From: Halomonas sp. THAF5a
GTDB lineage: Bacteria > Pseudomonadota > Gammaproteobacteria > Pseudomonadales > Halomonadaceae
Direction: 5' to 3'
Length of the DNA: 64,000 nt
Assembly (NCBI RefSeq): GCF_009363755.1
Contig: NZ_CP045417.1
Span: 868,001-932,000 of the forward strand
Under the pieces are notes generated by a model. That model ran no database searches, was not told the DNA's origin, and saw only the letters and a list, made by a program, of their open reading frames with translations. Below are positions 1 to 64,000 of this stretch, in pieces (position 1 is the first letter of the stretch; each line of letters begins with the position of its first letter). Both the position numbers and the translations under genes were made by a program.

Positions 1-334
1 ACCGACCATGCGAGTGATCTCCGAGATGATAATGAGAATAAGCTAGCTTGCGGCAACTAACCCTGCAACCTCACCCAGAGTTACATCGCTTCGACACTGG
101 CAGCAGCTGAACGGTTGGCTATTGGAAGACTTCTTGGCCTGGCTGATAGTGTTCCCCGAGCGTACGCCGTGCTGCCGTTGCACCGGGCAGAGTGTCTTGG
201 TGCTGGAGATGGTCATTACCTTCGAACGGGTGACCGGTTAGCAGGTGCCGTATCGCATTGCCCCGCGCCGCGAGGGCGATCTTGCCGTCCTCTGGGCCGA
301 CGCAGCCAAGGCCGAGCTGGCACACCGTGCGCGG
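1..334. other. Window start, no supported gene
   Basis: This stretch lies beyond the 3' end of sbcC. Short open frames exist on both strands but none has a ribosome binding site, a recognisable domain or the codon bias of the neighbouring genes. A plus-strand frame with a Cys-rich patch ends in a stop near 239. It could be the remnant of a gene whose body lies outside the window, but nothing supports a specific identity. Confidence 0.5.
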
Positions 335-3300
335 CTAGTGGCCAACCAGCTTCGCCCGACTGGTGCCGTTGCCGAGCGGCTCCACCTGGATCTGCACCGG
401 GATGCGTTCGTGCATCTCCTGCACGTGGGAGATCACGCCCACCCGGCGGCCCAGCGCCTGTAGGCCGTCCAGTGCCTCCATGGCCAGCGCCAGGGATTGC
501 GGGTCGAGGCTGCCGAAGCCCTCGTCGATGAACAGCGATTCGATGGTGAGCTCGCCGGAGGCCATGGAGGCGAGCCCCAGTGCCAGGGCCAGCGAGACCA
601 GGAAGGTCTCGCCGCCGGAGAGCGAGTGCACCGAGCGGCGCTCGTCGCCCATGTCGACGTCCACCACCAGCAGGCCCAGGGGGCTGCCGCCCCGCACCAG
701 CCGGTAGCGGCGGCTAAGGCCGCTCAGGTGCGCGTTGGCGTGCTCCAGCAGCTGCTCGAGGTTGTAGGCCTGGGCGATGCGCCGGAAGGCCTTGCCGTCG
801 GCGGAGCCGATCAGCTCGCTGATCTGGCCCCAGCGGCGGAACTCGGCCTGGGCGGCCTCCAGCTCGGCCTGGCCGGCCTTGCGCCGCGCCCGCTTGCGAT
901 CGTCATCGCTCAGGGCGAAGGCGGCGGCGTCGCGGGCTTGCTGGGCCTCGTCCAGGCGCGGGGCCAGGTCGGCCTGGGCCTCTTCCAGGGCCTCCCGACG
1001 GCGGCGCAGCTCGTCGGCCACGGCGTCGCCGAGCAGCGCCTTGTCGCGGTCGTCTTCGCGACTCACTTCCTCGGTCTCCTCGATCAGGCCTTGGTCGCGG
1101 CGATGGCGCAGCAGGGCGTCGCGGCGCTCGGTGAGGGTGGCGGCGGCGCGCTGGTGGGCCTGGTCGGCGGCCTCGATCTGCCGCTCCTCGTCTAGGGCCG
1201 CCTCGTCGGACTGGGCGAGCAGCCGCGTGAGGGTGGCGTCGGTCAGCTCGGGGTGCGCCGCGCGCCAGTCGGCAAGCTCCCGGGCGAGGGTGTCGCGCTC
1301 CCGGTGAAGCCCCTCGAGCCGCTCGGCCTCGTGCTCGACCCGCTGGGCGAGGCGCTGCTGCGCCTGCTGGGCCGCGTGCCAACGCGCCTGGGCGGCGTCG
1401 CGGGCCTGGCGGGCCTGCTCCTGGCGAGCGTCGAGGTGCTGCTGCCAGGCGTCCGGCGAGGCGTGCTCGCCGAGCCGGGCGGCGAGTCCGCGGGCGAGTG
1501 TCTCGCGTTCGTCGCGCAGCGGCGGCAGCCGCTCGTCCAGCTCGGCCAGGGCCGTGTCGGCATGCTGCCTCTCGGCTTCCAGGCGCGCCAGGGCGACATG
1601 GCCCTCCTGCAGCGCCTGCTCCAGCGGGGCGAGCTCGGCCTCGGCCCGGGCCAGCTCGTCCAGGCGCTCTCGCGCCTCGCGGCGGCGGGTCTCGCTCGCC
1701 TCGCGCTCGGCCTCGAGCCACTCCTTCCGCTCGCTCGCATCATTGGCGGCGAGCTCGTGCTGGAGGGGATGCGCCTCCAGGGCCTCCCGGGCGGCGTCGC
1801 GCTGCCGCTCGGCCGTTTCATTGTCCTGCCGGTGGCGGGCGAGGGCGGCCTCCACGGCGCGATACTCGCCGAAAAGCTCGTCGCGTTTCTTCTGGGCCGC
1901 GTCGCGCGCCTCGCGAGCCGCGTCGAGCTGGCGGGTTTCCTCCGCCTCCTGGGCCTCGAGCTGGGCGGCCTCCGGCGTGGCCGGCGGGTGCTGCCGCCAG
2001 GGGTGATCGTGACCGCCACACACCGGGCAGGGCTCGCCCTCGACGAGGGCCTCGCGCAGCCGCGCCACGCTCTCGCTGCGCACGGCGCGGCTGCGATCGA
2101 TCAGCGCGCCGACGCTGTCGAGGTGGACCTGTGCGCGGTCCAGGGCCTGGCGGGCGCTCTGGCCTTCGGTCAGCAGCGTGTTCCTGCGGGTCTCGTCGTC
2201 GCCGAGCCGGCGGGTGAGTTGGGCAAGCTCCTGCTCCGCACGGCCAAGCTCCTGCCAGCGACTGGCGAGCTCGCCCAGCGCCAGGTGGCGCCGGGCCGCC
2301 TGGTCGTGTTCTTGCTGAGCGGCCTGGCGAGCGGCATCGAGGCGAGGGTGAGTGCCCACCAACCGCTCGAGGGTCGAGCGCCAGTCGTCGCGCTGTCGCT
2401 GACGCGCCTGCTGGGCCTCGCTGGCCGAGCGGTGCGCCTGGCCCAGCCGCTCGGCCTCGGCCTGATGCCGGCTGCGGGCCGCCTCCAGGTCGGCGAGCTG
2501 CTTCTCGTGGGTGGCAAGGCGCTGGGCCTCCTCCCGGGCCTCGCGCAGGGCGGGCTCGGCCTCGCGGCGCGCCGCGGTGGCCTCGGTCAGGGCGCGCTCG
2601 CGGGCATCAAGGGCCTCGCGGGCCTCGGCCTGCTCGCGCTCGGCGTCGGTGAGCGCTCGCTTTGTCTCGGCGTGGCTCGTTTCCAGACCGGCGATCTCGT
2701 CGGGCAGGGCGGCCCGGCGGGCCAGCGCATGGCGCTGCGGGGCGATCAACCGGCGCCACTCGCGGTCGGCGCGCGCCTCGGCCAGCGCCTGCCAGTCGGC
2801 CTCGGCGCTCTGCTGTTGGGCCAGGCCCTGGCGATAGGCCTCGTGCAGCCGGGCATCGTCGTCGTGCCAGCGGCACCGGGCCTGGAGCGATGTGGCCTGG
2901 CCCTGCAGGTCAGTGAGCGCTCGCTGGGTGGCCTCAGCCGCCTGCTCCAGTTCGGCCCGGGCCTCGGGCTCGGCGGGCCGGTCGTCGGCGAGCCTGGCCT
3001 CCAGCGCCTCGACGGCCTTCCTGGCGGTGCTCGCGCGCCGGTAGGCGGCCATGGAGATCGCCGAGTACTCGGCGGTGCCGGTGAGGCGCTCGAGCAGGTC
3101 GCTGCGTTCGTTGTCGTCGGCCTGGAGGAAGGCGGCGAACTCGCTCTGGGCGAGCAGCACGGCGCGGGTGAACTGGTCGAAGGTGAGCCCCAGGCGCTCC
3201 GGCAGCAGGCGCTCGAACTCGCGCTTCTGGGTGGTGAGCAGGCGGTCGTCGTCGAGGTCGCGCAGCGACTGCTCGGCCTTCTGCAGCTTGCCGGCGACCT

Positions 3301-3661
3301 TCTCCCGGGCGCGGCGCACCGCCCAGCGGGCGCGGTAGCGCCGCCCGTCGCGGCCCATGAAGTCCACCTCGGCGTAGCCGCTCGCCGTGCCGCGGCGCAG
3401 CAGGGTGCGCGGGTCGCTGGTGGTCAGGGTGGAGTCCGGAGTGTCGTCGACCTGGCTGTCCCGGGCCGGCGCCTGGCGCAGCCGCGGCGTGCCGCCGTAG
3501 AGCGCCAGGCAGAGCGCATCGAGCAGGGTGCTCTTGCCGGCGCCGGTGGGGCCGGTGATGGCGAAGAGGCCGGCATCGCACAGCGGCGCGGCGGTGAAGT
3601 CCAGCGCGAGCGGGCCGGGCAGCGAGGCGAGGTTCTCCAGACGCAGGGCGAGGATCCTCAT
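335..3661 (-). CDS. sbcC: SbcC, ATPase subunit of the SbcCD nuclease
   Basis: Rad50-like SMC-type ATPase that with SbcD cleaves DNA hairpins and processes double-strand ends in the cytoplasm. The 1108-residue protein has an N-terminal Walker A (GPTGAGKST, residues 37-45), two very long Ala/Glu/Arg-rich coiled coils, a central zinc hook (CPVC, near residue 545), an ABC signature (SLSGGE, near residue 1005) and a C-terminal Walker B (FIDEGFGSLD). The length fits the family. The ATG overlaps the sbcD stop by four bases (ATGA), so the two are translationally coupled in one operon. The coiled-coil codons are so GC-rich that long antisense frames appear opposite; these are shadows. Confidence 0.96.
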   Translation of the reverse strand: MRILALRLENLASLPGPLALDFTAAPLCDAGLFAITGPTGAGKSTLLDALCLALYGGTPRLRQAPARDSQVDDTPDSTLTTSDPRTLLRRGTASGYAEVDFMGRDGRRYRARWAVRRAREKVAGKLQKAEQSLRDLDDDRLLTTQKREFERLLPERLGLTFDQFTRAVLLAQSEFAAFLQADDNERSDLLERLTGTAEYSAISMAAYRRASTARKAVEALEARLADDRPAEPEARAELEQAAEATQRALTDLQGQATSLQARCRWHDDDARLHEAYRQGLAQQQSAEADWQALAEARADREWRRLIAPQRHALARRAALPDEIAGLETSHAETKRALTDAEREQAEAREALDARERALTEATAARREAEPALREAREEAQRLATHEKQLADLEAARSRHQAEAERLGQAHRSASEAQQARQRQRDDWRSTLERLVGTHPRLDAARQAAQQEHDQAARRHLALGELASRWQELGRAEQELAQLTRRLGDDETRRNTLLTEGQSARQALDRAQVHLDSVGALIDRSRAVRSESVARLREALVEGEPCPVCGGHDHPWRQHPPATPEAAQLEAQEAEETRQLDAAREARDAAQKKRDELFGEYRAVEAALARHRQDNETAERQRDAAREALEAHPLQHELAANDASERKEWLEAEREASETRRREARERLDELARAEAELAPLEQALQEGHVALARLEAERQHADTALAELDERLPPLRDERETLARGLAARLGEHASPDAWQQHLDARQEQARQARDAAQARWHAAQQAQQRLAQRVEHEAERLEGLHRERDTLARELADWRAAHPELTDATLTRLLAQSDEAALDEERQIEAADQAHQRAAATLTERRDALLRHRRDQGLIEETEEVSREDDRDKALLGDAVADELRRRREALEEAQADLAPRLDEAQQARDAAAFALSDDDRKRARRKAGQAELEAAQAEFRRWGQISELIGSADGKAFRRIAQAYNLEQLLEHANAHLSGLSRRYRLVRGGSPLGLLVVDVDMGDERRSVHSLSGGETFLVSLALALGLASMASGELTIESLFIDEGFGSLDPQSLALAMEALDGLQALGRRVGVISHVQEMHERIPVQIQVEPLGNGTSRAKLVGH

Positions 3662-4926
3662 GACGTTACCTCCTCGTCGCCGTCGAGCACGTCCTGGCAG
3701 AGCCGGTCGAAGTCGGCGAGCACGTCCGCCTCCGGCGGCTCGCCCCAGCGGTCGGCCCAGGTGCGCTCGAAGAGCTTGCGCGGGCCGAGGCTCTCCAGGT
3801 CGATGCGGGCGGGGGCATCCTCGCCCTCGACCCGGGGCAGGCGACGCTCGAGGCGCAGCAGGCGCAGCGCCTTGCCCTCGAGCGCCGCCTCCACCCGGGC
3901 CCGCAGGTCGGGCATCGGGGCCTCGAGTTCGACGCGCACCTCCAGCCAGGGCCAGCGGTCCCTTGGTTGCTCTGGATCGTCCTCGAGGGCCTCGAGCTCG
4001 GCCAGCACCCGCTCCAGCGGCGCGGGGCCGACGCGGTGCATGGCCACCGGGCGGGGCACGGGGAGCGCCTCGGTGGTGGCCAGGGCCTCGCCCTCGAGCA
4101 CCACCTCGACCACCTGATGCGGATAGCTGACCTCGCTGAAGTCCAGCGGCAGGGGGCTGCCGCTGTAGCGAATGCGCGCCTCGCCGACCTGCTGGGCGCG
4201 GTGCAGGTGGCCAAGCGCCACGTAGGCGATGTCGTCCGGGAAGAGGGCGGCGGAGATCGACTCCTCGCCGCCGATGACGATGGGCCGTTCGCTCGCCTCT
4301 GAGACGGCGGCGCCGTGCAGGTGGGCGTGGCTCATCGCCACCAGCGCCTGGCCGGGCTCGCGACGGGCGCGGGCGGCCTCGATCAGCCGGGTGTGCACGC
4401 GGTTGATGCCGGTGACGTAGTCGTTGGGCGCGCCGTCGTCCTCGTCATCGCCCATGTCGGCGCGCATGCCGGCGCCGGTCACCTCGGCGGGTCGCAGGAA
4501 GGGCAGCGCCAGGCACCAGGCACGGGTCGCGCCTTCGGCGTCGGTGAGCGGCACCAGCAGCCGCTCGGCATCGAGGTCGCCGTCGTCCTGCCAGTAGACC
4601 CGGCCCAGGGCGTGGGTGTTGAGCCTTCGCATCAGCGGGGCGGGCAGCTCGATGCGGTTGCCGCTGTCGTGGTTGCCGGCGATCAGCACGATCTCGAGGC
4701 CCGGCAGGCGCCGGTGGGCGTCGACGATGAAGTCGTAGAGCAGCGCCTGGGCGGCGAGCGACGGGTTGACCACGTCGAAGATGTCGCCGGCCACCAGCAG
4801 GGCGTCGGCGTCGCGCTCGACCAGAGTATCGAGTAGCCAGGTGAGGAAGGCGCGGTGCTCGGCGTGGCGCTCCTGGCCGTGGAAGCTCTGGCCCAGGTGC
4901 CAGTCGGCGGTGTGGATCAGTCTCAA
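3658..4926 (-). CDS. sbcD: SbcD, nuclease subunit of SbcCD
   Basis: Mre11-like metallophosphoesterase, the catalytic partner of SbcC. The 422-residue protein begins with the metal-binding motif DWHLG (residues 8-12) and then carries GDIFD, GNHDS, a SHAHLHG segment and GHLHRAQ, the ordered phosphoesterase motifs that bind two manganese ions. It is the first gene of a two-gene operon with sbcC and is divergent from the endonuclease V gene, with about 78 bases between them. Nothing looks truncated. Confidence 0.96.
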   Translation of the reverse strand: MRLIHTADWHLGQSFHGQERHAEHRAFLTWLLDTLVERDADALLVAGDIFDVVNPSLAAQALLYDFIVDAHRRLPGLEIVLIAGNHDSGNRIELPAPLMRRLNTHALGRVYWQDDGDLDAERLLVPLTDAEGATRAWCLALPFLRPAEVTGAGMRADMGDDEDDGAPNDYVTGINRVHTRLIEAARARREPGQALVAMSHAHLHGAAVSEASERPIVIGGEESISAALFPDDIAYVALGHLHRAQQVGEARIRYSGSPLPLDFSEVSYPHQVVEVVLEGEALATTEALPVPRPVAMHRVGPAPLERVLAELEALEDDPEQPRDRWPWLEVRVELEAPMPDLRARVEAALEGKALRLLRLERRLPRVEGEDAPARIDLESLGPRKLFERTWADRWGEPPEADVLADFDRLCQDVLDGDEEVTS

Positions 4927-5004
4927 GGTCGGCTCCCCGGTGGTCCGTCACGCGGCAAAAGCCGTAGTCTAACCCGAGCGATGCCGACACTTCAGGGAGC
5001 CCCG

Positions 5005-5706
5005 ATGCCCGACACCCCCTTGCACGACTGGAACCTCGCTTCGCGGGAGGCCATCGCCCTGCAGAAGCGCCTGGCGGGATGCGTGGAGCGGGAGGATCGC
5101 CTGGACCCGGTGCGCCACCTCGCCGGCGTGGACATCGGCTTCGAGCAGGACGGGGCGATCACCCGGGCCGCGGTGGTAGTGCTGGCCTGGCCGCCGGCGG
5201 CCGAGGGCACCTTCACGGTGGTTGAGCGGGTGGTGCATCGCGAGCCGACCCGCATGCCCTACGTGCCGGGGCTGCTGTCGTTTCGCGAGGTGCCGGCGGC
5301 GCTCGGTGCCTTCGAGAAGCTCACCACCCGGCCGCAGCTTGCCATGGTCGACGGCCAGGGCATCGCCCATCCGCGGCGGATCGGGGTGGCCAGCCACCTG
5401 GGGCTGTGGCTCGACCTGCCGACCATCGGCGTGGCCAAGACGCGGCTCTGCGGCCGCCACGACGAGCCCGGCCCCGCGCGAGGCGACTGGACGCCGCTGG
5501 TGGACGGCCCGGACGACGAGACGATCGGCGCGGTGCTGCGCTCGCGGGCGAAGGTGAAGCCGATCTTCGTCTCGCCGGGGCATCGGGTGTCGCTGGCCAC
5601 CGCGCTCGACTGGGTGGTGGCCTGCCTGGGGCGCACCAAGCTGCCGGAACCGACGCGGCTGGCCGATCGGCTCGCTTCGCGGCGTGACTTCAAGAAAGGG
5701 AAGTGA
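5005..5706 (+). CDS. nfi: Endonuclease V (deoxyinosine 3' endonuclease)
   Basis: Repair nuclease that nicks DNA at the second phosphodiester bond 3' of deoxyinosine. The 233-residue product shows the family motifs in order: the metal-binding Asp in AGVDIGF, PYVPGLLSFRE, the DGQGIAHPRRIGVASHLG block and GVAKTRLCG. I chose the ATG at 5005 because GGGAG lies seven bases upstream; an in-frame ATG at 4981 would add eight residues but has no good ribosome binding site. The gene stands alone, divergent from sbcDC, so three DNA repair genes sit together. About 200 bases without features follow it. Confidence 0.95.
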   Translation: MPDTPLHDWNLASREAIALQKRLAGCVEREDRLDPVRHLAGVDIGFEQDGAITRAAVVVLAWPPAAEGTFTVVERVVHREPTRMPYVPGLLSFREVPAALGAFEKLTTRPQLAMVDGQGIAHPRRIGVASHLGLWLDLPTIGVAKTRLCGRHDEPGPARGDWTPLVDGPDDETIGAVLRSRAKVKPIFVSPGHRVSLATALDWVVACLGRTKLPEPTRLADRLASRRDFKKGK

Positions 5707-5906
5707 CAAGAGGAGCCCGGTCTGCCGCCGACAGGTCTGCGAGAGGGCGCTGTAAACCCGTCCCTGGGCGCTACCGACGCCATCCATGGCGTAGGACCCT
5801 CTCTTCGACCTGTCCCCGGCTTATCACTGCGTCGTGGCACCGTGGCTTGCCAACGGCGGTCGGGCGGCGGACCATGGCGGCCCCTTTCCAGCCTGGATGA
5901 GCGCCC

Positions 5907-6455
5907 ATGACCGCCAATCGCCCCGATCCCCTCGCGGCCACCCGCGCCTGGGTGGAGACCTTCGTGGTCGCCCGCGACGTCTGCCCCTTCGCCGGCCGCG
6001 AGGTGGCCCGCGACAGCATCCGCACCGTGGCGGTGCCGGCCCGCGACCGCGAGGCGGCGCTGCTGGCGCTGTTCGACGAGTGCCGCCACCTGGAGGCGAA
6101 TCCCGAGGTGGAGACGACCCTGCTGGTGCTCACCGAGGGGCTCGAGGACTTCGACGATTACCTCGACCTGCTCGAGATCGCCGAGGCGCTGCTGGCCGAT
6201 CAGGGCTACGAGGGCACCTTCCAGCTGGCGAGCTTCCATCCGGACTACGTCTTCGCCGACGCCGAGCCGGACGATCCCGCCAACTTCACCAACCGCTCGC
6301 CCTGGCCGATGTGGCACCTGCTGCGCGAGGCGGGCCTGGAGCGGGCCCTCGCGCATCATCCCGACCCCGAGGGCATCCCCGCGCGCAACGTCGAGGCGAT
6401 GCGCGAGCTGGGCCATGAGGCGCTCGCCGAGGCGCTGGCCCGGCTGCGCGGCTAG
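5907..6455 (+). CDS. DUF1415 family protein
   Basis: The 182-residue protein matches the conserved DUF1415 family, common in gammaproteobacteria and of unknown function. Visible family features are CPFA near the N terminus, an acidic middle (LEDFDDYLDLL), and the diagnostic SFHPDYVFAD followed by NFTNRSPWPMWHLLRE. The N-terminal Cys and the His-Pro-Asp segment could form an active site, but that is inference. It is transcribed alone and converges on the aldo/keto reductase gene, with only about 50 bases between the two stops. Confidence 0.88.
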   Translation: MTANRPDPLAATRAWVETFVVARDVCPFAGREVARDSIRTVAVPARDREAALLALFDECRHLEANPEVETTLLVLTEGLEDFDDYLDLLEIAEALLADQGYEGTFQLASFHPDYVFADAEPDDPANFTNRSPWPMWHLLREAGLERALAHHPDPEGIPARNVEAMRELGHEALAEALARLRG

Positions 6456-6504
6456 GCTCCCGTCGCTCTTGCCGCCCGCCGCCCGTCGCTCGATAGGCCC
6501 GCGG

Positions 6505-7404
6505 CTAGACGATATCCAGCGGCGGCTTGAGGCTCGGCGGCGGGAAGGCGGCATCGAGGCGCGCGCGGCTCGCCTCGTCCAGCTCGACGCACAGGGCGGC
6601 GGCGTTCTGGGCCACGTGGTCGAGGCCGGTGGCCTTGGGGATGGCGATCACGTCCCGGGTGGCATCGCCTTGCTGGCCGCGGACGGGGCGGATCGCCCAG
6701 GCCAGCAGCAGCTGGGCCGGGGTGATGCCGAGCGCTGCGGCGATATCGGTCACCTCCGGGTGAGTGAGCAGGTCTCGGCGCAGCCCGCCGGCCTGGGCCA
6801 GCGGGCAGTAGGCCATGGTGGGGATGCCGTGCTTTCGCTGCCAGGGCAGCAGCGAGTGCTCGATGCCCCGGGAGCCCAGGTGGTAGAGCACCTGATTGAC
6901 CGCGCAGGCGTCGCCGCCGGGCAGGCTCGTGAGCGTGGCCATCTCGTCGACATCGAAGTTCGAGACCCCGAAGCGGCGGATCTTGCCCGCGTCGCGGAGC
7001 CGCTCGAAGGCCTCCAGGGTCTCCGCAAGCGGCACGCCGCCGGGCCAGTGCAGCAGGTAGAGGTCGAGGTGGTCGGTGCCCAGGCGCGCAAGGCTCGCCT
7101 CGCAGGCGGCGATGGCGCTGTCGCGCCCGGCGTTCCAGGGGTAGACCTTGGAGACCAGGAAGGCCTGGTCGCGGCGCCCCTGGAGGGCCTCGCCTACCAC
7201 CTCCTCGGCGCCGCCGTCGCCGTACATCTCGGCGGTGTCGATCAGGCGCAGGCCGCACGCCAGGCCGTGCTGCAGGGCGTGCACCTCGTCGCGGCGCGGG
7301 GCCAGCCCCTCGCCCATGAACCAGGTGCCCTGGCCGATGGCCGGCAGCGTGACGGCGGGCTCGTGGTCGGTCGCCGCGAGGGTGACGGAGGGCGTGCTCG
7401 ACAT
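6505..7404 (-). CDS. Aldo/keto reductase
   Basis: NADPH-dependent reductase of the aldo/keto reductase superfamily, 299 residues. The catalytic tetrad can be read in order: Asp and Tyr in IDTAEMYGDG, Lys in LVSKVYPWN, and His in LYLLHWPGG; the C-terminal IPKATGLDHVAQN is the usual cofactor 2'-phosphate loop. The ATG at 7404 follows a good AGGAG; longer frames upstream lack one. It is divergent from the OsmC gene, with 146 bases between. Substrate cannot be told from sequence; a general aldehyde detoxifier like the YeaE/DkgA types is plausible. Confidence 0.92.
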   Translation of the reverse strand: MSSTPSVTLAATDHEPAVTLPAIGQGTWFMGEGLAPRRDEVHALQHGLACGLRLIDTAEMYGDGGAEEVVGEALQGRRDQAFLVSKVYPWNAGRDSAIAACEASLARLGTDHLDLYLLHWPGGVPLAETLEAFERLRDAGKIRRFGVSNFDVDEMATLTSLPGGDACAVNQVLYHLGSRGIEHSLLPWQRKHGIPTMAYCPLAQAGGLRRDLLTHPEVTDIAAALGITPAQLLLAWAIRPVRGQQGDATRDVIAIPKATGLDHVAQNAAALCVELDEASRARLDAAFPPPSLKPPLDIV

Positions 7405-7550
7405 GGGATCTCCTGTTTCTGGAAGTGTTTTCCAATGATTCTGGTGGCACGCCGTCGACGATACCATCGTGCGGTGTGGCCACGGGCGGCCCTGCGGGGC
7501 TATGGTGTAGTGGCTTGCCTGATCGAACCCCTGACCGACGAGGAGAACAC

Positions 7551-7976
7551 ATGACCATCAAGAATACCGCGACCGCACAGTGGAAGGGCGGCCTGAAGGA
7601 TGGTGGCGGCAGCCTGTCCACCGGCAGCGGCACCCTGAAGGACGTCTCCTACGACTTCCGCAAGCGCTTCGAGGGCGCCGAGGGCACCAACCCCGAGGAG
7701 CTGATCGGGGCCGCCCACGCCGGCTGCTTCTCCATGGCGTTCTCGCTGGTGCTGGGCGAGGCCGGCTTCACGGCGGACAGCATCGACACCGAGGCGACCG
7801 TGACCCTGGACCCGGAGAGCCTCTCCGTGACCGCCGTGCACCTGGTCACCCGCGGCAAGGTGCCGGGCGCCGACCAGGCGGCCTTCGAGGAGGCGGCCAA
7901 CGGCGCCAAGGAGAACTGCCCGATCTCCAAGCTGCTGAACGCCGAGATCACCCTGGACGCCAAGCTCGAGAACTGA
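7551..7976 (+). CDS. OsmC family peroxiredoxin
   Basis: Thiol-dependent organic hydroperoxidase of the OsmC/Ohr family, 141 residues, cytoplasmic. The two redox cysteines are visible, one in AAHAGCFSMAFS and one in ENCPISKLL, together with the N-terminal Arg segment (DFRKRFEG) that shapes the active site. The sequence is closer to OsmC (osmotically inducible) than to Ohr. GAGGAG sits just before the ATG at 7551. It is divergent from the aldo/keto reductase gene, and both could serve stress defence. Confidence 0.93.
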   Translation: MTIKNTATAQWKGGLKDGGGSLSTGSGTLKDVSYDFRKRFEGAEGTNPEELIGAAHAGCFSMAFSLVLGEAGFTADSIDTEATVTLDPESLSVTAVHLVTRGKVPGADQAAFEEAANGAKENCPISKLLNAEITLDAKLEN

Positions 7977-8037
7977 GTCAAGGGGCAAGGGCCCGTCGCC
8001 ACGGCCGGTGTCAGCGGCGCGGTGGCGAATGAGGAAT

Positions 8038-8069
8038 GCAAGGGGGCCGCCTTCGGGCGGCCCCCTTGC
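8038..8069 (+). terminator. Hairpin after osmC
   Basis: A perfect 14-base-pair stem (GCAAGGGGGCCGCC and its complement) closed by a TTCG tetraloop lies about 60 bases after the OsmC stop. The 3' side lacks a strong T tract, but the stem reads the same from either strand, so it may serve both the OsmC gene and the converging C26 gene. Confidence 0.7.
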
Positions 8070-8106
8070 GTGTGGGCACGTGGGAGCGGATGGGCATGGG
8101 GCGCGC

Positions 8107-8823
8107 TCAGGTCGAGCCGGCGTCGGCCGTCTGGGGGGCGGGGCGTCGGACCCGACGGCGACGGGCGGCGTCCACCAGGGCGCGGATCAGGCGCTGCTGG
8201 GGGCGGTTGAAGATCAGCCATTCGGGGTGCCACTGCACGCCGATCAGGAAGTCGTGCTCCCGGGACTCGATGCCCTGCACCAGGCCGTCGCGGTCCCGGG
8301 CGACGATCTCGATGCCGCGACCGGTCTTCTGCACGGCCTGGTGATGCAGGCTGTTGATGCGGCACCAGGTGACCTCGAGGATGCGGTAGAGCTGGCTGTC
8401 GGCGACGATGTCCACGGTCTTGCGCGGCAGCACGGTGCGCCGGCGCTTGAGCCCCTCGTGGGTGGTGTAGATGTCCGGGTCGAGGGTGCCGCCCAGGTGC
8501 ACGTTGATCAGCTGGGCGCCGCGGCAGATCCCGAGCGTCGGCGTGCCCCGGGGGATGAAGCGTTCCAGCAGCTCCAGTTCCAGCTCGTCGCGCTGGGGGT
8601 CGACGCGCACGTCCAGGTGCATCTCTGCGTCGTAGAGGTGGGCCTGGATGTCGTCGCCGCCGCCGATGATCAGGCCGTCGAGGTGGTCGGGCACCGGGCG
8701 CGAGGGCGAGAGGCGCTGCGGCCGGCCGCCGTGGCGCCACACGGCGAACCAGTCAAACCACCAGGCGATCCGGCTCTTGGCGTCGGAGGTGGTGATGCCG
8801 ATCAGCGGGCGCGCCTGACTCAT
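8107..8823 (-). CDS. Class-I glutamine amidotransferase / C26 gamma-glutamyl hydrolase-like
   Basis: The 238-residue protein belongs to the peptidase C26 group, which includes PuuD (gamma-glutamyl-GABA hydrolase). The nucleophile is the Cys in LGICRGAQLIN and the catalytic His is in GVQWHPEWL, followed by the acidic partner. An oxyanion segment IIGGGDDI precedes it. It overlaps the upstream amidoligase gene by four bases (ATGA), so the two are one translational unit. That pairing suggests that it removes or supplies a gamma-glutamyl or amide group on the product of the amidoligase rather than acting in putrescine catabolism, since no puu genes are near. The C-terminal Arg-rich tail is unremarkable. 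Confidence 0.88.
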   Translation of the reverse strand: MSQARPLIGITTSDAKSRIAWWFDWFAVWRHGGRPQRLSPSRPVPDHLDGLIIGGGDDIQAHLYDAEMHLDVRVDPQRDELELELLERFIPRGTPTLGICRGAQLINVHLGGTLDPDIYTTHEGLKRRRTVLPRKTVDIVADSQLYRILEVTWCRINSLHHQAVQKTGRGIEIVARDRDGLVQGIESREHDFLIGVQWHPEWLIFNRPQQRLIRALVDAARRRRVRRPAPQTADAGST

Positions 8824-9815
8824 TGCCGTGCCACCCAGCGGCGCAGGCGGATCAGCCAGCGGCGGGGCGCCGAGGGCCGGTGGCGGGCCAGGAACTGCGC
8901 GCCGCGCTCGGCCAGGGTCTCCGGGGCGGCGGCCAGCCGCTCAACCTCGAGCCAGCGGTTCCACTCGGTCACCGCGCCCCAGCCCGGCTCCGAGAGCTGG
9001 GCGTTGGGCAGCCGGTAGTGGAAGGTCGGCCGCGGCTTGACGAGCCGGTTCTGCAGCAGCTCGTGGGGAAAGTCGGGGGCGAGATGGGCGAACAGCGGCA
9101 GCATGTCCAGCTCCCGGTTGCGGGTCGGATTGTCTTCCAGGTAGTCGGCGATCAGCGTCTCGAGGTCCGGGGCGTAGTCCGGGTCGAGGATCTTGAGGGC
9201 GTAGGCCCGGGGGAAGGGGTTGGCATGGGGCAGCACCTCCCGGGTGATGTCGACGTGGATCTGCTCGCGCAGCCAGGCGGCGGTGAGCAGGTAGGCGCGC
9301 AGGTGGGCCAGCAGGCTGTCGACCCCGAGGCTCGGTACCTCCGGGTTCAGGTGCAGGCCGAAGCCGTAGAGCAGGCTGGCGTCGCTGCCCTTGGCACCGT
9401 GCTGGCGCAGCGCCTCGAAGAGTGCGTCGAGCTCGTCCAGCTCGTCCCAGGGCACCGGCGGGCAGACGATCTCGGTGGGTACCAGGCCCGTCACCATGTC
9501 GCCGATCAGCTCGCGGGTGCGCGCGTGGAACTCCCGGCGCATGCGCTCCCACTCGCTGTCGAGGGCGTCCTCGGCGGCCATCCGCGCCTGGTCGGGGTGG
9601 GCGTACTGGGTGTCGAGCTCGATGCCGAAATCGCCCCAGCGGCCGTCGACGACCTTGAGCCGGTGGGGGCTCAGGACCTCGATCTCGCCGCCGAACAGCG
9701 ACTGGACCAGCTCGGCGGTGCGCTGCGGGGGCAGGCCAGCGAACTCGATCTCCACCCCGATGCGCCGCGTCTTGCCGTCGGCATTGCGGGGTGCGGGTGG
9801 CGGTTGCGGCGTCAT
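8820..9815 (-). CDS. Amidoligase family protein (glutamine-synthetase-like fold)
   Basis: The 331-residue protein matches the amidoligase superfamily, ATP-dependent ligases predicted to form amide or peptide-like bonds. Visible features are the N-terminal metal-binding GVEIEFAG, the LDTQYAH segment, a conserved GFGLHLNPEV strand and a PRAYALKILDPDY block; the C terminus is basic. The ATG at 9815 is preceded by an AGGA. It is the first gene of a two-gene unit with the C26 amidotransferase and is divergent from the MscS gene, with about 100 bases between. Substrate is unknown; cell-wall or small-metabolite modification are the usual proposals for such pairs. Confidence 0.85.
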   Translation of the reverse strand: MTPQPPPAPRNADGKTRRIGVEIEFAGLPPQRTAELVQSLFGGEIEVLSPHRLKVVDGRWGDFGIELDTQYAHPDQARMAAEDALDSEWERMRREFHARTRELIGDMVTGLVPTEIVCPPVPWDELDELDALFEALRQHGAKGSDASLLYGFGLHLNPEVPSLGVDSLLAHLRAYLLTAAWLREQIHVDITREVLPHANPFPRAYALKILDPDYAPDLETLIADYLEDNPTRNRELDMLPLFAHLAPDFPHELLQNRLVKPRPTFHYRLPNAQLSEPGWGAVTEWNRWLEVERLAAAPETLAERGAQFLARHRPSAPRRWLIRLRRWVARQ

Positions 9816-9915
9816 GACGGCATCCTGTAGGGCATGTTGTCGGCAGCCTAACATACTGCCTCGAGAATCACGGACGCGACGACCGTCGCGTCCCCCTGCC
9901 AGTGGAGAGGGAATC

Positions 9916-12234
9916 TTGCCTGTAGCGCACCGGATGTACGTTGTCTTTCGCGGCCTGCTGGTCTGGCTGCTGCTGTCGGTGCTGCTGCTGCCCGCGGTGT
10001 CGTCGGCCCAGGGCCTGGCGCTCTCCGGGCTCACCAACGGCGGTGAGCAGGCGGGCACCCACGACCCCGAGGCCTTCCAGGCCTCGCTCGACGAGGTGAT
10101 CGCCACCCTGGAGAACGACGCCCAGCGCCAGGCGCTGCTCGAGAACCTGCGCCAGCTCCAGCAGGCCAACGACGCGGCCGCCGAGCAGGGCGGACTGACC
10201 CGGCCCCAGGGCCTGCTCGGGGCGCTGGCGGAGACCATCACCGAGCTCGGCGAGCAGGCCGAGTCCGGCCACTCGCCGATGGATGAGTGGCGCCAGCAGC
10301 TGCGCCAGGGCTGGACCGACCTGGTCGACCTGGTGGTCCAGACCGGCAACACCGAGCTGCTGCGCTTCGTCATCGAGTTCGCCGTGCTGCTGGCCATCTG
10401 GTCCGGGCTGCTGGTGATCCTGATCGCCCTGGGGCGCAAGTTGGCCCTGCGCCGCGGCTGGCCGCTGGACCTGCCCCGGGAGCCCCGCGGGTGGCTGCTG
10501 GCGGTGCACTTCCTGCGTCGCATGCTGCCCTGGGCGCTGGCCTTCCTGTTGGTGCTGGGCATCGCCCAGCTGGTGCCGCCGAGCGCCGGGCGCACCGCGA
10601 CCCTGGTCACCGCCTACGTGGCCCTGTGCGGGCGCACCCTCTCGGTGGTGGTGGAGACGGTGATCTCGGTGTTCACCAGCGGCCATCGCTACACGGCGGT
10701 GCAGATCCTGCAGCACCGGAGCCTGCGCACGCTGTTCGTCATCGGCGCGCTGATCGCGCTGGGCGATGCCTTCAACTCGGCGCGGCTCTCGGGGATCATC
10801 GGCGCCGACCTGGCCGGGCTGATGTCGATCCTATCCAACATGCTGGCGGCGTTGATCAGCGCGCGCTTCATCATCCGCTTCAAGCGTCCCATCCAGCACC
10901 TGATCCGCAACCGCCCCTACACCCTGCGCCGCGACCGGGGCAGCATCGGCGAGGTGATCCGGCTGGTCGGTGGCCTGTGGCACGTGCCGGCCATGCTGCT
11001 GGTGGGCGGCTCGCTGCTGGCCATCTTCATCACCGTGGGCGACGTGGGCACGGCCCTGGCGCGCTCGATCATCTCGGCGTCCCTGCTGGTGCTGACCCTG
11101 GTGGTCACCGGCCTGATCCGCCGCCACGGGCAGCGCCGCTCCCAGCAGCGTCGCCAGAGCGACTACCGCCGTCGCCTGGAGCGCTTCGGCTACGCGCTGG
11201 CCCACGTGCTGGCCTGGATCGCCTTCGCCGAGCTCTCGCTTCAGGTGTGGGGCGCCTCGCTGATCGGCATCGGCCAGCAGGGCGTGGCCAGCGTGCGCAT
11301 CGGCCAGGCGCTGCTGGCGATCGGCTTCACCCTGCTGCTGGCCTGGCTGACCTGGATCTTCGCCGACACCGCCATCCAGCGCGCCCTGACGAGCCCGGCC
11401 CGCGCCCGGGGGCGGCGGGTCAACCTGGCCCGGGCCCAAACGATCACGCCGATGATCCGCAACATCATCTTCGCCACCATCGTGATCATCGCCGCCATCG
11501 TCGGCCTGGCCAACCTCGGCGTGAACGTCACGCCGCTGCTGGCCGGTGCCGGTGTGATCGGCCTGGCCATCGGCTTCGGCGCCCAGACCCTGGTGCAGGA
11601 CCTGATCACCGGCATCTTCATCCTCATCGAGGACTCGCTGGCGGTGGACGACTTCGTCAAGATCAACGGCCACATGGGCACCGTCGAGGGGCTGACCCTG
11701 CGCACCGTGCGGCTGCGCGACCTGGACGGCATCGTGCACATCATCACCTTCAGCCGCATCGAGTCGATCCATAACATGTCGCGCCAGTTCGGCATCGCCC
11801 TGATGCGCATCCGCATCCCCTACGACATGAAGATCGACGACGCCACCACCCTGGTGCAGGAGACGGCCCAGCAGCTGCGCCAGGACCCGATGATGCGCCA
11901 CCACATCTGGTCGCCGCTGGAGATGCAGGGCATCGACAGCTTCCAGGACGGCTGCGCCATCCTGCGCATGCGCTTTCGCACCGCGCCGGAGATGCAGTGG
12001 GACGTGGCGCGCGCCTACAACCTGCTGCTCAAGCAGCGCATGGAGGAGCTGTCGGTCGATCTCGGCGTGCCGCGGCTCAGCGTCAGCATGGAGGGCCAGG
12101 GTGGCGGCCGCCTGGACGGCACCGGCGAGGGGGCCGAGGGGCGCGACGCCAGCGGCCGCCGGCCCGGCGAGGCGGGCGCCGCCGATCCGGGGCGGGAGAC
12201 CAGCGCCCGGGGCGCCGCCCCGGATCCGGGGTAA
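9916..12234 (+). CDS. Large MscS-type mechanosensitive channel
   Basis: Inner-membrane channel that opens under membrane tension during hypo-osmotic shock. The 772-residue protein has a signal sequence (ending near VSSAQG), an alpha-helical periplasmic segment, about ten membrane segments, and the MscS pore and cytoplasmic beta domain marked by GLAIGFGAQTLVQDL and LAVDDFVKINGHMGTVEGL. The tail is Gly/Ala/Glu-rich and probably disordered. I prefer the TTG start at 9916, which has GAGAGG five bases upstream, over the ATG at 9934, which lacks a binding site. Six bases separate it from the next gene, so they are co-transcribed. Longer than MscS itself, it is an MscK/YbdG-like form. Confidence 0.9.
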   Translation: MPVAHRMYVVFRGLLVWLLLSVLLLPAVSSAQGLALSGLTNGGEQAGTHDPEAFQASLDEVIATLENDAQRQALLENLRQLQQANDAAAEQGGLTRPQGLLGALAETITELGEQAESGHSPMDEWRQQLRQGWTDLVDLVVQTGNTELLRFVIEFAVLLAIWSGLLVILIALGRKLALRRGWPLDLPREPRGWLLAVHFLRRMLPWALAFLLVLGIAQLVPPSAGRTATLVTAYVALCGRTLSVVVETVISVFTSGHRYTAVQILQHRSLRTLFVIGALIALGDAFNSARLSGIIGADLAGLMSILSNMLAALISARFIIRFKRPIQHLIRNRPYTLRRDRGSIGEVIRLVGGLWHVPAMLLVGGSLLAIFITVGDVGTALARSIISASLLVLTLVVTGLIRRHGQRRSQQRRQSDYRRRLERFGYALAHVLAWIAFAELSLQVWGASLIGIGQQGVASVRIGQALLAIGFTLLLAWLTWIFADTAIQRALTSPARARGRRVNLARAQTITPMIRNIIFATIVIIAAIVGLANLGVNVTPLLAGAGVIGLAIGFGAQTLVQDLITGIFILIEDSLAVDDFVKINGHMGTVEGLTLRTVRLRDLDGIVHIITFSRIESIHNMSRQFGIALMRIRIPYDMKIDDATTLVQETAQQLRQDPMMRHHIWSPLEMQGIDSFQDGCAILRMRFRTAPEMQWDVARAYNLLLKQRMEELSVDLGVPRLSVSMEGQGGGRLDGTGEGAEGRDASGRRPGEAGAADPGRETSARGAAPDPG

Positions 12235-12240
12235 GCCGGC

Positions 12241-13740
12241 GTGGCGACCCACGAGGTCTCGGTCGAGCGCCGCGACAGCCTGAACCTGCGCATCGCCCGG
12301 GTGCTGCGCGAGGAGAGCTCGCACCGGCTCGACGTCTATCTCTTCGTGCCGGCCGAGCTCGGCCTCAACGCCCATGTGCTCTCGGAGGAGGCGTTCTACC
12401 ACGGCGCGATCCACGTCAAGCGCACCTACTACAGCGATCGCCACCGGCTGCCGCTGGTGATGAGCCGCCTGGCCGGCAAGCGCCTCGACGCCGACCAGTA
12501 CCGCCTCGGGCTGAGCCTCTACGCCTACCAGTACGTGGTGGCGCTGGAGCGCTCGACCCAGTCGCTGCTCGACGAGGCCCGGCGCACGCGCAAGGCCGAG
12601 AAACGGGCCGGCGACAGGGCCGGCGACAGGGCCGGCGACAGGGCCGAGGCGCCCGAGGACCCGCGTCGCGCGAGCGCCTCCGAGGAGGACGCGGCCCAGG
12701 CCGGGCGGCTGCGCGACCAGCTCGAGGAGACCCTCGAGCTCTCCCGCGGCATCCTGCGCCGGCTGCGCCGGCAGGAGCCGAGCGACGAGAGCCTGCACCG
12801 CTACTACGCCAACATCGACAACTACCTCTCCTGGTTCACCGAGCAGCGGCTGCTGGAGCTGATCGCCCACCTGCCGCGGGGCTACGGCTATCGCGAGATC
12901 CGCCAGCGCCTGCTCGATGTCTGCCGGGCCGAGGACGCGCATCGCCGGGCGCGCGAGTACAACGCCGAGCGGGTCACCCGCGACCCGACCCGGATGTCCA
13001 ACAAGATGCGCCTGCTGCGAAGGCTCATCGAGTATCCCGTGACCCTCAAGCAGCGCAGCCAGGAGCTCGGCGGCGCCGAGGAGAAGGCCGTGAAGGCGCT
13101 GGCCACCGCGGTGGTGATGGTCTTCGTCTCCCTGGGCCTGCTGGAGGCGCGGGCGGCGCTCGGCGACATCACGGCGCTGTTCGTGATGGTGCTGGCGCTG
13201 ATCTACGCGCTGCGCGAGGTGTTCAAGGACGACCTGCGCATGACGCTGTGGCGCCTGCTGCGCCGCGGGCGACCCAAGTGGCGCCGCCAGTACCTGGATG
13301 CCCACAGCAACGCCGTGCTGGGGCGCCAGCTCGAGTGGTTCGACTACCAGCGCTATGCACGCCTCGACGAGGAGATCCGTCGGGTACGCAAGCGCAACAT
13401 GGCCCAGCGCGAGGAGGTGGTGCTGCACTACCGCTCGAGCTCACGGATGTCGCCTACCCGCTTCTTGAGCGGCTACGACCGTACCCGGGAGACCCTGACC
13501 CTGGATCTCTCGCCGCTGGCGCGGCTGATGAGCAAGGGCAGCCACCACGTCTACCGGCTCGAGGAGAAGGGACAGGTGGTGCGCGAGCCGGTGGAGAAGC
13601 GCCACCTGATCAACCTGGTGATCCGCGAGGTGGAGGGCAGCGGCCCGCCGCTGCTGCAGCGCTGGAAGATCGTGATGAGCCGCTCGAAGATCGTTGACGT
13701 CGAGCTGGTGCACGAGGAGGGGCCGGAGGCGGATTCCTGA
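12241..13740 (+). CDS. Uncharacterised 499-residue membrane protein
   Basis: I do not recognise a family. The reading frame starts at a GTG six bases after the MscS stop, and codon use matches the neighbours, so it is a real gene. It has a soluble N-terminal half with a HRLDVYLFVPAELGL strand pattern, a charged linker with three AGDR repeats (residues 123-134), a helical region, two closely spaced hydrophobic segments at about residues 286-304 and 311-326, and a basic C-terminal part ending in a beta-rich region. The topology suggests both ends are cytoplasmic. Co-transcription with the MscS channel suggests a regulatory or accessory role in osmotic response, but that is inference. Confidence 0.75.
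   Translation: MATHEVSVERRDSLNLRIARVLREESSHRLDVYLFVPAELGLNAHVLSEEAFYHGAIHVKRTYYSDRHRLPLVMSRLAGKRLDADQYRLGLSLYAYQYVVALERSTQSLLDEARRTRKAEKRAGDRAGDRAGDRAEAPEDPRRASASEEDAAQAGRLRDQLEETLELSRGILRRLRRQEPSDESLHRYYANIDNYLSWFTEQRLLELIAHLPRGYGYREIRQRLLDVCRAEDAHRRAREYNAERVTRDPTRMSNKMRLLRRLIEYPVTLKQRSQELGGAEEKAVKALATAVVMVFVSLGLLEARAALGDITALFVMVLALIYALREVFKDDLRMTLWRLLRRGRPKWRRQYLDAHSNAVLGRQLEWFDYQRYARLDEEIRRVRKRNMAQREEVVLHYRSSSRMSPTRFLSGYDRTRETLTLDLSPLARLMSKGSHHVYRLEEKGQVVREPVEKRHLINLVIREVEGSGPPLLQRWKIVMSRSKIVDVELVHEEGPEADS
12607..12642 (+). repeat. Three exact copies of a 12-base unit
   Basis: The unit GCCGGCGACAGG is repeated three times without change inside the uncharacterised membrane-protein gene. 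It encodes Ala-Gly-Asp-Arg in frame, so copy-number change would lengthen or shorten a charged linker without a frameshift. Confidence 0.9.
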
Positions 13741-13744
13741 TGCG

Positions 13745-13780
13745 CCTCGGCCGAGCGGGCGGTGGCTCGCTCGGCCGAGG
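13745..13780. terminator. Bidirectional hairpin between converging genes
   Basis: A perfect 13-base-pair inverted repeat (CCTCGGCCGAGCG and its complement) with a 10-base loop sits five bases after the membrane-protein stop and just before the cdd stop on the other strand. It lacks a T tract but is placed to end both transcripts. Confidence 0.65.
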
Positions 13781-13795
13781 GGCCGGGGGGCCGGC

Positions 13796-14218
13796 TCAGC
13801 GGCTCAGGTGCTCGGGGGCAAGGTTCTCGGGGCCGAAGGAGTCCGGCAGCAGCGCTTCCATGTCGTAGTCGCGCAGCAGGCGACCCTCGGCGTCGACCAC
13901 GCGGATGCGGGTCGCGGGGGTGGCGAACTCGCGGATGCGCTGGCGGCAGTCGCCGCAGGGCGTGCAGAGGTGCGCCCCCGGGCCGATCACGTAGACCTCG
14001 CGCAGCTCGCGCTCGCCGGCGCTGACCAGGGCGGCGATGGCCGAGGCCTCGGCGCAGAGCCCCTTGTAGTGGGCGACCTCGACGTTGGCGCCGGCGTAGC
14101 GGGCGCCGCTCTCGCCGATCACCAGCGCGCCCACCGGATGATGCGAGTAGGGGGCGTAGGCGCGCTCGCGCACCGCGATCAGCGCCGTGACGATCTCCGC
14201 TTCGATCTCGCCGTTCAT
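13796..14218 (-). CDS. cdd: Cytidine deaminase
   Basis: Zinc enzyme that deaminates cytidine and deoxycytidine to uridine and deoxyuridine, feeding the deo pathway. The 140-residue protein has the short homotetrameric form: the catalytic Glu and first zinc Cys in CAEASA and the paired zinc cysteines in PCGDCRQ, with the substrate segment GANVEVAHY before them. Its ATG overlaps the deoD stop (ATGA), making it the last gene of the deo operon. Confidence 0.95.
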
Positions 14219-14949
14219 GCCTCGTCCTCCTGGGTGGCGTCGTCGCGCAGCACGCTGTCCAGCGCGATCTGCATCATCTCGTCGAAGGTGCTCTGGCGCT
14301 CGGCGCTGGAGAGCGAGTCGCCCTTGAGGATGTGGTCGGAGACCGTGCAGACGGTGGCGGCCCGGGCGCCGAACTCGGCGGCCACCCCGTACAGGCCGGC
14401 GGCTTCCATCTCCACGCCGACGATGCCGTAGCGCCTGAGCAACTCGGCGGTCTCCGGGCGCGGGTCGTAGAAGAGATCCGCCGAGAAGAGGTTGCCCACC
14501 TTCACCGGCACGCCGAGCGCCGCGGCCGCGTCCACCGCATGGCGGGTCAGCGCGAAGTCGGCGGTGGCGGCGAAGTCCATGCCGGCGAAGCGCGTGCGGT
14601 TGACGCCGGAGTCGGTGCAGGCGCCCAGCCCGATCACCACGTCGCGCACCGCCACGTCGTCGCGCACCGCGCCGCAGGAGCCGACGCGGATCAGGCGCTT
14701 CACGCCGTACTCGGTGATCAGCTCCTTGGCGTAGATCGATACCGACGGGATGCCCATGCCGTGGCCCATCACCGAGATCGGCCGGCCCCGGTAGGTGCCG
14801 GTGTAGCCGGACATGCTGCGCACCGTGTTCACCTCACGGGCGTCCTCGAGGAAGGTCTCGGCAATGTAGCGGGCGCGCAGCGGGTCGCCGGGCATCAGCA
14901 CGGTATCGGCGAAGTCGCCGGGTTCGGCGTTGATATGGGGGGTCGCCAT
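14215..14949 (-). CDS. deoD: Purine-nucleoside phosphorylase, DeoD type
   Basis: Hexameric phosphorylase that splits purine (deoxy)nucleosides to base and (deoxy)ribose-1-phosphate. Motifs in order: [41 protein letters not shown], the ribose-binding VEMEAAGLY and the catalytic Asp in CTVSDHI. At 244 residues it is slightly longer than E. coli DeoD. The ATG at 14949 overlaps the deoB stop by one base (TGATG), while a GTG one codon upstream is also possible. The acidic tail (DDATQEDEA) fits a halophile proteome. Confidence 0.96.
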
Positions 14950-16175
14950 CACAAGGCTCCTGTGTCGGCAGGGGGGAGGAAGCGCTCACCGTCGTCCATG
15001 GGGGGAAGGCCCAGGTGCGCCGACAGGCTCTGGCCGATGTCGGCGAAGCTCGCCCGCACACCCAGCGAGCCGGGGGCGAGCCCGGCGCCGAGCGCGAGCA
15101 CCGGGACGTGCTCGCGGGTGTGGTCGGTGCCGGCCCAGGTGGGATCGCAGCCGTGGTCGGCGGTGAGGATCAGCAGGTCGTCGTCGCCAAGCCTGTCCAG
15201 CACCTCGGGCAGCCGGGCATCGAAGGCCTCCAGGGCGGCGGCATAGCCCGCCACGTCGCGGCGGTGGCCGTAGACCATGTCGAAGTCGACGAAGTTGGTC
15301 ATGATCAGCGAGCGCTCGCCGGCCTCTTCCATGGCGGCGAGGGTCTCGTCCATCAGGGCGTCGTGGCCGCTTGCCTTGACCGTCCGGGTGATCCCGCAGT
15401 GGGCGTAGATGTCGGCGATCTTGCCGATGGCGACCACCGTGCCGCCGTCGTCATCGAGCTTCTGCAGCACCGTGGGGGCGGGCGGCTCGACGCTGTAGTC
15501 GCGGCGGTTGGCGGTGCGGACGAAGCTCGCGGCGTCGTCGCCCGTGAACGGCCGCGCGATCACCCGGCCGATGTTGTAGGGCTCGAGCAGCCGCCTTGCG
15601 ATCTCGCAGACCTCATAGAGGCGCGCCAGGCCGAAGGCCTCCTCGTGGGCGGCGATCTGGAACACCGAGTCCGCCGAGGTGTAGACGATGGGCTTGCCGC
15701 TCTCGACATGGGCCTCGCCGAGCCGGGCGATGACCTCGGTACCCGAGGCGTGGCAGTCGCCGAGCACGCCGGGCAGCCCCGCCTCGGCGATCAGCGCCTC
15801 GAGCAGTACGGCGGGGAAGCTCTGCTCTCGGTCGGGGAAGTAGCCCCAGTCGAAGCGCACCGGCACGCCGGCGAGCTCCCAGTGGCCGGAAGGGGTGTCC
15901 TTGCCCGAGGAGAGCTCCCGGGCGTGGCCGTAGGCGCCGACCACCTCGTCCGGCACCGCGACGCCCTCGGCCCAGTGGCCGGTGCTCTCGCGGTGGGCGT
16001 GGAAGAGCCCTAGCCGGGCGAGGTTCGGCAGCGCGAGCGGGCCGCGCGAGGGCGAGTCGGCGCACGCCCGGGCGATATGGCCCAGGGTGTCGGCGCCGGC
16101 GTCGCCGAAGCGAGCGGCATCCGGCGTGGCGCCGATGCCGAAGGAGTCGAGGACCAGCACGATGGCGCGGCTCAT
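14949..16175 (-). CDS. deoB: Phosphopentomutase
   Basis: Converts (deoxy)ribose-1-phosphate to the 5-phosphate, linking the phosphorylases to DeoC. This 408-residue member of the alkaline-phosphatase superfamily has the metal and nucleophile region [12 protein letters not shown] at residues 9-20, the cap domain in the middle, and the second metal site [19 protein letters not shown] near the C terminus. The length agrees with E. coli DeoB (407). It overlaps deoA by four bases. Confidence 0.96.
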
Positions 16176-17500
16176 GGCACCTCCCGACGGATCACGTCGT
16201 GGGTCAGTGGGGGCGGGGTGACTCGCGCGTCGCCAACTCGCATGGCGTCGCGCAGTTGTCGCCCGGCGGCTTCAGCATCGTCCACGCTGGCGGCGTGGAC
16301 CAGCGCCAGGGGACGGTCGGCGTCGACGGCCTCGCCCAGCGAGGCGATGCGCGACAGCCCGACGGCGGGGTCGATGGCCGCCCCCGGGGTGCGGCGCCCT
16401 CCGCCGAGTGCCACCACGGCCAGCCCCAGCGCCCGGGTATCGATGGCCTGGACGCGGCCGGGGCGCTCGGCGTGGATGGCGCGCACCACCGGGGCCTGTG
16501 GCAGGTGGGCGGCGGGGCGCTCCAGCAGGTCGCTCGGGCCGCCGAGGCCCGCCACCATGCGCGCGAAGCGCTCGGCGGCCGCCCCGGAGGCCAGCGTCGC
16601 GTCCAGGCGGGCGACGGCGGCCTCCCGAGAGTCGGCGAGGCGGCCGGCCACCAGCAGCTCGGCGGCGAGCCGCCGGGTGACCTCGAGCAGCCGCCCGTGG
16701 CGCTTCTCGCCGCTCAGCAGGCGGATCGCCTCGTGCACCTCGAGGGCATTGCCGGCTCGCGGGGCCAGGGGCTGGCTCATGTCGGTGACCAGCGCCGTGG
16801 TGCGGGTGCCGGCGCGGCTCGCCACCTCGGCGATGGTCGTGGCGAGTTCTCGGGCGGCCTCGGCGGTGGGCATGAAGGCGCCGCTGCCCACCTTGACGTC
16901 CATCACCAGGCCCTCGAGGCCGCAGGCGAGCTTCTTGCCGAGGATCGAACTCACGATCAGCGGCAGCGACTCCACCGTGGCGGTGACGTCGCGCACCGCG
17001 TAGAGGCGGCGGTCGGCCGGGGCGAGGTCGGCGGTCTGGCCGATGATCGCCACGCCGACTTCCTTGACCAGTCGGCGAAAGGTGGCGGTATCGGGGCTCA
17101 CCGAGTAGCCGGGGATCGCCTCGAGTTTGTCCAGGGTGCCGCCGGTGTGGCCGAGGCCACGCCCCGAGACCATCGGCACGTGGCCGCCGCAGGCGGCGAC
17201 CCAGGGCCCGAGCACCAGCGAGGCGAGATCGCCCACGCCGCCGGTGGAGTGCTTGTCGAGCACCGGCCCCGGGAGGTCGAGCCCCGACCAGTCGAGCACC
17301 TCGCCGGAGTCGCGGATCGCCTCGGTCAGCGCCACCGTCTCGTCGGCGTTCATGCCCTTCAGGAAGATCGCCATGGCGAGCGCGCCCACCTGGGCCTCGG
17401 AGAGCCGGCCGTCGGTGATGCCTGCGACCAGTTCCCCGATCGCCGCGCGGTCGAGCACCCGGCCGTCGCGCTTGGCCCGGATCAGCTCCTGGGGGAGCAT
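16172..17500 (-). CDS. deoA: Thymidine phosphorylase
   Basis: Cleaves thymidine or deoxyuridine with phosphate. The 442-residue protein has the family signature KHSTGGVGD near residue 83, [16 protein letters not shown], and a C-terminal glycosyltransferase-like domain. The ATG overlaps the deoC stop (TGATG). With cdd downstream, the operon can handle deoxycytidine, deoxyuridine and thymidine. Confidence 0.96.
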
Positions 17501-18276
17501 CAGTAGCCGTCCTCGGGGGCGGCATTGCCCTCGAAGGCGCCCAGGGTGAGCAGCAGGTCGTCGAGCAGGCCCGAGGCGCCGAAGCGGAAGTGGGCCGGGG
17601 TGATCCAGGCCGGGCCCATCAGCCGCGCGGCGAGCTCGAGGTAGGCCTGGGCCTCCTCGGCGGTGCGCACGCCGCCGGCGGCCTTGAAGCCGACGTCGCG
17701 GCCGCTGTCGCGGATCGCGGTGAGCATCACCTCGGCGGCCTCGAGGGTGGCGTTGATCGCCACCTTGCCGGTGGAGGTCTTGAGGAAGTCGGCGCCGCCC
17801 TCGAGGGCCAGCTCGCTGGCGCGGCGGATCATCGCCGGGTCCTTGAGCTCGCCGGTCTCGAGGATCACCTTGAGTACGGCGTCACCGGCGGCCTGCTTGC
17901 AGAAGGCGACCAGCTCGCGGCCGGTCTCCTCGTCGCCGGCCAGCAGGGCGCGCCAGGGGAAGACCACATCGACCTCGTCGGCGCCGGAGGCCGCGGCCTC
18001 GCGGGTCGCCCGGGCGGCGGCCATGATGTCGTCGCCGCCGGCGGGGAAGTTGCTGACCGTGGCGACCTTGACGGTGCCCGCCAGGCCGTGGGCCTTCAGC
18101 GCGCGACAGGCGGTGACCACGAAGTCCGGATAGACGCACACCGCGGCCGGGCTGCCGGCGGGTGTCTTGGCACGCTGGCAGAGGGCCTCGATGGTGGCGT
18201 CGGTGTCGTCGTCGTTGAGGCTGGTGAGGTCCATCAGCGCCAGGGCCTGGCGGGCGGCCTGTTGCAGTTCGGTCAT
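17500..18276 (-). CDS. deoC: Deoxyribose-phosphate aldolase
   Basis: Splits deoxyribose-5-phosphate into glyceraldehyde-3-phosphate and acetaldehyde, the exit step of deoxynucleoside catabolism. The 258-residue protein is of the E. coli type: [11 protein letters not shown] at the N terminus, [12 protein letters not shown], the Schiff-base region [15 protein letters not shown], and [10 protein letters not shown]. It is the first enzyme gene after nupC, with a 118-base gap that could hold a secondary promoter, and it overlaps deoA. Confidence 0.96.
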
Positions 18277-18394
18277 GGGAGCTCCGGTACGGCGAGAGAG
18301 TTCGCGTGGGGGGTGACGGGTCGAATGGGTGTCGGGCGCCGGGGCGGCCGGCGGGCCGTCGCCGCCCGTGACGGTGCGGGCGGCGACGGCGCGG

Positions 18395-19666
18395 TCAGGC
18401 GGCGGCCAGGGCCAGGAAGAAGCCGGCCAGGGAGGCCGACATCAGGTTCGAGAGGGTGCCGGCCAGCACCGCCTTGAGGCCGAAGCGGGCGATCTCGTGG
18501 CGGCGACTCGGGGCGATGCTGCCCAGTCCCCCGAGCAGGATGGCGATCGAGGAGAGGTTGGCGAAGCCGCACAGCGCGAAGGAGAGCACCGCCATGGTAT
18601 GGGGCGTCATCACCTGCCCGGTGGCGGCCACCACCTGGTCGCCGTCGAGGTAGGGCGCCAGGTTGATGTAGGCCACGAACTCGTTGACCACCAGCTTCTG
18701 GCCGATGAAGGAGCCGGCCAGCGTCGCCTCTTCCCAGGGCACGCCGAGCAGGAAGGCGAGCGGCGAGAAGAGCCAGCCGAGGATCAGCTCCAGGCTCAGC
18801 GACTCCATGCCGAACCAGCCGCCGATGCCGCCGAGCATGCCGTTGAGCAGGGCGATCAGGCCGATGAAGGCGAGCAGCATGGCGCCGACGTTGGCCGCCA
18901 GCATCAGGCCGGAGCTGGCGCCGGCCGCGGCGGCGTCGAGCACGTTGCTGGGATGGTCCTCTTCCTCGTCGAGGCGCTCCTCGGCGGCGGAGACGCTGTC
19001 CTCGGGCGTCTCGGTCTCCGGCATCAGCAGCTTGGCGAACAGCAGGCCGCCCGGGGCGGCCATGAAGGAGGCGGCGACCAGGTACTCCATGGGAATGCCC
19101 AGCGCGGCGTAGCCGGCCAGCACCGAGCCCGCCACCGAGGCGAGCCCGCCGCACATCACCGCGAACAGCTGCGACCGGGTCATCCTGGCGATGAAGGGGC
19201 GGACCACCAGCGGCGCCTCGGTCTGGCCGACGAAGATGTTGGCGGTGGCAGAGAGCGACTCCGTGCGCGAGGTGCCCAGCGCCTTCTGCAGGGCGCCGCC
19301 GAGGATCCGGATGATCCACTGCATGATGCCCAGGTAGTAGAGCACGGCGGTCAGCGAGGAGAAGAAGATGATCACCGGCAGCACCTTGAAGGCGAAGACG
19401 AAGCCCGAGGCCTCGACGTCGGCCAGCCCGCCGAACACGAAGTCGATGCCGTCGTTGGCGTAGAGCACCACCTGGCTGACGGCGTCGGAGACGGTGGCGA
19501 GCACCGCCTGGCCCACCGGTACGTAGAGCACGAAGGCCCCGATGCCGGCCTGGATGGCGAAGGCACCCAGCACGGTGCGCAGGCGAATCGCGCGGCGGTC
19601 GGAGGAGAACAGCAGGGCGATGGCGACCAGGGTCACCATGCCGACCACGCTCATGAAGAGGGTCAT
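18395..19666 (-). CDS. nupC: NupC-type concentrative nucleoside transporter
   Basis: Ion-coupled nucleoside importer of the CNT family in the inner membrane, 423 residues. It shows the CNT core with GQTEAPLVV, a cytoplasmic acidic loop ([12 protein letters not shown]) and the C-terminal [10 protein letters not shown] and CGFANLSSI segments that bind nucleoside. The start at 19666 gives the usual short hydrophobic N terminus. It leads the deo operon and supplies its substrates. Proton or sodium coupling cannot be decided by eye. Confidence 0.93.
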
Positions 19667-19753
19667 GGGGCACCTATCCGATGGGGCGGCCTGGAGGGCA
19701 GGCATCCGGGTGAATGTGACGCGTGAGTGTGCGGTGAAATTTATCACATTCAG

Positions 19754-19769
19754 TGTTATTTTTTTAACA
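19754..19769. promoter_or_regulatory. Candidate DeoR operator
   Basis: The palindrome TGTTA-N6-TAACA lies in the AT-rich 176-base region between nupC and deoR. E. coli DeoR binds a 16-base palindrome with the same TGTTA/TAACA half sites and the same total length. Its position between the divergent genes fits repression of both the deo operon and deoR. Confidence 0.7.
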
Positions 19770-19842
19770 TTTTCAGCTCACGCGAGCCGTTTTCCAGGGG
19801 CGGGAACGGCGCCGGACACCGGCCACGAGGAGAGCCTCGCAG

Positions 19843-20649
19843 ATGAACGAACGCAGCGCCCGGCGCCTCGCCCGGCTGAGCGAGGCCCTCGCCCAGGGTG
19901 GCAGCCTGCGGCTTTCCGAAGCCGCGGCGCTGTGCGGCGTCTCGCCGATGACCATCCGCCGCGACCTGGCCGCCTCCGAGGGCGGGCTGCAGCTGATGGG
20001 GGGACATCTGGTGCGCAGCGACGATCCGCGCTATGCGCCGGTCTACGACCTGGCCGCCCAGCGGGATCGCCACGCCGCGGCCAAGCGCCGCCTCTGCCGG
20101 CGGGCGCTCGAGCGCATCGCCCCGGGCGATACCCTGTTCATCGACTGCGGCACGACCCTGATGCCGCTCGCCGCCAGCCTGCCCCGGGACCAGTCGCTGA
20201 CCGTGGTGACCTATGCCCTCAACGTGGCCGAGGTCGTGAGCGGGCTTGCAGGCGTGCGCCTGATCCTGCTGGGGGGGCTCTATCACGGCTCGTCGCGCTC
20301 CTTCGCCGGCGAGGAGATGGACACCGCCATCCGCCGGCTCGGCATCAACCAGGCCTTCCTCTCCGCCGCCGGCGTGCACGAGCGCCAGGGCCTGACCTGC
20401 TTCCATTTCCACGAGGTGGCGCCCAAGCGGGCGGCCATCGCCACCGCGGCGAGACGCCTGCTGGTGGTGGACGAGAGCAAGCTCGGGGTCATCCGTCCGA
20501 TGCGCTTCGCCGCCCTCGACGACATCGATGAGATCATCACCGACGCCCCGAGCGGCCCCACCCGAGGGCGTTCGCCCGGCGCTGAGGGCGGTCGCAGAGG
20601 TCGCGGAAAGCTGTCCGGCGTCAAGGCAGCGGAGGTAAAGGATTGCTAA
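19843..20649 (+). CDS. deoR: DeoR family transcriptional regulator of the deo operon
   Basis: Sugar-phosphate-responsive repressor, 268 residues. The N terminus has the DeoR helix-turn-helix (LRLSEAAALCGVSPMTIRRDL), followed by the isomerase-like effector domain with the CGTTLMPLA phosphate-binding turn, LLGGLYHGSS and the family's DESKLGVIRPMRFA. The last ~25 residues are basic and atypical. GAGGAGAG precedes the ATG. Its placement divergent from nupC-deoCABD-cdd and the palindrome between them make it the likely deoxyribose-phosphate-responsive repressor of that operon. Confidence 0.9.
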   Translation: MNERSARRLARLSEALAQGGSLRLSEAAALCGVSPMTIRRDLAASEGGLQLMGGHLVRSDDPRYAPVYDLAAQRDRHAAAKRRLCRRALERIAPGDTLFIDCGTTLMPLAASLPRDQSLTVVTYALNVAEVVSGLAGVRLILLGGLYHGSSRSFAGEEMDTAIRRLGINQAFLSAAGVHERQGLTCFHFHEVAPKRAAIATAARRLLVVDESKLGVIRPMRFAALDDIDEIITDAPSGPTRGRSPGAEGGRRGRGKLSGVKAAEVKDC

Positions 20650-20703
20650 CTTGAAAGGTGAGTCAGCGTAAACCATCACCGCCTTTCGTCTGGAGAGCGC
20701 CCT

Positions 20704-21387
20704 ATGCAAGCCGCAGATGTCATGACGACCAACGTGATCACTGTCACGCCCGAGTGCGAGGTCGGCGAGATCGCCAGCCTGCTGCTGGAACACGGCATCA
20801 GCGCCGTGCCGGTGGTCGATGCCGACGATCGGGTGCTCGGCATCGTCAGTGAAGGGGACCTGATGGCTCGGGTCGAGCCGGAGGAGAATGCGCATCGCTC
20901 CTGGTGGCTCAGGATCTTCAGCGGCGGCGGCGACGCCGTGGACTACGTGAAGACCCACGGGCGCAAGGCGGGCCAGATCATGACGCCCGACCCGCTCACC
21001 GTGGGTGAGGACGAGTCGCTGCACCACATCGCCTCGCTGCTCGAGAAGCGCCGCATCAAGCGGGTGCCGGTGGTCCGCGACGGCAAGCTGGTGGGCATCG
21101 TCAGTCGCTCCAACCTGCTGCGCGGCTTCTCCGTGGCTCGCCAGCCGTCCGCTGGTGACGACGACCGCGCCATCCGCGACGCCATCCTCAAGGAGGTCGA
21201 CGAGAACACCGGGGTGCTGGTGGACCGCCTCAACGTCATCGTCGCCGACGGCAAGGTGCAGCTGTGGGGGCTCGTCGAGAGCAAGGAGCAGCGCTGGGCC
21301 GTGCAGGTCGCCGCGGAGAACATCGACGGGGTCAAGGAGATCGAGAACAACCTCGGCTTCGTGCCGCGGGGCGTGGGGGCGGTCTGA
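20704..21387 (+). CDS. CBS-CBS-BON domain protein
   Basis: Cytoplasmic 227-residue protein with two CBS domains (about residues 1-62 and 80-142), each with the expected ISAVPVV and IKRVPVV strands, and a C-terminal BON domain (about 150-222). CBS pairs bind adenosyl ligands; BON domains often bind membranes or partners. The function of this fusion is not established, though similar proteins occur widely in proteobacteria. It stands alone, with a strong terminator 60 bases downstream. Confidence 0.9.
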   Translation: MQAADVMTTNVITVTPECEVGEIASLLLEHGISAVPVVDADDRVLGIVSEGDLMARVEPEENAHRSWWLRIFSGGGDAVDYVKTHGRKAGQIMTPDPLTVGEDESLHHIASLLEKRRIKRVPVVRDGKLVGIVSRSNLLRGFSVARQPSAGDDDRAIRDAILKEVDENTGVLVDRLNVIVADGKVQLWGLVESKEQRWAVQVAAENIDGVKEIENNLGFVPRGVGAV

Positions 21388-21447
21388 CCCCGCGCGAACC
21401 ACGCGCCCGCGCCTGAGGTGCTGGCGCGATAGACAATGCGATATCAA

Positions 21448-21483
21448 CGACAGCGGGGCGGCCATCTGGCCGCCCCGCTGTCG
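21448..21483. terminator. Strong hairpin between CBS-BON and aminotransferase genes
   Basis: A perfect 16-base-pair inverted repeat (CGACAGCGGGGCGGCC and complement) with the four-base loop ATCT lies between two converging genes and probably terminates both. Confidence 0.75.
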
Positions 21484-21506
21484 TGTCGGTGTCGCTCCGT
21501 CGCGCG

Positions 21507-22643
21507 CTACGCCTCGGCGGCCCGCACCTTGCCGAGCGCCGCTTCCAGGCTCTCCAGGGTGCGCTCCGGGTGGTGGAGCTTGTCGAGGCCGAACAGGCCA
21601 ATGCGGAAGGTGCGGAAGCTATCGCCCTCGTCGCACATCAGCGGCACGCCGGCGGCGACCTGGACGCCAGCCGCGAGGAACTTGGCGACGATCGCCTCGT
21701 CGTCGGTGTAGCTGACCACCACGCCCGGCGCCTCGAAGCCCGGCGCGGCGACGCTCTGGTAGCCGTGCCTGGCGAGCATGTCGCGCACCAGCCGGCCGAC
21801 CTCGCGCTGCTCTTCGCGGACCCGGTCGAAGCCGTACTGACGGGTCTCGTTCATCACGTCGCGCAGCTGGCGCAGGCCGTCGGTGGGCAGGGTGGCGTGG
21901 TAGGCATGCCCGCCGCCCTCGTAGGTCTCCATGATCGAGAGCCACTTCTTCAGGTCGCAGGCGAAGCTGGTGCTGGTGGTCTCCTCGATGATCTCGCGGG
22001 CCTGGCGGGAGAGCATCACCATGCCGCAGCAGGGACTGCCGCTCCAGCCCTTCTGGGGGGCGCTGACCAGCACGTCGACGCCGACGTCCTGCATGTCGAC
22101 CCAGAGGGTGCCGGAGGCGATGCAGTCGAGCACCAGCAGGCCGCCCTCGTCATGGATGGCGTCGGCGATCTTCTGCAAGTAGTCGTCGGGCAGCAGCATG
22201 CCCGAGGAGGTCTCGACGTGGGGCACGAAGACGATGTCCGGCTGCTGGTCGCGAATCGCCTCGACCACGTCCTCGATGGGCGGCGGCGCGAAGGGCGAGG
22301 TCGCCTCGTTGTCGTCCACCCGGCGGGCCTTGAGCACGTTGACGTCGGAGGGGATCTTGCCCATCGACAGGATCTGGCTCCAGCGGTAGCTGAACCAGCC
22401 GTTGCGGATCACCAGGCACCGGCGGTCCTTGGCGAACTGGCGCGCCACGGCCTCCATGGCGAAGGTGCCGCTGCCGGGCACGATCACCGTCGAGTGCGCG
22501 TGGTAGACCTCCTTCAGCGTGGCGGACACGTCGCACATCACGCCCTGGAAACTCTTCGACATGTGGTTCAGCGCGCGATCGGTATAGACCACCGAGTACT
22601 CCAGCAGTCCATCGGGGTCGACGTCGGGTAGCAGTCCGGCCAT
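21507..22643 (-). CDS. Class-V PLP aminotransferase, candidate taurine or C2-aminosulfonate transaminase
   Basis: The 378-residue protein belongs to the alanine-glyoxylate/serine-pyruvate aminotransferase group (fold type I, class V). PLP contacts are visible: PGSGTFAMEA for the phosphate, the Asp in LLVLDCIAS, and the Schiff-base Lys in SAPQKGWSG. It is related in fold to PhnW, which transaminates the phosphonate analogue of taurine, but lacks PhnW's usual GPxP N terminus. It follows an IclR regulator on the same strand, and that regulator is divergent from xsc. A role making sulfoacetaldehyde from taurine for Xsc is therefore attractive, but known taurine transaminases (Tpa, Toa) are class III, so this is inference. 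GGGAGA precedes the ATG. Confidence 0.75.
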   Translation of the reverse strand: MAGLLPDVDPDGLLEYSVVYTDRALNHMSKSFQGVMCDVSATLKEVYHAHSTVIVPGSGTFAMEAVARQFAKDRRCLVIRNGWFSYRWSQILSMGKIPSDVNVLKARRVDDNEATSPFAPPPIEDVVEAIRDQQPDIVFVPHVETSSGMLLPDDYLQKIADAIHDEGGLLVLDCIASGTLWVDMQDVGVDVLVSAPQKGWSGSPCCGMVMLSRQAREIIEETTSTSFACDLKKWLSIMETYEGGGHAYHATLPTDGLRQLRDVMNETRQYGFDRVREEQREVGRLVRDMLARHGYQSVAAPGFEAPGVVVSYTDDEAIVAKFLAAGVQVAAGVPLMCDEGDSFRTFRIGLFGLDKLHHPERTLESLEAALGKVRAAEA

Positions 22644-22740
22644 TACGGTCTCCCTGTTGTGGTGCGGGCCTTTGCGTATGCCTCAGAGCATATTCGCAAT
22701 CACGTCGTCAGGCCAGCCGGCCTCCGTGCCCCGAAGCGGC

Positions 22741-23562
22741 TCAGCGCCCGCCGGCGGCGGCGGGCTGGGCGGCGTCCGACAGCGCCTCGCGATTGATGGC
22801 GGCGATCTGCTCGGCGGCACGCTGCAGCGCCGGCAGGCACTCCATCGCCTTCTCCCGGGTCATGCGCATGATCGGCGACTGGATGGCCAGGCCGGTGTTG
22901 GAGAGCCCGTCGGGATTGGGGGCCAGCACCGCGATGCACAAGAGCCCCGGCAGGAACTCCTCGTCGTCGAAGGCGTAGCCCTGGCGCCCCACGGTCTCGA
23001 TCTCGGCCTCGAGGGCCTCGGGATCCACCAGGGTGTTGCGGGTGAAGCCCTCCAGCGTCAGGTCGTTGAGCAGCCGCCGACGCTGGGCGGGCGCCATCTG
23101 GGCCAGGAAGAGCTTGCCGCTGGCCGAGCAGTGCACCGGCACCCGGGACCCGGGATGCAGGTAGAAGCGCAGCGGCGCCGAGGTCTCCACGCGATCGAGA
23201 TAGAGCACCTCGCCGCCGGAGAGCGCCGTGATGTTGCAGCTCTCGCCGACCTCGTCGACCAGCTTGCGCAGGACCGCATGGCGGGCTCCGTGCACGGTGT
23301 CGTTGAGCAGCAGGGACTCGGCCAGGCGGCGCAGGCGGCTACCCTTGCTGTAGTGGCGGCCGTCGGCCTCGCGTTGCAGCATGCCCGAGGTCTCGAGCTG
23401 CTGGAGCATGCGGTGCAGGGTGGGCTTGGGCAGGCCGGTCTCGTCGACCATGCCCTGCAGCGTGAAGAACTGGTCCTTCCCTGCGATCACCTCGAGCAGG
23501 GCCAGGAGGCGTTGGGCCGGCGTATCGCCCTCGAGGCGAGGCATCTCGGATTTGGTCGTCAT
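22741..23562 (-). CDS. IclR family regulator, likely controlling xsc
   Basis: The 273-residue protein has an N-terminal winged helix (FTLQGMVDETGLPKPTLHRMLQQL) and the IclR effector domain with CNITALSGGEVLYLDRVE, HCSASGKLFLA and a C-terminal DDEEFLPGLLCIAVLA segment. It is divergent from xsc copy 1 and 97 bases upstream of the aminotransferase gene, so autoregulation and control of xsc-pta are likely. The palindrome at 23672-23692, and its counterpart at the second xsc, are its best candidate sites. The effector might be sulfoacetaldehyde or taurine (inference). Confidence 0.9.
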   Translation of the reverse strand: MTTKSEMPRLEGDTPAQRLLALLEVIAGKDQFFTLQGMVDETGLPKPTLHRMLQQLETSGMLQREADGRHYSKGSRLRRLAESLLLNDTVHGARHAVLRKLVDEVGESCNITALSGGEVLYLDRVETSAPLRFYLHPGSRVPVHCSASGKLFLAQMAPAQRRRLLNDLTLEGFTRNTLVDPEALEAEIETVGRQGYAFDDEEFLPGLLCIAVLAPNPDGLSNTGLAIQSPIMRMTREKAMECLPALQRAAEQIAAINREALSDAAQPAAAGGR

Positions 23563-23583
23563 ATGGGCTCTCCCTTTGGTCCC

Positions 23584-23612
23584 AAGGTAATTTGTTCCTG
23601 AAAAGAAATCAA
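23584..23612 (-). promoter_or_regulatory. Candidate iclR promoter, divergent to xsc copy 1
   Basis: On the minus strand a -35-like TTGATT (23607-23612) and a -10-like TACCTT (23584-23589) are spaced by 17 bases. The TTGATT and flanking bases recur in the same place and orientation upstream of the second xsc, where they face cobS. Confidence 0.5.
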
Positions 23613-23636
23613 TTTGTACCGTTTTATGGAATTTTG

Positions 23637-23665
23637 TTGACGGGCTGCCGGAGGAGCGCTACTTT
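23637..23665 (+). promoter_or_regulatory. Candidate xsc copy 1 promoter
   Basis: TTGACG (23637-23642), 17 bases, then TACTTT (23660-23665). An AT-rich element GTTTTATGGAATTT lies just upstream at 23621-23634 and is also present at the second xsc promoter, where the -35 hexamer is identical and the spacer the same length. Confidence 0.65.
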
Positions 23666-23671
23666 TTGATC

Positions 23672-23692
23672 AGGTTCCAGATATCGGAACCT
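23672..23692. promoter_or_regulatory. 21-base operator palindrome at xsc copy 1
   Basis: Perfect inverted repeat AGGTTCC-N7-GGAACCT whose TTCC begins ten bases after the end of the -10 hexamer, so it covers the expected transcription start. The second xsc has TTCC-N7-GGAA at exactly the same distance. The position favours repression, most likely by the adjacent IclR protein. Confidence 0.65.
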
Positions 23693-23792
23693 TTGGTATC
23701 AAAAAAGTGGTATCAAAAGAGCAAAGGCACCACACAATAACGCGATGGCGCCCACGCCAGATCCGACACCCAGCGCTCCCATGGAGGTTCCC

Positions 23793-25613
23793 ATGAGCAC
23801 CGACAACACCGCAGACACCCGCCAGGTCGTGAAAGGCAAGCAGAAGATGACCCCCTCGGAAGCCTTCGTGGAGACCCTGGTCGCCAACGGGGTGACCGAC
23901 ATGTTCGGCATCATGGGCTCGGCCTTCATGGACGCCATGGACATCTTCGCCCCGGCCGGCATCCGCCTGGTCCCGGTGGTCCACGAGCAGGGCGCCGCGC
24001 ACATGGCCGACGGCTATGCTCGCGTCTCCGGCCGCCACGGCGCCGTGATCGGCCAGAACGGCCCCGGCATCTCCAACTGCGTGACCGGCATCGCCGCGGC
24101 CTACTGGGCGCACAGCCCGGTGGTCATCGTGACCCCCGAGACCGGCACCACCGGCATCGGCCTGGGCGGCTTCCAGGAGTGCCACCAGCTGCCGATGTTC
24201 CAGGAGTTCACCAAGTACCAGGGCCACGTGACCCACCCGGCGCGCATGGCCGAGTACACCGGTCGCTGCTTCGACCGCGCCATGTCCGAGATGGGCCCGA
24301 CCCAGCTCAACATCCCGCGCGACTACTTCTACGGCGAGATCGAGTGCGAGATTCCCGAGCCGGCGCGCCTCGACCGCGGCCCGGGCGGTACCAAGACCCT
24401 CAACGAGGCTGCCGAGCTGCTGGCCAACGCCAAGTTCCCGGTGATCGTCTCCGGCGGCGGCGTGGTGATGGCCGATGGCGTCGAGGCCTGTAAGGCACTG
24501 GCCGAGCGTCTGGGCGCGCCGGTGGTCAACAGCTACCAGCACAACGACTCCTTCCCGGCCAGCCACCCGCTGTGGTGCGGTCCGCTGGGCTATCAGGGCT
24601 CCAAGGCCGGCATGAAGCTGATCAGTCAGGCCGACGTGGTGGTGGCACTGGGCACCCGCCTGGGGCCGTTCGGCACCCTGCCGCAGCACGGCATGGACTA
24701 CTGGCCGAAGGACGCCAAGATCATCCAGATCGACGCCGACCACAAGATGCTGGGCCTGGTGAAGAAGATCGCCGTGGGCATCTGCGGCGATGCCAAGGAA
24801 GCCGCCGAGGCGATCACCGAGCGCCTGTCCAGCCGCGACCTGGCCTGCGACGCCACCAAGAGCGAGCGTGCCGAGCAGATCGCCAGCGAGAAGGCCGCCT
24901 GGGAGCGCGAGCTCGACGAGTGGACCCACGAGAAGGACCCGTTCAGCCTCGACGCCATCGACGAGGCCAAGGGCGAGACGCCGTTCTCCGGCGGCGAGTA
25001 CCTGCACCCGCGCCAGGTGCTGCGCGAGCTCGAGAAGGCCATGCCGGACGACGTGATGGTCTCCACCGACATCGGCAACATCAACGCCGTGGCGCACAGC
25101 TACCTGCGCTTCGAGAAGCCGCGCAGCTTCTTCGCCCCGATGAGCTTCGGCAACTGCGGCTACGCGCTGCCGACCATCATGGGCGCCAAGGTGGCCGCAC
25201 CGGAGCGTCCGGCGATCGCCTACGCCGGTGACGGCGCCTGGGGCATGAGCCTGATGGAGATCATGACCGCGGTGCGTCACGAGATCCCGGTGACCGCGGT
25301 GGTGTTCCACAACCGTCAGTGGGGCGCCGAGAAGAAGAACCAGGTCGAGTTCTACAACCGTCGCTTCGTGGCCGGTGAGCTGGACAACCAGAGCTTCGCC
25401 GAGATCGGCCGGGCGATGGGTGCCGAGGGCATCACCGTGGACCGCCTGGAGGACGTGGGTCCGGCGCTGAAGAAGGCGGTGGACATGCAGATGAACGAGG
25501 GCAAGACCTGCGTCATCGAGGTCATGTGCACCCGGGAGCTGGGCGACCCCTTCCGCCGCGACGCGCTGAAGAAGCCGGTGCGCCTGCTCGAGAAGTACCA
25601 GGACTACGTCTGA
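23793..25613 (+). CDS. xsc: Sulfoacetaldehyde acetyltransferase, copy 1
   Basis: Thiamine-diphosphate enzyme that turns sulfoacetaldehyde and phosphate into acetyl phosphate and sulfite, the key desulfonation step of C2 sulfonates. The 606-residue protein has the catalytic Glu65 in VVHEQGAAH and the cofactor motif starting GDGAWGMSLMEI near residue 479 and ending in the Asn of VVFHNRQWG. I start at 23793, where GGAGG lies five bases upstream, rather than at in-frame upstream ATGs. It is followed by a good terminator and pta. Its sequence is almost identical to the copy at 37393: I noticed protein differences only at residues 4-7 and at 357 (Ser here, Ala there). Confidence 0.96.
   Translation: MSTDNTADTRQVVKGKQKMTPSEAFVETLVANGVTDMFGIMGSAFMDAMDIFAPAGIRLVPVVHEQGAAHMADGYARVSGRHGAVIGQNGPGISNCVTGIAAAYWAHSPVVIVTPETGTTGIGLGGFQECHQLPMFQEFTKYQGHVTHPARMAEYTGRCFDRAMSEMGPTQLNIPRDYFYGEIECEIPEPARLDRGPGGTKTLNEAAELLANAKFPVIVSGGGVVMADGVEACKALAERLGAPVVNSYQHNDSFPASHPLWCGPLGYQGSKAGMKLISQADVVVALGTRLGPFGTLPQHGMDYWPKDAKIIQIDADHKMLGLVKKIAVGICGDAKEAAEAITERLSSRDLACDATKSERAEQIASEKAAWERELDEWTHEKDPFSLDAIDEAKGETPFSGGEYLHPRQVLRELEKAMPDDVMVSTDIGNINAVAHSYLRFEKPRSFFAPMSFGNCGYALPTIMGAKVAAPERPAIAYAGDGAWGMSLMEIMTAVRHEIPVTAVVFHNRQWGAEKKNQVEFYNRRFVAGELDNQSFAEIGRAMGAEGITVDRLEDVGPALKKAVDMQMNEGKTCVIEVMCTRELGDPFRRDALKKPVRLLEKYQDYV
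23793..25613 (+). repeat. Near-identical 1.8-kb direct repeat, unit 1
   Basis: This xsc coding sequence matches the one at 37393-39213 with only about ten base differences noticed by eye, most of them silent, in the same orientation and exactly 13,600 bases apart. The promoter region and terminator are related too, but more diverged. Such long homology could support recombination deleting the intervening DNA, or gene conversion that keeps the copies alike. Confidence 0.9.
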
Positions 25614-25634
25614 TCGATAGGTGCTGCAAGGGTT

Positions 25635-25660
25635 CCCCCGGCGTTGCCGGGGGCTTTTTT
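25635..25660 (+). terminator. Terminator after xsc copy 1
   Basis: Eight-base-pair stem CCCCCGGC/GCCGGGGG with a three-base loop followed by CTTTTTT. It lies between xsc and pta, so pta is either expressed by read-through or from its own promoter. The terminator of the second xsc has the same stem. Confidence 0.85.
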
Positions 25661-25705
25661 GTCTGAGGACTGCCGCACCATGCGGCAGGCACGAGAGGCC
25701 ATCGC

Positions 25706-26722
25706 ATGAAAGCCTTGAATCAGATTCTCGAGCGCGCACGCCGCGATCCCCGGCGCATCGTGCTCTGTGAGGGTGAGGACGAGCGCATCCTGCACGCGGC
25801 CGCCAAGGCGGCGGAGCAGGGCATCGCCAAGGTCCTCCTGGTGGGCAGCCGGGCAAGCATTGCCGCGGCCGCCGAGCGCCACGGGGTCGACCTGGCCGCG
25901 GTCGAGGTGATCGACCCGGCCGACTCGCCGCTGACCGACGAGCTGGAGCGGGCGCTGCTGGCCCTGCGCGAGAAGAAGGGCATGACCCCGGAGCAGGCCG
26001 CGACGGCGATCCGTGAGCCGCTCTGCTTCGCCAACATGTTGGTCCGCGAGGGGCACGCCGACGGCACCGTGGCCGGCGCGGTGAACACCACCGCCGACGT
26101 GGTGAGAAGCGCCATTCAGCTGCTGGGGCTGGCCCCGGGCAGCAAGCTGGTCTCGAGCTTCTTTCTGATGATGCTCTGCAAGCCGTTCCATAGCCTCAAG
26201 GGCGGCATGATCTTCTCCGACTGCGGCCTGGTCATCGAACCCGACGCGGGCGAGCTCGCCCAGATCGCCATGGCCGCCGCCGACAGCGCCCAGGCGCTGC
26301 TCGACGAAGACCCCCGGGTGGCCATGCTGTCGTTCTCGACCAGCGGCAGCGCCCGGCACGGCAACGTCGACAAGGTCGTGCAGGCCGCCCGCGAGGTGAA
26401 GGCCGCCCGGCCGGCGCTCGCCATCGACGAGGACGTGCAGCTCGATGCCGCCATCGTGGCCGAGATCGCCGAGCGCAAGCTGCCCGACTCCAGGGTCAAG
26501 GGCAACGCCAACGTGCTGATCTTCCCGGACCTCGAGGCCGGTAACATCGGCTACAAGCTGGCCGAAAGGATCGGCGGTGCCGAGGCCATCGGCCCGCTGC
26601 TGCAGGGCCTGGCCAAGCCGGCCAACGACCTCTCCCGGGGCTGCAGCGTCGACGACGTCTTTCATGTGATCGCGGTGACCACGGTGCAGGCCCAGAGCCT
26701 GTCCGCCGCCGCCGAGTCGTGA
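25706..26722 (+). CDS. pta: Phosphate acetyltransferase
   Basis: Single-domain phosphotransacetylase of 338 residues that converts acetyl phosphate and CoA to acetyl-CoA. Family features include DGTVAGAVNTTADVVRSAI, the KGGMIFSDCG segment and the C-terminal SRGCSVDDV. It is the short form, lacking the DRTGG-type N-terminal domain of enterobacterial Pta, and this short form is the one usually paired with xsc. It lies 92 bases after xsc, and GAGAGG precedes its ATG. Its role is to funnel the Xsc product into central metabolism. Confidence 0.93.
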   Translation: MKALNQILERARRDPRRIVLCEGEDERILHAAAKAAEQGIAKVLLVGSRASIAAAAERHGVDLAAVEVIDPADSPLTDELERALLALREKKGMTPEQAATAIREPLCFANMLVREGHADGTVAGAVNTTADVVRSAIQLLGLAPGSKLVSSFFLMMLCKPFHSLKGGMIFSDCGLVIEPDAGELAQIAMAAADSAQALLDEDPRVAMLSFSTSGSARHGNVDKVVQAAREVKAARPALAIDEDVQLDAAIVAEIAERKLPDSRVKGNANVLIFPDLEAGNIGYKLAERIGGAEAIGPLLQGLAKPANDLSRGCSVDDVFHVIAVTTVQAQSLSAAAES

Positions 26723-26765
26723 GGGACATCGCCGGTCGCGCCCCGCGGTCCCGGGGGCGCTGAGG

Positions 26766-27530
26766 ATGGAGCTCGGAGGACTCGCGGCGACGCTCGCCAT
26801 CATGGCCGTGGCCGGCTACCTGCACACGGTATCCGGCTTCGGCCTCGGCATGATCGTGATGGGCGCCGCCGGAGGGCTCGGCGTGGCCTCGGTGCCGGTG
26901 CTGGCCGCGGTGGTCAGCCTGGTGACCCTGGTCAACAGCGCCGTCGCCCTGCCGGGCAGCGGGCGCAGCCTCGGCGCACCGCGGATCCTGGCGCTCGCCG
27001 TCGGCATCGCGCCCTCCATCGTGCTGGGCGTCTGGCTGCTGTCGTGGCTCGACGCCACCTTCACGGCACTGCTCACCCTGCTGCTGGGGGCCCTCGTGCT
27101 CTCCGGGGGCATCAGCATCGGCCTGCAGCCGCAACCCCGCCGCGCCGAGTCTCCCCCCTGGTCCTTCGCCGTGAGTGGCGCGCTGACCGGCATGTGCGGC
27201 GGGCTCTTCGGCGTCCCCGGGCCGCCGGTCATCTATCACTGCTATCGCCAGCCGCTGCCGCTGGAGACGATCCGCCTGCTGCTGATCCTCTGCTTCGCGA
27301 TCACCTCCGGGGTGCGCACCCTCTACGTCGCCAGTCAGGGCGGGCTGACCGCCGATGTCTGGCAGCTGGCCCTATGGTCGATGCCGGTGGTCGGCGGCGC
27401 CACCTGGCTCGGGCGTCGCTATCCCCTGCCGTGCTCCGCCGGGCTGATGCGCCGGCTGGCCATGCTGACCCTGGTCGGGCTCGGCGTGGCGATCCTGCTC
27501 AAAGGTACCTTTTTGCTGATCACGGGCTAG
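26766..27530 (+). CDS. tauE: TauE/SafE family anion exporter, copy 1
   Basis: Inner-membrane protein of 254 residues with about eight hydrophobic segments and the two TauE repeats: TVSGFGLGMIVMG in the first half and MCGGLFGVPGPPVIYHCY in the second. In taurine degraders members of this family are the presumed exporters of the sulfite released by Xsc. The gene is 43 bases after pta. A second, clearly homologous copy follows, sharing the same two signatures and the RQPL segment after the second. Confidence 0.88.
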   Translation: MELGGLAATLAIMAVAGYLHTVSGFGLGMIVMGAAGGLGVASVPVLAAVVSLVTLVNSAVALPGSGRSLGAPRILALAVGIAPSIVLGVWLLSWLDATFTALLTLLLGALVLSGGISIGLQPQPRRAESPPWSFAVSGALTGMCGGLFGVPGPPVIYHCYRQPLPLETIRLLLILCFAITSGVRTLYVASQGGLTADVWQLALWSMPVVGGATWLGRRYPLPCSAGLMRRLAMLTLVGLGVAILLKGTFLLITG

Positions 27531-27759
27531 CATTATTGGCGCGGCCCTGGCATATTACGCCGCCTTTTTTCAGGGCAAGGACGAGACCCGTGACGACGCC
27601 TGCCGCGAGGGAACGCCGTCAGGGCGAGCCGGGCCGAGGCCCGGCACACGGAGTCATCGTCTGTCCGCTCGTCCCATCATGCGCCGGCCGGCGCGTGGCC
27701 GCGTTCCATTCCCCGATCGATTCGCGTCAGGAGGGGAGCCACACAGGATCGACAGCACC

Positions 27760-28509
27760 ATGACCCTCGAGGTACTCCTCTCCTTCATCGCCATCGCCGC
27801 CATCGCCGGCTACTTCCAGACGGTCACCGGCTTCGGGCTGGGCATGATCGTGATGGGCGCCACCAGCGGACTGGACGTCGCGCCCGTGGCCTCGGTGGCC
27901 GCGGTGGTCAGCCTGATGATGCTGACCAACAGCGCGGTGGCCCTGCCGGGCAAGTTGAAGCATCTCGACAGGGCCGTGGTCCTGGCGACCGTGCTCGGCA
28001 TCGTGCCGGCGACCGTGATCGGCGTGCTGCTGCTCGAGCTGATGAGCAGCCGTGCCGAGAGCGTGCTGCGCATCGCCCTGGGGCTGCTGGTCTGCTACGG
28101 CGGGCTCAGCCTGGTGCTGCGCCCGCGCCAGCGCGAGACCCTCTCCTCGCGGATCAGCTTCTTCATAAGCGGCGTGCTGTCGGGACTCTGCGGCGGGCTC
28201 TTCGGCATCGCCGGGCCGCCGGTGATCTACCAGTGCTATCGCCAGCCGCTGAAGCCGGTGGCGATCCGCAACATGCTGATCCTGCTCTTCGCCTGCACGT
28301 CGAGCATGCGGACCCTGTTCGTCGCCGCCACGGGCGGGCTCAACCTCGAGATCCTGGTGCTGACCGCCTGGGCGATTCCCGCCGTGGCGGTGGCCACCTA
28401 TGCCGGTCGGCGCTGGCCGCCCCGGCTCTCACCGCTGGCCATGCGCCGCATCGCCTTCGTGACGCTGATGGTGATCGGCGGCGGGCTGATCGCCACCGAG
28501 CTCGTCTGA
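27760..28509 (+). CDS. TauE/SafE family anion exporter, copy 2
   Basis: A 249-residue paralogue of the preceding protein, with TVTGFGLGMIVMG and LCGGLFGIAGPPVIYQCY at matching positions. The two differ over most of the remaining sequence, so the duplication is old. The ATG at 27760 is about 20 bases after GGAGGGGAG-like sequence. The 229 bases between the two copies hold no gene. The pair might export different anions (sulfite and sulfoacetate, for example) or form a heteromer; neither can be told from sequence. It converges on the LysR gene, with three bases between the stops. Confidence 0.85.
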   Translation: MTLEVLLSFIAIAAIAGYFQTVTGFGLGMIVMGATSGLDVAPVASVAAVVSLMMLTNSAVALPGKLKHLDRAVVLATVLGIVPATVIGVLLLELMSSRAESVLRIALGLLVCYGGLSLVLRPRQRETLSSRISFFISGVLSGLCGGLFGIAGPPVIYQCYRQPLKPVAIRNMLILLFACTSSMRTLFVAATGGLNLEILVLTAWAIPAVAVATYAGRRWPPRLSPLAMRRIAFVTLMVIGGGLIATELV

Positions 28510-28512
28510 GCC

Positions 28513-29451
28513 TCACGCTTCCCCCATGAGGGGCTGCCGTGAGTGCTGCTGCCAGGCCTCGAGTCCGGCCTCGAGGTAGGGCAGGAAGCGCTGGCAGTGC
28601 CGGGAGGGCGGGTGAAAGCGCGAGGTGATCAGGGCGATCTCCAGGTCGATGGCCGGTTCGAAGGGGACGACCGTGACCCGGCAATCGCGTCGCTTGAGAA
28701 AGCTGTCGGCCGATACCGGATCGACCAGGGCATGGCCCAGGCCCGCATTGACCAGGCTGATGGCCGAGGGAAACAGGTGGGTCTCGATCACGGCCCGGCA
28801 ACGTGCCCCCTCGGCGCGAAAGGCATCCCTCAGCTTCAGGGTGCTCTGATGATGCTCGTTCAGGGTGATCATCGGCCGGTCGTGAAGGTCCTTCGGGGTG
28901 ATCACGCGGCGCCTGGCCAGCGGACTCTCGGGCGGCAGGGCGACGTGCATGCGCAGCCGATAGGGCGTGACCTCCAGTTCGTGCAGGTCGTCCTGGGTCT
29001 CGATGACCCCCAGGTCGAACTGGCCTTCGGCCACCCAGTCGTGAATCTTCGTCGAGCTGAAGGTCTGCAGGGAGAGCTGGCTGTCGGGATGGTCACGCAG
29101 ATAGTCCGCCATGATCTGGGGCATGGCGGTGGGGGAGAGCCCCGGCATGCAGCCGAGGGTCAGCTTGCCGGCCTGGCCCTGACGCAGGCCCTCGGAGAGC
29201 TCGCCGAGGTGCTTGACCGACGCCAGCACCTTGTCGACCCCCTCGGCCAGGTGCTGCGCCTCGGCGGTCAGTTCGGTGCCGTAGTGGTTGCGCCGGAAGA
29301 GCAGGAAGCCGACTTCCTCCTCGAGGTTCGCGATCGCGGTGCTGACCGCCGGCTGGCTGAGTTCCAGCCGGCGCGCCGCCTTGGAGAGGCTGCCGGTCCG
29401 CACGACCTCCTGGAAGATCTGCAGCTGCCGCAGGTTGTGGCGTATCTTCAT
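28513..29451 (-). CDS. LysR family transcriptional regulator
   Basis: Standard 312-residue LysR protein: N-terminal helix-turn-helix (SLSKAARRLELSQPAVSTAI, residues 20-39), linker helix, and a substrate-binding-like effector domain with GKLTLGCMPGLSP. It is divergent from the symporter-racemase-oxidase operon, with about 110 bases between, and is very probably its activator. The co-inducer would be the transported compound, perhaps a D-amino acid. Confidence 0.92.
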   Translation of the reverse strand: MKIRHNLRQLQIFQEVVRTGSLSKAARRLELSQPAVSTAIANLEEEVGFLLFRRNHYGTELTAEAQHLAEGVDKVLASVKHLGELSEGLRQGQAGKLTLGCMPGLSPTAMPQIMADYLRDHPDSQLSLQTFSSTKIHDWVAEGQFDLGVIETQDDLHELEVTPYRLRMHVALPPESPLARRRVITPKDLHDRPMITLNEHHQSTLKLRDAFRAEGARCRAVIETHLFPSAISLVNAGLGHALVDPVSADSFLKRRDCRVTVVPFEPAIDLEIALITSRFHPPSRHCQRFLPYLEAGLEAWQQHSRQPLMGEA

Positions 29452-29478
29452 GGGGTGGGGTCTAAATTGTAGTTATGA

Positions 29479-29517
29479 CTTCATAGGTTTGCTTCAGTTG
29501 TCTTTATAGCATGAAGC
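29479..29517. promoter_or_regulatory. LysR-type binding region
   Basis: Between lysR and the symporter gene lie CTTCA at 29479-29483, GCTTCA at 29491-29496 and its complement TGAAGC at 29512-29517. The GCTTCA-N15-TGAAGC dyad plus the extra half site fits the usual multi-site binding of LysR proteins to divergent promoters. Confidence 0.45.
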
Positions 29518-29562
29518 GAAGAAGCTGACCGCACCTACAACAGAAACAAAGGTGTCCCCTCC

Positions 29563-30972
29563 ATGAACTCGATCGACCTCCTGGGTCTTCTCGTGTACTT
29601 CGCGATACTGATCGTGATCGGCTATCGCAGTGCCAAGAAGGTCTCCGACAGCTCGGACTTCGCCGTGGCCGGCAACAAGATCATCTGGCCGGTGCTCTTC
29701 GCCACCCTGGCCGCCTCCTTCCTGGGCGGTGGCGCCTCCATGGGGCGTGCCGGCAAGTCCTTCGACGAAGGCTACGCCTTCATGTTCGCGGCCTCGGCCT
29801 TCCCTATCGCCACCGTGCTGGCCGGGCTCTATATCGCGCCGCGCCTGAAGCGCTACACCAACGCCCAGACGGTGGGCGACATCATGGCGCATCACTTCGG
29901 CAGCAGCGCCCGGCTGTTCACCGGTATCTTCTCGCTGGTGTTCTGCATCGGCATCCTCGGCGCCCAGGCGCTGGCCGTGGGTACCGTCTTCCATGCCATC
30001 CTCGGCATCGAGGTCTCCACCGGCATCCTCATCGGCATGGCGGTGGTGCTGCTCTATTCCACCGTCGGCGGCATGTGGGCGGTGATCCAGACCGACGTGG
30101 TGCAGTTCCTGATGCTGGCGATCTTCCTGCCGATGACCATGTTGATCGGCATCAACGACCTGGGCGGCCCCGCCGCGCTGGTGGAGCGACTGCCCGAGGC
30201 GCACTTCAGCATCATGGGCGACTACTCCATCGGGATGTTCGTGAGCCTCTTCATTGCCTTCCTGCTAGGCGAGACCCTGGTGCCGCCCTACACCCAGCGG
30301 GCCCTGTCGGCGCCGGACTCGCGCCACGCGCGCATCGGCTACACGGTGGCCGGCGGCTTCGGCTTCCTGTTCTACTTCGTCAGCGCCACCATCGGCCTGA
30401 TCGCCCTGGTGCTCTACCCGAACATCACCCCCGACCAGGCCATGCCGACGCTGATCCGCGATGCCCTGCCGATCGGCATCACCGGCCTGGTGCTGGCCTC
30501 CCTGCTGGCGGTGGTGATGTCCACGGCGGACTCCTACCTCAACTCGGCGGCGGTGATCTTCGTCGGTGACATCTACAAGCCCTTCATCGAGCCCGACGTC
30601 AGCGAGACGAAGCGGCTGTGGATCGAGCGCGTGGTCAACCTGTTGATCGGCCTCGGGGCGGTGGTCTTCGCCCTCTACGCCACCTCCATCGTCGATGCGC
30701 TGCTGATGAGCTACGCGCTCTGGGCGCCGACCATCCTGCTGCCGTTCGTCTTCGCCGTGCTCTTCGACCTGCGCTGCTCGCGCTCGGCGATCGCCGCCAT
30801 GCTGGCCGGGGCCCTGGTGACCATCCTCTGGAAGTGGGGACCCTTCGACCTGCAGGCCGCCACCGGCCTCACCGCCCTGATCGCCGGTGTGATCGCCAAT
30901 ATCGCGGTGTTCACCCTCGTCTATCGCCGCTTCCGCGCGGTGCCCGACGCCCCGGCCCCCTACGCTCAGTGA
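29563..30972 (+). CDS. Sodium:solute symporter (SSS family)
   Basis: Inner-membrane sodium-coupled importer, 469 residues, with about 13 hydrophobic segments. The N terminus (LLVYFAILIVIGYRSAKK) and the ASFLGGGASMGRAGKSF segment are typical of the solute:sodium symporter family, as is the conserved VVMSTADSYLNSA helix with sodium-binding Ser/Thr residues. It starts the operon. A 33-residue hydrophobic peptide follows after ten bases. Substrate is unknown; the racemase and oxidase downstream suggest an amino acid or related acid. Confidence 0.9.
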   Translation: MNSIDLLGLLVYFAILIVIGYRSAKKVSDSSDFAVAGNKIIWPVLFATLAASFLGGGASMGRAGKSFDEGYAFMFAASAFPIATVLAGLYIAPRLKRYTNAQTVGDIMAHHFGSSARLFTGIFSLVFCIGILGAQALAVGTVFHAILGIEVSTGILIGMAVVLLYSTVGGMWAVIQTDVVQFLMLAIFLPMTMLIGINDLGGPAALVERLPEAHFSIMGDYSIGMFVSLFIAFLLGETLVPPYTQRALSAPDSRHARIGYTVAGGFGFLFYFVSATIGLIALVLYPNITPDQAMPTLIRDALPIGITGLVLASLLAVVMSTADSYLNSAAVIFVGDIYKPFIEPDVSETKRLWIERVVNLLIGLGAVVFALYATSIVDALLMSYALWAPTILLPFVFAVLFDLRCSRSAIAAMLAGALVTILWKWGPFDLQAATGLTALIAGVIANIAVFTLVYRRFRAVPDAPAPYAQ

Positions 30973-30982
30973 GGAGACGACC

Positions 30983-31084
30983 ATGACTGCCTATGCCTTC
31001 GCCCTCTATGCCGTCAGCGCGATCAGCGTGATCGCCGCCGTCGGGGTGGGAATCGCCTCCTGGCGTTTCTATCGCGACAACTGA
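30983..31084 (+). CDS. 33-residue single-span membrane peptide, likely symporter accessory subunit
   Basis: A short frame begins ten bases after the symporter stop with GAGGAGA ideally placed six bases before its ATG. The peptide has one membrane segment (residues 5-25, AFALYAVSAISVIAAVGVGI) and a charged end WRFYRDN. Small single-span partners are known for other sodium symporters (MetS with MetP), and an accessory peptide of similar size is annotated beside some SSS transporters. The spacing, binding site and codon use make this a real gene; its role in stability or transport is inference. Confidence 0.75.
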   Translation: MTAYAFALYAVSAISVIAAVGVGIASWRFYRDN

Positions 31085-31259
31085 GTGGCACCCGCCAGGC
31101 CCTGTTCAGGGCCTGGCCTCGTCGACTCACGCCATGTCGCACTACCGCCTGCCGTCGACCATCCCCCCGCTTTCATCGATCACGTCATCGTAGGACTCGA
31201 ACCGGACCATGGCCCTCATGTCCGGTCCGGGCCCGACGCCTTTAGAAGGATCAACGGAA

Positions 31260-32006
31260 ATGAATCACCGCATCCTGCCCGGAGGTCAGCGCTACACCGA
31301 CACCCCGCTGGGCGTGCTTTGCCTGGAGTCCTGGTTTGCCAAGCCGCTCGGCCACCTGCGCCATCCCCGCAGCTTCGACTACCCGGTGGTCTACGAGGTC
31401 ATGGAAGGGGTCGACATTCCGGGGCTGTTGCACCATCCCGGCGATGAACTGCTGGAGCTGCTGATCGATCGTGCCCGTTTCCTCGAGGAGGGCGGTGTCC
31501 GGGTCGTCTCCGGAAGCTGCGGCTTCATGGCTCGCTATCAGCGGCAGGTCGCCGAGGCGGTCTCCGTGCCCGTCGTGCTGTCGAGCCTGACCCTCCTGCC
31601 CTGGCTCGAGATCGTGCATGGCCCGTCGGCCCGACTGGGCGTCCTGACCGCGGATGCCGACGCCCTCGGGGAGGCTCACCTGCGCGGCGCCGGGCGTGCC
31701 TCGGGGACCGACGGCCTCGGCATCGAGGGGCTGCAAGCGGCGCCCGAATTCCGTGAGGTCATCCTGGAGGGACGACGCCATGATCTCGACATGGCGCTCA
31801 TCGCCGAGGAGGTGGCCGCGGCCACGCGTCGCCTGATGGCGCGAGGCCCCCTCGAGGCCATCGTGCTGGAGTGCACCGACCTCTCCGCCTTCGCGGACGT
31901 GGTCAGGGAGGTCTCGGGCCTGCCGGTGTATGACATCGTGCAGGCGATCGACCTGGTGGTCGCGGGCCAGCCCAGTCCCTCGACCCGTCGGGAGTGCCGC
32001 CCATGA
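31260..32006 (+). CDS. Asp/Glu/hydantoin racemase-like protein
   Basis: The 248-residue protein has the two-cysteine arrangement of cofactor-independent racemases: one Cys in VSGSCGFM and one in VLECTDLS, each at the end of a beta strand in a duplicated Rossmann-like fold. The ATG at 31260 has AGAAGGA nine bases upstream; 17 extra in-frame residues upstream lack one. The stop overlaps the next start (ATGA). Together with the DadA-like oxidase it suggests catabolism of one enantiomer of an amino acid: racemisation, then oxidation. It could also be a maleate- or hydantoin-type relative. Confidence 0.8.
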   Translation: MNHRILPGGQRYTDTPLGVLCLESWFAKPLGHLRHPRSFDYPVVYEVMEGVDIPGLLHHPGDELLELLIDRARFLEEGGVRVVSGSCGFMARYQRQVAEAVSVPVVLSSLTLLPWLEIVHGPSARLGVLTADADALGEAHLRGAGRASGTDGLGIEGLQAAPEFREVILEGRRHDLDMALIAEEVAAATRRLMARGPLEAIVLECTDLSAFADVVREVSGLPVYDIVQAIDLVVAGQPSPSTRRECRP

Positions 32007-33250
32007 CCAGCGTTGCCGTGATCGGCGCGGGGATCGTCGGGCTCGCCGTCAGCCATGCCCTGCGCGCGCGAGGGCACGAGGTCAGGCTCGTGGATCCCGA
32101 GCCGCCGGGGGAGGGCACCTCCTTCGGCAACGCCGGCCTGATCGCCAACTACGCCACGGCGCCCATGGCCAGCCCCGAGACCCTTCGCCAGCTGCCGGCC
32201 ATGCTGGCCCGGTCCGACCGTTCCATCGGCATCGATCCGGGCTACACGCCGGCCCTCGCCGGCTTCGGCTGGCGGTTCCTGCGTGCCGCGAGGCCGGCAC
32301 GCTTCGCTCGTCACAAGGCCGACCTGGTGCAGCTGATCGATCGGGCGATCACGGGCCAGCATGCGCTGCTCGATGCGCTCGGGGGCGAGCGGCTCTATCG
32401 GGCCGCCGGCTGTCTGCAGGTCTTCCGTGACGCGCCCTGTTCGCCGTCGGCCCTGGACGCCATGGCCGCGGCCAAGCGCGCTGACGGCGTGGCCTGCGAG
32501 GCGCTCGGTCCGGCGGACGTGCTGGGGCTGGAGCCCGAGCTGAGTGCCGAAGGGCTCGGCGGCGCCCTCTACTTCCCCGAGACCCGTTCGCTGCGCGACC
32601 CGCTGAACTTCAGCCGGTGCCTGCATCGGGCCCTGGAGGGCGAGGGCTTCACCCATGTGTCCGCTCGCGTCGAGGCGCTCACGCCGCTCGCCACGGGAGG
32701 CTGGCGGCTGCAGGCCGGCGAGACCCGCCTGGAGGTGGAGCGGGTGGTCCTCTGTGCGGGCATCGCCAACAACGATCTGCTCCGGTCGCTGGGCATGCGC
32801 CTGCCGGTGGTCAGCGAGCGCGGTTACCACGTGATGCTGGAGACGCCGCTGGCCCTCAACCGGCCGGTCGGCTGGCTGACCCACCATTTCTATGCCACGC
32901 CGATGCAGGAGGGGATACGGCTGGCCGGGACCACCGAGTTCTGCCCGCCTGGCAAGGCGCCGAACGGACGCCGCTGGTCGCGGCTCGCCGACTGGGGCAC
33001 GACGCTGTTCGGCCGCCCGGTCGAGGTGGCCAAGGAGTGGGTGGGGGTTCGGCACTCGACGCCGGATGGCCTGCCGGTGATCGGCGAGGTGCCGGGGCAG
33101 CCGGGGCTGATGCTGGCCTTCGGGCATGGGCATCTGGGGCTCACGCTGTCGGCCGAGACGGGACGTCTGGTGGCCGGCCTGGTCGATGGCGAGGCACTGC
33201 CCGAAGACGCCCAGGCACTCTCGCCACAGCGCTTCCTGAACGCGTCCTGA
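32003..33250 (+). CDS. DadA-like FAD-dependent D-amino-acid dehydrogenase
   Basis: The 415-residue protein has an N-terminal dinucleotide-binding motif (AVIGAGIVGLAVSHAL), the FGNAGLIANYA segment characteristic of the DadA branch of DAO oxidoreductases, and a C-terminal GHGHLGLTLSAETGRLVA FAD loop. It oxidises a D-amino acid to the 2-oxo acid, passing electrons to the respiratory chain. The ATG overlaps the racemase stop, so the two are coupled; a GTG nine bases upstream is a less likely start. It is the last gene of the LysR-controlled operon. Confidence 0.87.
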   Translation: MTSVAVIGAGIVGLAVSHALRARGHEVRLVDPEPPGEGTSFGNAGLIANYATAPMASPETLRQLPAMLARSDRSIGIDPGYTPALAGFGWRFLRAARPARFARHKADLVQLIDRAITGQHALLDALGGERLYRAAGCLQVFRDAPCSPSALDAMAAAKRADGVACEALGPADVLGLEPELSAEGLGGALYFPETRSLRDPLNFSRCLHRALEGEGFTHVSARVEALTPLATGGWRLQAGETRLEVERVVLCAGIANNDLLRSLGMRLPVVSERGYHVMLETPLALNRPVGWLTHHFYATPMQEGIRLAGTTEFCPPGKAPNGRRWSRLADWGTTLFGRPVEVAKEWVGVRHSTPDGLPVIGEVPGQPGLMLAFGHGHLGLTLSAETGRLVAGLVDGEALPEDAQALSPQRFLNAS

Positions 33251-33258
33251 GCGGGGCA

Positions 33259-33287
33259 GGGGCCGCCGAGCGGCGCTCGGCGGCCCC
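33259..33287. terminator. Bidirectional hairpin
   Basis: A perfect 13-base-pair stem (GGGGCCGCCGAGC and complement) with a three-base loop lies between the DadA-like gene and the converging Lin0512 gene. No T tract follows on either side. Confidence 0.65.
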
Positions 33288-33298
33288 AGTGGCGTGGC

Positions 33299-33673
33299 TC
33301 AGCGGTCGTGGTCGCAGAGCCGCCAGACGCCCTCCTCGAGGGGCAGCAGGGCGGCGATGGCGGCGGTGGCGACCACGTGGGTGGTCTCCTGCACGGGGTC
33401 GTGGACGTTGAGCCCGCCGTGCACCACGCGCACCTCGGCGCGGCCCCGGGGCAGCTCGGCCGCCACCACCTCTGTGTCGACCCGGTCGGGGGCCTGCACG
33501 CCGATGGTCACCTGGACCCGCATCTCGCGATGGTCGATGCCCAGCGACTTGAACAGCACGATGGAGGAGTGGTGCAGGGCATCGTGCACGGCGCGGCAGG
33601 CCGCCTTGGTGTAGTCCTCGCCGTAGAGGTCGTTGCCGGTGCCCATTTCCAGGATGATGCGTCGCTCAGTCAT
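33299..33673 (-). CDS. Lin0512 family protein, second copy
   Basis: A 124-residue protein of the Lin0512 family, conserved and of unknown function. Family marks are ILEMGTGNDLYGEDYTKAACRAVHDALHHSS and the C-terminal VVATAAIAALLP. It overlaps the preceding paralogue by eight bases (ATGACTGA), so it is strongly coupled. The two copies share the MG-T--Y-tkAA-rAi-DAL-h pattern but little else, suggesting they form a heteromer or specialised subunits. It is the last gene of the cobST operon. Confidence 0.82.
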   Translation of the reverse strand: MTERRIILEMGTGNDLYGEDYTKAACRAVHDALHHSSIVLFKSLGIDHREMRVQVTIGVQAPDRVDTEVVAAELPRGRAEVRVVHGGLNVHDPVQETTHVVATAAIAALLPLEEGVWRLCDHDR

Positions 33674-34019
33674 GATCGGGCTCCATGTCGAAGGAGACGA
33701 CGATGGCGGCGTTGGCGATCACGCTGGTGCCGCTGCCGTCGGGTTTGTCCACGTCCAGCCCGCCCTTGACCAGGCGCACCGTCGGCTGCCCGTAGGGGAA
33801 GATGCGAAGCAGGGCCGCCGGGTCGACGGCGGCGGGGTCCTGCACCCCGATCTCCACGTCGATCAGCATGGCCTCCTTGGGGAAGCCGAAGGCGTCGGCG
33901 ACGTTGAGCGAGTTGTGCCACAGGGCATCGCGGATCGCCCGGGCGGCGGCCTCGGTATAGTTGCGGCTGCGGATCGAGGTGCCCATGCCGAACTGGGTCA
34001 CCATGCGGGTCTTGGCCAT
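33666..34019 (-). CDS. Lin0512 family protein, first copy
   Basis: A 117-residue member of the Lin0512 family with QFGMGTSIRSRNYTEAAARAIRDALWHNSL and IDVEIGVQDP, ending with VIANAAIVVSFDMEPDHD. The conserved Gly-Thr, Tyr and Asp-Ala-Leu pattern is shared with its neighbour. The gene starts 15 bases after the cupin stop. The family has no assigned activity; the close operon with AAA+/VWA proteins suggests a role around maturation of some enzyme. Confidence 0.82.
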   Translation of the reverse strand: MAKTRMVTQFGMGTSIRSRNYTEAAARAIRDALWHNSLNVADAFGFPKEAMLIDVEIGVQDPAAVDPAALLRIFPYGQPTVRLVKGGLDVDKPDGSGTSVIANAAIVVSFDMEPDHD

Positions 34020-34034
34020 GCGCTCTCTCCGTCG

Positions 34035-34403
34035 TCAGTCGCTGTCGTGGTGGCGGATCACGAAGTGCTTGGTGGTCGTCTCGATCACTTCCCAGTAGCC
34101 GCGGAAACCGTCGGGAATCAGGAAGGCGTCGCCGGTGCGGTAGGTCTGGGCGCTGCCGTCCTCGGCGATCAGCCGCACGTGGCCTTCGAGGATGTAGCAG
34201 AACTCGTCGCGACCGGTGAAGGCGTGCCACTTGCCGGGGGTGCTGGTCCAGGTGCCGGCGATCAGTCGGCCGTCGGGGCTCTGAAAGTTCAGCGTGGCGT
34301 CGTGGTGCGGGTCGCCCTCGACCACGCGGTCCGGCAGGTCGGCCAGGCGCCGGTGGGTTTGCGTCTCGGGATCATGGCCGATGTCGATGACCTTGACGGG
34401 CAT
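34035..34403 (-). CDS. Small cupin protein (Cupin_3 type)
   Basis: A 122-residue single-domain cupin. The first motif appears as GTWTSTPGKWHAFTGRDEFCYILEG and the second as DAFLIPDGFRGYWEVIE. This is the Cupin_3 type, also seen in EutQ and ureidoglycine hydrolase relatives, where several metal ligands are replaced: the second motif here has no His. It may be a binding protein rather than an oxygenase. It lies 31 bases after cobT and 15 bases before the Lin0512 pair. Confidence 0.85.
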   Translation of the reverse strand: MPVKVIDIGHDPETQTHRRLADLPDRVVEGDPHHDATLNFQSPDGRLIAGTWTSTPGKWHAFTGRDEFCYILEGHVRLIAEDGSAQTYRTGDAFLIPDGFRGYWEVIETTTKHFVIRHHDSD

Positions 34404-34436
34404 GGGGCTCTCCTCTGGAAGATCGGGCGTCGAGGA

Positions 34437-36167
34437 TCAGCGCCGGTGGCGGCCGCCGATCAGCTCGACGATCTCGTCGAACAGGTGGGTATCCAGCGCC
34501 TGGGCCATGTCGGTGGCCAGGCAGCGGCGGTAGAAGGGGCTCAGGTCCAGGCCCACGCCGAGGCCGAGCACCTCCACCTGGCCCTCGCGGGTGCGCCGGG
34601 CGACGACCTCCTTGAGGTGGTTGTCCAGGTAGTAGGGATCGTTGGCCAGGTTGGTGGCGCTGTCCGCCGGGCAGCCGTCGGAGATCACGATCAGGATGCG
34701 GCGCTTCTCGGGGCGGGCGAGCAGGCGCTCGCAGGCCCAGTCCACCGCCTCGCCGTCGATCCCCTCGCGGAACAGGTCGGGCTTGAGCAGCGCGGCGATG
34801 TCGGTGCGCGCGCGTCGCCAGCTGCGCTCGGCATCCTTGAACACCATGTGGCACACCTCGTTGAGGCGGCCCGGGCCACGGGGGCGGCCGCCGCTCATCC
34901 AGGCCTTGTAGGCGCGGCCGCCGTTCCAGGCGCCGGTGGTGAAGCCGAGCAGCTCGGTGCTCGCCCCGATCATCTCCAGGGCGCGGATCAGGCTCTCGGC
35001 CATCAGGGTCACCGGCACGATGTGGTGCTTCATCGAGCCGGAGCAGTCGATCAGCAGGCTGACGGCGCAGTCGGTGCCGAGCTTCACCTGGTCGCGATAG
35101 AAGAGGCGGCGCTCGGTGGGCGAGCTGACCAGCTGGGCGAGGCGCCGACCGTCGATGCGGCCCTCCTCCTCGCCGAAGGCGCGGCCGTCGACGCGCGGCT
35201 CCCAGAGCACGCTGCCCAGCCGACGGGCCAGGCGCGGCAGGTTGATGGCCTGCTCGGCGGTGGCCTGGTCGAGCGTCTCGCGGTACTCGCGCAGCAGGGC
35301 GCGGCGCACCAGGCTGCCCGCTGCGACCTCGCGGTCGAAGCGGGTGGTGAAGACCCGATAGGCCAGGGCGGCGTCCTCGAAGGTCTTGCTGTGCCCGGTG
35401 GTGGCGGCGGCGACCCCGTCCTCGTCGCCCTCGCCATCCTCGAGGTCGAGCAGCAGGGCGAAGGCGTCGCTGGGCGCCTCTTCCGGCTCCTCGTCGTCGT
35501 TCTCGCCGGCCTGTTCCCGCTCGTCGCGAACGCGTTTGCCGACGATCCGGGCGATGGCCAGGGCGTGCTCGGCGTAGGCCGCCTGGTCGTGGCGCTGGCG
35601 GCGCAGGCCGTAGAGCGCCGTGCCGAGCGCGCGCACCAGGGAGGCGCGGGTGCCCTCGATGTAGTCCTCGGTCTCCTCGAGCACCGGTTTGGCATTCAGC
35701 CGCGACCAGCACATCTGGGCCACGGTGTAGAGCAGCAGGCCGATGCTGCCCTCGGTGAGCCCGGAGCGGTAGAAGGCCCGCGACCAGTTCTCGAAGCGCT
35801 GCACCAGGTTGTCGGCCATGCCGGGCATGTCGTCGGGGACACGCGTCTCCACGCGCAGCTGCTCGAGCAGCTCGAAGACCAGTCGCTCGACCGGATCCTC
35901 CGGGCGGTGCGCGTGGTGCAGGGCCGGATCGGAGTGCAGCAGGCGCAGGGCCATGCCGTCGGCGGCGGCCCGGCAGTCGGCGAAGTCATCCTGGGCGGGA
36001 TCGACGCGCAGGTGTGGCGCCAGGGTCGACAGGCGCGATTCGCCCCGGTAGAGGCGCCGGCCGCGGTAGTGCAGGTCGGCCTCGCCGGTCAGGGCGCGCA
36101 GGCTGGCCGCGCACAGCTCCTCGATCCGCTGTTGGCGGCGCGCCTGCTGCTGGGCGCTCAGGGTCAT
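34437..36167 (-). CDS. cobT: CobT-like VWA-domain protein
   Basis: The 576-residue protein resembles CobT of the aerobic cobaltochelatase CobNST. The C-terminal half is a von Willebrand A domain with the metal motif DCSGSM at residues 374-379 and a later VISDGCPAD; a Glu/Asp-rich stretch (about 218-250) lies in the middle, shorter than in classical CobT. The ATG at 36167 overlaps the cobS stop by four bases. No CobN subunit and no other cobalamin gene is in the window, so either CobN is elsewhere or this pair serves another metalloenzyme or client. The reading frame runs open into the cobS region but that is a shadow. Confidence 0.85.
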
Positions 36168-37144
36168 GAGGCACTCGCCTCCTTCATCCAGGATTCGTCG
36201 AGTTCCTCGCCGAAGCAGCGCTGGTAGTATTCGGCGACCAGCGGCCGCTCGGCCTCGTCGCACTTGTTGAGGAAGGAGAGCCGGAAGGCCAGGGCCGGAT
36301 TGCGGAAGATCTCGCAGTTCTCGGCCCAGGTGATCACCGTGCGCGGCGACATCAGGGTCGAGAGGTCGCCGGCGGCGAAGCCCTGGCGCGTCAGGTTGGC
36401 CACCGCCACCATCGAGGCGATCAGCTCGCGGCCCTTCTCGGTGTCCTTGCTGGGCACTCGGCCGAGCACGATGGCCGCCTCCTCCTCGCGGGGCAGGTAG
36501 TCGAGCTTGGCGACGATGTTCCAGCGGTCCATCTGGGCGTGGTTGAGCACCTGGGTGCCCTGGTAGAGCCCGGACAGGTTGCCCAGCCCCACCGTGTTGG
36601 CGGTGGCGAACAGCCGGAAGTAGGGGTGCGGGTGGATGACCCGGTTCTGGTCGAGCAGCGTGAAGTGGCCATCGCGCTCGAGGATGCGCTGGATGACGAA
36701 CATCACGTCCGGGCGGCCAGCGTCGTACTCGTCGAAGATCAGCGCCACCGGGCGCTGCAGCGACCAGGGCACGATGCCTTCCTGGAACTCGGTGACCTGC
36801 ACCCCGTCGCGGATCACGATGGCGTCCTTGCCCACCAGGTCGAGGCGGCTGATATGGCCGTCCAGGTTGACCCTCATGCAGGGCCAGTTGAGGCGTGCCG
36901 CCACCTGTTCGATATGGGTCGACTTGCCGGTACCGTGCAGCCCCTGAACCATCACCCGGCGGTTGCGGGTGAAGCCGGCGAGGATCGCCAGGGTCACGTC
37001 GGGGTTGAAGCGATAGGCCTCGTCGACCTCGGGCACGTACTCGTCGCGCCAGCTGAAGGCCGGGACCTCGAGATCGCTGTCGATGCCGAAGAGGTCGCGC
37101 ACCGACACCTGGATGTCGGGCTGGGCATTCATGGGGTCTGTCAT
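36164..37144 (-). CDS. cobS: CobS-like AAA+ ATPase (MoxR type)
   Basis: A 326-residue AAA+ protein very like alphaproteobacterial CobS: N-terminal [16 protein letters not shown], Walker [10 protein letters not shown] (68-76), Walker [11 protein letters not shown] (134-143), and sensor region [12 protein letters not shown]. CobS and CobT form a chaperone-like ring that powers cobalt insertion by CobN. I chose the ATG at 37144, which has GGAG six bases before it. It leads a five-gene operon, divergent from xsc copy 2 across about 250 bases. The shared control region suggests a link with sulfonate metabolism rather than only cobalamin synthesis. Confidence 0.87.
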
Positions 37145-37233
37145 CACCGTCTCCTCGGCCCGTGGGACCGTTGACCTTGGGCGTCCCTGATCGAAACCGC
37201 TGGCAGGGGACGTCGCTGCCGGAGCGTACGCTG

Positions 37234-37263
37234 AGCATAGATCAGTTTCGCAAAAAGAATCAA
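37234..37263 (-). promoter_or_regulatory. Candidate cobST operon promoter
   Basis: On the minus strand TTGATT (37258-37263) and TATGCT (37234-37239) are spaced by 18 bases. The TTGATT and its flank are the counterpart of the element facing iclR upstream of xsc copy 1. Confidence 0.5.
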
Positions 37264-37289
37264 ATTGTATCGTTTTATGGAATTTGTCC

Positions 37290-37318
37290 TTGACGGGGGG
37301 TGCCTGGCTGCCTAGAGT
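37290..37318 (+). promoter_or_regulatory. Candidate xsc copy 2 promoter
   Basis: TTGACG (37290-37295), 17 bases, TAGAGT (37313-37318). The AT-rich GTTTTATGGAATTT lies just upstream at 37272-37285, as at copy 1 but two bases further from the -35. Confidence 0.65.
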
Positions 37319-37325
37319 CTCTCCG

Positions 37326-37344
37326 TATTCCGGAAGCCGGAATA
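37326..37344. promoter_or_regulatory. 19-base operator palindrome at xsc copy 2
   Basis: Perfect inverted repeat TATTCCGG-N3-CCGGAATA. It contains TTCC-N7-GGAA, the same core as the palindrome at xsc copy 1, with the TTCC at the same ten-base distance from the -10 hexamer. The outer bases differ from copy 1, so the core is what has been conserved. Confidence 0.65.
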
Positions 37345-37392
37345 AATCATCTCATATAAGACAACCCGGATGACGGGCTCGGAGGACACCCC

Positions 37393-39213
37393 ATGAGCAC
37401 CCAAGACACCACAGATACCCGCCAGGTCGTGAAAGGCAAGCAGAAGATGACCCCCTCGGAAGCCTTCGTGGAGACCCTGGTCGCCAACGGGGTGACCGAC
37501 ATGTTCGGCATCATGGGCTCGGCCTTCATGGACGCCATGGACATCTTCGCCCCGGCCGGCATCCGCCTGGTCCCGGTGGTCCACGAGCAGGGCGCCGCGC
37601 ACATGGCCGACGGCTATGCTCGCGTCTCCGGCCGCCACGGCGCCGTGATCGGCCAGAACGGCCCCGGCATCTCCAACTGCGTGACCGGCATCGCCGCGGC
37701 CTACTGGGCGCACAGCCCGGTGGTCATCGTGACCCCCGAGACCGGCACCACCGGCATCGGCCTGGGCGGCTTCCAGGAGTGCCACCAGCTGCCGATGTTC
37801 CAGGAGTTCACCAAGTACCAGGGCCACGTGACCCACCCGGCGCGCATGGCCGAGTACACCGGTCGCTGCTTCGACCGCGCCATGTCCGAGATGGGCCCGA
37901 CCCAGCTCAACATCCCGCGCGACTACTTCTACGGCGAGATCGAGTGCGAGATTCCCGAGCCGGCGCGCCTCGACCGCGGCCCGGGCGGTACCAAGACCCT
38001 CAACGAGGCTGCCGAGCTGCTGGCCAACGCCAAGTTCCCGGTGATCGTCTCCGGCGGCGGCGTGGTGATGGCCGACGGCGTCGAGGCCTGTAAGGCGCTG
38101 GCCGAGCGTCTGGGCGCGCCGGTGGTCAACAGCTACCAGCACAACGACTCCTTCCCGGCCAGCCACCCGCTGTGGTGCGGTCCGCTGGGCTACCAGGGCT
38201 CCAAGGCCGGCATGAAGCTGATCAGTCAGGCCGACGTGGTGGTGGCACTGGGCACCCGCCTGGGGCCGTTCGGCACCCTGCCGCAGCACGGCATGGACTA
38301 CTGGCCGAAGGACGCCAAGATCATCCAGATCGACGCCGACCACAAGATGCTGGGCCTGGTGAAGAAGATCGCCGTGGGCATCTGCGGCGACGCCAAGGAA
38401 GCCGCCGAGGCGATCACCGAGCGCCTGTCCAGCCGCGACCTGGCCTGCGACGCCACCAAGGCCGAGCGCGCCGAGCAGATCGCCAGCGAGAAGGCCGCCT
38501 GGGAGCGCGAGCTCGACGAGTGGACCCACGAGAAGGACCCGTTCAGCCTCGACGCCATCGACGAGGCCAAGGGCGAGACGCCGTTCTCCGGCGGCGAGTA
38601 CCTGCACCCGCGCCAGGTGCTGCGCGAGCTCGAGAAGGCCATGCCGGACGACGTGATGGTCTCCACCGACATCGGCAACATCAACGCCGTGGCGCACAGC
38701 TACCTGCGCTTCGAGAAGCCGCGCAGCTTCTTCGCCCCGATGAGCTTCGGCAACTGCGGCTACGCGCTGCCGACCATCATGGGCGCCAAGGTGGCCGCAC
38801 CGGAGCGTCCGGCGATCGCCTACGCCGGTGACGGCGCCTGGGGCATGAGCCTGATGGAGATCATGACCGCGGTGCGTCACGAGATCCCGGTGACCGCGGT
38901 GGTGTTCCACAACCGCCAGTGGGGCGCCGAGAAGAAGAACCAGGTCGAGTTCTACAACCGTCGCTTCGTGGCCGGTGAGCTGGACAACCAGAGCTTCGCC
39001 GAGATCGGCCGGGCGATGGGTGCCGAGGGCATCACCGTGGACCGCCTGGAGGACGTGGGTCCGGCGCTGAAGAAGGCGGTGGACATGCAGATGAACGAGG
39101 GCAAGACCTGCGTCATCGAGGTCATGTGCACCCGCGAGCTTGGCGACCCCTTCCGCCGCGACGCGCTGAAGAAGCCGGTGCGCCTGCTCGAGAAGTACCA
39201 GGACTACGTCTGA
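37393..39213 (+). CDS. xsc: Sulfoacetaldehyde acetyltransferase, copy 2
   Basis: Second 606-residue Xsc, with the same thiamine-diphosphate motifs and catalytic Glu65 as copy 1. It differs at residues 4-7 (QDTT rather than DNTA) and at 357 (Ala rather than Ser). GGAGG lies before the ATG. This copy sits beside the taurine dehydrogenase genes, from which an insertion sequence now separates it, so it is probably the taurine-pathway copy, while copy 1 is linked with pta and exporters. Confidence 0.96.
   Translation: MSTQDTTDTRQVVKGKQKMTPSEAFVETLVANGVTDMFGIMGSAFMDAMDIFAPAGIRLVPVVHEQGAAHMADGYARVSGRHGAVIGQNGPGISNCVTGIAAAYWAHSPVVIVTPETGTTGIGLGGFQECHQLPMFQEFTKYQGHVTHPARMAEYTGRCFDRAMSEMGPTQLNIPRDYFYGEIECEIPEPARLDRGPGGTKTLNEAAELLANAKFPVIVSGGGVVMADGVEACKALAERLGAPVVNSYQHNDSFPASHPLWCGPLGYQGSKAGMKLISQADVVVALGTRLGPFGTLPQHGMDYWPKDAKIIQIDADHKMLGLVKKIAVGICGDAKEAAEAITERLSSRDLACDATKAERAEQIASEKAAWERELDEWTHEKDPFSLDAIDEAKGETPFSGGEYLHPRQVLRELEKAMPDDVMVSTDIGNINAVAHSYLRFEKPRSFFAPMSFGNCGYALPTIMGAKVAAPERPAIAYAGDGAWGMSLMEIMTAVRHEIPVTAVVFHNRQWGAEKKNQVEFYNRRFVAGELDNQSFAEIGRAMGAEGITVDRLEDVGPALKKAVDMQMNEGKTCVIEVMCTRELGDPFRRDALKKPVRLLEKYQDYV
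37393..39213 (+). repeat. Near-identical 1.8-kb direct repeat, unit 2
   Basis: Counterpart of the repeat at 23793-25613, same orientation, offset 13,600 bases. The terminator stem after it is also conserved, so the duplicated unit includes regulatory region, gene and terminator. Confidence 0.9.
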
Positions 39214-39247
39214 TCGAACCTCCAACCGAACGTGCTGCAACGTGTTT

Positions 39248-39274
39248 CCCCCGGCCTTGCCGGGGGTTTTTTTT
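39248..39274 (+). terminator. Terminator after xsc copy 2, with IS junction
   Basis: Stem CCCCCGGC/GCCGGGGG with a CTT loop followed by eight T residues at 39267-39274. The insertion sequence begins at the next base, and the eight T residues recur at its far end, so the terminator was the insertion target and remains functional in appearance. Confidence 0.88.
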
Positions 39275-40602
39275 GGTTCTTCGCAGATCAGCGTGAAACA
39301 GGCAGGGCTTGAGGCGAGGGCTGGATAGAGAAACGGCGGTGAATCCGAGTAAGCTGATATTCGCCAAAACGTCAGCCTACGGACACCGCCGTTGCCATGG
39401 ATGCTACCCCGCTCAGCCTGTTCTGGAAAGGGTTCACTGTCGCCCACCACGAGTTCCTGGATCCTCAGACGCTACGGCTCCAGTTGGAGCCCGATGACCT
39501 GACCCCGCCTGTCTGCAGCGGCTGTGACCACGCCTGTTGCCTGGTCCATGACGTGCATCGCCGGCGCGTCCGCGAGGCGCCGCTGCTGATCTACCGAGTG
39601 GAGCTGGATGTCCCGGTGCGGCGCCTGCGCTGCCCGACCTGTGGTCCGACACGAGAGCGCATCGACTGGCTACCCGGGCGCTCGCCGGTCACCACCACAC
39701 TGCGCCAGTGGGTGGAGCGCCTGGTCACGTTGCTGCCGATCCGGCATGTCGCGGATCTGGTCGGCTTGCACTGGCATACCGTCAAGACCATCGACAAGCA
39801 GCGCCTGCAACGCGACCTGCCGGCACCGGATCCGACACGCTTGCGGCGGCTGATGATGGACGAGTTTGCCCTGCACAAGGGACACCGCTACGCCACCGTG
39901 GTCGCCTGCGCCGACACTCAGCAGGTGGTATGGATCGGCGAAGGCCGCTCCCGCGAGTCGATCCGCCCCTTCTTCGCGTGGCTGGGCGAGGCACGAGAGC
40001 TGATCGAGGCCGTGGCCATGGACATGAACTCGGCCTTCGATTGTGAGGTGAAGGACCAGTGCCCCAACGCCGAGGTGGTCTACGACCGCTTCCACGTGGT
40101 GGCCAAGTACGGGCGCGAAGTGATGGATCGGGTACGCGTCGATCAGGCTAACCAGCTGCGCGACGACAAGGCGGCCCGCAAGGTGATCAAGGGCAGTCGT
40201 TGGCTGCTGCTGCGCAACGCCGACAATCTCAAGCCCGAGCAGGCGGTGAAGCTGGAGGAGCTGCTGGCGGCCAATGCGTCACTGACCACGGCGTACCTGC
40301 TCAAGGATCAGCTCAAGACCCTGTGGTTTGCCGACGACGAAGCCACCGCCCGAAACGCCTGGCAGGAGTGGCATGCCATGGCGACCAGCAGTGGCATCGA
40401 GGCCTTGGAACGTTTCGCCAAGCGGTTGGTCCCGTACCTCGAAGGGATCCTGTCCAGCGCCCGGCACCGGCTGAACACCAGCGTGCTGGAGGGCATGAAC
40501 AACCGGATCAAGGTCATCAAGCGGATGGCCTACGGGTATCGCGACACGGCGTACTTCTTCCTGAAGATCCGTGCCGCATTTCCCGGCAAAGTGCGATGAA
40601 CC
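39275..40602 (+). mobile_element. Intact ISL3-family insertion sequence (1328 bp)
   Basis: Ends are 24-base imperfect inverted repeats beginning GGTTCTTCGCA on the left and GGTTCATCGCA on the right (17 of 24 match). Eight T residues at 39267-39274 and 40603-40610 form an exact 8-base target duplication, the length typical of ISL3. One transposase gene fills the element. The intact ends and perfect duplication indicate a recent insertion. It separates xsc from tauX. Confidence 0.9.
39397..40599 (+). CDS. ISL3-family transposase
   Basis: A 400-residue DDE transposase. The N terminus has the zinc-finger pattern CSGCDHACC...CPTCG (about residues 41-88), followed by a helix-turn-helix (VADLVGLHWHTVKTIDK) and the DDE core: MMDEFALHKG for the first Asp, VYDRFHVV for the second, and LEGMNNRIKVIKRMAYGYRD with the final Glu. 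Nothing is truncated and the stop codon lies in the right inverted repeat, so it is probably active. Confidence 0.93.
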   Translation: MDATPLSLFWKGFTVAHHEFLDPQTLRLQLEPDDLTPPVCSGCDHACCLVHDVHRRRVREAPLLIYRVELDVPVRRLRCPTCGPTRERIDWLPGRSPVTTTLRQWVERLVTLLPIRHVADLVGLHWHTVKTIDKQRLQRDLPAPDPTRLRRLMMDEFALHKGHRYATVVACADTQQVVWIGEGRSRESIRPFFAWLGEARELIEAVAMDMNSAFDCEVKDQCPNAEVVYDRFHVVAKYGREVMDRVRVDQANQLRDDKAARKVIKGSRWLLLRNADNLKPEQAVKLEELLAANASLTTAYLLKDQLKTLWFADDEATARNAWQEWHAMATSSGIEALERFAKRLVPYLEGILSSARHRLNTSVLEGMNNRIKVIKRMAYGYRDTAYFFLKIRAAFPGKVR

Positions 40603-40610
40603 TTTTTTTT
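40603..40610. repeat. Right copy of 8-base target duplication
   Basis: Eight T residues directly after the insertion sequence, matching those at 39267-39274. Confidence 0.8.
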
Positions 40611-40805
40611 GCCCGTCTCACGGCACTCGCGCCGGGATCTTCGTCGTGGCCGCCCTGGTCCAACCGCCGGGATGCATCTGGCGCTAATGCCCCCTCGGCT
40701 TTGGCAGTACGCTGGATTCGTTCGCGGCCTATGTGCCGCCGTGATGCCTCAACCGCATCCGTTATCCGAGACAGACTCAACAACCATAACCCTCAGGAGC
40801 CCGAC

Positions 40806-41189
40806 ATGAGCCAACCGACTACCGCACTCCTCGAAGCCTTCAGCGACGCCCTGAACCGTCACGACATCGATGCCGTCATGAGCATGATGACCGACGACTG
40901 CGTCTTCCACGCCATCGCCGGCCCGGAGCTGCAGGGCAAGAGCTTTGTCGGCCAGGCCGAGGTCCGCCAGGGCCTCGAGAACGCCTGGAAGACCGCCCCC
41001 GACGCCAGCTGGACCGATGCCGAGCACCACGTGATCGGCGACAAGGGCTTCACCGAGTCCACCTACCAGGGCACCACCACCGATGGCGTGCGCTCCGAGG
41101 CGCGCATGATCGATGCCTTCACCTTCCGCGACGGCAAGATCGCCGTGAAGAACGCCTTCCGCAAGAACCGTCCCCCGGTCAACGCCTGA
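40806..41189 (+). CDS. tauX: Taurine dehydrogenase small subunit (NTF2-like)
   Basis: The 127-residue protein has an NTF2/SnoaL-like fold (ALLEAFSDALNRHDIDAVMSMMTDDCVFHAI at the start, MIDAFTFRDGKIAVKNAF at the end), as does TauX of the Paracoccus and Rhodobacter taurine dehydrogenase. It lies 46 bases before tauY and about 200 bases after an insertion sequence that now separates it from xsc; the 195 bases between hold no gene. Its role is as partner of TauY in oxidative deamination of taurine to sulfoacetaldehyde and ammonium. Confidence 0.82.
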   Translation: MSQPTTALLEAFSDALNRHDIDAVMSMMTDDCVFHAIAGPELQGKSFVGQAEVRQGLENAWKTAPDASWTDAEHHVIGDKGFTESTYQGTTTDGVRSEARMIDAFTFRDGKIAVKNAFRKNRPPVNA

Positions 41190-41235
41190 TCGCTTCGGGT
41201 TCGAGTAAGGCATCTAGACTGTGAGGAGTCCGATC

Positions 41236-42678
41236 ATGGAGACAACAATGCCAAGAAGCAGGGCGGAGACCGAGGCGACCAGTACCTCACCCTCCCAGCC
41301 ATATGATCCGGCCTATGACCCCCTGAAGAGCACCACCCCGGGGGCGGGTCGTGACTATGCGCCGACCTACTGGATCGGCACCGCCGGCGAGCCGCCGGCC
41401 GATGACGGGCCCATCACCCAGGACACGGACGCCGATGTGGTCATCATCGGCTCCGGCTTCACGGGGCTGACGGCGGCGATCTTCCTGGCCCAGGAGTACG
41501 GCATCAAGGCCACGGTGCTCGAGGCCAACCGCGCCAGCTGGGGCTGCTCGACCCGTAACGGCGGCCAGGCCCAGTGTGCCTCCGGGCGCCTCAAGCGCTC
41601 CCAGTGGATCCAGCGCTATGGCCTGGACACCGCCCTGAAGCTGCATCGCGAGTGCCTCGACGGCATGGCGACCTTCAAGGAGCTGATCAAGGACATCGAC
41701 TGCGATCCCCAGCCCGGCGGCCATCTCTATGTGGCCCATCGCGACAAGGTGATGCCGACCCTCGAGAAGGAAGCGAAGCTGCTGCGCGAGACCTTCGACT
41801 ACGACGCGCGGATCCTCGATGCCGACACGGTGAAGCGTGACTGGATCGGCGATCAGGAGGCGGCCGGCGCCATGCACGAGCCGGAGGGCATCGGCATCCA
41901 CGCCGGCAAGCTGGCCTTCGGCTACCACCGCAAGGCTCGCGCGCTGGGCGTGAAGATTCACCCGGCGAGCCCGGTGCAGGGCTTCGAGACCCGCGGCGGC
42001 GTGCACTACCTCAAGACCCCGGGTGGGGTGGTCAAGGCACGGGCGGTGGGCATCGCCACCGGCGGCTACACCTCCCAGAGCCTGCATCGCGAGCTCAAGA
42101 ACCGCCTGCTGCCGATCCTCTCGAACTCCATCGTCACCCGGCCGCTGACCGACGACGAGATCGAGGCCTGCAGCCTGCGTACGCGCCAGGTGATCACCGA
42201 TACCCGGATCCTGCGCCACTACTACCGCCTGCTGCCGGACAACCGACTGCAGATCGGCAGCCGCAGCGCCATCACCGGCCGCGATGCGCCGCAGAAGAAG
42301 TACGAGTCGATGCTGATCGGCGATATGCACCGCAAGTTCCCGACGCTCAAGGGGGTCGACATCGACTACTCCTGGTGGGGCTGGGTGGACGTCAGTCACG
42401 ACATGATGCCGCGCATCCATCAGCCCGATGCCAAGGAGACGGTCTACTACGCCCTGGGCTACGGCGGCAACGGCGTGATGTACTCGGCCCAGGCCGGTAA
42501 GCGCCTGGCGCAGTGGATCGCCGGGCACGGCCAGGAGCTGGACCTGCCGATCTTCACCTCCCGGCTGCCGTTCCCCAACCTGCGCGAGAAGGTCGAGTCC
42601 GAGGCGTTCGCCCCCTTCCGGCGCTTCGGCCAGCGCTTCCTCTACCGCTGGTACCACCTGAAGGACGAGGTGATCTAG
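41236..42678 (+). CDS. tauY: Taurine dehydrogenase large subunit (FAD, DAO family)
   Basis: FAD-dependent oxidoreductase, 480 residues, that with TauX oxidises taurine and passes electrons to the respiratory chain, probably via cytochrome c. The dinucleotide motif VVIIGSGFTGLTAAIFLAQ lies about 70 residues in, after a Pro-rich N-terminal extension; further marks are SWGCSTRNGGQAQCASG and the C-terminal GYGGNGVMYSAQAGKRLA. AGGAG lies eight bases before the ATG at 41236. A terminator follows, and the regulator tauR converges from the other side. Confidence 0.87.
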   Translation: METTMPRSRAETEATSTSPSQPYDPAYDPLKSTTPGAGRDYAPTYWIGTAGEPPADDGPITQDTDADVVIIGSGFTGLTAAIFLAQEYGIKATVLEANRASWGCSTRNGGQAQCASGRLKRSQWIQRYGLDTALKLHRECLDGMATFKELIKDIDCDPQPGGHLYVAHRDKVMPTLEKEAKLLRETFDYDARILDADTVKRDWIGDQEAAGAMHEPEGIGIHAGKLAFGYHRKARALGVKIHPASPVQGFETRGGVHYLKTPGGVVKARAVGIATGGYTSQSLHRELKNRLLPILSNSIVTRPLTDDEIEACSLRTRQVITDTRILRHYYRLLPDNRLQIGSRSAITGRDAPQKKYESMLIGDMHRKFPTLKGVDIDYSWWGWVDVSHDMMPRIHQPDAKETVYYALGYGGNGVMYSAQAGKRLAQWIAGHGQELDLPIFTSRLPFPNLREKVESEAFAPFRRFGQRFLYRWYHLKDEVI

Positions 42679-42700
42679 GCATCATCTTGCCCAGCGATTG

Positions 42701-42721
42701 AAGCCGCCCTCGGGGCGGCTT
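42701..42721 (+). terminator. Terminator after tauY
   Basis: Stem AAGCCGCCC/GGGCGGCTT with a three-base loop and TTCTTG after it, 23 bases after the tauY stop. Confidence 0.8.
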
Positions 42722-42778
42722 TCTTGTGGGCGGGGACATCGAGCGGGCGGTGTCGAGATGGCCTGAGGAGAGCGCTGT

Positions 42779-44251
42779 TCAGGCGGCGGTGACCGCCTGC
42801 GGAATCAGCGCCGCCAGCCGCTCGATGCCGGCCTCGATGCGGTCCTCGGGAATCGCCGAGAAGCCCAGCCGGAAGTACTCGAGGTGGGGGCCGTCGAAGA
42901 AGTGGATGTCACCGCACTCGATCAGAATGCTCTGCTCGGCGGCCAGGCGGCGCAGCGCGTGGCAGTCGAGTCCCTCGGGGCCCTTCACCCAGAAGCACGA
43001 GCCTCCATAGGTCGAGGGGACGAAGGCGTGGGGCAGGTGCCGGGCCAGCGCCTCGTTCATGCGCTGCCAGCGGCTATGGAACACCTGGTGGATCTGGCGC
43101 AGCAGGGCATCGTGATAGCCGCGATCCAGGAACAGCGCCACGGCGCGCTGGTTGTTGGTGGGCGGGTGGCGCAGCATCAGCCGCCGTAGCGCCCTGGCCT
43201 CGCGGATCAGCGCCGGTGGGCCGACCATGTAGCCCAGTCGCAGGCCCGGCGCCAGGGTCTTGGAGAGGCTGCCCACGTAGATCACCCGGTTGTGGCGATC
43301 CAGGCTCTTCAGCGCCGGCGTGGGATTCTCCAGGTAGTTGGTCTCGCTCTCGTAGTCGTCCTCGATGATCAGGAAGTTGTCGACCTCGGCCATGTCGAGC
43401 AACTGGCGGCGTCGCTCCAGCGGCATGGTGACCGTGGTCGGCGCCTGGTGGCTCGGGGTCACGTAGAGCAGCTGGCAGTCGGCGATGTCGGGGTCGAGGC
43501 GCATGCCCCGGTCATCGACCGGCAGCAGGTGGATGTCGTCGGTGAAGGTGCGGGCGATGTTGTAGACGTCGACGTAGCCGGGATTCTCCATCCCGAAGCG
43601 CCGGCCGGCCTTGAGCAGCAGCATGCAGGTGATCCAGAGCGCCTGCTGGGCGCCGACCGTCACCAGGATCTCCTCGGGCTTGGCCCATACGCCCCGGCGC
43701 GGCAGCAGCCGCTTGTGGATCTGGTCGATCAGCAGCGGGTCGTCGTCGTTGAGGTGGTCCACCGACCAGCTGCGGATCGCCGGCACGCTCATCGAATCGC
43801 GGCTGCACTCCCGCCAGTGCTGGGTCGGGAAGAGCTCGGGATCGATCTGGCCGTAGAGGAACGGAAACTCGTAGCGATGCCAGTCGCTGGGCTTGTTGAT
43901 GGTCTGCTGCCGGGAGGGGTGCATGGTCAGCAGCTCCTCCCAGGGGAGGCGCTCGGCGTCGATATCGTTCAGCCGTACCGGCTTCTCGGCCCGCCCCTCG
44001 AGGATCTCGGGATTGACGAAGTAGCCGCTGCGCTTGCGGGCGATGAGGTAGCCGTCATCGAGGAGGTGCTCATAGGCCAGCATCACGGTGTTGCGGGCGA
44101 CGTGCAGTTCCTTGGCCAGCTTGCGGCTCGACGGCAGCGCCTTTTCCAGGGGCAGGTGACCATCGAGGATGGCGCGGGCGATCTGTTCCCTGAGCTGGCG
44201 TTGGAGGCTTTCCGGTCGGTCGGGGTCGAGGTGGAAGAGTAGCTCGATCAT
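42779..44251 (-). CDS. tauR: TauR-like MocR/GntR family regulator
   Basis: The 490-residue protein fuses a GntR-type winged helix (about residues 10-80, with PSSRKLAKELHVARNTVMLAYEHL) to an aminotransferase-like domain whose PLP lysine lies in VGSLSKTLAPGLRLGY. TauR of Rhodobacter, which activates taurine genes, has this arrangement and context. I use the ATG at 44251; a GTG at 44275 would add eight residues. It converges on tauXY. Taurine binding to the PLP aldimine as signal is established for TauR and is inferred here. Confidence 0.85.
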   Translation of the reverse strand: MIELLFHLDPDRPESLQRQLREQIARAILDGHLPLEKALPSSRKLAKELHVARNTVMLAYEHLLDDGYLIARKRSGYFVNPEILEGRAEKPVRLNDIDAERLPWEELLTMHPSRQQTINKPSDWHRYEFPFLYGQIDPELFPTQHWRECSRDSMSVPAIRSWSVDHLNDDDPLLIDQIHKRLLPRRGVWAKPEEILVTVGAQQALWITCMLLLKAGRRFGMENPGYVDVYNIARTFTDDIHLLPVDDRGMRLDPDIADCQLLYVTPSHQAPTTVTMPLERRRQLLDMAEVDNFLIIEDDYESETNYLENPTPALKSLDRHNRVIYVGSLSKTLAPGLRLGYMVGPPALIREARALRRLMLRHPPTNNQRAVALFLDRGYHDALLRQIHQVFHSRWQRMNEALARHLPHAFVPSTYGGSCFWVKGPEGLDCHALRRLAAEQSILIECGDIHFFDGPHLEYFRLGFSAIPEDRIEAGIERLAALIPQAVTAA

Positions 44252-44390
44252 TTGGGGCTCAGGCCAAGATGCCACGGGTCGCCATCAAGCGCCGCGGCAA
44301 GGGAAAGTAACAGCCCGACGATCATGCCAAGGACATGTCAGGAATGCCAGTGGATTATTCCGCCCTCGGGGCCGTGCCCGAGGGCGGCGT

Positions 44391-47312
44391 TCACGCCTCC
44401 CGGGCGGCCCGGACGCGGCAGCGATGCAGCTTCAGATTGCTCTGATGGGACACGGGGTCCAGGGTGCCATCCGTGAGGTCGTTGACCGATCCCCAGGGGT
44501 GGAAGGGTTGTCGTGTGTCCCAGCCGATGGGGATGAAGATCACGTCCGGATGAATGCCCGAGGTCACCCAGGCCCTGGCCTCGAGGCGGCCCTGGGGAGA
44601 CTCGACGATCAGCAATTCACCGTCCCGGATGCCCTTGGGAGTCGCCTTGTCGGGGTGAATCTGGCAATAGAGATCCGGCCACATTTCCTGGGCCTGCCAG
44701 AAGTAGTGCGTCCAGGAATGAAAGTGCGACGCGGTGGGGCGTCCGGTCACCAGCTGGGTGTCCCACTCCGTCCCGTCGTCTTCCGTCGATGCTTGCAGCG
44801 AGACGGCGTCGGCCAGGGTGGGAGAGTGGAAGAAAGGCGATGTCTCGGCGGCACGATCCTCGAGAACGACCCCCGGATGACCGGCGTTTGCTTCCGCCTC
44901 GGTGTAGAAATAGGGCAGCGACGACAGGCCCAGTGCGCGGAACTTCGCCTCGATCGTCGGGTTCCAGAACTCCAGCTGCCCGCTGGGCGTGGGGAAGCGC
45001 TTGCCCGGCTCGCAGCCGAAGGCGGTCGTGCCTTCCAGGTAGAGCGTATCTGGCTCGGTAGCGGTCTCTTCCGCCACGGGGATGCGGACCCAGCGATAGG
45101 GGGTGGAGGTCAGGCGCTTCATGGTCACGCCCTTCAGTGACGGGGTGGCTTGACGCAGCACCTCGTCCCAGAAGACCGCGGGGTCCTTGTAGCGCTCCTG
45201 GAGCACCGACTGGTAGCCCAGTCGCTTGCCGAGCTCGATCCAGAACCAATGGTCCGAGCGGGCCTCCCCGGGAGGGTCCATGAGGCGGTCGTTCCAGACG
45301 ATTCGCCGGTCTTCCGCCAGGCGGCTGATGCCCCCCTTCTCCACCCCGGTGGCGGCGGGCAGGACATAATCCGCCAGCGCCGAGGTCTCGTTGAAGAAGA
45401 GGTCCATGTGCACCAGCAGGTCCAGGGAGCCCAGGGCCTCCTTGACCCGCTGCTGGTCGGGCCAGTGCGCGGCGGGATTGTTGCCGGTGATCAGGCCGCG
45501 AATGGCATAGGGCTCGCCGTCCAGCATGCCCTGCAGCCACCGGCGAGGGCTATTGCCCAGCGCCGGGCGATCGATCGGTGACCGGTGATCCTCCGGGACC
45601 TGGACGCGTCCCCAGTCCGGTTCGGAAGCCACATTGAAGTAGCCGCCTCCACGGCGTCCCCAGTTACCGGTGATGGCGGCCAGGAACATCAAGGTCCGGT
45701 TGGCCTGTGTCCCGTTGCTGTGCTGGTTGATGCCGCGGCTGGCAAAGATCATGCAACCATCGGCATGGGCGATGTCCCTGGCAAGCTGCCGAATGTGCCC
45801 GGCGTCGAGGCCGGTGAGATCACTGGCCCAGTCGACGGTGTAGCCTTGCGCCTGGATGAAATCTCGCCAGACTTCCCAGCCCGCGACCCACTCTTCGCAG
45901 AACGGGCGATCATGCCAGCCTTGACGGAAGATCTCATGGATCAGCCCCAGCGCCAGGGCCATGTCGGTGCCGGGACGGATGGCCAGCCAGCGATCGGCCT
46001 TGCTGGCGGTAGCGGTCAGCCGAGGATCGATGACCACCATCCCGGCGCCGCGGCGCAATCGCCAGTCATTGACCATGCCGAAGTTGACCGGCCGCGTCTC
46101 GGCCTGGTTGTCGCCGAAGTACACATGCAGGTCGGCGCTGCCGATATCCTCCGGCGTGTAGACATTGGGCTGACAGGTGGAGCCCAGGGTCAGCTCCAGG
46201 GCGACGACCTTGCTCGCATCGCAGAACGGCTCGGTGGTCAAGAAGTTCGGTGTTCCCCACAGCTGGGTGAACATGGGAACGAAGCCCATGATGTTGAGCA
46301 CCCCGGTGCGGGTGCCCATGTGGATGGCCAGGGCCTCGCTGCCCTGGCGCTCGCGGATGGCCAGCAGCCGCTTGGCGATGTCATCCAGGGCCTCCTCCCA
46401 GCTGACGCGTTCGAACGTCTCGCTGCCGGGGGGGCCGCGGCGCCGGAGGGGGTGAGTCAGGCGACTCGGATTCCGGTAGAGCTGCAGCGTCATCTGTGAC
46501 TTCGCGCAGATACGACCCTGGAAAACGGGGTCCTCGTCGTTGCCGAGGATGCGGACTACCTCGCCGTCCTTCATGCCGAACTTCAGGGTGCAGCCGTTGA
46601 AGCAGATATTGCAGCCGCCCGGCTTGATCTCGTCCGGCTGCTCATCGTCGACCTTGCGGTAGGGGATCTGGACCCACTTCGAGGTGGGGGCTGCCCCCGA
46701 GGGAGGTGCCCCCTGAACGGCCGGCGGGTGCTTGTCGACCAGCGGGTCCTTGGGGGCCGCGCCTCCCACATCCACGGCGCGATCCAGATAGAGCGTGGAC
46801 GGGCCCTGCAGGAAGTGGTCGTGGTCGCGAATGGGCTTGTCGGCCTCATGGGCCAGGTTCACCAGGTCCTCTCGCTTGCCGAAGGTGATGGCGCGGGTCG
46901 GGCAGACGCTGGCGCAGGCGGGCATCTCGCCGCGGGCGCGCCGGGGCGCGCAGAGGTCGCATTTCACCGCGTGATTGTCCACCGGGTCATAGCCCATGGC
47001 GCCGTAGGGGCAGGCCAGCACGCACTCTCCGCAGCCGGTGCAGAGCGACTCATCGACGCTCACCACCCCGGTGTCCGGATCCTTGCTCAGCGCCTTGGGA
47101 ACCACCGGACAGGCCCTCAGGCAGGCCGGGCGTTCGCACTGCTGACAGGTCACGGTCAGGAAGTCCAGCTCGGGCAGCGAGGGATCGCCCAGCCACATGA
47201 CCTTGTTGCGATACTCATCGGGACCGAGGCCGTTGACCTGCTTGCAGGCGGCCTCGCAGCTCTTGCAGCCGGTGCAGCGCTCCAGATCGATGCTCAGGCA
47301 TAGCTGGCTCAT
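44391..47312 (-). CDS. Molybdopterin oxidoreductase fused to an N-terminal four-cluster ferredoxin domain
   Basis: A 973-residue cytoplasmic enzyme with no Tat signal. Residues 1-190 form a DmsB/HybA-like ferredoxin with four Cys groups (CTGCKSCEAAC, CQQCERPAC, CTGCGECVLAC, CDLC with CASVC), then a linker, then a DMSO-reductase-type catalytic subunit starting with its own 4Fe-4S motif CNICFNGC. The probable Mo ligand is the Cys in TEPFCDASK, as in thiosulfate/polysulfide reductases and sulfite dehydrogenase SoeA. The C-terminal domain (LVTGRPTASHFHSWT) binds the pterin. The ATG overlaps the stop of the cytochrome b gene, so both are one unit. It should exchange electrons with the quinone pool; direction and substrate are unknown. 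Confidence 0.85.
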   Translation of the reverse strand: MSQLCLSIDLERCTGCKSCEAACKQVNGLGPDEYRNKVMWLGDPSLPELDFLTVTCQQCERPACLRACPVVPKALSKDPDTGVVSVDESLCTGCGECVLACPYGAMGYDPVDNHAVKCDLCAPRRARGEMPACASVCPTRAITFGKREDLVNLAHEADKPIRDHDHFLQGPSTLYLDRAVDVGGAAPKDPLVDKHPPAVQGAPPSGAAPTSKWVQIPYRKVDDEQPDEIKPGGCNICFNGCTLKFGMKDGEVVRILGNDEDPVFQGRICAKSQMTLQLYRNPSRLTHPLRRRGPPGSETFERVSWEEALDDIAKRLLAIRERQGSEALAIHMGTRTGVLNIMGFVPMFTQLWGTPNFLTTEPFCDASKVVALELTLGSTCQPNVYTPEDIGSADLHVYFGDNQAETRPVNFGMVNDWRLRRGAGMVVIDPRLTATASKADRWLAIRPGTDMALALGLIHEIFRQGWHDRPFCEEWVAGWEVWRDFIQAQGYTVDWASDLTGLDAGHIRQLARDIAHADGCMIFASRGINQHSNGTQANRTLMFLAAITGNWGRRGGGYFNVASEPDWGRVQVPEDHRSPIDRPALGNSPRRWLQGMLDGEPYAIRGLITGNNPAAHWPDQQRVKEALGSLDLLVHMDLFFNETSALADYVLPAATGVEKGGISRLAEDRRIVWNDRLMDPPGEARSDHWFWIELGKRLGYQSVLQERYKDPAVFWDEVLRQATPSLKGVTMKRLTSTPYRWVRIPVAEETATEPDTLYLEGTTAFGCEPGKRFPTPSGQLEFWNPTIEAKFRALGLSSLPYFYTEAEANAGHPGVVLEDRAAETSPFFHSPTLADAVSLQASTEDDGTEWDTQLVTGRPTASHFHSWTHYFWQAQEMWPDLYCQIHPDKATPKGIRDGELLIVESPQGRLEARAWVTSGIHPDVIFIPIGWDTRQPFHPWGSVNDLTDGTLDPVSHQSNLKLHRCRVRAAREA

Positions 47313-48124
47313 GTTTCTCCTCCCCATGTGGCCAGGTGCCACCAGTAGATAGCGTCATCGCCCGCCACATAGCCGGCGAAGAAGGTCACGAGCACCAAGT
47401 GAAGGACGATGCCTGCCAGGAACAGGCAGGCCGCGAGGATATGCAGGCGACGCCACATCGACAGCGGACGACCGGCGCGGCGACGCGCCCCCACCAGGCG
47501 AGCCTCCCGAGACGCCAGGCGCACATAGCGACACGTCAGCAGGGGATGCCTCACGGCATGGCGCAGGTTGGGCGAGAACAAGGCCTCGCTGGCCTGGGGA
47601 TCGAGACGCGTCAACAGACGGCTCTTGGCCGCGATCACCTCGGCGAGTTCACGGCGCGTTGCATCCGTGACGGTGAAGCTGGATTCCCGCGAGCCGAACT
47701 GCCGGGAAAACTGCCGGGACAGAAAGACCCGCGCCACGACGCCCTGAACGATCAGGAACACCAGGAGCAGATAGAGCACGCCTGGCGTGCTGAACAGGTC
47801 TCCAGCGGCGACATGCAGGCTGATGAAGATGAAGCCGGCCATGCTGGCCAGGACGTGGGCGGCAAACCAGCGGGGCGGGCTGACCGACAACGGGCTGCGC
47901 TTGGCAAGACTGAACAGCAGGGGCGTCATGAGCAGACACCCTCCGGCCACGGCCGACAGCTGAAGCCAGGGCGTGCCGGGTCGGTCCCCCAGGGCCCCGG
48001 AGAGTTGCAGGATCAGTGTGAGGACAAGGACGCAACCGATGCCGGCGAGCCCTTGCAGCAGTCGCCGGTGGCCGATTCTGGGCGGCGCGGCGTGCCGTCC
48101 TTCGAGGGATGTGAGTAAGGGCAT
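47309..48124 (-). CDS. Di-haem cytochrome b membrane subunit
   Basis: A 271-residue protein with five or six hydrophobic segments. Two segments each carry a His pair with 13 residues between: HVLASMAGFIFISLH and HILAACLFLAGIVLH, the spacing seen in four-helix di-haem cytochromes b. It is not of the NrfD/DmsC type usual for molybdoenzyme anchors. It overlaps the molybdoenzyme gene (ATGA) and would carry electrons between its iron-sulfur chain and quinone at the inner membrane. A basic cytoplasmic loop (RRAGRPLSMWRR) precedes the last haem helix. Confidence 0.78.
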   Translation of the reverse strand: MPLLTSLEGRHAAPPRIGHRRLLQGLAGIGCVLVLTLILQLSGALGDRPGTPWLQLSAVAGGCLLMTPLLFSLAKRSPLSVSPPRWFAAHVLASMAGFIFISLHVAAGDLFSTPGVLYLLLVFLIVQGVVARVFLSRQFSRQFGSRESSFTVTDATRRELAEVIAAKSRLLTRLDPQASEALFSPNLRHAVRHPLLTCRYVRLASREARLVGARRRAGRPLSMWRRLHILAACLFLAGIVLHLVLVTFFAGYVAGDDAIYWWHLATWGGET

Positions 48125-48253
48125 GGTCGTGAAACGTCTCTCGGAGTGTCTGGCGTGAGGTCAGGGGGAGGAGGGCGGAGGTCGGCCATGGGGCTCGGCA
48201 ATGTGGTCATTGCGCGTTGAGCCCCAGGCCGGTGGGATCAGGCGGAGACCGTC

Positions 48254-49561
48254 TCAGTCGAAGAGTTCCGGTAGCCAGATCGCGATCTGGGGGAACAGGA
48301 AGACGAGGCCCAGGCCGAGCAGCTGCAGCATCACGAAGGGACCCACGGATCCGTATACATCACTCCAGCCGACGTCCTTGGGCAGGATGCTCTTGATCCA
48401 GAACAGCACGAAGCCGAAAGGCGGCGTCAGGTAGGCAATCTGGATGTTGACGATGAAGAGGACCCCGAACCAGATCTTGTCGACGCCCAGGGCCTCGATG
48501 ATCGGCAGGAAGAGGGGGGTACACAGCATGATGATGGCCCAGTCATCCATGACCATCCCGAGCATGAGGATGATCAGCATCATCAACAACAGGATGCCAG
48601 TGGTACCACCAGGCATGGCGAGTACCATCTCCGTGATCAAGTCCTGACTTCCCAATGTATTGAAGACATTGAGAAAGATGCTGGCCCCGATCAGGATCCA
48701 GAGCCCCATGCCCGTCAGCTTGACGGTGGTGCTCAACGAGTCCTTGAACACTTTCATGGTCAGGCGACCGTTCGCCATGTTGATCAACAAGGCGCTGGTG
48801 GCACCGAAGGCCGCGGCCTCGGAGGGCGTGGCGATCCCTCCCCAGATGGTGCCCAGAACGATAACGATCAGCAGGATGAAGGGCCAGATCCCGACCAGGG
48901 AGCGCAACTTTTCACGGCGGGAGAACTTCTGGTCGTCAGGCAGTGCCGGTCCCATGACCGGTTGATACTTGCAGCGTAGCCAGATGTAGATGGTATAGAA
49001 GACGGCCAGCATCAGTCCCGGAAGCAGGCCGGCCAGAAAGAGCTTGCCGATGGAGGCGTTTGCCAGCAGGCCATAGAAGATGAAGGGCACGCTGGGAGGA
49101 ATGAGAGCACCCAGTGCACCGCCCGCCCCAATGGCGCCAATCGCGATCTTGCGATTGTATCCGTACTTCATCATCGAGGGATAGGCGATCTGGCCCATGG
49201 TGATCGTCGCCGGAGGGGTGATGCCGGTGACCGCGGCAAAGATGGTACTGACTTGTACGGTACCGATGGCGAGGCCGCCAGGGACATGGCCGATCAGTTT
49301 ATAGACGGCTTCATAGGCGGCGTCTGCAATGCCTGAGTAGCGGATCAGGCTTCCCATGAACAAGAAGAGGGGCACCGTGACCAGCACCGAGTTCCAGGGG
49401 GTGGAGTAGAAGGCACTGGGAATGGCCAGCAAGGCATTCGGGTCGATCACGGCAGCGAACACAACAGCCGTGCCGCCCAGCGCGAACGCAACGGGTAACC
49501 CCAGGAACAAAGCGCCAAAGAGGCACACGAAGTAGAGAAGCGTTATGAGTTCAAGGCTCAT
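48254..49561 (-). CDS. dctM: TRAP transporter large permease (system 1)
   Basis: A 435-residue DctM protein with about 12 membrane segments, carrying TRAP family marks such as GITPPATITMGQIAYPSM, GALGALIPPSVPFI and PPFGFVLFW. It forms the sodium-driven channel with DctQ. It is the third gene of the system, separated from dctP by 257 bases that contain a hairpin, and lies 129 bases before the cytochrome b gene. Base composition here is visibly less GC-rich than in flanking genes. Confidence 0.92.
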   Translation of the reverse strand: MSLELITLLYFVCLFGALFLGLPVAFALGGTAVVFAAVIDPNALLAIPSAFYSTPWNSVLVTVPLFLFMGSLIRYSGIADAAYEAVYKLIGHVPGGLAIGTVQVSTIFAAVTGITPPATITMGQIAYPSMMKYGYNRKIAIGAIGAGGALGALIPPSVPFIFYGLLANASIGKLFLAGLLPGLMLAVFYTIYIWLRCKYQPVMGPALPDDQKFSRREKLRSLVGIWPFILLIVIVLGTIWGGIATPSEAAAFGATSALLINMANGRLTMKVFKDSLSTTVKLTGMGLWILIGASIFLNVFNTLGSQDLITEMVLAMPGGTTGILLLMMLIILMLGMVMDDWAIIMLCTPLFLPIIEALGVDKIWFGVLFIVNIQIAYLTPPFGFVLFWIKSILPKDVGWSDVYGSVGPFVMLQLLGLGLVFLFPQIAIWLPELFD

Positions 49562-49742
49562 GAGGTAACCTTATTCTTGGAGATTGTCGGGCTGCCTTGT
49601 CAACAAACTGTCCCGCGAGTAGGCCTTCGTTGGATGGTTCAGACGTCAAGCACTGGTTCCCTAGCGTTGGCCGAGCGCAGTGGTCGGTGTCCTGGTGCCA
49701 GATGCCGCACTCCGGCCTCGCCGCGAGGCGCTGTCAGTAAAA

Positions 49743-49776
49743 TCCCGATCTTCAAGCGACAGCCAAAAGATCGGGA
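49743..49776 (-). terminator. Attenuator-like hairpin between dctP and dctM
   Basis: Perfect 10-base inverted repeat TCCCGATCTT/AAGATCGGGA with a 14-base loop. On the minus strand it is followed by TTTT. It would end or protect most transcripts after dctP, giving more binding protein than permease. A second small dyad (CTGAGTC/GACTCAG, 49803-49822) spans the dctP stop. Confidence 0.6.
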
Positions 49777-49818
49777 GTGTGAGTCGCCCTATGGCAGGTC
49801 TGCTGAGTCTTTCAGGAC

Positions 49819-50874
49819 TCAGTAGTATCCCTTGTCCTTCATGAACTGCTTGAAGATCTCCACGCCCTGGGCATTGCGTTCAGAGGTCGCCGCCACCTTG
49901 GGCCAGACTTCGTTGATGGAGAACTCACGCATCCTCTCCACCTCTTCGTCCGAGAAGGTGATCACTTCGCCGCCCTCGTCCTTCAGGGACTGAAGTGCGA
50001 TATCGACCTGATCGGCATGCAGTTGGCTCGTCTCGAAGTAGGTGTCCTTGAACACGCCCTCGATCTGTTCGCGCTGCCAGTCGGTCAAGGCATTCCAGGC
50101 GTCGAGGTTGACGAAGGTTTCCTGATGCTGGGCAGGGTTCCAGCCCGGCTGGATGGCATAGTCGACGACTTCATCGAACGACATGTCGTCGATACCGCCG
50201 GTGTCCCAATAGGTGCCTTCGATCGTGCCGAGGCGAATGGCCGTATAGATGTCGCCGGCGCCCATGGAGACCGCCGTTCCGCCCAGCGCCTCGTGAAACA
50301 GCGCCTGAGGGCCACCGGCACGCATCTTCTTGCCCGCCAGGTCCTCGAACTTCTCGACGGGGAACTTGGTGAACATGGCGTTCGTGCCCTGGTCGGTCCA
50401 GCCGATCCAGTGGAGGTTGCGCTCATGGGCCGCCTCCTGCACGAGATCACCGACTCGGTAGTCCTCTCCCCACATGACCTCCCAGGCCTCTTCAGGGCTG
50501 TTGGCCCCCATCGCCAGGCCGAACGCCAGCATGCCTTCGGGCAGGTCGCCACCATAGACCGACGCCCAGCCGGCGTACCCGTCGGTCATGCCGGCGGCGG
50601 CTGCCATGAAGGCTTCGGAGCCGCTGGTCAGTGAGCCGGCAGGCATCAGCTTGATCTTCACCGTCCCCTCAGTCGCCTCCTCCACTGCCTCGATCCATGG
50701 AATCAGGCCGTTGTCCCAGCCGGCATCCGACGAGTCGAAGGCGGGCTGGAAGGTCCAGGTGGTGACCTCGTCCGGGGGGCCATCCTCTTGCGCCTGGGCG
50801 ACGGAGTGCGTAAAGGCCATGACCCCTGCACAGATCAAGGTCTTGGCGAAAATGGTATGTTTTGTAGTTGTCAT
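49819..50874 (-). CDS. dctP: TRAP transporter substrate-binding protein (system 1)
   Basis: A 351-residue periplasmic DctP protein with a Sec signal peptide (cleavage likely after SVAQAQ). Family features are the Arg segment KKMRAGGPQA, which binds the substrate carboxylate, and GTIEGTYWDTGGIDD. It resembles the group binding 2-oxo acids or aromatic acids more than DctP of C4-dicarboxylates, but assignment is uncertain. It is the second gene of a dctQ-dctP-dctM order on the minus strand. Confidence 0.9.
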   Translation of the reverse strand: MTTTKHTIFAKTLICAGVMAFTHSVAQAQEDGPPDEVTTWTFQPAFDSSDAGWDNGLIPWIEAVEEATEGTVKIKLMPAGSLTSGSEAFMAAAAGMTDGYAGWASVYGGDLPEGMLAFGLAMGANSPEEAWEVMWGEDYRVGDLVQEAAHERNLHWIGWTDQGTNAMFTKFPVEKFEDLAGKKMRAGGPQALFHEALGGTAVSMGAGDIYTAIRLGTIEGTYWDTGGIDDMSFDEVVDYAIQPGWNPAQHQETFVNLDAWNALTDWQREQIEGVFKDTYFETSQLHADQVDIALQSLKDEGGEVITFSDEEVERMREFSINEVWPKVAATSERNAQGVEIFKQFMKDKGYY

Positions 50875-50941
50875 GTGTTCTCTCCTTTTTCTACCTTTCT
50901 GCGGGTATCGCGGCTGTTGTCGCCGTCGAATTCGTTGTTAT

Positions 50942-51448
50942 TTATTCTTTCGAACCTTTGATAACGGTCTTAACATCCTGGACGAATTGCTGGATCACTA
51001 TCAGAAGTACGACACATGCGGCCAGGGGGATCACGGTTTTCACCGGATAGATCGGAATGGGAATGGCCGTGGGTGTTGTCTGGTTGAACTTAATGGACAA
51101 CAGGGCGGCATCCATTCCCTTCCAAATCAGTACGCCAAGAAAAGCGAAAGTCAGTGAGGAGGTGATGATGTCGCAGATTGCCTTCTTTCTGGCGGAGAAC
51201 TTCTCGTAGAAGAGGTCGAGCTTGATAAAGGCGCCATGCTTCAGGGCATAGGCTCCCCCCATGCAGGCGATAAGCACCATGGCGGCCTGGATGGTGGCGC
51301 CGATCCATTGGGATGCGGAATTCAGGGCATATCTCAGGAAGACATCCGTGACGCCGAAGATCATGCAGTAGAGAATCAGCAGGGAACCAATCAGGCCCAT
51401 GATCTCGGCTATTGAATTGATGATCTTGTCGTAAATCTTGCCTATCAC
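50942..51448 (-). CDS. dctQ: TRAP transporter small permease (system 1)
   Basis: A 168-residue DctQ protein with four membrane segments (for example ILYCMIFGVTDVFLRYAL and VIPLAACVVLLIVIQQFV). It begins at a GTG with AAGGAG eight bases upstream. It is the first gene of TRAP system 1. The gene is Ile/Lys-rich and lower in GC than most of the window, suggesting acquisition from a different source. Confidence 0.88.
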   Translation of the reverse strand: MIGKIYDKIINSIAEIMGLIGSLLILYCMIFGVTDVFLRYALNSASQWIGATIQAAMVLIACMGGAYALKHGAFIKLDLFYEKFSARKKAICDIITSSLTFAFLGVLIWKGMDAALLSIKFNQTTPTAIPIPIYPVKTVIPLAACVVLLIVIQQFVQDVKTVIKGSKE

Positions 51449-52085
51449 TTTTTCAGCTCCTTGTTGTTATTTGCTTGAGTGAGCTTTTCGGCTTGCTGAG
51501 TTTTACTTGCTTCTTTCTGACCCGGTCGCTCCGGTGTCAAGTTTCCTGTCCATTTCTATCCAGCTTCTTATGCCATGAATCCTAGCCTACGGAGGGAGAA
51601 TTTGACAGGGATAGGGCCAGTTGCGCTCCGGTGATGGTGCCAGAATCAGGGTTGTCGACAATATTGGGCATTCGCCGGGTGCCCGGGCATGGCGGAGGCG
51701 CCGTCCTTTTCGACACGCTTTGCCCTGTTATAGGGCATTTCCACCCGGTGGATTGCCGTGATGCGCTCTTATCGCCCATTGGGTAAACGGGGCCAGCTAC
51801 CGATCGCCGGGCTGGACCAATCGATGTCGAAAGACTGGCTCTAGTGACCCTCGAGGGGAGGGCGTAGAACGTGATGGACAGGTTACGGTGAATGCCCCGT
51901 ATCCCCACGACAGGCGACGGATGAGATCGCGAAGTCGAGGCAGACACGGTGAGAAACACCATCATCTCACCATGAATTGTCGCCTGACGCCGCCTTCCCG
52001 GACGACCCGCTCGCCGTCATGCAGGATCGCCTTGCCCGGGGCTGGCATCCTGCCTTTCCGACAATAACAAGCAGTGGAGATCACA
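51449..52085. other. 637-base divergent intergenic region, no supported gene
   Basis: Region between TRAP systems 1 and 2. A 127-residue minus-strand frame (51582-51965) has no ribosome binding site, Ser/Thr/Pro/Arg-rich composition and no domain, so I do not call it. The region must hold both promoters: on the minus strand TTGACA lies about 90 bases before dctQ. A 17-base dyad TGCCCT-N5-AGGGCA at 51721-51737 is the clearest regulatory candidate. Confidence 0.5.
51721..51737. promoter_or_regulatory. Operator-like dyad between TRAP systems 1 and 2
   Basis: Inverted repeat TGCCCT-N5-AGGGCA midway between two divergent transporter operons. No regulator gene is adjacent. Confidence 0.35.
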
Positions 52086-53099
52086 ATGCGAATCCAGAAA
52101 CACCTCCTCCCCATGGCAGTATCCGCGGCTACCCTGGTCCTGAGCGGTCAAGCCATGGCCGAGACCTGGAAGATGGCCCTGGGTGACGCCGCGGGCGGCA
52201 CCCAATACGAACTGGGCACGACCTTTGCCGATCTCGTCGAGGAAAAGACCGGGGGCGAGGTCACCATCGATCTGTTCCCCAACGGCCAGCTGGGCAGCGA
52301 ACAGGACACCGTCAACAATGCCAGCATGGGGCTGCTCGACCTCTCGGTGCTGGCCATCAACAACATCACGCCGTTCTCGCCCACCGTGGGCGTGATGACC
52401 CTGCCCTACGTGATCCAGAGCCCCGAGGATGCCAAGACGCTGACTCAGGGCGAGGTCGGCAAGGAACTGACCGAGAACACCATTCGCGACGCCGGCGTGC
52501 GCATCCTGGGCTGGGCCTACTCCGGCTGCCGCCGACTGACCAACTCCGCGCGTCCCGTGGCCTCCCCCGAGGATCTCGACGGCCTGGTGATCCGGGTGCC
52601 GAAGAACGAGATCATGATCGCCGCCTACCAGTCCTGGGGCATCAACCCCAACCCGCTGGCCTGGTCCGAGACCTTCACCGCGCTGCAGCAGGGCGTCGTC
52701 GACGGTCAGGATAATCCCTATATCACCATCGACGCGATGAAGTTCTACGAGGTCCAGGACCACGTCACCGAGAGCTGCTACGTCTTCTCGATGGAGCCGC
52801 TGATCATCAGCGAGGGCAAGTTCCAGAGCCTCAGCCCCGAGATGCAGGAGCTGGTGCTGGAAGCCGGTCAGGAAGCCACCGACCACAGCTACGACTATCT
52901 GCTCGATACCGAAGCCTCCATCAAGGAACGCCTGGTGGAAGAGCACGGCATGGAGATTACCCAGCCTGCCAACGACGAGCAGGAGTGGATCGAGATGGCC
53001 ACCAGCATCTGGCCCGACTTCTACGACAGCATCGGCGGCAAGGAGAAGCTCGACGAAGTGCTCGCCGTCCTGGGTCGCGATCCCGCCCCGCAGCAGTAA
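52086..53099 (+). CDS. dctP: TRAP transporter substrate-binding protein (system 2)
   Basis: A 337-residue DctP with a signal peptide cleaved after QAMA. Visible family marks are LVIRVPKNEIM with the ligand-binding Arg, the Trp-Ser-Glu loop LAWSETFTALQQGVVDGQDNP and the C-terminal helices. GTGGAG precedes the ATG at 52086. It is first in the order dctP-dctQ-dctM-usp. TeaABCD, the ectoine system of Halomonas elongata, has that order, but this protein does not look like TeaA in detail, so another solute (an acid or sulfonate) is as likely. Confidence 0.92.
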   Translation: MRIQKHLLPMAVSAATLVLSGQAMAETWKMALGDAAGGTQYELGTTFADLVEEKTGGEVTIDLFPNGQLGSEQDTVNNASMGLLDLSVLAINNITPFSPTVGVMTLPYVIQSPEDAKTLTQGEVGKELTENTIRDAGVRILGWAYSGCRRLTNSARPVASPEDLDGLVIRVPKNEIMIAAYQSWGINPNPLAWSETFTALQQGVVDGQDNPYITIDAMKFYEVQDHVTESCYVFSMEPLIISEGKFQSLSPEMQELVLEAGQEATDHSYDYLLDTEASIKERLVEEHGMEITQPANDEQEWIEMATSIWPDFYDSIGGKEKLDEVLAVLGRDPAPQQ

Positions 53100-53193
53100 C
53101 CACGACCACCTCGGCATGCAGTGTCACCCCGCACCGGCCCCGGCCGGTGTGGGGAGCTGCCCATCGGGAGTCTGATCGCAAGGGGCCACTCTC

Positions 53194-53757
53194 ATGAAAT
53201 CGCTTCTCTTCAAGATCATCGACAACCTGGAGAGCGTCCTCTGTCAGCTGCTCCTGGTGTCCTTCGTCTTACTGCTGTTCGCCCAGATCGTGCTCAGGAA
53301 CCTCTTCAGCTATTCGCTGCCCTGGGGCGATGAGCTGGCGACCTACGCCTTCGTCTGGTTCGCCTACCTGGGGGCGGTATACGCCACCAAGATGTCGGCG
53401 CACAACCGCGTCACCTTCCAGTTCAAGTTCTTTCCGCGCTGGGTCGAGACGTTCTGCAGCGTGCTCACCGACCTGATCTGGATCGGCTTCAACGCCGTCT
53501 TCATCTACCTGAGCTACGACTTCGTCTTCAACAAGATGAACCTCTTCTGGAAGTCCCAGACCCTGGGCATTCCGATGAAATACTTCTACCTGATCCTGCC
53601 CATCGCCTTCGTCGCCATGACGCTGCGAATCCTGCAGAACAACTACCTGAAGTTCGTCAAGAAGGTGGACCTCGTGGACCCCGAGTCCCGGGAGGTCGAG
53701 AAACTCAAGCACAACGACGACGCGGCGGGTGACGGCCCGACGCCGCGGGAGCACTGA
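53194..53757 (+). CDS. dctQ: TRAP transporter small permease (system 2)
   Basis: A 187-residue DctQ with four membrane segments, the family's RNLFSYSLPWGDELATY loop and FVWFAYLGAVYATKMSAHNRV. The C-terminal 35 residues are charged and cytoplasmic. It lies two bases before dctM, so the two are co-translated. Confidence 0.92.
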   Translation: MKSLLFKIIDNLESVLCQLLLVSFVLLLFAQIVLRNLFSYSLPWGDELATYAFVWFAYLGAVYATKMSAHNRVTFQFKFFPRWVETFCSVLTDLIWIGFNAVFIYLSYDFVFNKMNLFWKSQTLGIPMKYFYLILPIAFVAMTLRILQNNYLKFVKKVDLVDPESREVEKLKHNDDAAGDGPTPREH

Positions 53758-53759
53758 GT

Positions 53760-55100
53760 ATGGATGCCTCGATTATCTACATACTGTTCGGCACCTTCTT
53801 CCTGCTGCTGATCCTCGGCGCACCCATCACGGTGTCGCTGGGTGTCGCGGCCCTGACGACCTTCCTCAGCCTGGGCGAGAACCCCATGGCGTTCGTGCAG
53901 ATCGCCTTCACCTCGGTGGGTTCCTTCCCGCTCATGGCCCTGCCGGCGTTCATCCTGGCCGGGGCGCTGATGGAGGCCTCCGGCATCTCCAAGCGCCTGG
54001 TCGACATCGCCGAGGCCTTCGCCGGGCCGGTGACCGGCGGCCTCGCCGCGGCGACGGTGTTTGCCTGCATGTTCTTCGGCGCGATCTCCGGCTCCGGGCC
54101 GGCGACCACGGCGGCGGTGGGCATGCTGATGATTCCGGCCATGGCCAATCGCGGCTACGACCGCGGCTACGGTTCGGCCATCACCGCCTCCTCGGGCGGG
54201 CTCGGGGTGGTGATCCCGCCCTCGATCCCGATGGTGATCTTCGGCATCTCCGGCATGGGCCTGCAGCCGCCGCCCGAGGCCGTCGCCGAGCATGGCGCCT
54301 TCCAGACGCTGTCGATTCCCAAGCTGTTCATCGCCGGCATCCTTCCGGGGGTGGTCATCGCCGGTTGCCTGCTGACCATCAACTACTCCATCTCGAAGAA
54401 GCGCGGCTATCGCGGACTGACCGATCACTGGTCCTGGCCGCAGATCCGCGGCACCCTGCGCAAGGGCATCTGGTCGATGCTGGCGCCGATCATCATCCTC
54501 GGCGGCATCTACAGCGGGCTCTTCACCCCCACCGAGTCGGCTATCGTCGCGATCTTCTACACCCTGATCGTGGGGGTCTTCCTGCACCGGGAGCTGGCCT
54601 GGAAACCGGCCCTGCGCACGCTGCAGACCACCACCTGGATCACCGGGAGGGTGCTGCTGATCCTCTTCACCGCCACGGTGTTCGGTCGGCTGCTGGTCGA
54701 GCAGCGGGTCCCCGCCATCATCGCCGAGGCGATGCTCGGGTTCACCGACAGCATCTACCTGATCTGGGCGATGGTCATCTTCTTCCTGCTGTTCGTGGGA
54801 ATGTTCATGGAGACCCTGGCGGCGATCATGATCCTCACCCCGGTGCTGCTGCCGATCATGTACATGCTGGGCATGGATCCGGTGCACGTGGGCATCGTGG
54901 TGGTCTGCGCCCTGGCCATCGGCTTCCAGACGCCGCCCCTCGGGGAGAACCTCTTCGTCGCCTCGGGCATCGGCGGCGCCTCGATCGAGGAGATCTCGCT
55001 GAAGGCACTGCCCTTCGCCGCCGGCTCCATCGTGGCGCTGTTCATCATCGCCTACTTCCCGCAGATATCGCTCTGGCTGCCCCGCGTGATGGGCTACTAG
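53760..55100 (+). CDS. dctM: TRAP transporter large permease (system 2)
   Basis: A 446-residue DctM with 12-13 membrane segments. TRAP marks are MFFGAISGSGPATTAAVG, SSGGLGVVIPPSIPMVIFG and GFQTPPLGENLFVASGI. It is preceded by dctQ and followed after 60 bases by a UspA gene. Confidence 0.94.
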   Translation: MDASIIYILFGTFFLLLILGAPITVSLGVAALTTFLSLGENPMAFVQIAFTSVGSFPLMALPAFILAGALMEASGISKRLVDIAEAFAGPVTGGLAAATVFACMFFGAISGSGPATTAAVGMLMIPAMANRGYDRGYGSAITASSGGLGVVIPPSIPMVIFGISGMGLQPPPEAVAEHGAFQTLSIPKLFIAGILPGVVIAGCLLTINYSISKKRGYRGLTDHWSWPQIRGTLRKGIWSMLAPIIILGGIYSGLFTPTESAIVAIFYTLIVGVFLHRELAWKPALRTLQTTTWITGRVLLILFTATVFGRLLVEQRVPAIIAEAMLGFTDSIYLIWAMVIFFLLFVGMFMETLAAIMILTPVLLPIMYMLGMDPVHVGIVVVCALAIGFQTPPLGENLFVASGIGGASIEEISLKALPFAAGSIVALFIIAYFPQISLWLPRVMGY

Positions 55101-55160
55101 TCGCGGTCGATCGCTGATATCGGCGCGGCGGCCTGGCCGCCGCGCCCAGGAGGACTCAAC

Positions 55161-55649
55161 ATGACGCATGGCATCCGTCGCATCCTCTGCTGTGTGGGGC
55201 TGCGCAACGACTGCGATCCGGTGCTGGGCCGGGCGGTGGACCTCGCCCTGGCCACCGGCGCCGAGCTCTATGTGCTGCACGCGGTCAAGTCACTCTCCGA
55301 CGATGTGCTCAACACCCTCAAGATCAACATCCAGGATCGCCAGGCCCTCGAGACCCTGATGACGCAGCGCCTCGACGAGGCGCATCGGGAACTCGACCGG
55401 CGCCTCGACGCCTTCTGGGCCCGCCATCCCGAGCGTCGCGCCGCCCTCGGCGAGCGCGAGGTGACGCGCAGCGTGCTCGAGGGCTATCCCGCCTCGGTGA
55501 TCAGCCACTACGCCACGCGCATCGGCAGCGACATGATCGTCATGGCGGCCAACAAGCGCAGCTTTCCCGCCTCCTACTCCGGCAAGGTCACCAAGGGGGT
55601 GATCAAGCGCGCCAAGGTGCCTGTCGTCGTCGTGCCACCGGGCAACTGA
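55161..55649 (+). CDS. Universal stress protein, TRAP-linked (TeaD-like)
   Basis: A 162-residue UspA-family protein with the nucleotide-binding signature near the C terminus (GSDMIVMAANKRSFPASYSGKV, a variant of the G-2X-G-9X-GS pattern). In Halomonas elongata the equivalent TeaD binds ATP and restrains the TeaABC transporter. The same position after dctM suggests control of TRAP system 2. AGGAGG lies before the ATG and a strong terminator follows. Confidence 0.88.
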   Translation: MTHGIRRILCCVGLRNDCDPVLGRAVDLALATGAELYVLHAVKSLSDDVLNTLKINIQDRQALETLMTQRLDEAHRELDRRLDAFWARHPERRAALGEREVTRSVLEGYPASVISHYATRIGSDMIVMAANKRSFPASYSGKVTKGVIKRAKVPVVVVPPGN

Positions 55650-55725
55650 CGCGACGCTGCCGCCGATGTCGCGTCGCAGGATCACCGCGATGGCTCGCCT
55701 GGCACAACGGCTCGCCGCATGACAA

Positions 55726-55762
55726 AAGGCGCCGCTCCTGAACGGGAGCGGCGCCTTCTTTG
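55726..55762 (+). terminator. Terminator after the usp gene
   Basis: Thirteen-base-pair stem AAGGCGCCGCTCC/GGAGCGGCGCCTT with a six-base loop, then CTTTG, closing the TRAP system 2 operon. Confidence 0.8.
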
Positions 55763-56114
55763 TCACGTGACACCGCCTGGCCGCGAGGCGAAGGTCTTTC
55801 GTTGGAAAGGATTTCCATTCGTCAATCATCCCTTGGTCCATGTGGCCCAGTGTCAGGAGACAACTGGTCCTATTCAGCCCTCGGGCGTCGCTCTACTGTT
55901 ACGTGCTGGAATTCTTATGGAGGGGGAGGCGCCAGGCAGAGTACCTTATGGCGGGTATTTTCCGCGCGCCTTCGCTTCGCCGACCCGCTGTGCCATCCGC
56001 GCAGTCGGGTCGGGTGAGACAAGAACAAGCGTGATCAAGAGATTTCGACGAGATGCCTGACAAGACAGCCATCGCTGCGACAACACGGCATCTCAAGGAC
56101 GTTGGAGAGACGAC
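55763..56114. other. Intergenic region upstream of the APC permease
   Basis: About 350 bases between the usp terminator and the permease start. No gene is supported. It holds an IclR-consensus palindrome near its left end (55803-55817) and a GTGAGACAA sequence near 56011 that resembles the repeats upstream of the GMC gene. A promoter was not assigned with confidence. Confidence 0.5.
55803..55817. promoter_or_regulatory. IclR-type box
   Basis: The 15-base palindrome TGGAAA-GGA-TTTCCA closely matches the E. coli IclR box consensus TGGAAAT-N-ATTTCCA. It lies about 300 bases before the permease gene and 1.8 kb from the IclR gene at 57656-58414, a candidate for its binding. Confidence 0.45.
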
Positions 56115-57557
56115 ATGGAACCATCCAATACACTCAAGAAATGCCTGAAGCCGCACTGGGTATGGGCCATCGCCTTCGGCTCCGCCATCGGCTGGGGAAG
56201 CTTTGTCTTGCCGGCGGACTGGATCGCCATGGCGGGCCCGATGGGCGCCATCATCGGTCTGGCCATCGGTGCGCTGCTGATGATCGTGATCGGCGTCAGC
56301 TATGGGTTTCTGATCAAGATCTTTCCGGTGGCCGGGGGAGGGTTTTCCTACGCCTACCTGGGGTTCGGGCGGCGGCATGCCTTCTTCTGCGGCTGGTTCC
56401 TGACCCTGGGCTACATCTCCATCGTGGCATTGAACGCCTCGGCGCTGGCGCTACTGGCGAAGTTCCTGGTGCCGGAGATCGCGACCTTCGGTGAGATGTA
56501 TACCATTGCCGGCTGGGAGGTGTATTTCGGCGAAGTGGCCATCGCCAGCCTGGCGCTGATTCTCTTCGCCTGGATCAATGTCCGCGGCGGCAGCCTCTCC
56601 GGCAAGAGTCAGTTCGTCTTCTGCATGCTGCTGGTCACCGGCGCACTGCTGGTGGCGACCGGGTTGCTGGTGTCGCCGTCCACCTCCTTCGATAATGTGG
56701 TGCCCCTGTTCCAGCCGGACAAGGCGACCTGGTCGGCGATCTTCTCCATCGTGGCGATCGCCCCCTGGGCCTATGTGGGCTTCGACAGCGTGCCCCAGGC
56801 GGCGGAAGAGTTCGACTTCTCGCCGGCCAAGGCCTTCACCCTGATCGTCCTGGCCCTGGTCATGGCGGCCGTGCACTACTCGATCCTGATCGTCGCCACC
56901 TCGATCGCCATGCCCTGGACCGAGCTCGTGGCCGGCTCGCCGGTGTGGGGCACCGGCGAGGTGGTTCAGGGGGTGCTCGGTAACCTCGGGCTGGCGGTGC
57001 TGGCGGTGGCCTTGCTGATGGGCATCGCGACCGGACTCAACGGCTTCTACATCTCCACCAGCCGGCTGCTGTTCGCCCAGGGGCGCGCGACCTTCCTGCC
57101 CGAGGTCTTCGCCCGCCTGCATCCCGTTTACGGCACGCCGTCCGCCGGCATCCTGTTCACCTGTGGGGTCTGCCTGCTGGCGCCCTGGTTCGGTCGCGAG
57201 GTGCTGCTGTGGATCGTCGACATGGCCGCGACCGGGGTGGCCATCGCCTACTTCTATTGCTGTGCCGTGGCCTACAAGTGCTTCAAGTGGTCGCCGGCCG
57301 GCAAGGGAGAGGATTACGAGGGCTGTGTCTCGCCCTTCAAGAAGGTGCTGTCGCTGCTGGGAGCGCTGAGCAGCCTGCTGTTCCTGTCCCTGCTGCTGAT
57401 TCCCGGCTCGCCGGGGGCGCTCGGGCTGCCGTCCTGGATCGCCCTGATCGGGTGGGGCGCCCTGGGCATCGTGCTCTACGCCGCTCGCCGCTTCCATATT
57501 CATGGTATCCCCAAGCAGCAGCTCGATCGCTTGATCCTGGCCGCCGGCGAGGGGTAG
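56115..57557 (+). CDS. APC family amino-acid/amine permease
   Basis: Inner-membrane transporter, 480 residues with about 12 membrane segments. The first helix carries the APC substrate loop FGSAIGWGSFVLP; later TAAS-like segments GFDSVPQAAEEFDFSP and NGFYISTSRLLFAQGR are typical of the basic-amino-acid/polyamine or ethanolamine subgroups. GGAGAG precedes the ATG. It is a single gene converging on an IclR regulator. Substrate is unknown. Confidence 0.88.
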   Translation: MEPSNTLKKCLKPHWVWAIAFGSAIGWGSFVLPADWIAMAGPMGAIIGLAIGALLMIVIGVSYGFLIKIFPVAGGGFSYAYLGFGRRHAFFCGWFLTLGYISIVALNASALALLAKFLVPEIATFGEMYTIAGWEVYFGEVAIASLALILFAWINVRGGSLSGKSQFVFCMLLVTGALLVATGLLVSPSTSFDNVVPLFQPDKATWSAIFSIVAIAPWAYVGFDSVPQAAEEFDFSPAKAFTLIVLALVMAAVHYSILIVATSIAMPWTELVAGSPVWGTGEVVQGVLGNLGLAVLAVALLMGIATGLNGFYISTSRLLFAQGRATFLPEVFARLHPVYGTPSAGILFTCGVCLLAPWFGREVLLWIVDMAATGVAIAYFYCCAVAYKCFKWSPAGKGEDYEGCVSPFKKVLSLLGALSSLLFLSLLLIPGSPGALGLPSWIALIGWGALGIVLYAARRFHIHGIPKQQLDRLILAAGEG

Positions 57558-57655
57558 GACGGCCTGCCTTCCCGCCTCGGCCGTGGAGGCCGGGGCGCCG
57601 GCCCGGGTATGGCACTCGGGCCGGCATGGCCGAGCCGGCTGGCTCGGTCTCCCTT

Positions 57656-58414
57656 CTAGAGACTCTCCTCGAGTTCCGCGGCGATCTGGCGCATCAGCGG
57701 GGCCCACTCCAGCAGCGAGTCGATGGAGTGGCGCAGCCGTGGTGCGTGGACCGCGAGCGTGGCCTGCATGTGGCCCACCTGATCGAAGATCGGCACCGCG
57801 ATCGCGACCATGCCCTGGAGAAACTCCTCGTTGTCGGTGCTGAGGTTATCCCGGGCGATCTGGACGAGCTGCTCCTCCAGGGTCGCGAGCGACGTGATGG
57901 TATAGGGCGTATGCGCTTCCAGCGTCAGGGTCGAGAGCAGCGCACGGCGACGGTGGGGCGGCATCAGGGCCAGAAACAGCTTGCCACTGGCCGTGCAGTG
58001 CAGGGGAAGGCGTGAGCCTGGGGTCAGCTGGATCCGTACCGGCCAGTTGGTCTCCACCCGGTCGTAGTAGAGCAGCTGATGACCATCGAGCAGCGACAGG
58101 TTGCAGGTCTCGCCGACCTCCCGGGCCAGGCGCTCCAGGAGCAGCCGGCGCGGTGCCTTCAGGCTCTCGTTGGCCAGCGTGCCCATGGCCATGCGGTGCA
58201 GGCGCGGTCCGGGCAGCAGGTGTCGGCCGTCGAGTTCCCGGGTGACCAGCTGTTCCTCCTCGAGCTGCTTCAGGAGCCGATGGATGGTGGGCTTGGGGAT
58301 CTCCAATCGCCGGTCGAGGTCCGCGGCACTGATGGCATGATCTGCGGTGGCGATCTCCTCGAGCAGGCTGATCGCTCGCAGGAGGGTGGTGTTGGGAGGG
58401 GATTCTTTGGGCAT
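57656..58414 (-). CDS. IclR family regulator
   Basis: A 252-residue IclR protein with the winged helix ISAADLDRRLEIPKPTIHRLLKQL and the effector domain marked by CNLSLLDGHQLLYYDRVE and HCTASGKLFLALM. It is clearly homologous to the IclR at 22741 but distinct. AAGGAG lies six bases before the ATG at 58414. It is the same strand as TRAP system 3 and 87 bases after dctM, so it may end that operon and control it together with the GMC gene. Confidence 0.9.
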   Translation of the reverse strand: MPKESPPNTTLLRAISLLEEIATADHAISAADLDRRLEIPKPTIHRLLKQLEEEQLVTRELDGRHLLPGPRLHRMAMGTLANESLKAPRRLLLERLAREVGETCNLSLLDGHQLLYYDRVETNWPVRIQLTPGSRLPLHCTASGKLFLALMPPHRRRALLSTLTLEAHTPYTITSLATLEEQLVQIARDNLSTDNEEFLQGMVAIAVPIFDQVGHMQATLAVHAPRLRHSIDSLLEWAPLMRQIAAELEESL

Positions 58415-58501
58415 GATCACTCCTTGCGGCGAGCATTCTGGCGATGGCCGTCCCGATAATAACGCAGCAGGTCCGTGAGGACCTGCTGCGTGTCGGTGAG
58501 G

Positions 58502-59779
58502 TCACAGGTTGACCAGGAACATCGACAGTGGGGGCCACAGGGAGATGGCCAGCCAGCAGGTGATCAGCGCGATGAAGTACGGGATCACGAACTTCACCAG
58601 CCGGAGATAGGGAATCCCGGTGATGCTGCTGGCGACGTAGAGGTTGAGGCCGAACGGCGGGGTCACGAAGCCGATGGCCGCCCCGACCAGGAAGATCACC
58701 GAGAAGTGGATCGGATCCACGCCCGCGTTCTGGGCAATCGGTGCCAGGATCGGTGCCAGGATGATGGTCACGGGCAGGCTTTCCAGGATCATCCCGGCCA
58801 GCAGGATCATGATCATGCAGGCGCCGAGGATGACATAGTAGTTGCCGAGCCCGTTCAGGAAGCCTTCCAGGATCTGGCCGGCTCCCAGCACCGACAGCAG
58901 CTGCTGCATCACCACCGAGATCGCGATGAGCGGGGCCAGCATGCCGGCGATCTGTCCCGAGCGCAGCATGATCGAGGGCAGCCGCACGATGCTGATCTCC
59001 CGGGTGATGATCAGGCCCGCGATCAGGGTGAAGCCGACGGTGATGGCGGCGGCCTCGGTCGGCGAGAACTTCCCGGAATAGATGCCGTAGAGCACCACGC
59101 CGATGGTCGCGAAGCCCAGGTAGGCCTTGCGTGCGAAGCCGGCGCTTTCCTTGATCTTGAAGGGAATCAGGGTGCCCCAGCCGTGGCGACGGGCCACCAG
59201 GTGGCAAGCCACCATCATCCCCAGCACCATCATCGCCCCGGGGATCATGCCGGCAATGAACAGGTCGCTGATCGACAGGTTCATCATGAAGCCGTAGACG
59301 ATGAAGATGATGCTGGGCGGGATGATGATCCCGACGGTACCGCCGGAGGCCGCGGTGGCCGCCGAGAAGCGATCATCGTAGCCGTTCTTCTTCATCTCGG
59401 GCTGCATGATCGAGCCGATGGTCGCCGTGGTCCCCGCATTGGAGCCCGAAATGGCCGCGAACAGGCCACAGGCCCCCAGCGTCGCCATGCCCATGCCGCC
59501 CCGCAACCAGCCGAGCACCGAGTAGGCGAAGTCGGAGAGTCGCTTGGCGATCCCCGCCGCATTGATCAGGTCACCCGTCAGGATGAACAGCGGCAGGGCC
59601 AGCAGGCCGAAGAAGCTCAGTCCCTGGAAGAGGGTGACGCCGATATTGGCCAGGGTGAAGTCGATGACCAGGCTGGTGCCCACGACCCACAGGCCGATGA
59701 CCAGGAAGATCGGCACGCCCAGCAGGAAGAAGAGGGTAACGCCTGTCGTGATCAGGCCGATAAGAAGACCGTCTGTCAT
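58502..59779 (-). CDS. dctM: TRAP transporter large permease (system 3)
   Basis: A 425-residue DctM with 12 membrane segments, with LFAAISGSNAGTTATIGSIM, SGGTVGIIIPPSIIFIVYG and GFVTPPFGLNLYVASSI. The start has AGGAGG seven bases upstream. It follows dctQ after 11 bases. It is a paralogue of the DctM of systems 1 and 2. Confidence 0.94.
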   Translation of the reverse strand: MTDGLLIGLITTGVTLFFLLGVPIFLVIGLWVVGTSLVIDFTLANIGVTLFQGLSFFGLLALPLFILTGDLINAAGIAKRLSDFAYSVLGWLRGGMGMATLGACGLFAAISGSNAGTTATIGSIMQPEMKKNGYDDRFSAATAASGGTVGIIIPPSIIFIVYGFMMNLSISDLFIAGMIPGAMMVLGMMVACHLVARRHGWGTLIPFKIKESAGFARKAYLGFATIGVVLYGIYSGKFSPTEAAAITVGFTLIAGLIITREISIVRLPSIMLRSGQIAGMLAPLIAISVVMQQLLSVLGAGQILEGFLNGLGNYYVILGACMIMILLAGMILESLPVTIILAPILAPIAQNAGVDPIHFSVIFLVGAAIGFVTPPFGLNLYVASSITGIPYLRLVKFVIPYFIALITCWLAISLWPPLSMFLVNL

Positions 59780-59790
59780 GATATGTCCTC

Positions 59791-60351
59791 CTAATCCATT
59801 ATCGAGGGTTGGAGGTTGAAAGGCTCACGCAGGCGGTAGCGTTGCCAGTCAGCGTAGAGATTCTGCAGCACGCGATAGATGATCAGCACCCAAGCGGTCG
59901 GCGTGGCCAGGTAGAACCACCACTGCATGACGTTGTCGGTGCCCGGCACGATCGCGAAGTTGTTGTAGGCCAGCTGGACCTGATCGATGGTGAAATGGAT
60001 CACCATGGCCCCGAAGCCGATCCACAGCACGGCATCCAGGATGAGGCACAGGAACTGGCCGGTATAGGGCAGCCGCATGCGAATCTCGTTGAGCGACAGG
60101 TGCGTGCGATTCTTCACGTTGAGCGACGCGCCGAACCAGGTCAGCCAGAGGAACAGCAGCACGGGGATGCTGGTGCTCCAGGGCGCCTGGAGGCTGAAGA
60201 AGAAACGGCGAATGACCTCCACGAAGATGATGCCGGACATCCCGGCGTAGGAGAGCAGGATGATGCACTTCTCGATGTTCTCATCCAGCCAGCGGAGGGG
60301 AACCAGCCACCGAGTGGCTGGTTGCGCATGTTGATAGTTGTGGTTTGCCAT
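59791..60351 (-). CDS. dctQ: TRAP transporter small permease (system 3)
   Basis: A 186-residue DctQ with four membrane segments and the loop WLTWFGASLNVKNRTHLSLNEI. Two adjacent ATG codons (60354, 60351) follow GGAGG; the second has the better six-base spacing and is used here. It lies 14 bases after the dctP stop. Confidence 0.9.
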   Translation of the reverse strand: MANHNYQHAQPATRWLVPLRWLDENIEKCIILLSYAGMSGIIFVEVIRRFFFSLQAPWSTSIPVLLFLWLTWFGASLNVKNRTHLSLNEIRMRLPYTGQFLCLILDAVLWIGFGAMVIHFTIDQVQLAYNNFAIVPGTDNVMQWWFYLATPTAWVLIIYRVLQNLYADWQRYRLREPFNLQPSIMD

Positions 60352-60365
60352 CATGAGCCTCCGAT

Positions 60366-61592
60366 TCAGCCTTTCCACCAGCGCTGAGGCTTCACATTGA
60401 CGGCCGCCATGTCACGGGGGATCTCGCGGGCAATGCCGTGAATTTCCTTGTAGATGTCCACGCCGCCGGCCCAGCCGTTCAGGCGCTCACGCCACTGCTC
60501 CCAGGGCCCCGGATTGAACTCCGGCGAGCACAGCTGCTCGGCCTTGCTGCGCTCCTCGTCCGACAGAGGCGCCACCCGGACGTTGTTCTGGGCGAAGACC
60601 GTGTTCTCGCCGGGGTGCTCGGTGGCCCCGACGATCTGGTAGCGACCGGCCTCGTTCATGCCCTGTGTGAAGATCTGGGCACAGTAGGCCGACTCCATGA
60701 CCTGCTCCTGAAGCTCGCTGCCGAGGCTCTCGAACTTGGAGAGGTTCATGGCGGTGTGCTCGGTGCCGGCAAAGAAGCGCAGGTCGACCGCCTGGGACAC
60801 CACCGGCGCCATGCCCGCGTAGGCCACCGCGCTCATCCAGGTCTCGGCGCCATCCAGAAGCCCCTGGCGCAGCCCGTCCAGCGTCTCCTCCCAGGCCACG
60901 GGCACGGGGTTCAGCCCCAGCTGCTCCATCGCGATCCGCCCGAGCTGGGTGCCGGTCACCCGGTTCTTGGTGCCCTGGAGCTGCTCCAGGCTGGTGATCA
61001 GCGGCTGGTCCTGGTACTTCAGGCCCAGCATGATGCCGCGCAGGTCACAGTGCGTGAACAGGAACTGCAGGTTGTGGCGCTGGCGAAGCGGCTCGCGCAG
61101 CAGGGTTTCGCTACGCTTGTCGTAGAAGAAGTGAAACATCGACGCGACGCTCGGGAACATGTAGGCGAAGTCGAGGATGTTGAGGTAGGGCGCGCCCCCC
61201 GCGGAATTCTGCGTCGAGGCCGAGAAGATATCGACGATGCCCTGTTGGGCCTTGCTGACGCAGTCGAGCTGGTTGCAGACCTCGTTGCTGCCCATGAACT
61301 CGACGCGAATCGCGCCGTTGGTGCGCTCCTCGAGATCGCGGGCAAAGAACAGCTGGCCTGATTTCTGGATGTCCAGGTTGCGCTCGTTGAAGCCCGAGGC
61401 GCCGAAGCGCAGCTGGAATTTCGGTTCGGTCTGGTAGCGACGCTGCTGTTCGCCCTCGGCGGCACGGGCCAGGCTGCTGGCGGTGAGGCCGGCGCCCAGC
61501 CCGGAGGCGGCGATCAGCGTGGAGGTCAGGCCGAAGCGGCCCGAGATATTCAGAAAATCCCGCCGGGATACGTTATGGATCGGTGATTTCAT
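60366..61592 (-). CDS. dctP: TRAP transporter substrate-binding protein with Tat signal (system 3)
   Basis: A 408-residue periplasmic binding protein with a twin-arginine signal (SRRDFLNISG) ahead of a hydrophobic stretch ending SSLARA. The fold marks include NRVTGTQLGRIAMEQLGLNPV, with the Arg of the binding site, and WEETLDGLRQGLLDGAETWM. A Tat signal means export in a folded state and is unusual in TRAP binding proteins. I use the ATG at 61592 with GGGAG upstream. It is divergent from the GMC gene, with which it probably shares regulation. Confidence 0.9.
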   Translation of the reverse strand: MKSPIHNVSRRDFLNISGRFGLTSTLIAASGLGAGLTASSLARAAEGEQQRRYQTEPKFQLRFGASGFNERNLDIQKSGQLFFARDLEERTNGAIRVEFMGSNEVCNQLDCVSKAQQGIVDIFSASTQNSAGGAPYLNILDFAYMFPSVASMFHFFYDKRSETLLREPLRQRHNLQFLFTHCDLRGIMLGLKYQDQPLITSLEQLQGTKNRVTGTQLGRIAMEQLGLNPVPVAWEETLDGLRQGLLDGAETWMSAVAYAGMAPVVSQAVDLRFFAGTEHTAMNLSKFESLGSELQEQVMESAYCAQIFTQGMNEAGRYQIVGATEHPGENTVFAQNNVRVAPLSDEERSKAEQLCSPEFNPGPWEQWRERLNGWAGGVDIYKEIHGIAREIPRDMAAVNVKPQRWWKG

Positions 61593-61734
61593 GAGCAGGG
61601 CTCCCGCATTGTGTTTGGATTTCTGGTGGGATGCTGAGTGGCGTTTGCCGGCCTCCACGCGGCGCTGACTGGGCGAGCGTGCGAGAGGCGCAGGTTCAAC
61701 CTAGGCTAGCCGACGATATCTTTCAAGACTTTTC

Positions 61735-61808
61735 GAGACTAAAAATATCGTTATTGACAGGATGGGGGGTTGGGGGCAAAACTAGTGAGACAAAAAGTAT
61801 CATTATGG
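61735..61808 (+). promoter_or_regulatory. Paired direct repeats flanking the GMC promoter
   Basis: A 22-base sequence beginning GAGACTAAAAATATCG (61735-61756) recurs as GAGACAAAAAGTATCA (61787-61808), matching at 18 of 22 positions, 52 bases apart (about five helical turns). A perfect -35 hexamer TTGACA (61754-61759) overlaps the end of the first, and the second covers the region just before the start codon. The divergent TRAP and GMC genes lie on either side. Confidence 0.55.
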
Positions 61809-61818
61809 TGAATCTGCA

Positions 61819-63459
61819 ATGAAATCAACAACTAATCAGCAAGATACCTTCGATTATGTCGTCGTCGGGGCCGGTTCGGCGGGTTGCGTGCTGGCCAACC
61901 GGCTCAGCGAGGACCCCTCGGTGAGGGTCCTGCTGCTCGAGGCCGGGGGCGCCGACTGGAACCCCTGGATCCACGTGCCCGTCGGCTATTTCAAGACCAT
62001 GCACAACCCCGCGACGGACTGGTGCTACCTCACCGACGAGGACGCGGGCATCAACGGGCGTCGCCTGCAGTGGCCGCGAGGCAAGGTGCTGGGGGGCTCG
62101 AGTTCGCTCAACGGGCTGCTCTACATCCGCGGCCAGCGCGAGGACTATGACGACTGGGCCGCGGCCGGCAATGAAGGTTGGGATTACGACTCGATCCTTC
62201 CCTATTTCAAGAAGTCCGAGTGCCAGGAGCGCGGCGCGGACGCCTACCACGGCGTGGACGGCCCGCTGAAGGTCTCCGACCTGCGGCTGCGCCGCGAGAT
62301 CGCAGAGCGCTTCATCGAGGCGGCCAAGGCGGCGGGGATTCCCGAGAACCGTGACGTCAACGGGGCGACCCAGGAAGGCGTGGGCTACTTCCAGCAGACC
62401 TCCTACAAGGGCTTTCGCTGCTCGACCGCCAAGGCCTTCCTGCGGCCGGCCCAGAAGCGCCCCAACCTGACCGTCATCAAGCGCGCGCACTGCCAGCGGC
62501 TGCTGCTCGAAGGCAAGCGGGTCGTGGGGGTCGAGTATCGCCGTGGAGAGCAGCTGGCGCGGGTCCGGGCCAACCACGAGGTGCTGCTCTCGAGTGGCGC
62601 CATCGGCTCACCGCAGATCCTGCAGTGCTCCGGTATCGGGGATCCCGAGCACCTCAAGTCGGTGGGCGTCGAGTGCCAGCATGAACTGCCCGGGGTAGGG
62701 GAGAACCTCCAGGATCACCTGCAGGTCCGCCTGGTCTTCAAGACCCGCTGCCGCACGCTCAACGACGAGGTGCGACACCCGCTGAAGAAGCTGGCGGTCG
62801 GCACCCAGTACGTGCTGACGCGCACCGGGCCCCTGACCCTCGCCGCCAGCCAGGTGTGCGTGTTCACCCAGTCCCGGGAAGGCCTCGATCGCCCGGATAT
62901 CCAGTTCCACATGCAGCCGCTCTCCGCCGACAAGCCGGCCGAGGGGGTTCACCCCTTCTCGGCCTTCACCTCCTCGGTCTGCCAGCTGCGTCCGACCAGC
63001 CGCGGGTCGATTCGCATCACCAGCCCCGATCCCGCCGTCTATCCCTCGATCCAGCCCAACTATCTGAGTACCGAGGAGGACTGCCGGGTGGCGGTGGATG
63101 CCATCAAGGTCGCGCGGCGGATCGCCGAGCAGTCGCCGCTGGCCTCGGTGATCACCGGGGAATACGTGCCGGGCACGCAGTTCCAGAGCGACGAGGAACT
63201 CCTCGAGGCGGCTCGTCAGTACAGCCAGACGATCTACCACCCGGCCGGGACCTGCAAGATGGGCCACGACCCCATGGCGGTGGTGGACGACCAGCTGCGC
63301 GTGCACGGCCTGGAGGGCCTTCGGGTGGTGGACGCGTCGATCATGCCGGTGATCGTCTCCGGCAACACCAACGCCCCGACCATCATGATCGCCGAGAAGG
63401 CCGCCGACATGATCAAGGCCGCCCGCAGCGAGCAGGCGAGCCACTCGACGGTGGCGTGA
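61819..63459 (+). CDS. GMC family FAD alcohol oxidoreductase
   Basis: A 546-residue flavoenzyme of the glucose-methanol-choline family, like choline and polyethylene-glycol dehydrogenases. Marks: [19 protein letters not shown] for the dinucleotide, the first GMC signature at [38 protein letters not shown], and the catalytic His in [11 protein letters not shown] plus the C-terminal [17 protein letters not shown]. The ribosome binding site is weak. It is divergent from TRAP system 3; the transported compound may be its alcohol substrate or product. It does not resemble BetA context, as no betB or betI is present. Confidence 0.92.
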
Positions 63460-63685
63460 GCGTTGGCCTCAAGGGCGGCCGGCAACTGGTCCTAACCCCG
63501 CTTGCCCCGCCCCGTCACCATGGTGCCCAGGCCGGCCGGCGGGATAGGCCGCGGCCGGCACCGGCGTCCCGAGAGGGCGTCGTCGGCACGCCTGCCGAGC
63601 GCCAGTGACTCCCCATTCCAACAATGAAGGGCCGAGGCCGTCGCCGGATGCGACGCTCGTCCCATAGCTTAATCGAGGTGGCGAT

Positions 63686-64000
63686 ATGACTCGTCGAGAC
63701 GCCGACGCGGCAACCGATCCGTCGACCCTCCAGGCTGACAAGCGGGTCCTGCCCCGTCGCCTGGAACCCCTCCAGCGTGTGCTTCCCGGGCTGATGATCT
63801 GCGTCACCATCGCCCTGGCCACGACCTTCATCGCCGACCACTATGGTGGCCCGACGCTGCTCTATGCGCTGCTGTTCGGCATGACCCTGCACTTCCTCTC
63901 CGAGGAGGGCAAGTGCCTGGCCGGCGTCGAGTTCGCCGCCAAGAAGGTGCTGCGCATCGGCGTGGCGCTGCTCGGCGTGCGCATCACCATCGAGCAGGTC
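63686..64000 (+). CDS. YeiH/UPF0324 family exporter, 5' part (cut by window edge)
   Basis: The first 105 residues of a membrane protein of the YeiH (UPF0324) family, often annotated as a putative sulfate exporter. A hydrophobic segment LMICVTIALATTFIA and LLYALLFGMTLHFLS are followed by CLAGVEFAAKKVLRIGVALLGVRIT, the family signature near the N terminus. GAGGTGG precedes the ATG. The remainder lies outside the window. The family is linked with sulfur-compound metabolism in several taurine degraders, so it may take part in disposal of the anion made by Xsc, though it is separated from the xsc loci. Confidence 0.8.
   Translation, partial: MTRRDADAATDPSTLQADKRVLPRRLEPLQRVLPGLMICVTIALATTFIADHYGGPTLLYALLFGMTLHFLSEEGKCLAGVEFAAKKVLRIGVALLGVRITIEQV

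Follow-up and report, generated by a model that had tools for sequence, protein, structure and literature searches.

The CobS-CobT (CobST) pair encoded beside xsc in Halomonas sp. THAF5a is probably a dedicated remodeling motor, an "Xsc activase," for one clade of Xsc (sulfoacetaldehyde acetyltransferase), a thiamine-diphosphate (ThDP) enzyme. Family identity, conserved motifs, the lack of CobN, a separate CobST clade, co-occurrence, gene linkage, and a putative operator, all read from sequence, suggest that Xsc would be the physical client of CobST. Among the best 20 of 195 and the best 15 of 48 literature matches, none was listed with the names of both CobST and Xsc. One genome-annotation paper matches both "sulfoacetaldehyde acetyltransferase" and "cobS."

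The cobS-cobT operon and its neighborhood

The window is the 64,000-nucleotide stretch of DNA analyzed here, and its relevant features are listed in Table 1. As described in the initial annotation, cobS, cobT, a Cupin_3 gene, and two Lin0512 genes form a tight five-gene operon, all on the minus strand and divergent from xsc copy 2. By gene geometry, cobS and cobT overlap by 4 bp and the two Lin0512 genes by 8 bp, with 33 bp between cobT and the cupin gene, 15 bp between the cupin gene and Lin0512 paralogue A, and 248 bp between cobS and xsc copy 2. The product of xsc copy 2 is clearly a sulfoacetaldehyde acetyltransferase, and the two Xsc proteins of the window are 99.3% identical. We take the neighboring SnoaL_2 and DAO-family oxidoreductase genes to be probable tauX and tauY, respectively, from their position.

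Table 1. Coordinates of genes and putative operator cores in the window
Feature	Position	Strand	Remarks
IclR-type regulator (BhcR/PcaR-like)	22741..23562	-	
Putative operator core, iclR/xsc copy 1 intergenic	23614..23632	+	same 19-base core, 1 mismatch
xsc copy 1	23781..25613	+	genome match 1060.6 bits
pta, phosphotransacetylase	25706..26722	+	
Lin0512 paralogue B, optional part	33299..33673	-	PF09585, 117.2 bits (cut-off 23.4)
Lin0512 paralogue A, optional part	33666..34019	-	PF09585, 109.1 bits (cut-off 23.4)
Cupin_3 (EutQ-like) protein, optional part	34035..34403	-	PF05899, 80.2 bits
cobT-like VWA protein	34437..36167	-	CobT and CobT_C domains; MIDAS DCSGS
cobS-like AAA+ ATPase	36164..37144	-	start 37144 or 37132; CobS_N and AAA_5 domains
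Putative operator core, cobS/xsc copy 2 intergenic	37265..37283	+	19-base core of conserved block
xsc copy 2, proposed client	37393..39213	+	TIGR03457, 1062.1 bits (cut-off 676)
SnoaL_2 protein, probable tauX	40806..41189	+	PF12680
DAO-family oxidoreductase, probable tauY	41248..42678	+	PF01266

A single conserved block is common to the upstream regions of both xsc copies, which bears out the earlier matching of a promoter element between them. All 22 matches to its core lay upstream of CobS, Xsc, IclR, or TauX, and the core also precedes tauX at locus L033. CobST, xsc, and tauX appear to have one putative operator in common.

CobS and CobT are homologous over most of their length to the AAA+/VWA pair of the CobNST cobaltochelatase (solved chains, e.g., 9ujv and 9uka). 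However, both fall below the NCBIfam equivalog cut-offs, CobS with 533.8 bits against TIGR01650 (cut-off 558.55) and CobT with 286.8 bits against TIGR01651 (cut-off 759.05), and window-type CobS and CobT each form a separate clade within their families. The MIDAS motif of CobT is DCSGS in 82 of 83 members of the window-type clade, whereas the CobNST references mostly have DNSGS or DQSGS. The genome is a single contig scored complete; it contains no match to PF02514 (CobN), and a whole-genome search returned one CobS and one CobT, both in the window operon. Therefore, CobST does not serve as a B12 chelatase here. The earlier observation that no cobalamin gene lies nearby thus holds, for the chelatase part, across the whole genome. 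The separate cobN-cobS-cobT set that the initial annotation proposed to look for was not found, and the counterevidence it named, a sole CobN without its own CobST, does not apply to a genome with no CobN at all. Of the 19 genomes of Halomonadaceae that encode Xsc together with CobST, 5 have a CobN scoring above the cut-off and 14 do not; on these counts and the CobN-less Halomonas genome, we reject the cobalamin chelatase role.

Walker A and Walker B are conserved across the 75-sequence CobS clade. In the CobT clade (n = 83), DxSxS is present in all members, the MIDAS threonine in 82 (serine in 1), and the second MIDAS aspartate in 78; of the remaining 5 sequences, 4 have a gap at that position and 1 has a different residue. 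Intact Walker motifs, together with a VWA partner that has a complete MIDAS and adjoins the ATPase, are features of MoxR-type AAA+/VWA remodeling pairs. CobST may work like these pairs; ATP-dependent remodeling of a client is itself our proposal.

The Lin0512 proteins and the cupin had been regarded as client-specific parts, and comparison across loci contradicts this as a requirement. The Lin0512 pair occurs at 35 of 59 loci and the cupin at 8 of 59, the window included in each case, and gene calls at seven further Halomonadaceae loci (L138, L139, L141, L144, L145, L150, and L151) place CobST without Lin0512. We therefore rejected both as necessary core parts, and they are optional accessories. 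Both small proteins match the Lin0512 family (PF09585, TIGR02058), and paralogue B resembles its solved member (chain 3c8l_A), labeled an FtsZ-like protein of unknown function. In the window, two diverged Lin0512 copies stand in tandem downstream of cobT, whereas the Azospirillum members (L163 and L164) stand alone in unrelated contexts. Their surroundings on the two Azospirillum plasmids did not suggest a function, and no mention of Lin0512 by name was found in the literature searched. The cupin, judging from its translation read by eye, presumably keeps the usual His/Glu motif only in part.

Co-occurrence of CobST with one Xsc clade

Co-occurrence was surveyed in 151 Halomonadaceae genomes and in 260 genomes of another order. 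Window-type CobS was present in all 19 Halomonadaceae genomes with Xsc. Because carriers from any one family are related to each other, p values for the association are overstated. A 20th carrier had no called Xsc; its contig begins inside xsc, leaving a fragment at the contig end. In the second order, window-type CobST was found in 7 of 8 genomes with Xsc of one clade (the "high" clade) and in 0 of 22 genomes with other Xsc, and CobST and Xsc lay on one contig in all 7 carriers. Three genomes with high-clade Xsc (G656, G042, and G183) had no CobS above the MoxR-like background.

Genomes with other Xsc differ among themselves. Any CobS at E <= 1e-80 was missing from 21 of the 22 in the second order, and canonical-type CobS was found on another contig in 7 of 14 in the class sample. 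Therefore, the division is not simply one between motor and no motor. Other-clade Xsc also makes sulfite, yet those 21 genomes have no CobS at this threshold.

At 30 well-covered CobST loci, we identified Xsc in 28, TauY in 22, TauX in 21, and Pta in 21. The remaining 2 loci belong to Cocleimonas, and both of these genomes encode high-clade Xsc elsewhere. CobST and high-clade Xsc are also both present, though not as neighbors, in G265, G047, and G672 (29 kb). Conversely, one-strand operons have the order Xsc-Pta-CobS-CobT-Lin0512 at L079 and Xsc-CobS-CobT at L048. The association of CobST with Xsc spans taurine, isethionate, and sulfoacetate clusters. The initial annotation had proposed a maturation or repair system for an enzyme of sulfonate metabolism. 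Comparative genomics indicates that CobST tracks sulfonate metabolism and not cobalamin, and it narrows the likely client to one Xsc clade; as a whole, the proposal stands in part.

Several leads within Xsc were set aside. A high-clade insert with two conserved glutamates (each in 66 of 68) was considered as a docking site and is not claimed, since these glutamates are missing from both Cocleimonas Xsc proteins although their genomes encode CobST. No alignment column separated CobST-linked Xsc from five high-clade Xsc treated as unlinked. The C-terminal KYxDYV tail was dropped as a mark of the high clade because some other Xsc have it too, and the correlation between Xsc and CobS tree distances, only 0.62 (46 loci), was not used as support.

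Proposed action on Xsc and the thiamine genes

In the breakdown of taurine and related sulfonates, Xsc sets sulfite free at its own ThDP. Since thiamine is destroyed by sulfite, a motor acting on Xsc would therefore clear spent ThDP. Dealing with cofactor damage is a reasonable candidate for the purpose of CobST, if one we hold at somewhat less than an even chance. The full scheme, in which sulfite from Xsc destroys the enzyme's own ThDP, an AAA+ cofactor-exchange machine ejects the wreck, and local thi genes replace it, is more tentative. CobS would form an ATPase ring with CobT seated on it, the metal site in the VWA domain of CobT would hold on to Xsc, and motion powered by ATP would pull Xsc open. 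The spent cofactor would then be ejected and fresh ThDP-Mg would enter, as CbbQO frees Rubisco of inhibitors, while thiO, thiS-thiG, and thiC, recruited to some clusters, would resupply thiazole or pyrimidine.

Thiamine genes (thiO, thiS-thiG, and thiC) were found at 23 of 76 window-type CobST loci, at 0 of 37 other-Xsc loci, and at 0 of 21 other-CobST loci. They are missing from the remaining 53 CobST loci, as well as from the window, and cluster in a few lineages; most are without a TPP riboswitch. The initial annotation, confined to the window, could not take them into account. No link between Xsc and thiamine genes was found among the best 12 of 18 literature matches, including PMC10507020 and PMC9870897. 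A cat metagenome table in PMC5120286 contains "xsc" and "thiG" once each.

Apart from Mg-ThDP, Xsc is not known to require the insertion of a metal. The CbbQO Rubisco activase resembles CobST in combining an AAA+ hexamer with a MIDAS VWA adaptor and in being encoded beside the enzyme that it frees of inhibitors (PMC4660213). However, CobS is only weakly similar to CbbQ (E 1e-7 to 1e-8), and the client proposed here is a ThDP enzyme, not Rubisco. Rubisco genes were absent among the families identified at CobST loci, where only part of the neighbors was identified. NorQD, likewise an AAA+/VWA pair with a MIDAS site, inserts metal into nitric oxide reductase, for which twisting of the client has been proposed (PMC13036017); its client is a metalloenzyme, in contrast to Xsc. 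As these two precedents differ, metal being inserted by one and inhibitors removed by the other, CobST could well act on Xsc otherwise, by loading Mg2+/ThDP, by aiding assembly, or by relieving another inhibitor or a dead-end adduct. All of the linkage evidence fits such actions equally well, and we regard them as a real possibility, although the recruited thiamine genes, at their minority of loci, point to consumption of the cofactor.

Other candidate clients

Taurine dehydrogenase (TauXY) is an unlikely client, despite the frequency of its genes at the well-covered loci, the divergent arrangement of TauX and CobS at several loci (e.g., L138 and L063), and the putative operator before tauX. 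Xsc occurs without TauX or TauY at 6 of the 30 loci and the reverse at none, and the Cocleimonas Xsc lies in a cluster that lacks TauXY and instead has a GMC gene resembling isethionate dehydrogenase. One genome (G606) combines TauXY and other-clade Xsc without CobS at E <= 1e-80, and G656 has TauY and high-clade Xsc without CobST.

We give slightly less credence still to a different enzyme of the pathway, for example Pta or a sulfite-oxidizing molybdenum enzyme. Pta is common at the loci, and in G047 the order is CobT-CobS-Pta with Xsc on another contig, but at 7 of the 30 loci Xsc is present and Pta is not. CoxDE matures CO dehydrogenase, a possible analogy for a molybdenum-enzyme client, and a molybdopterin oxidoreductase is encoded in the window; however, just 10 of 59 loci have the corresponding family (f15), and it turns up as well at L104 and L133, where the Xsc is of the other kind. 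The locus counts, the Cocleimonas cluster, and G606 together disfavor TauXY, Pta, and the molybdenum enzyme. Least probable by our estimate is that CobST merely travels by chance with a mobile sulfonate cassette, which reaches Amycolatopsis and Arthrobacter, or serves a CobN elsewhere, as the 5 CobN-positive genomes might allow: the 14 CobN-less genomes largely refute the cobalamin form, ATPase and MIDAS residues are conserved throughout the clade, and CobST and high-clade Xsc are kept together even when unlinked.

Xsc thus stays the favored client of CobST. Genes of the window-type clade are prone to vitamin B12 names (one database record labels such a CobT "cobalt chelatase"), and the CobN-less genomes contradict these names. 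From the thiamine genes, a straightforward chemical rationale for the motor suggests itself: the product of Xsc attacks the cofactor on which the enzyme depends. If this is true, CobST would be AAA+ repair machinery serving an enzyme that poisons the vitamin it uses.

The CobST operon in its home genome

The genes for CobS, CobT, a cupin and two Lin0512 proteins all lie on the minus strand, packed as an operon facing xsc copy 2. Protein families and gene geometry in the window bear out the five-gene operon described in the initial annotation. The host genome is a single contig of 3.81 Mb with a completeness score of 100%. In a genome-wide search the window's own CobS, CobT and pair of Lin0512 genes were the only members of their families, and CobN, the catalytic subunit of aerobic cobaltochelatase, had no match anywhere. 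No separate cobN-cobS-cobT set, which the initial annotation had named as a point to check, is therefore present, and a cobaltochelatase role is ruled out for this organism.

Coordinates of features in the window and at comparison loci
Feature	Position	Sequence	Remark
xsc copy 1	23781-25613	window	
xsc copy 2	37393-39213	window	
DAO gene	32003-33250	window	ThiO score 106.8, below cut-off
ISL3-family transposase gene	39397-40599	window	insertion that separates xsc copy 2 from the SnoaL/DAO pair (probable tauXY)
Protein with 4Fe-4S and molybdopterin oxidoreductase domains	44391-47312	window	candidate sulfite-oxidising enzyme
GTP-binding protein and amidohydrolase	12616-15233	L167 (Caballeronia)	after CobT, opposite strand
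Small protein (137 residues)	10413-10826	L079	after Lin0512; no Pfam match
Small protein (126 residues)	12526-12906	L026 (Thauera)	after Lin0512; no Pfam match

Linkage of CobST to xsc and a shared operator

A CobT scan of the species-genome collection yielded 58 loci (L005-L062), with carriers that include Halomonadaceae, Thauera/Aromatoleum/Azoarcus, Burkholderia/Trinickia, Polaromonas, Oligella, Cocleimonas, Amycolatopsis and Arthrobacter, among others. By our own gene calls and clustering, Xsc is present at 41 of the 59 CobT loci including the window, many of them cut by contig ends. The association of CobS/CobT with xsc does recur across genomes, as the initial annotation had suggested checking: among 30 well-covered loci (at least 8.5 kb of sequence on either side of CobT), Xsc occurs at 28, TauY and IclR at 22 each, TauX and Pta at 21 each, Lin0512 at 17 and the cupin at 4. 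Xsc stands without TauX/TauY at six of these loci, and TauX/TauY without Xsc at none. The two loci lacking Xsc belong to Cocleimonas, and each genome has an Xsc elsewhere, of the clade that goes with CobST (the high clade).

CobS and Xsc are frequently divergent neighbors (within 500 bp at 14 of 28 loci); one-strand orders are Xsc-Pta-CobS-CobT-Lin0512 (L079) and Xsc-CobS-CobT (L048). Replicons of Photobacterium, Cupriavidus, Caballeronia and Burkholderia arboris all carry a high-clade Xsc beside CobST (4/4). Annotation was present only for the Caballeronia stretch, which lists an "AAA family ATPase" and a "cobalt chelatase" near xsc and pta. According to a regulon study (PMC5320631), TauR regulons can include proteins of COG523 and COG1574.

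Xsc was searched in the genomes of 40 of the 58 CobT loci and found in 30, over the cut-off in 28. Contigs end inside xsc at five of the ten misses (L006, L010, L013, L014 and L020) and, at two more (L024 and L030), shortly upstream of CobS and just beyond Pta; the last three are L029, L054 and L056. Because near-identical xsc copies break assemblies and only contigs of at least 3 kb were covered, the Xsc count is a lower bound. In several relatives, contig breaks inside xsc hide the gene from genome searches.

At the window's two xsc copies, which are 99.2% identical in DNA, the promoters have a 19-base core in common; this upholds the common element noted earlier. Across the 59 loci the core has 22 matches at up to 3 mismatches, each no more than 400 bp upstream of a CobS, Xsc, IclR or TauX gene and 15 of them at CobS, against a mean of 0.2 for 30 shuffled cores. 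Six of the CobS-side matches have no called Xsc beside them; for L006, L009 and L013 the contig is cut and bears a fragment of xsc, so that three such loci (L012, L018 and L034) are left. The core is unlike CTGGACYTAA, the TauR consensus given in PMC5320631, and our guess is therefore that an IclR-type regulator recognizes it.

Co-occurrence and phylogeny of CobST and Xsc

Among 151 Halomonadaceae genomes (Xsc at E ≤ 1e-150, CobS at E ≤ 1e-80), Xsc was found in 19 and CobS in 27. Nineteen CobS score 515-538 bits, and the cut copy of genome G374 (L090, 404 bits) falls in the Xsc-linked clade of the tree; these 20 genomes comprise every one of the 19 Xsc carriers and also G489, where the contig starts inside xsc (L088). 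In the other seven, Xsc is absent and CobS is of another kind (396-426 bits); the six fetched (L072-L077) form a separate branch. Their CobS-CobT pair adjoins an asparagine-synthase-like protein and an NTP_transf_5 nucleotidyltransferase, in several also an ABC transporter. These families were identified at L075 alone, a locus that has an O-antigen ligase as well; CobN is absent from two of the six genomes (G437 and G493). CobN exceeded the cut-off in 5 of the 19 Xsc-bearing genomes and in G489, with a weak match below it in G380.

In 260 genomes from the order of genome G224, Xsc passed the cut-off in 30, comprising 8 high (>1020 bits) and 22 low (<990 bits). CobS of 457-530 bits occurs in seven of the eight high-Xsc genomes (the exception is G656), on Xsc's contig and 0.3-3 kb away, once 29 kb, and in none of the 22 low-Xsc genomes or the 230 without Xsc. 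The CobS of G597 (low Xsc, on a different contig) and that of G683 (no Xsc) score 555-590 bits and fall outside the clade; 21 of the 22 other-Xsc genomes manage without CobST.

A class sample of 369 genomes gave 21 with Xsc over the cut-off, 7 high and 14 other. Clade CobS accompanies five of the seven high Xsc, beside it in G000, G224 and G143 and elsewhere in G265 and G047; none was found in G042 and G183, of one genus. Seven of the 14 other-Xsc genomes have a canonical-type CobS (553-599 bits) on a different contig, six of which fall outside the clade, the seventh being too short to include; CobN is absent in four of the seven. Some other-Xsc organisms thus do possess CobST, and it may conceivably have a role in some of them. 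CobS at or near canonical score without a CobN match was seen in G017, G214, G093, G190, G265, G120 and G354, and the Caulobacter vibrioides control matched CobS and not CobN; CobST without CobN extends beyond the Xsc case.

The Xsc tree (n = 99) has a high clade of 61 sequences (support 0.93). Of the other 38, only one comes from a CobST locus, L041, where a high Xsc adjoins CobS as well. Seven of the 61 lack CobST at the fetched locus; four of these genomes (G672, G484, G265 and G047) have it elsewhere, and a genome search of G656, G042 and G183 found no CobS above the MoxR-like background. Seven further Xsc brought the high clade to 68. The CobS clade (75 sequences, support 0.84) and CobT clade (83, support 0.90) contain none of the listed references, in FastTree trees of moderate support built on partly automatic gene calls. 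ATPase and MIDAS (VWA metal site) residues are conserved, with the MIDAS motif DCSGS in 82 of 83 CobT. This CobST is a specialized branch that, with good probability, is dedicated to one Xsc clade.

Thiamine genes and Xsc as a candidate client

In Rhodocyclales, a family that lies between TauX and Xsc proved to be ThiG (L033, PF05690, E 3.7e-108); at L026 its 67-residue neighbor is ThiS, and a 638-residue gene there encodes ThiC. Two flavoproteins, one facing CobS in L018 (303.2 bits) and one near CobS in L139 (284.3 bits), are ThiO (cut-off 250.8). Similarity to these proteins was the basis for assigning the remaining members. At least one of thiO, thiS, thiG and thiC occurs at 23 of 76 CobST-Xsc loci (16/59, plus 7/17 hand-picked from genome searches and including L143, which holds only its genome's Xsc). 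None occurs at 37 other-Xsc loci (470 kb, versus 1,294 kb for CobST-Xsc loci), 21 other-CobST loci or 5 high-Xsc loci without local CobST, and no thiamine genes were found in the four named replicons or three further Xsc loci.

Few lineages account for the matches: thiO in Halomonadaceae and thiS-thiG in Rhodocyclales, plus thiC in Thauera L026. In Paenalcaligenes L049, thiG follows xsc by 77 bp on the same strand; L112 carries a weak thiG match and a gene resembling thiO whose 170 bits do not reach the cut-off. In Actinobacteria, thiG is one of the TauR targets listed by the regulon study (PMC5320631). An RNA-family scan of 19 of the 23 thi loci placed a TPP riboswitch only before thiC of L015 and L035, so these two may be ordinary genes near by; the other copies appear to escape feedback by TPP. 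In the window itself, all four genes are absent and no riboswitch was found.

Sulfite cleaves thiamine at the methylene bridge. Thiamine in foods is degraded by sulfites, according to passages of PMC8362232, PMC9345363 and PMC5753639, the last attributing the loss to thiamine disulfide. Extracts on related AAA+/VWA systems describe a CbbQO VWA protein whose MIDAS binds an acidic residue of Rubisco (PMC4660213) and a NorQD ring proposed to twist its VWA partner (PMC13036017). From the sulfite chemistry and these precedents, we propose that CobST would open Xsc, itself a ThDP enzyme, to exchange a spoiled cofactor. The analysis shows the identity of the pair, its clade, its co-occurrence and linkage with Xsc, and the operator; that Xsc is the physical client is inferred, and cofactor damage is a possible reason for CobST. 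Two objections weigh most: in the majority of other-Xsc genomes sulfite is produced with neither a motor of this kind nor thi genes at the locus, and CobST is missing from three high-Xsc genomes. The class-sample counts slightly lower the odds of cofactor exchange. If CobST does remodel Xsc, the enzyme would represent a new kind of client for AAA+/VWA remodeling pairs.
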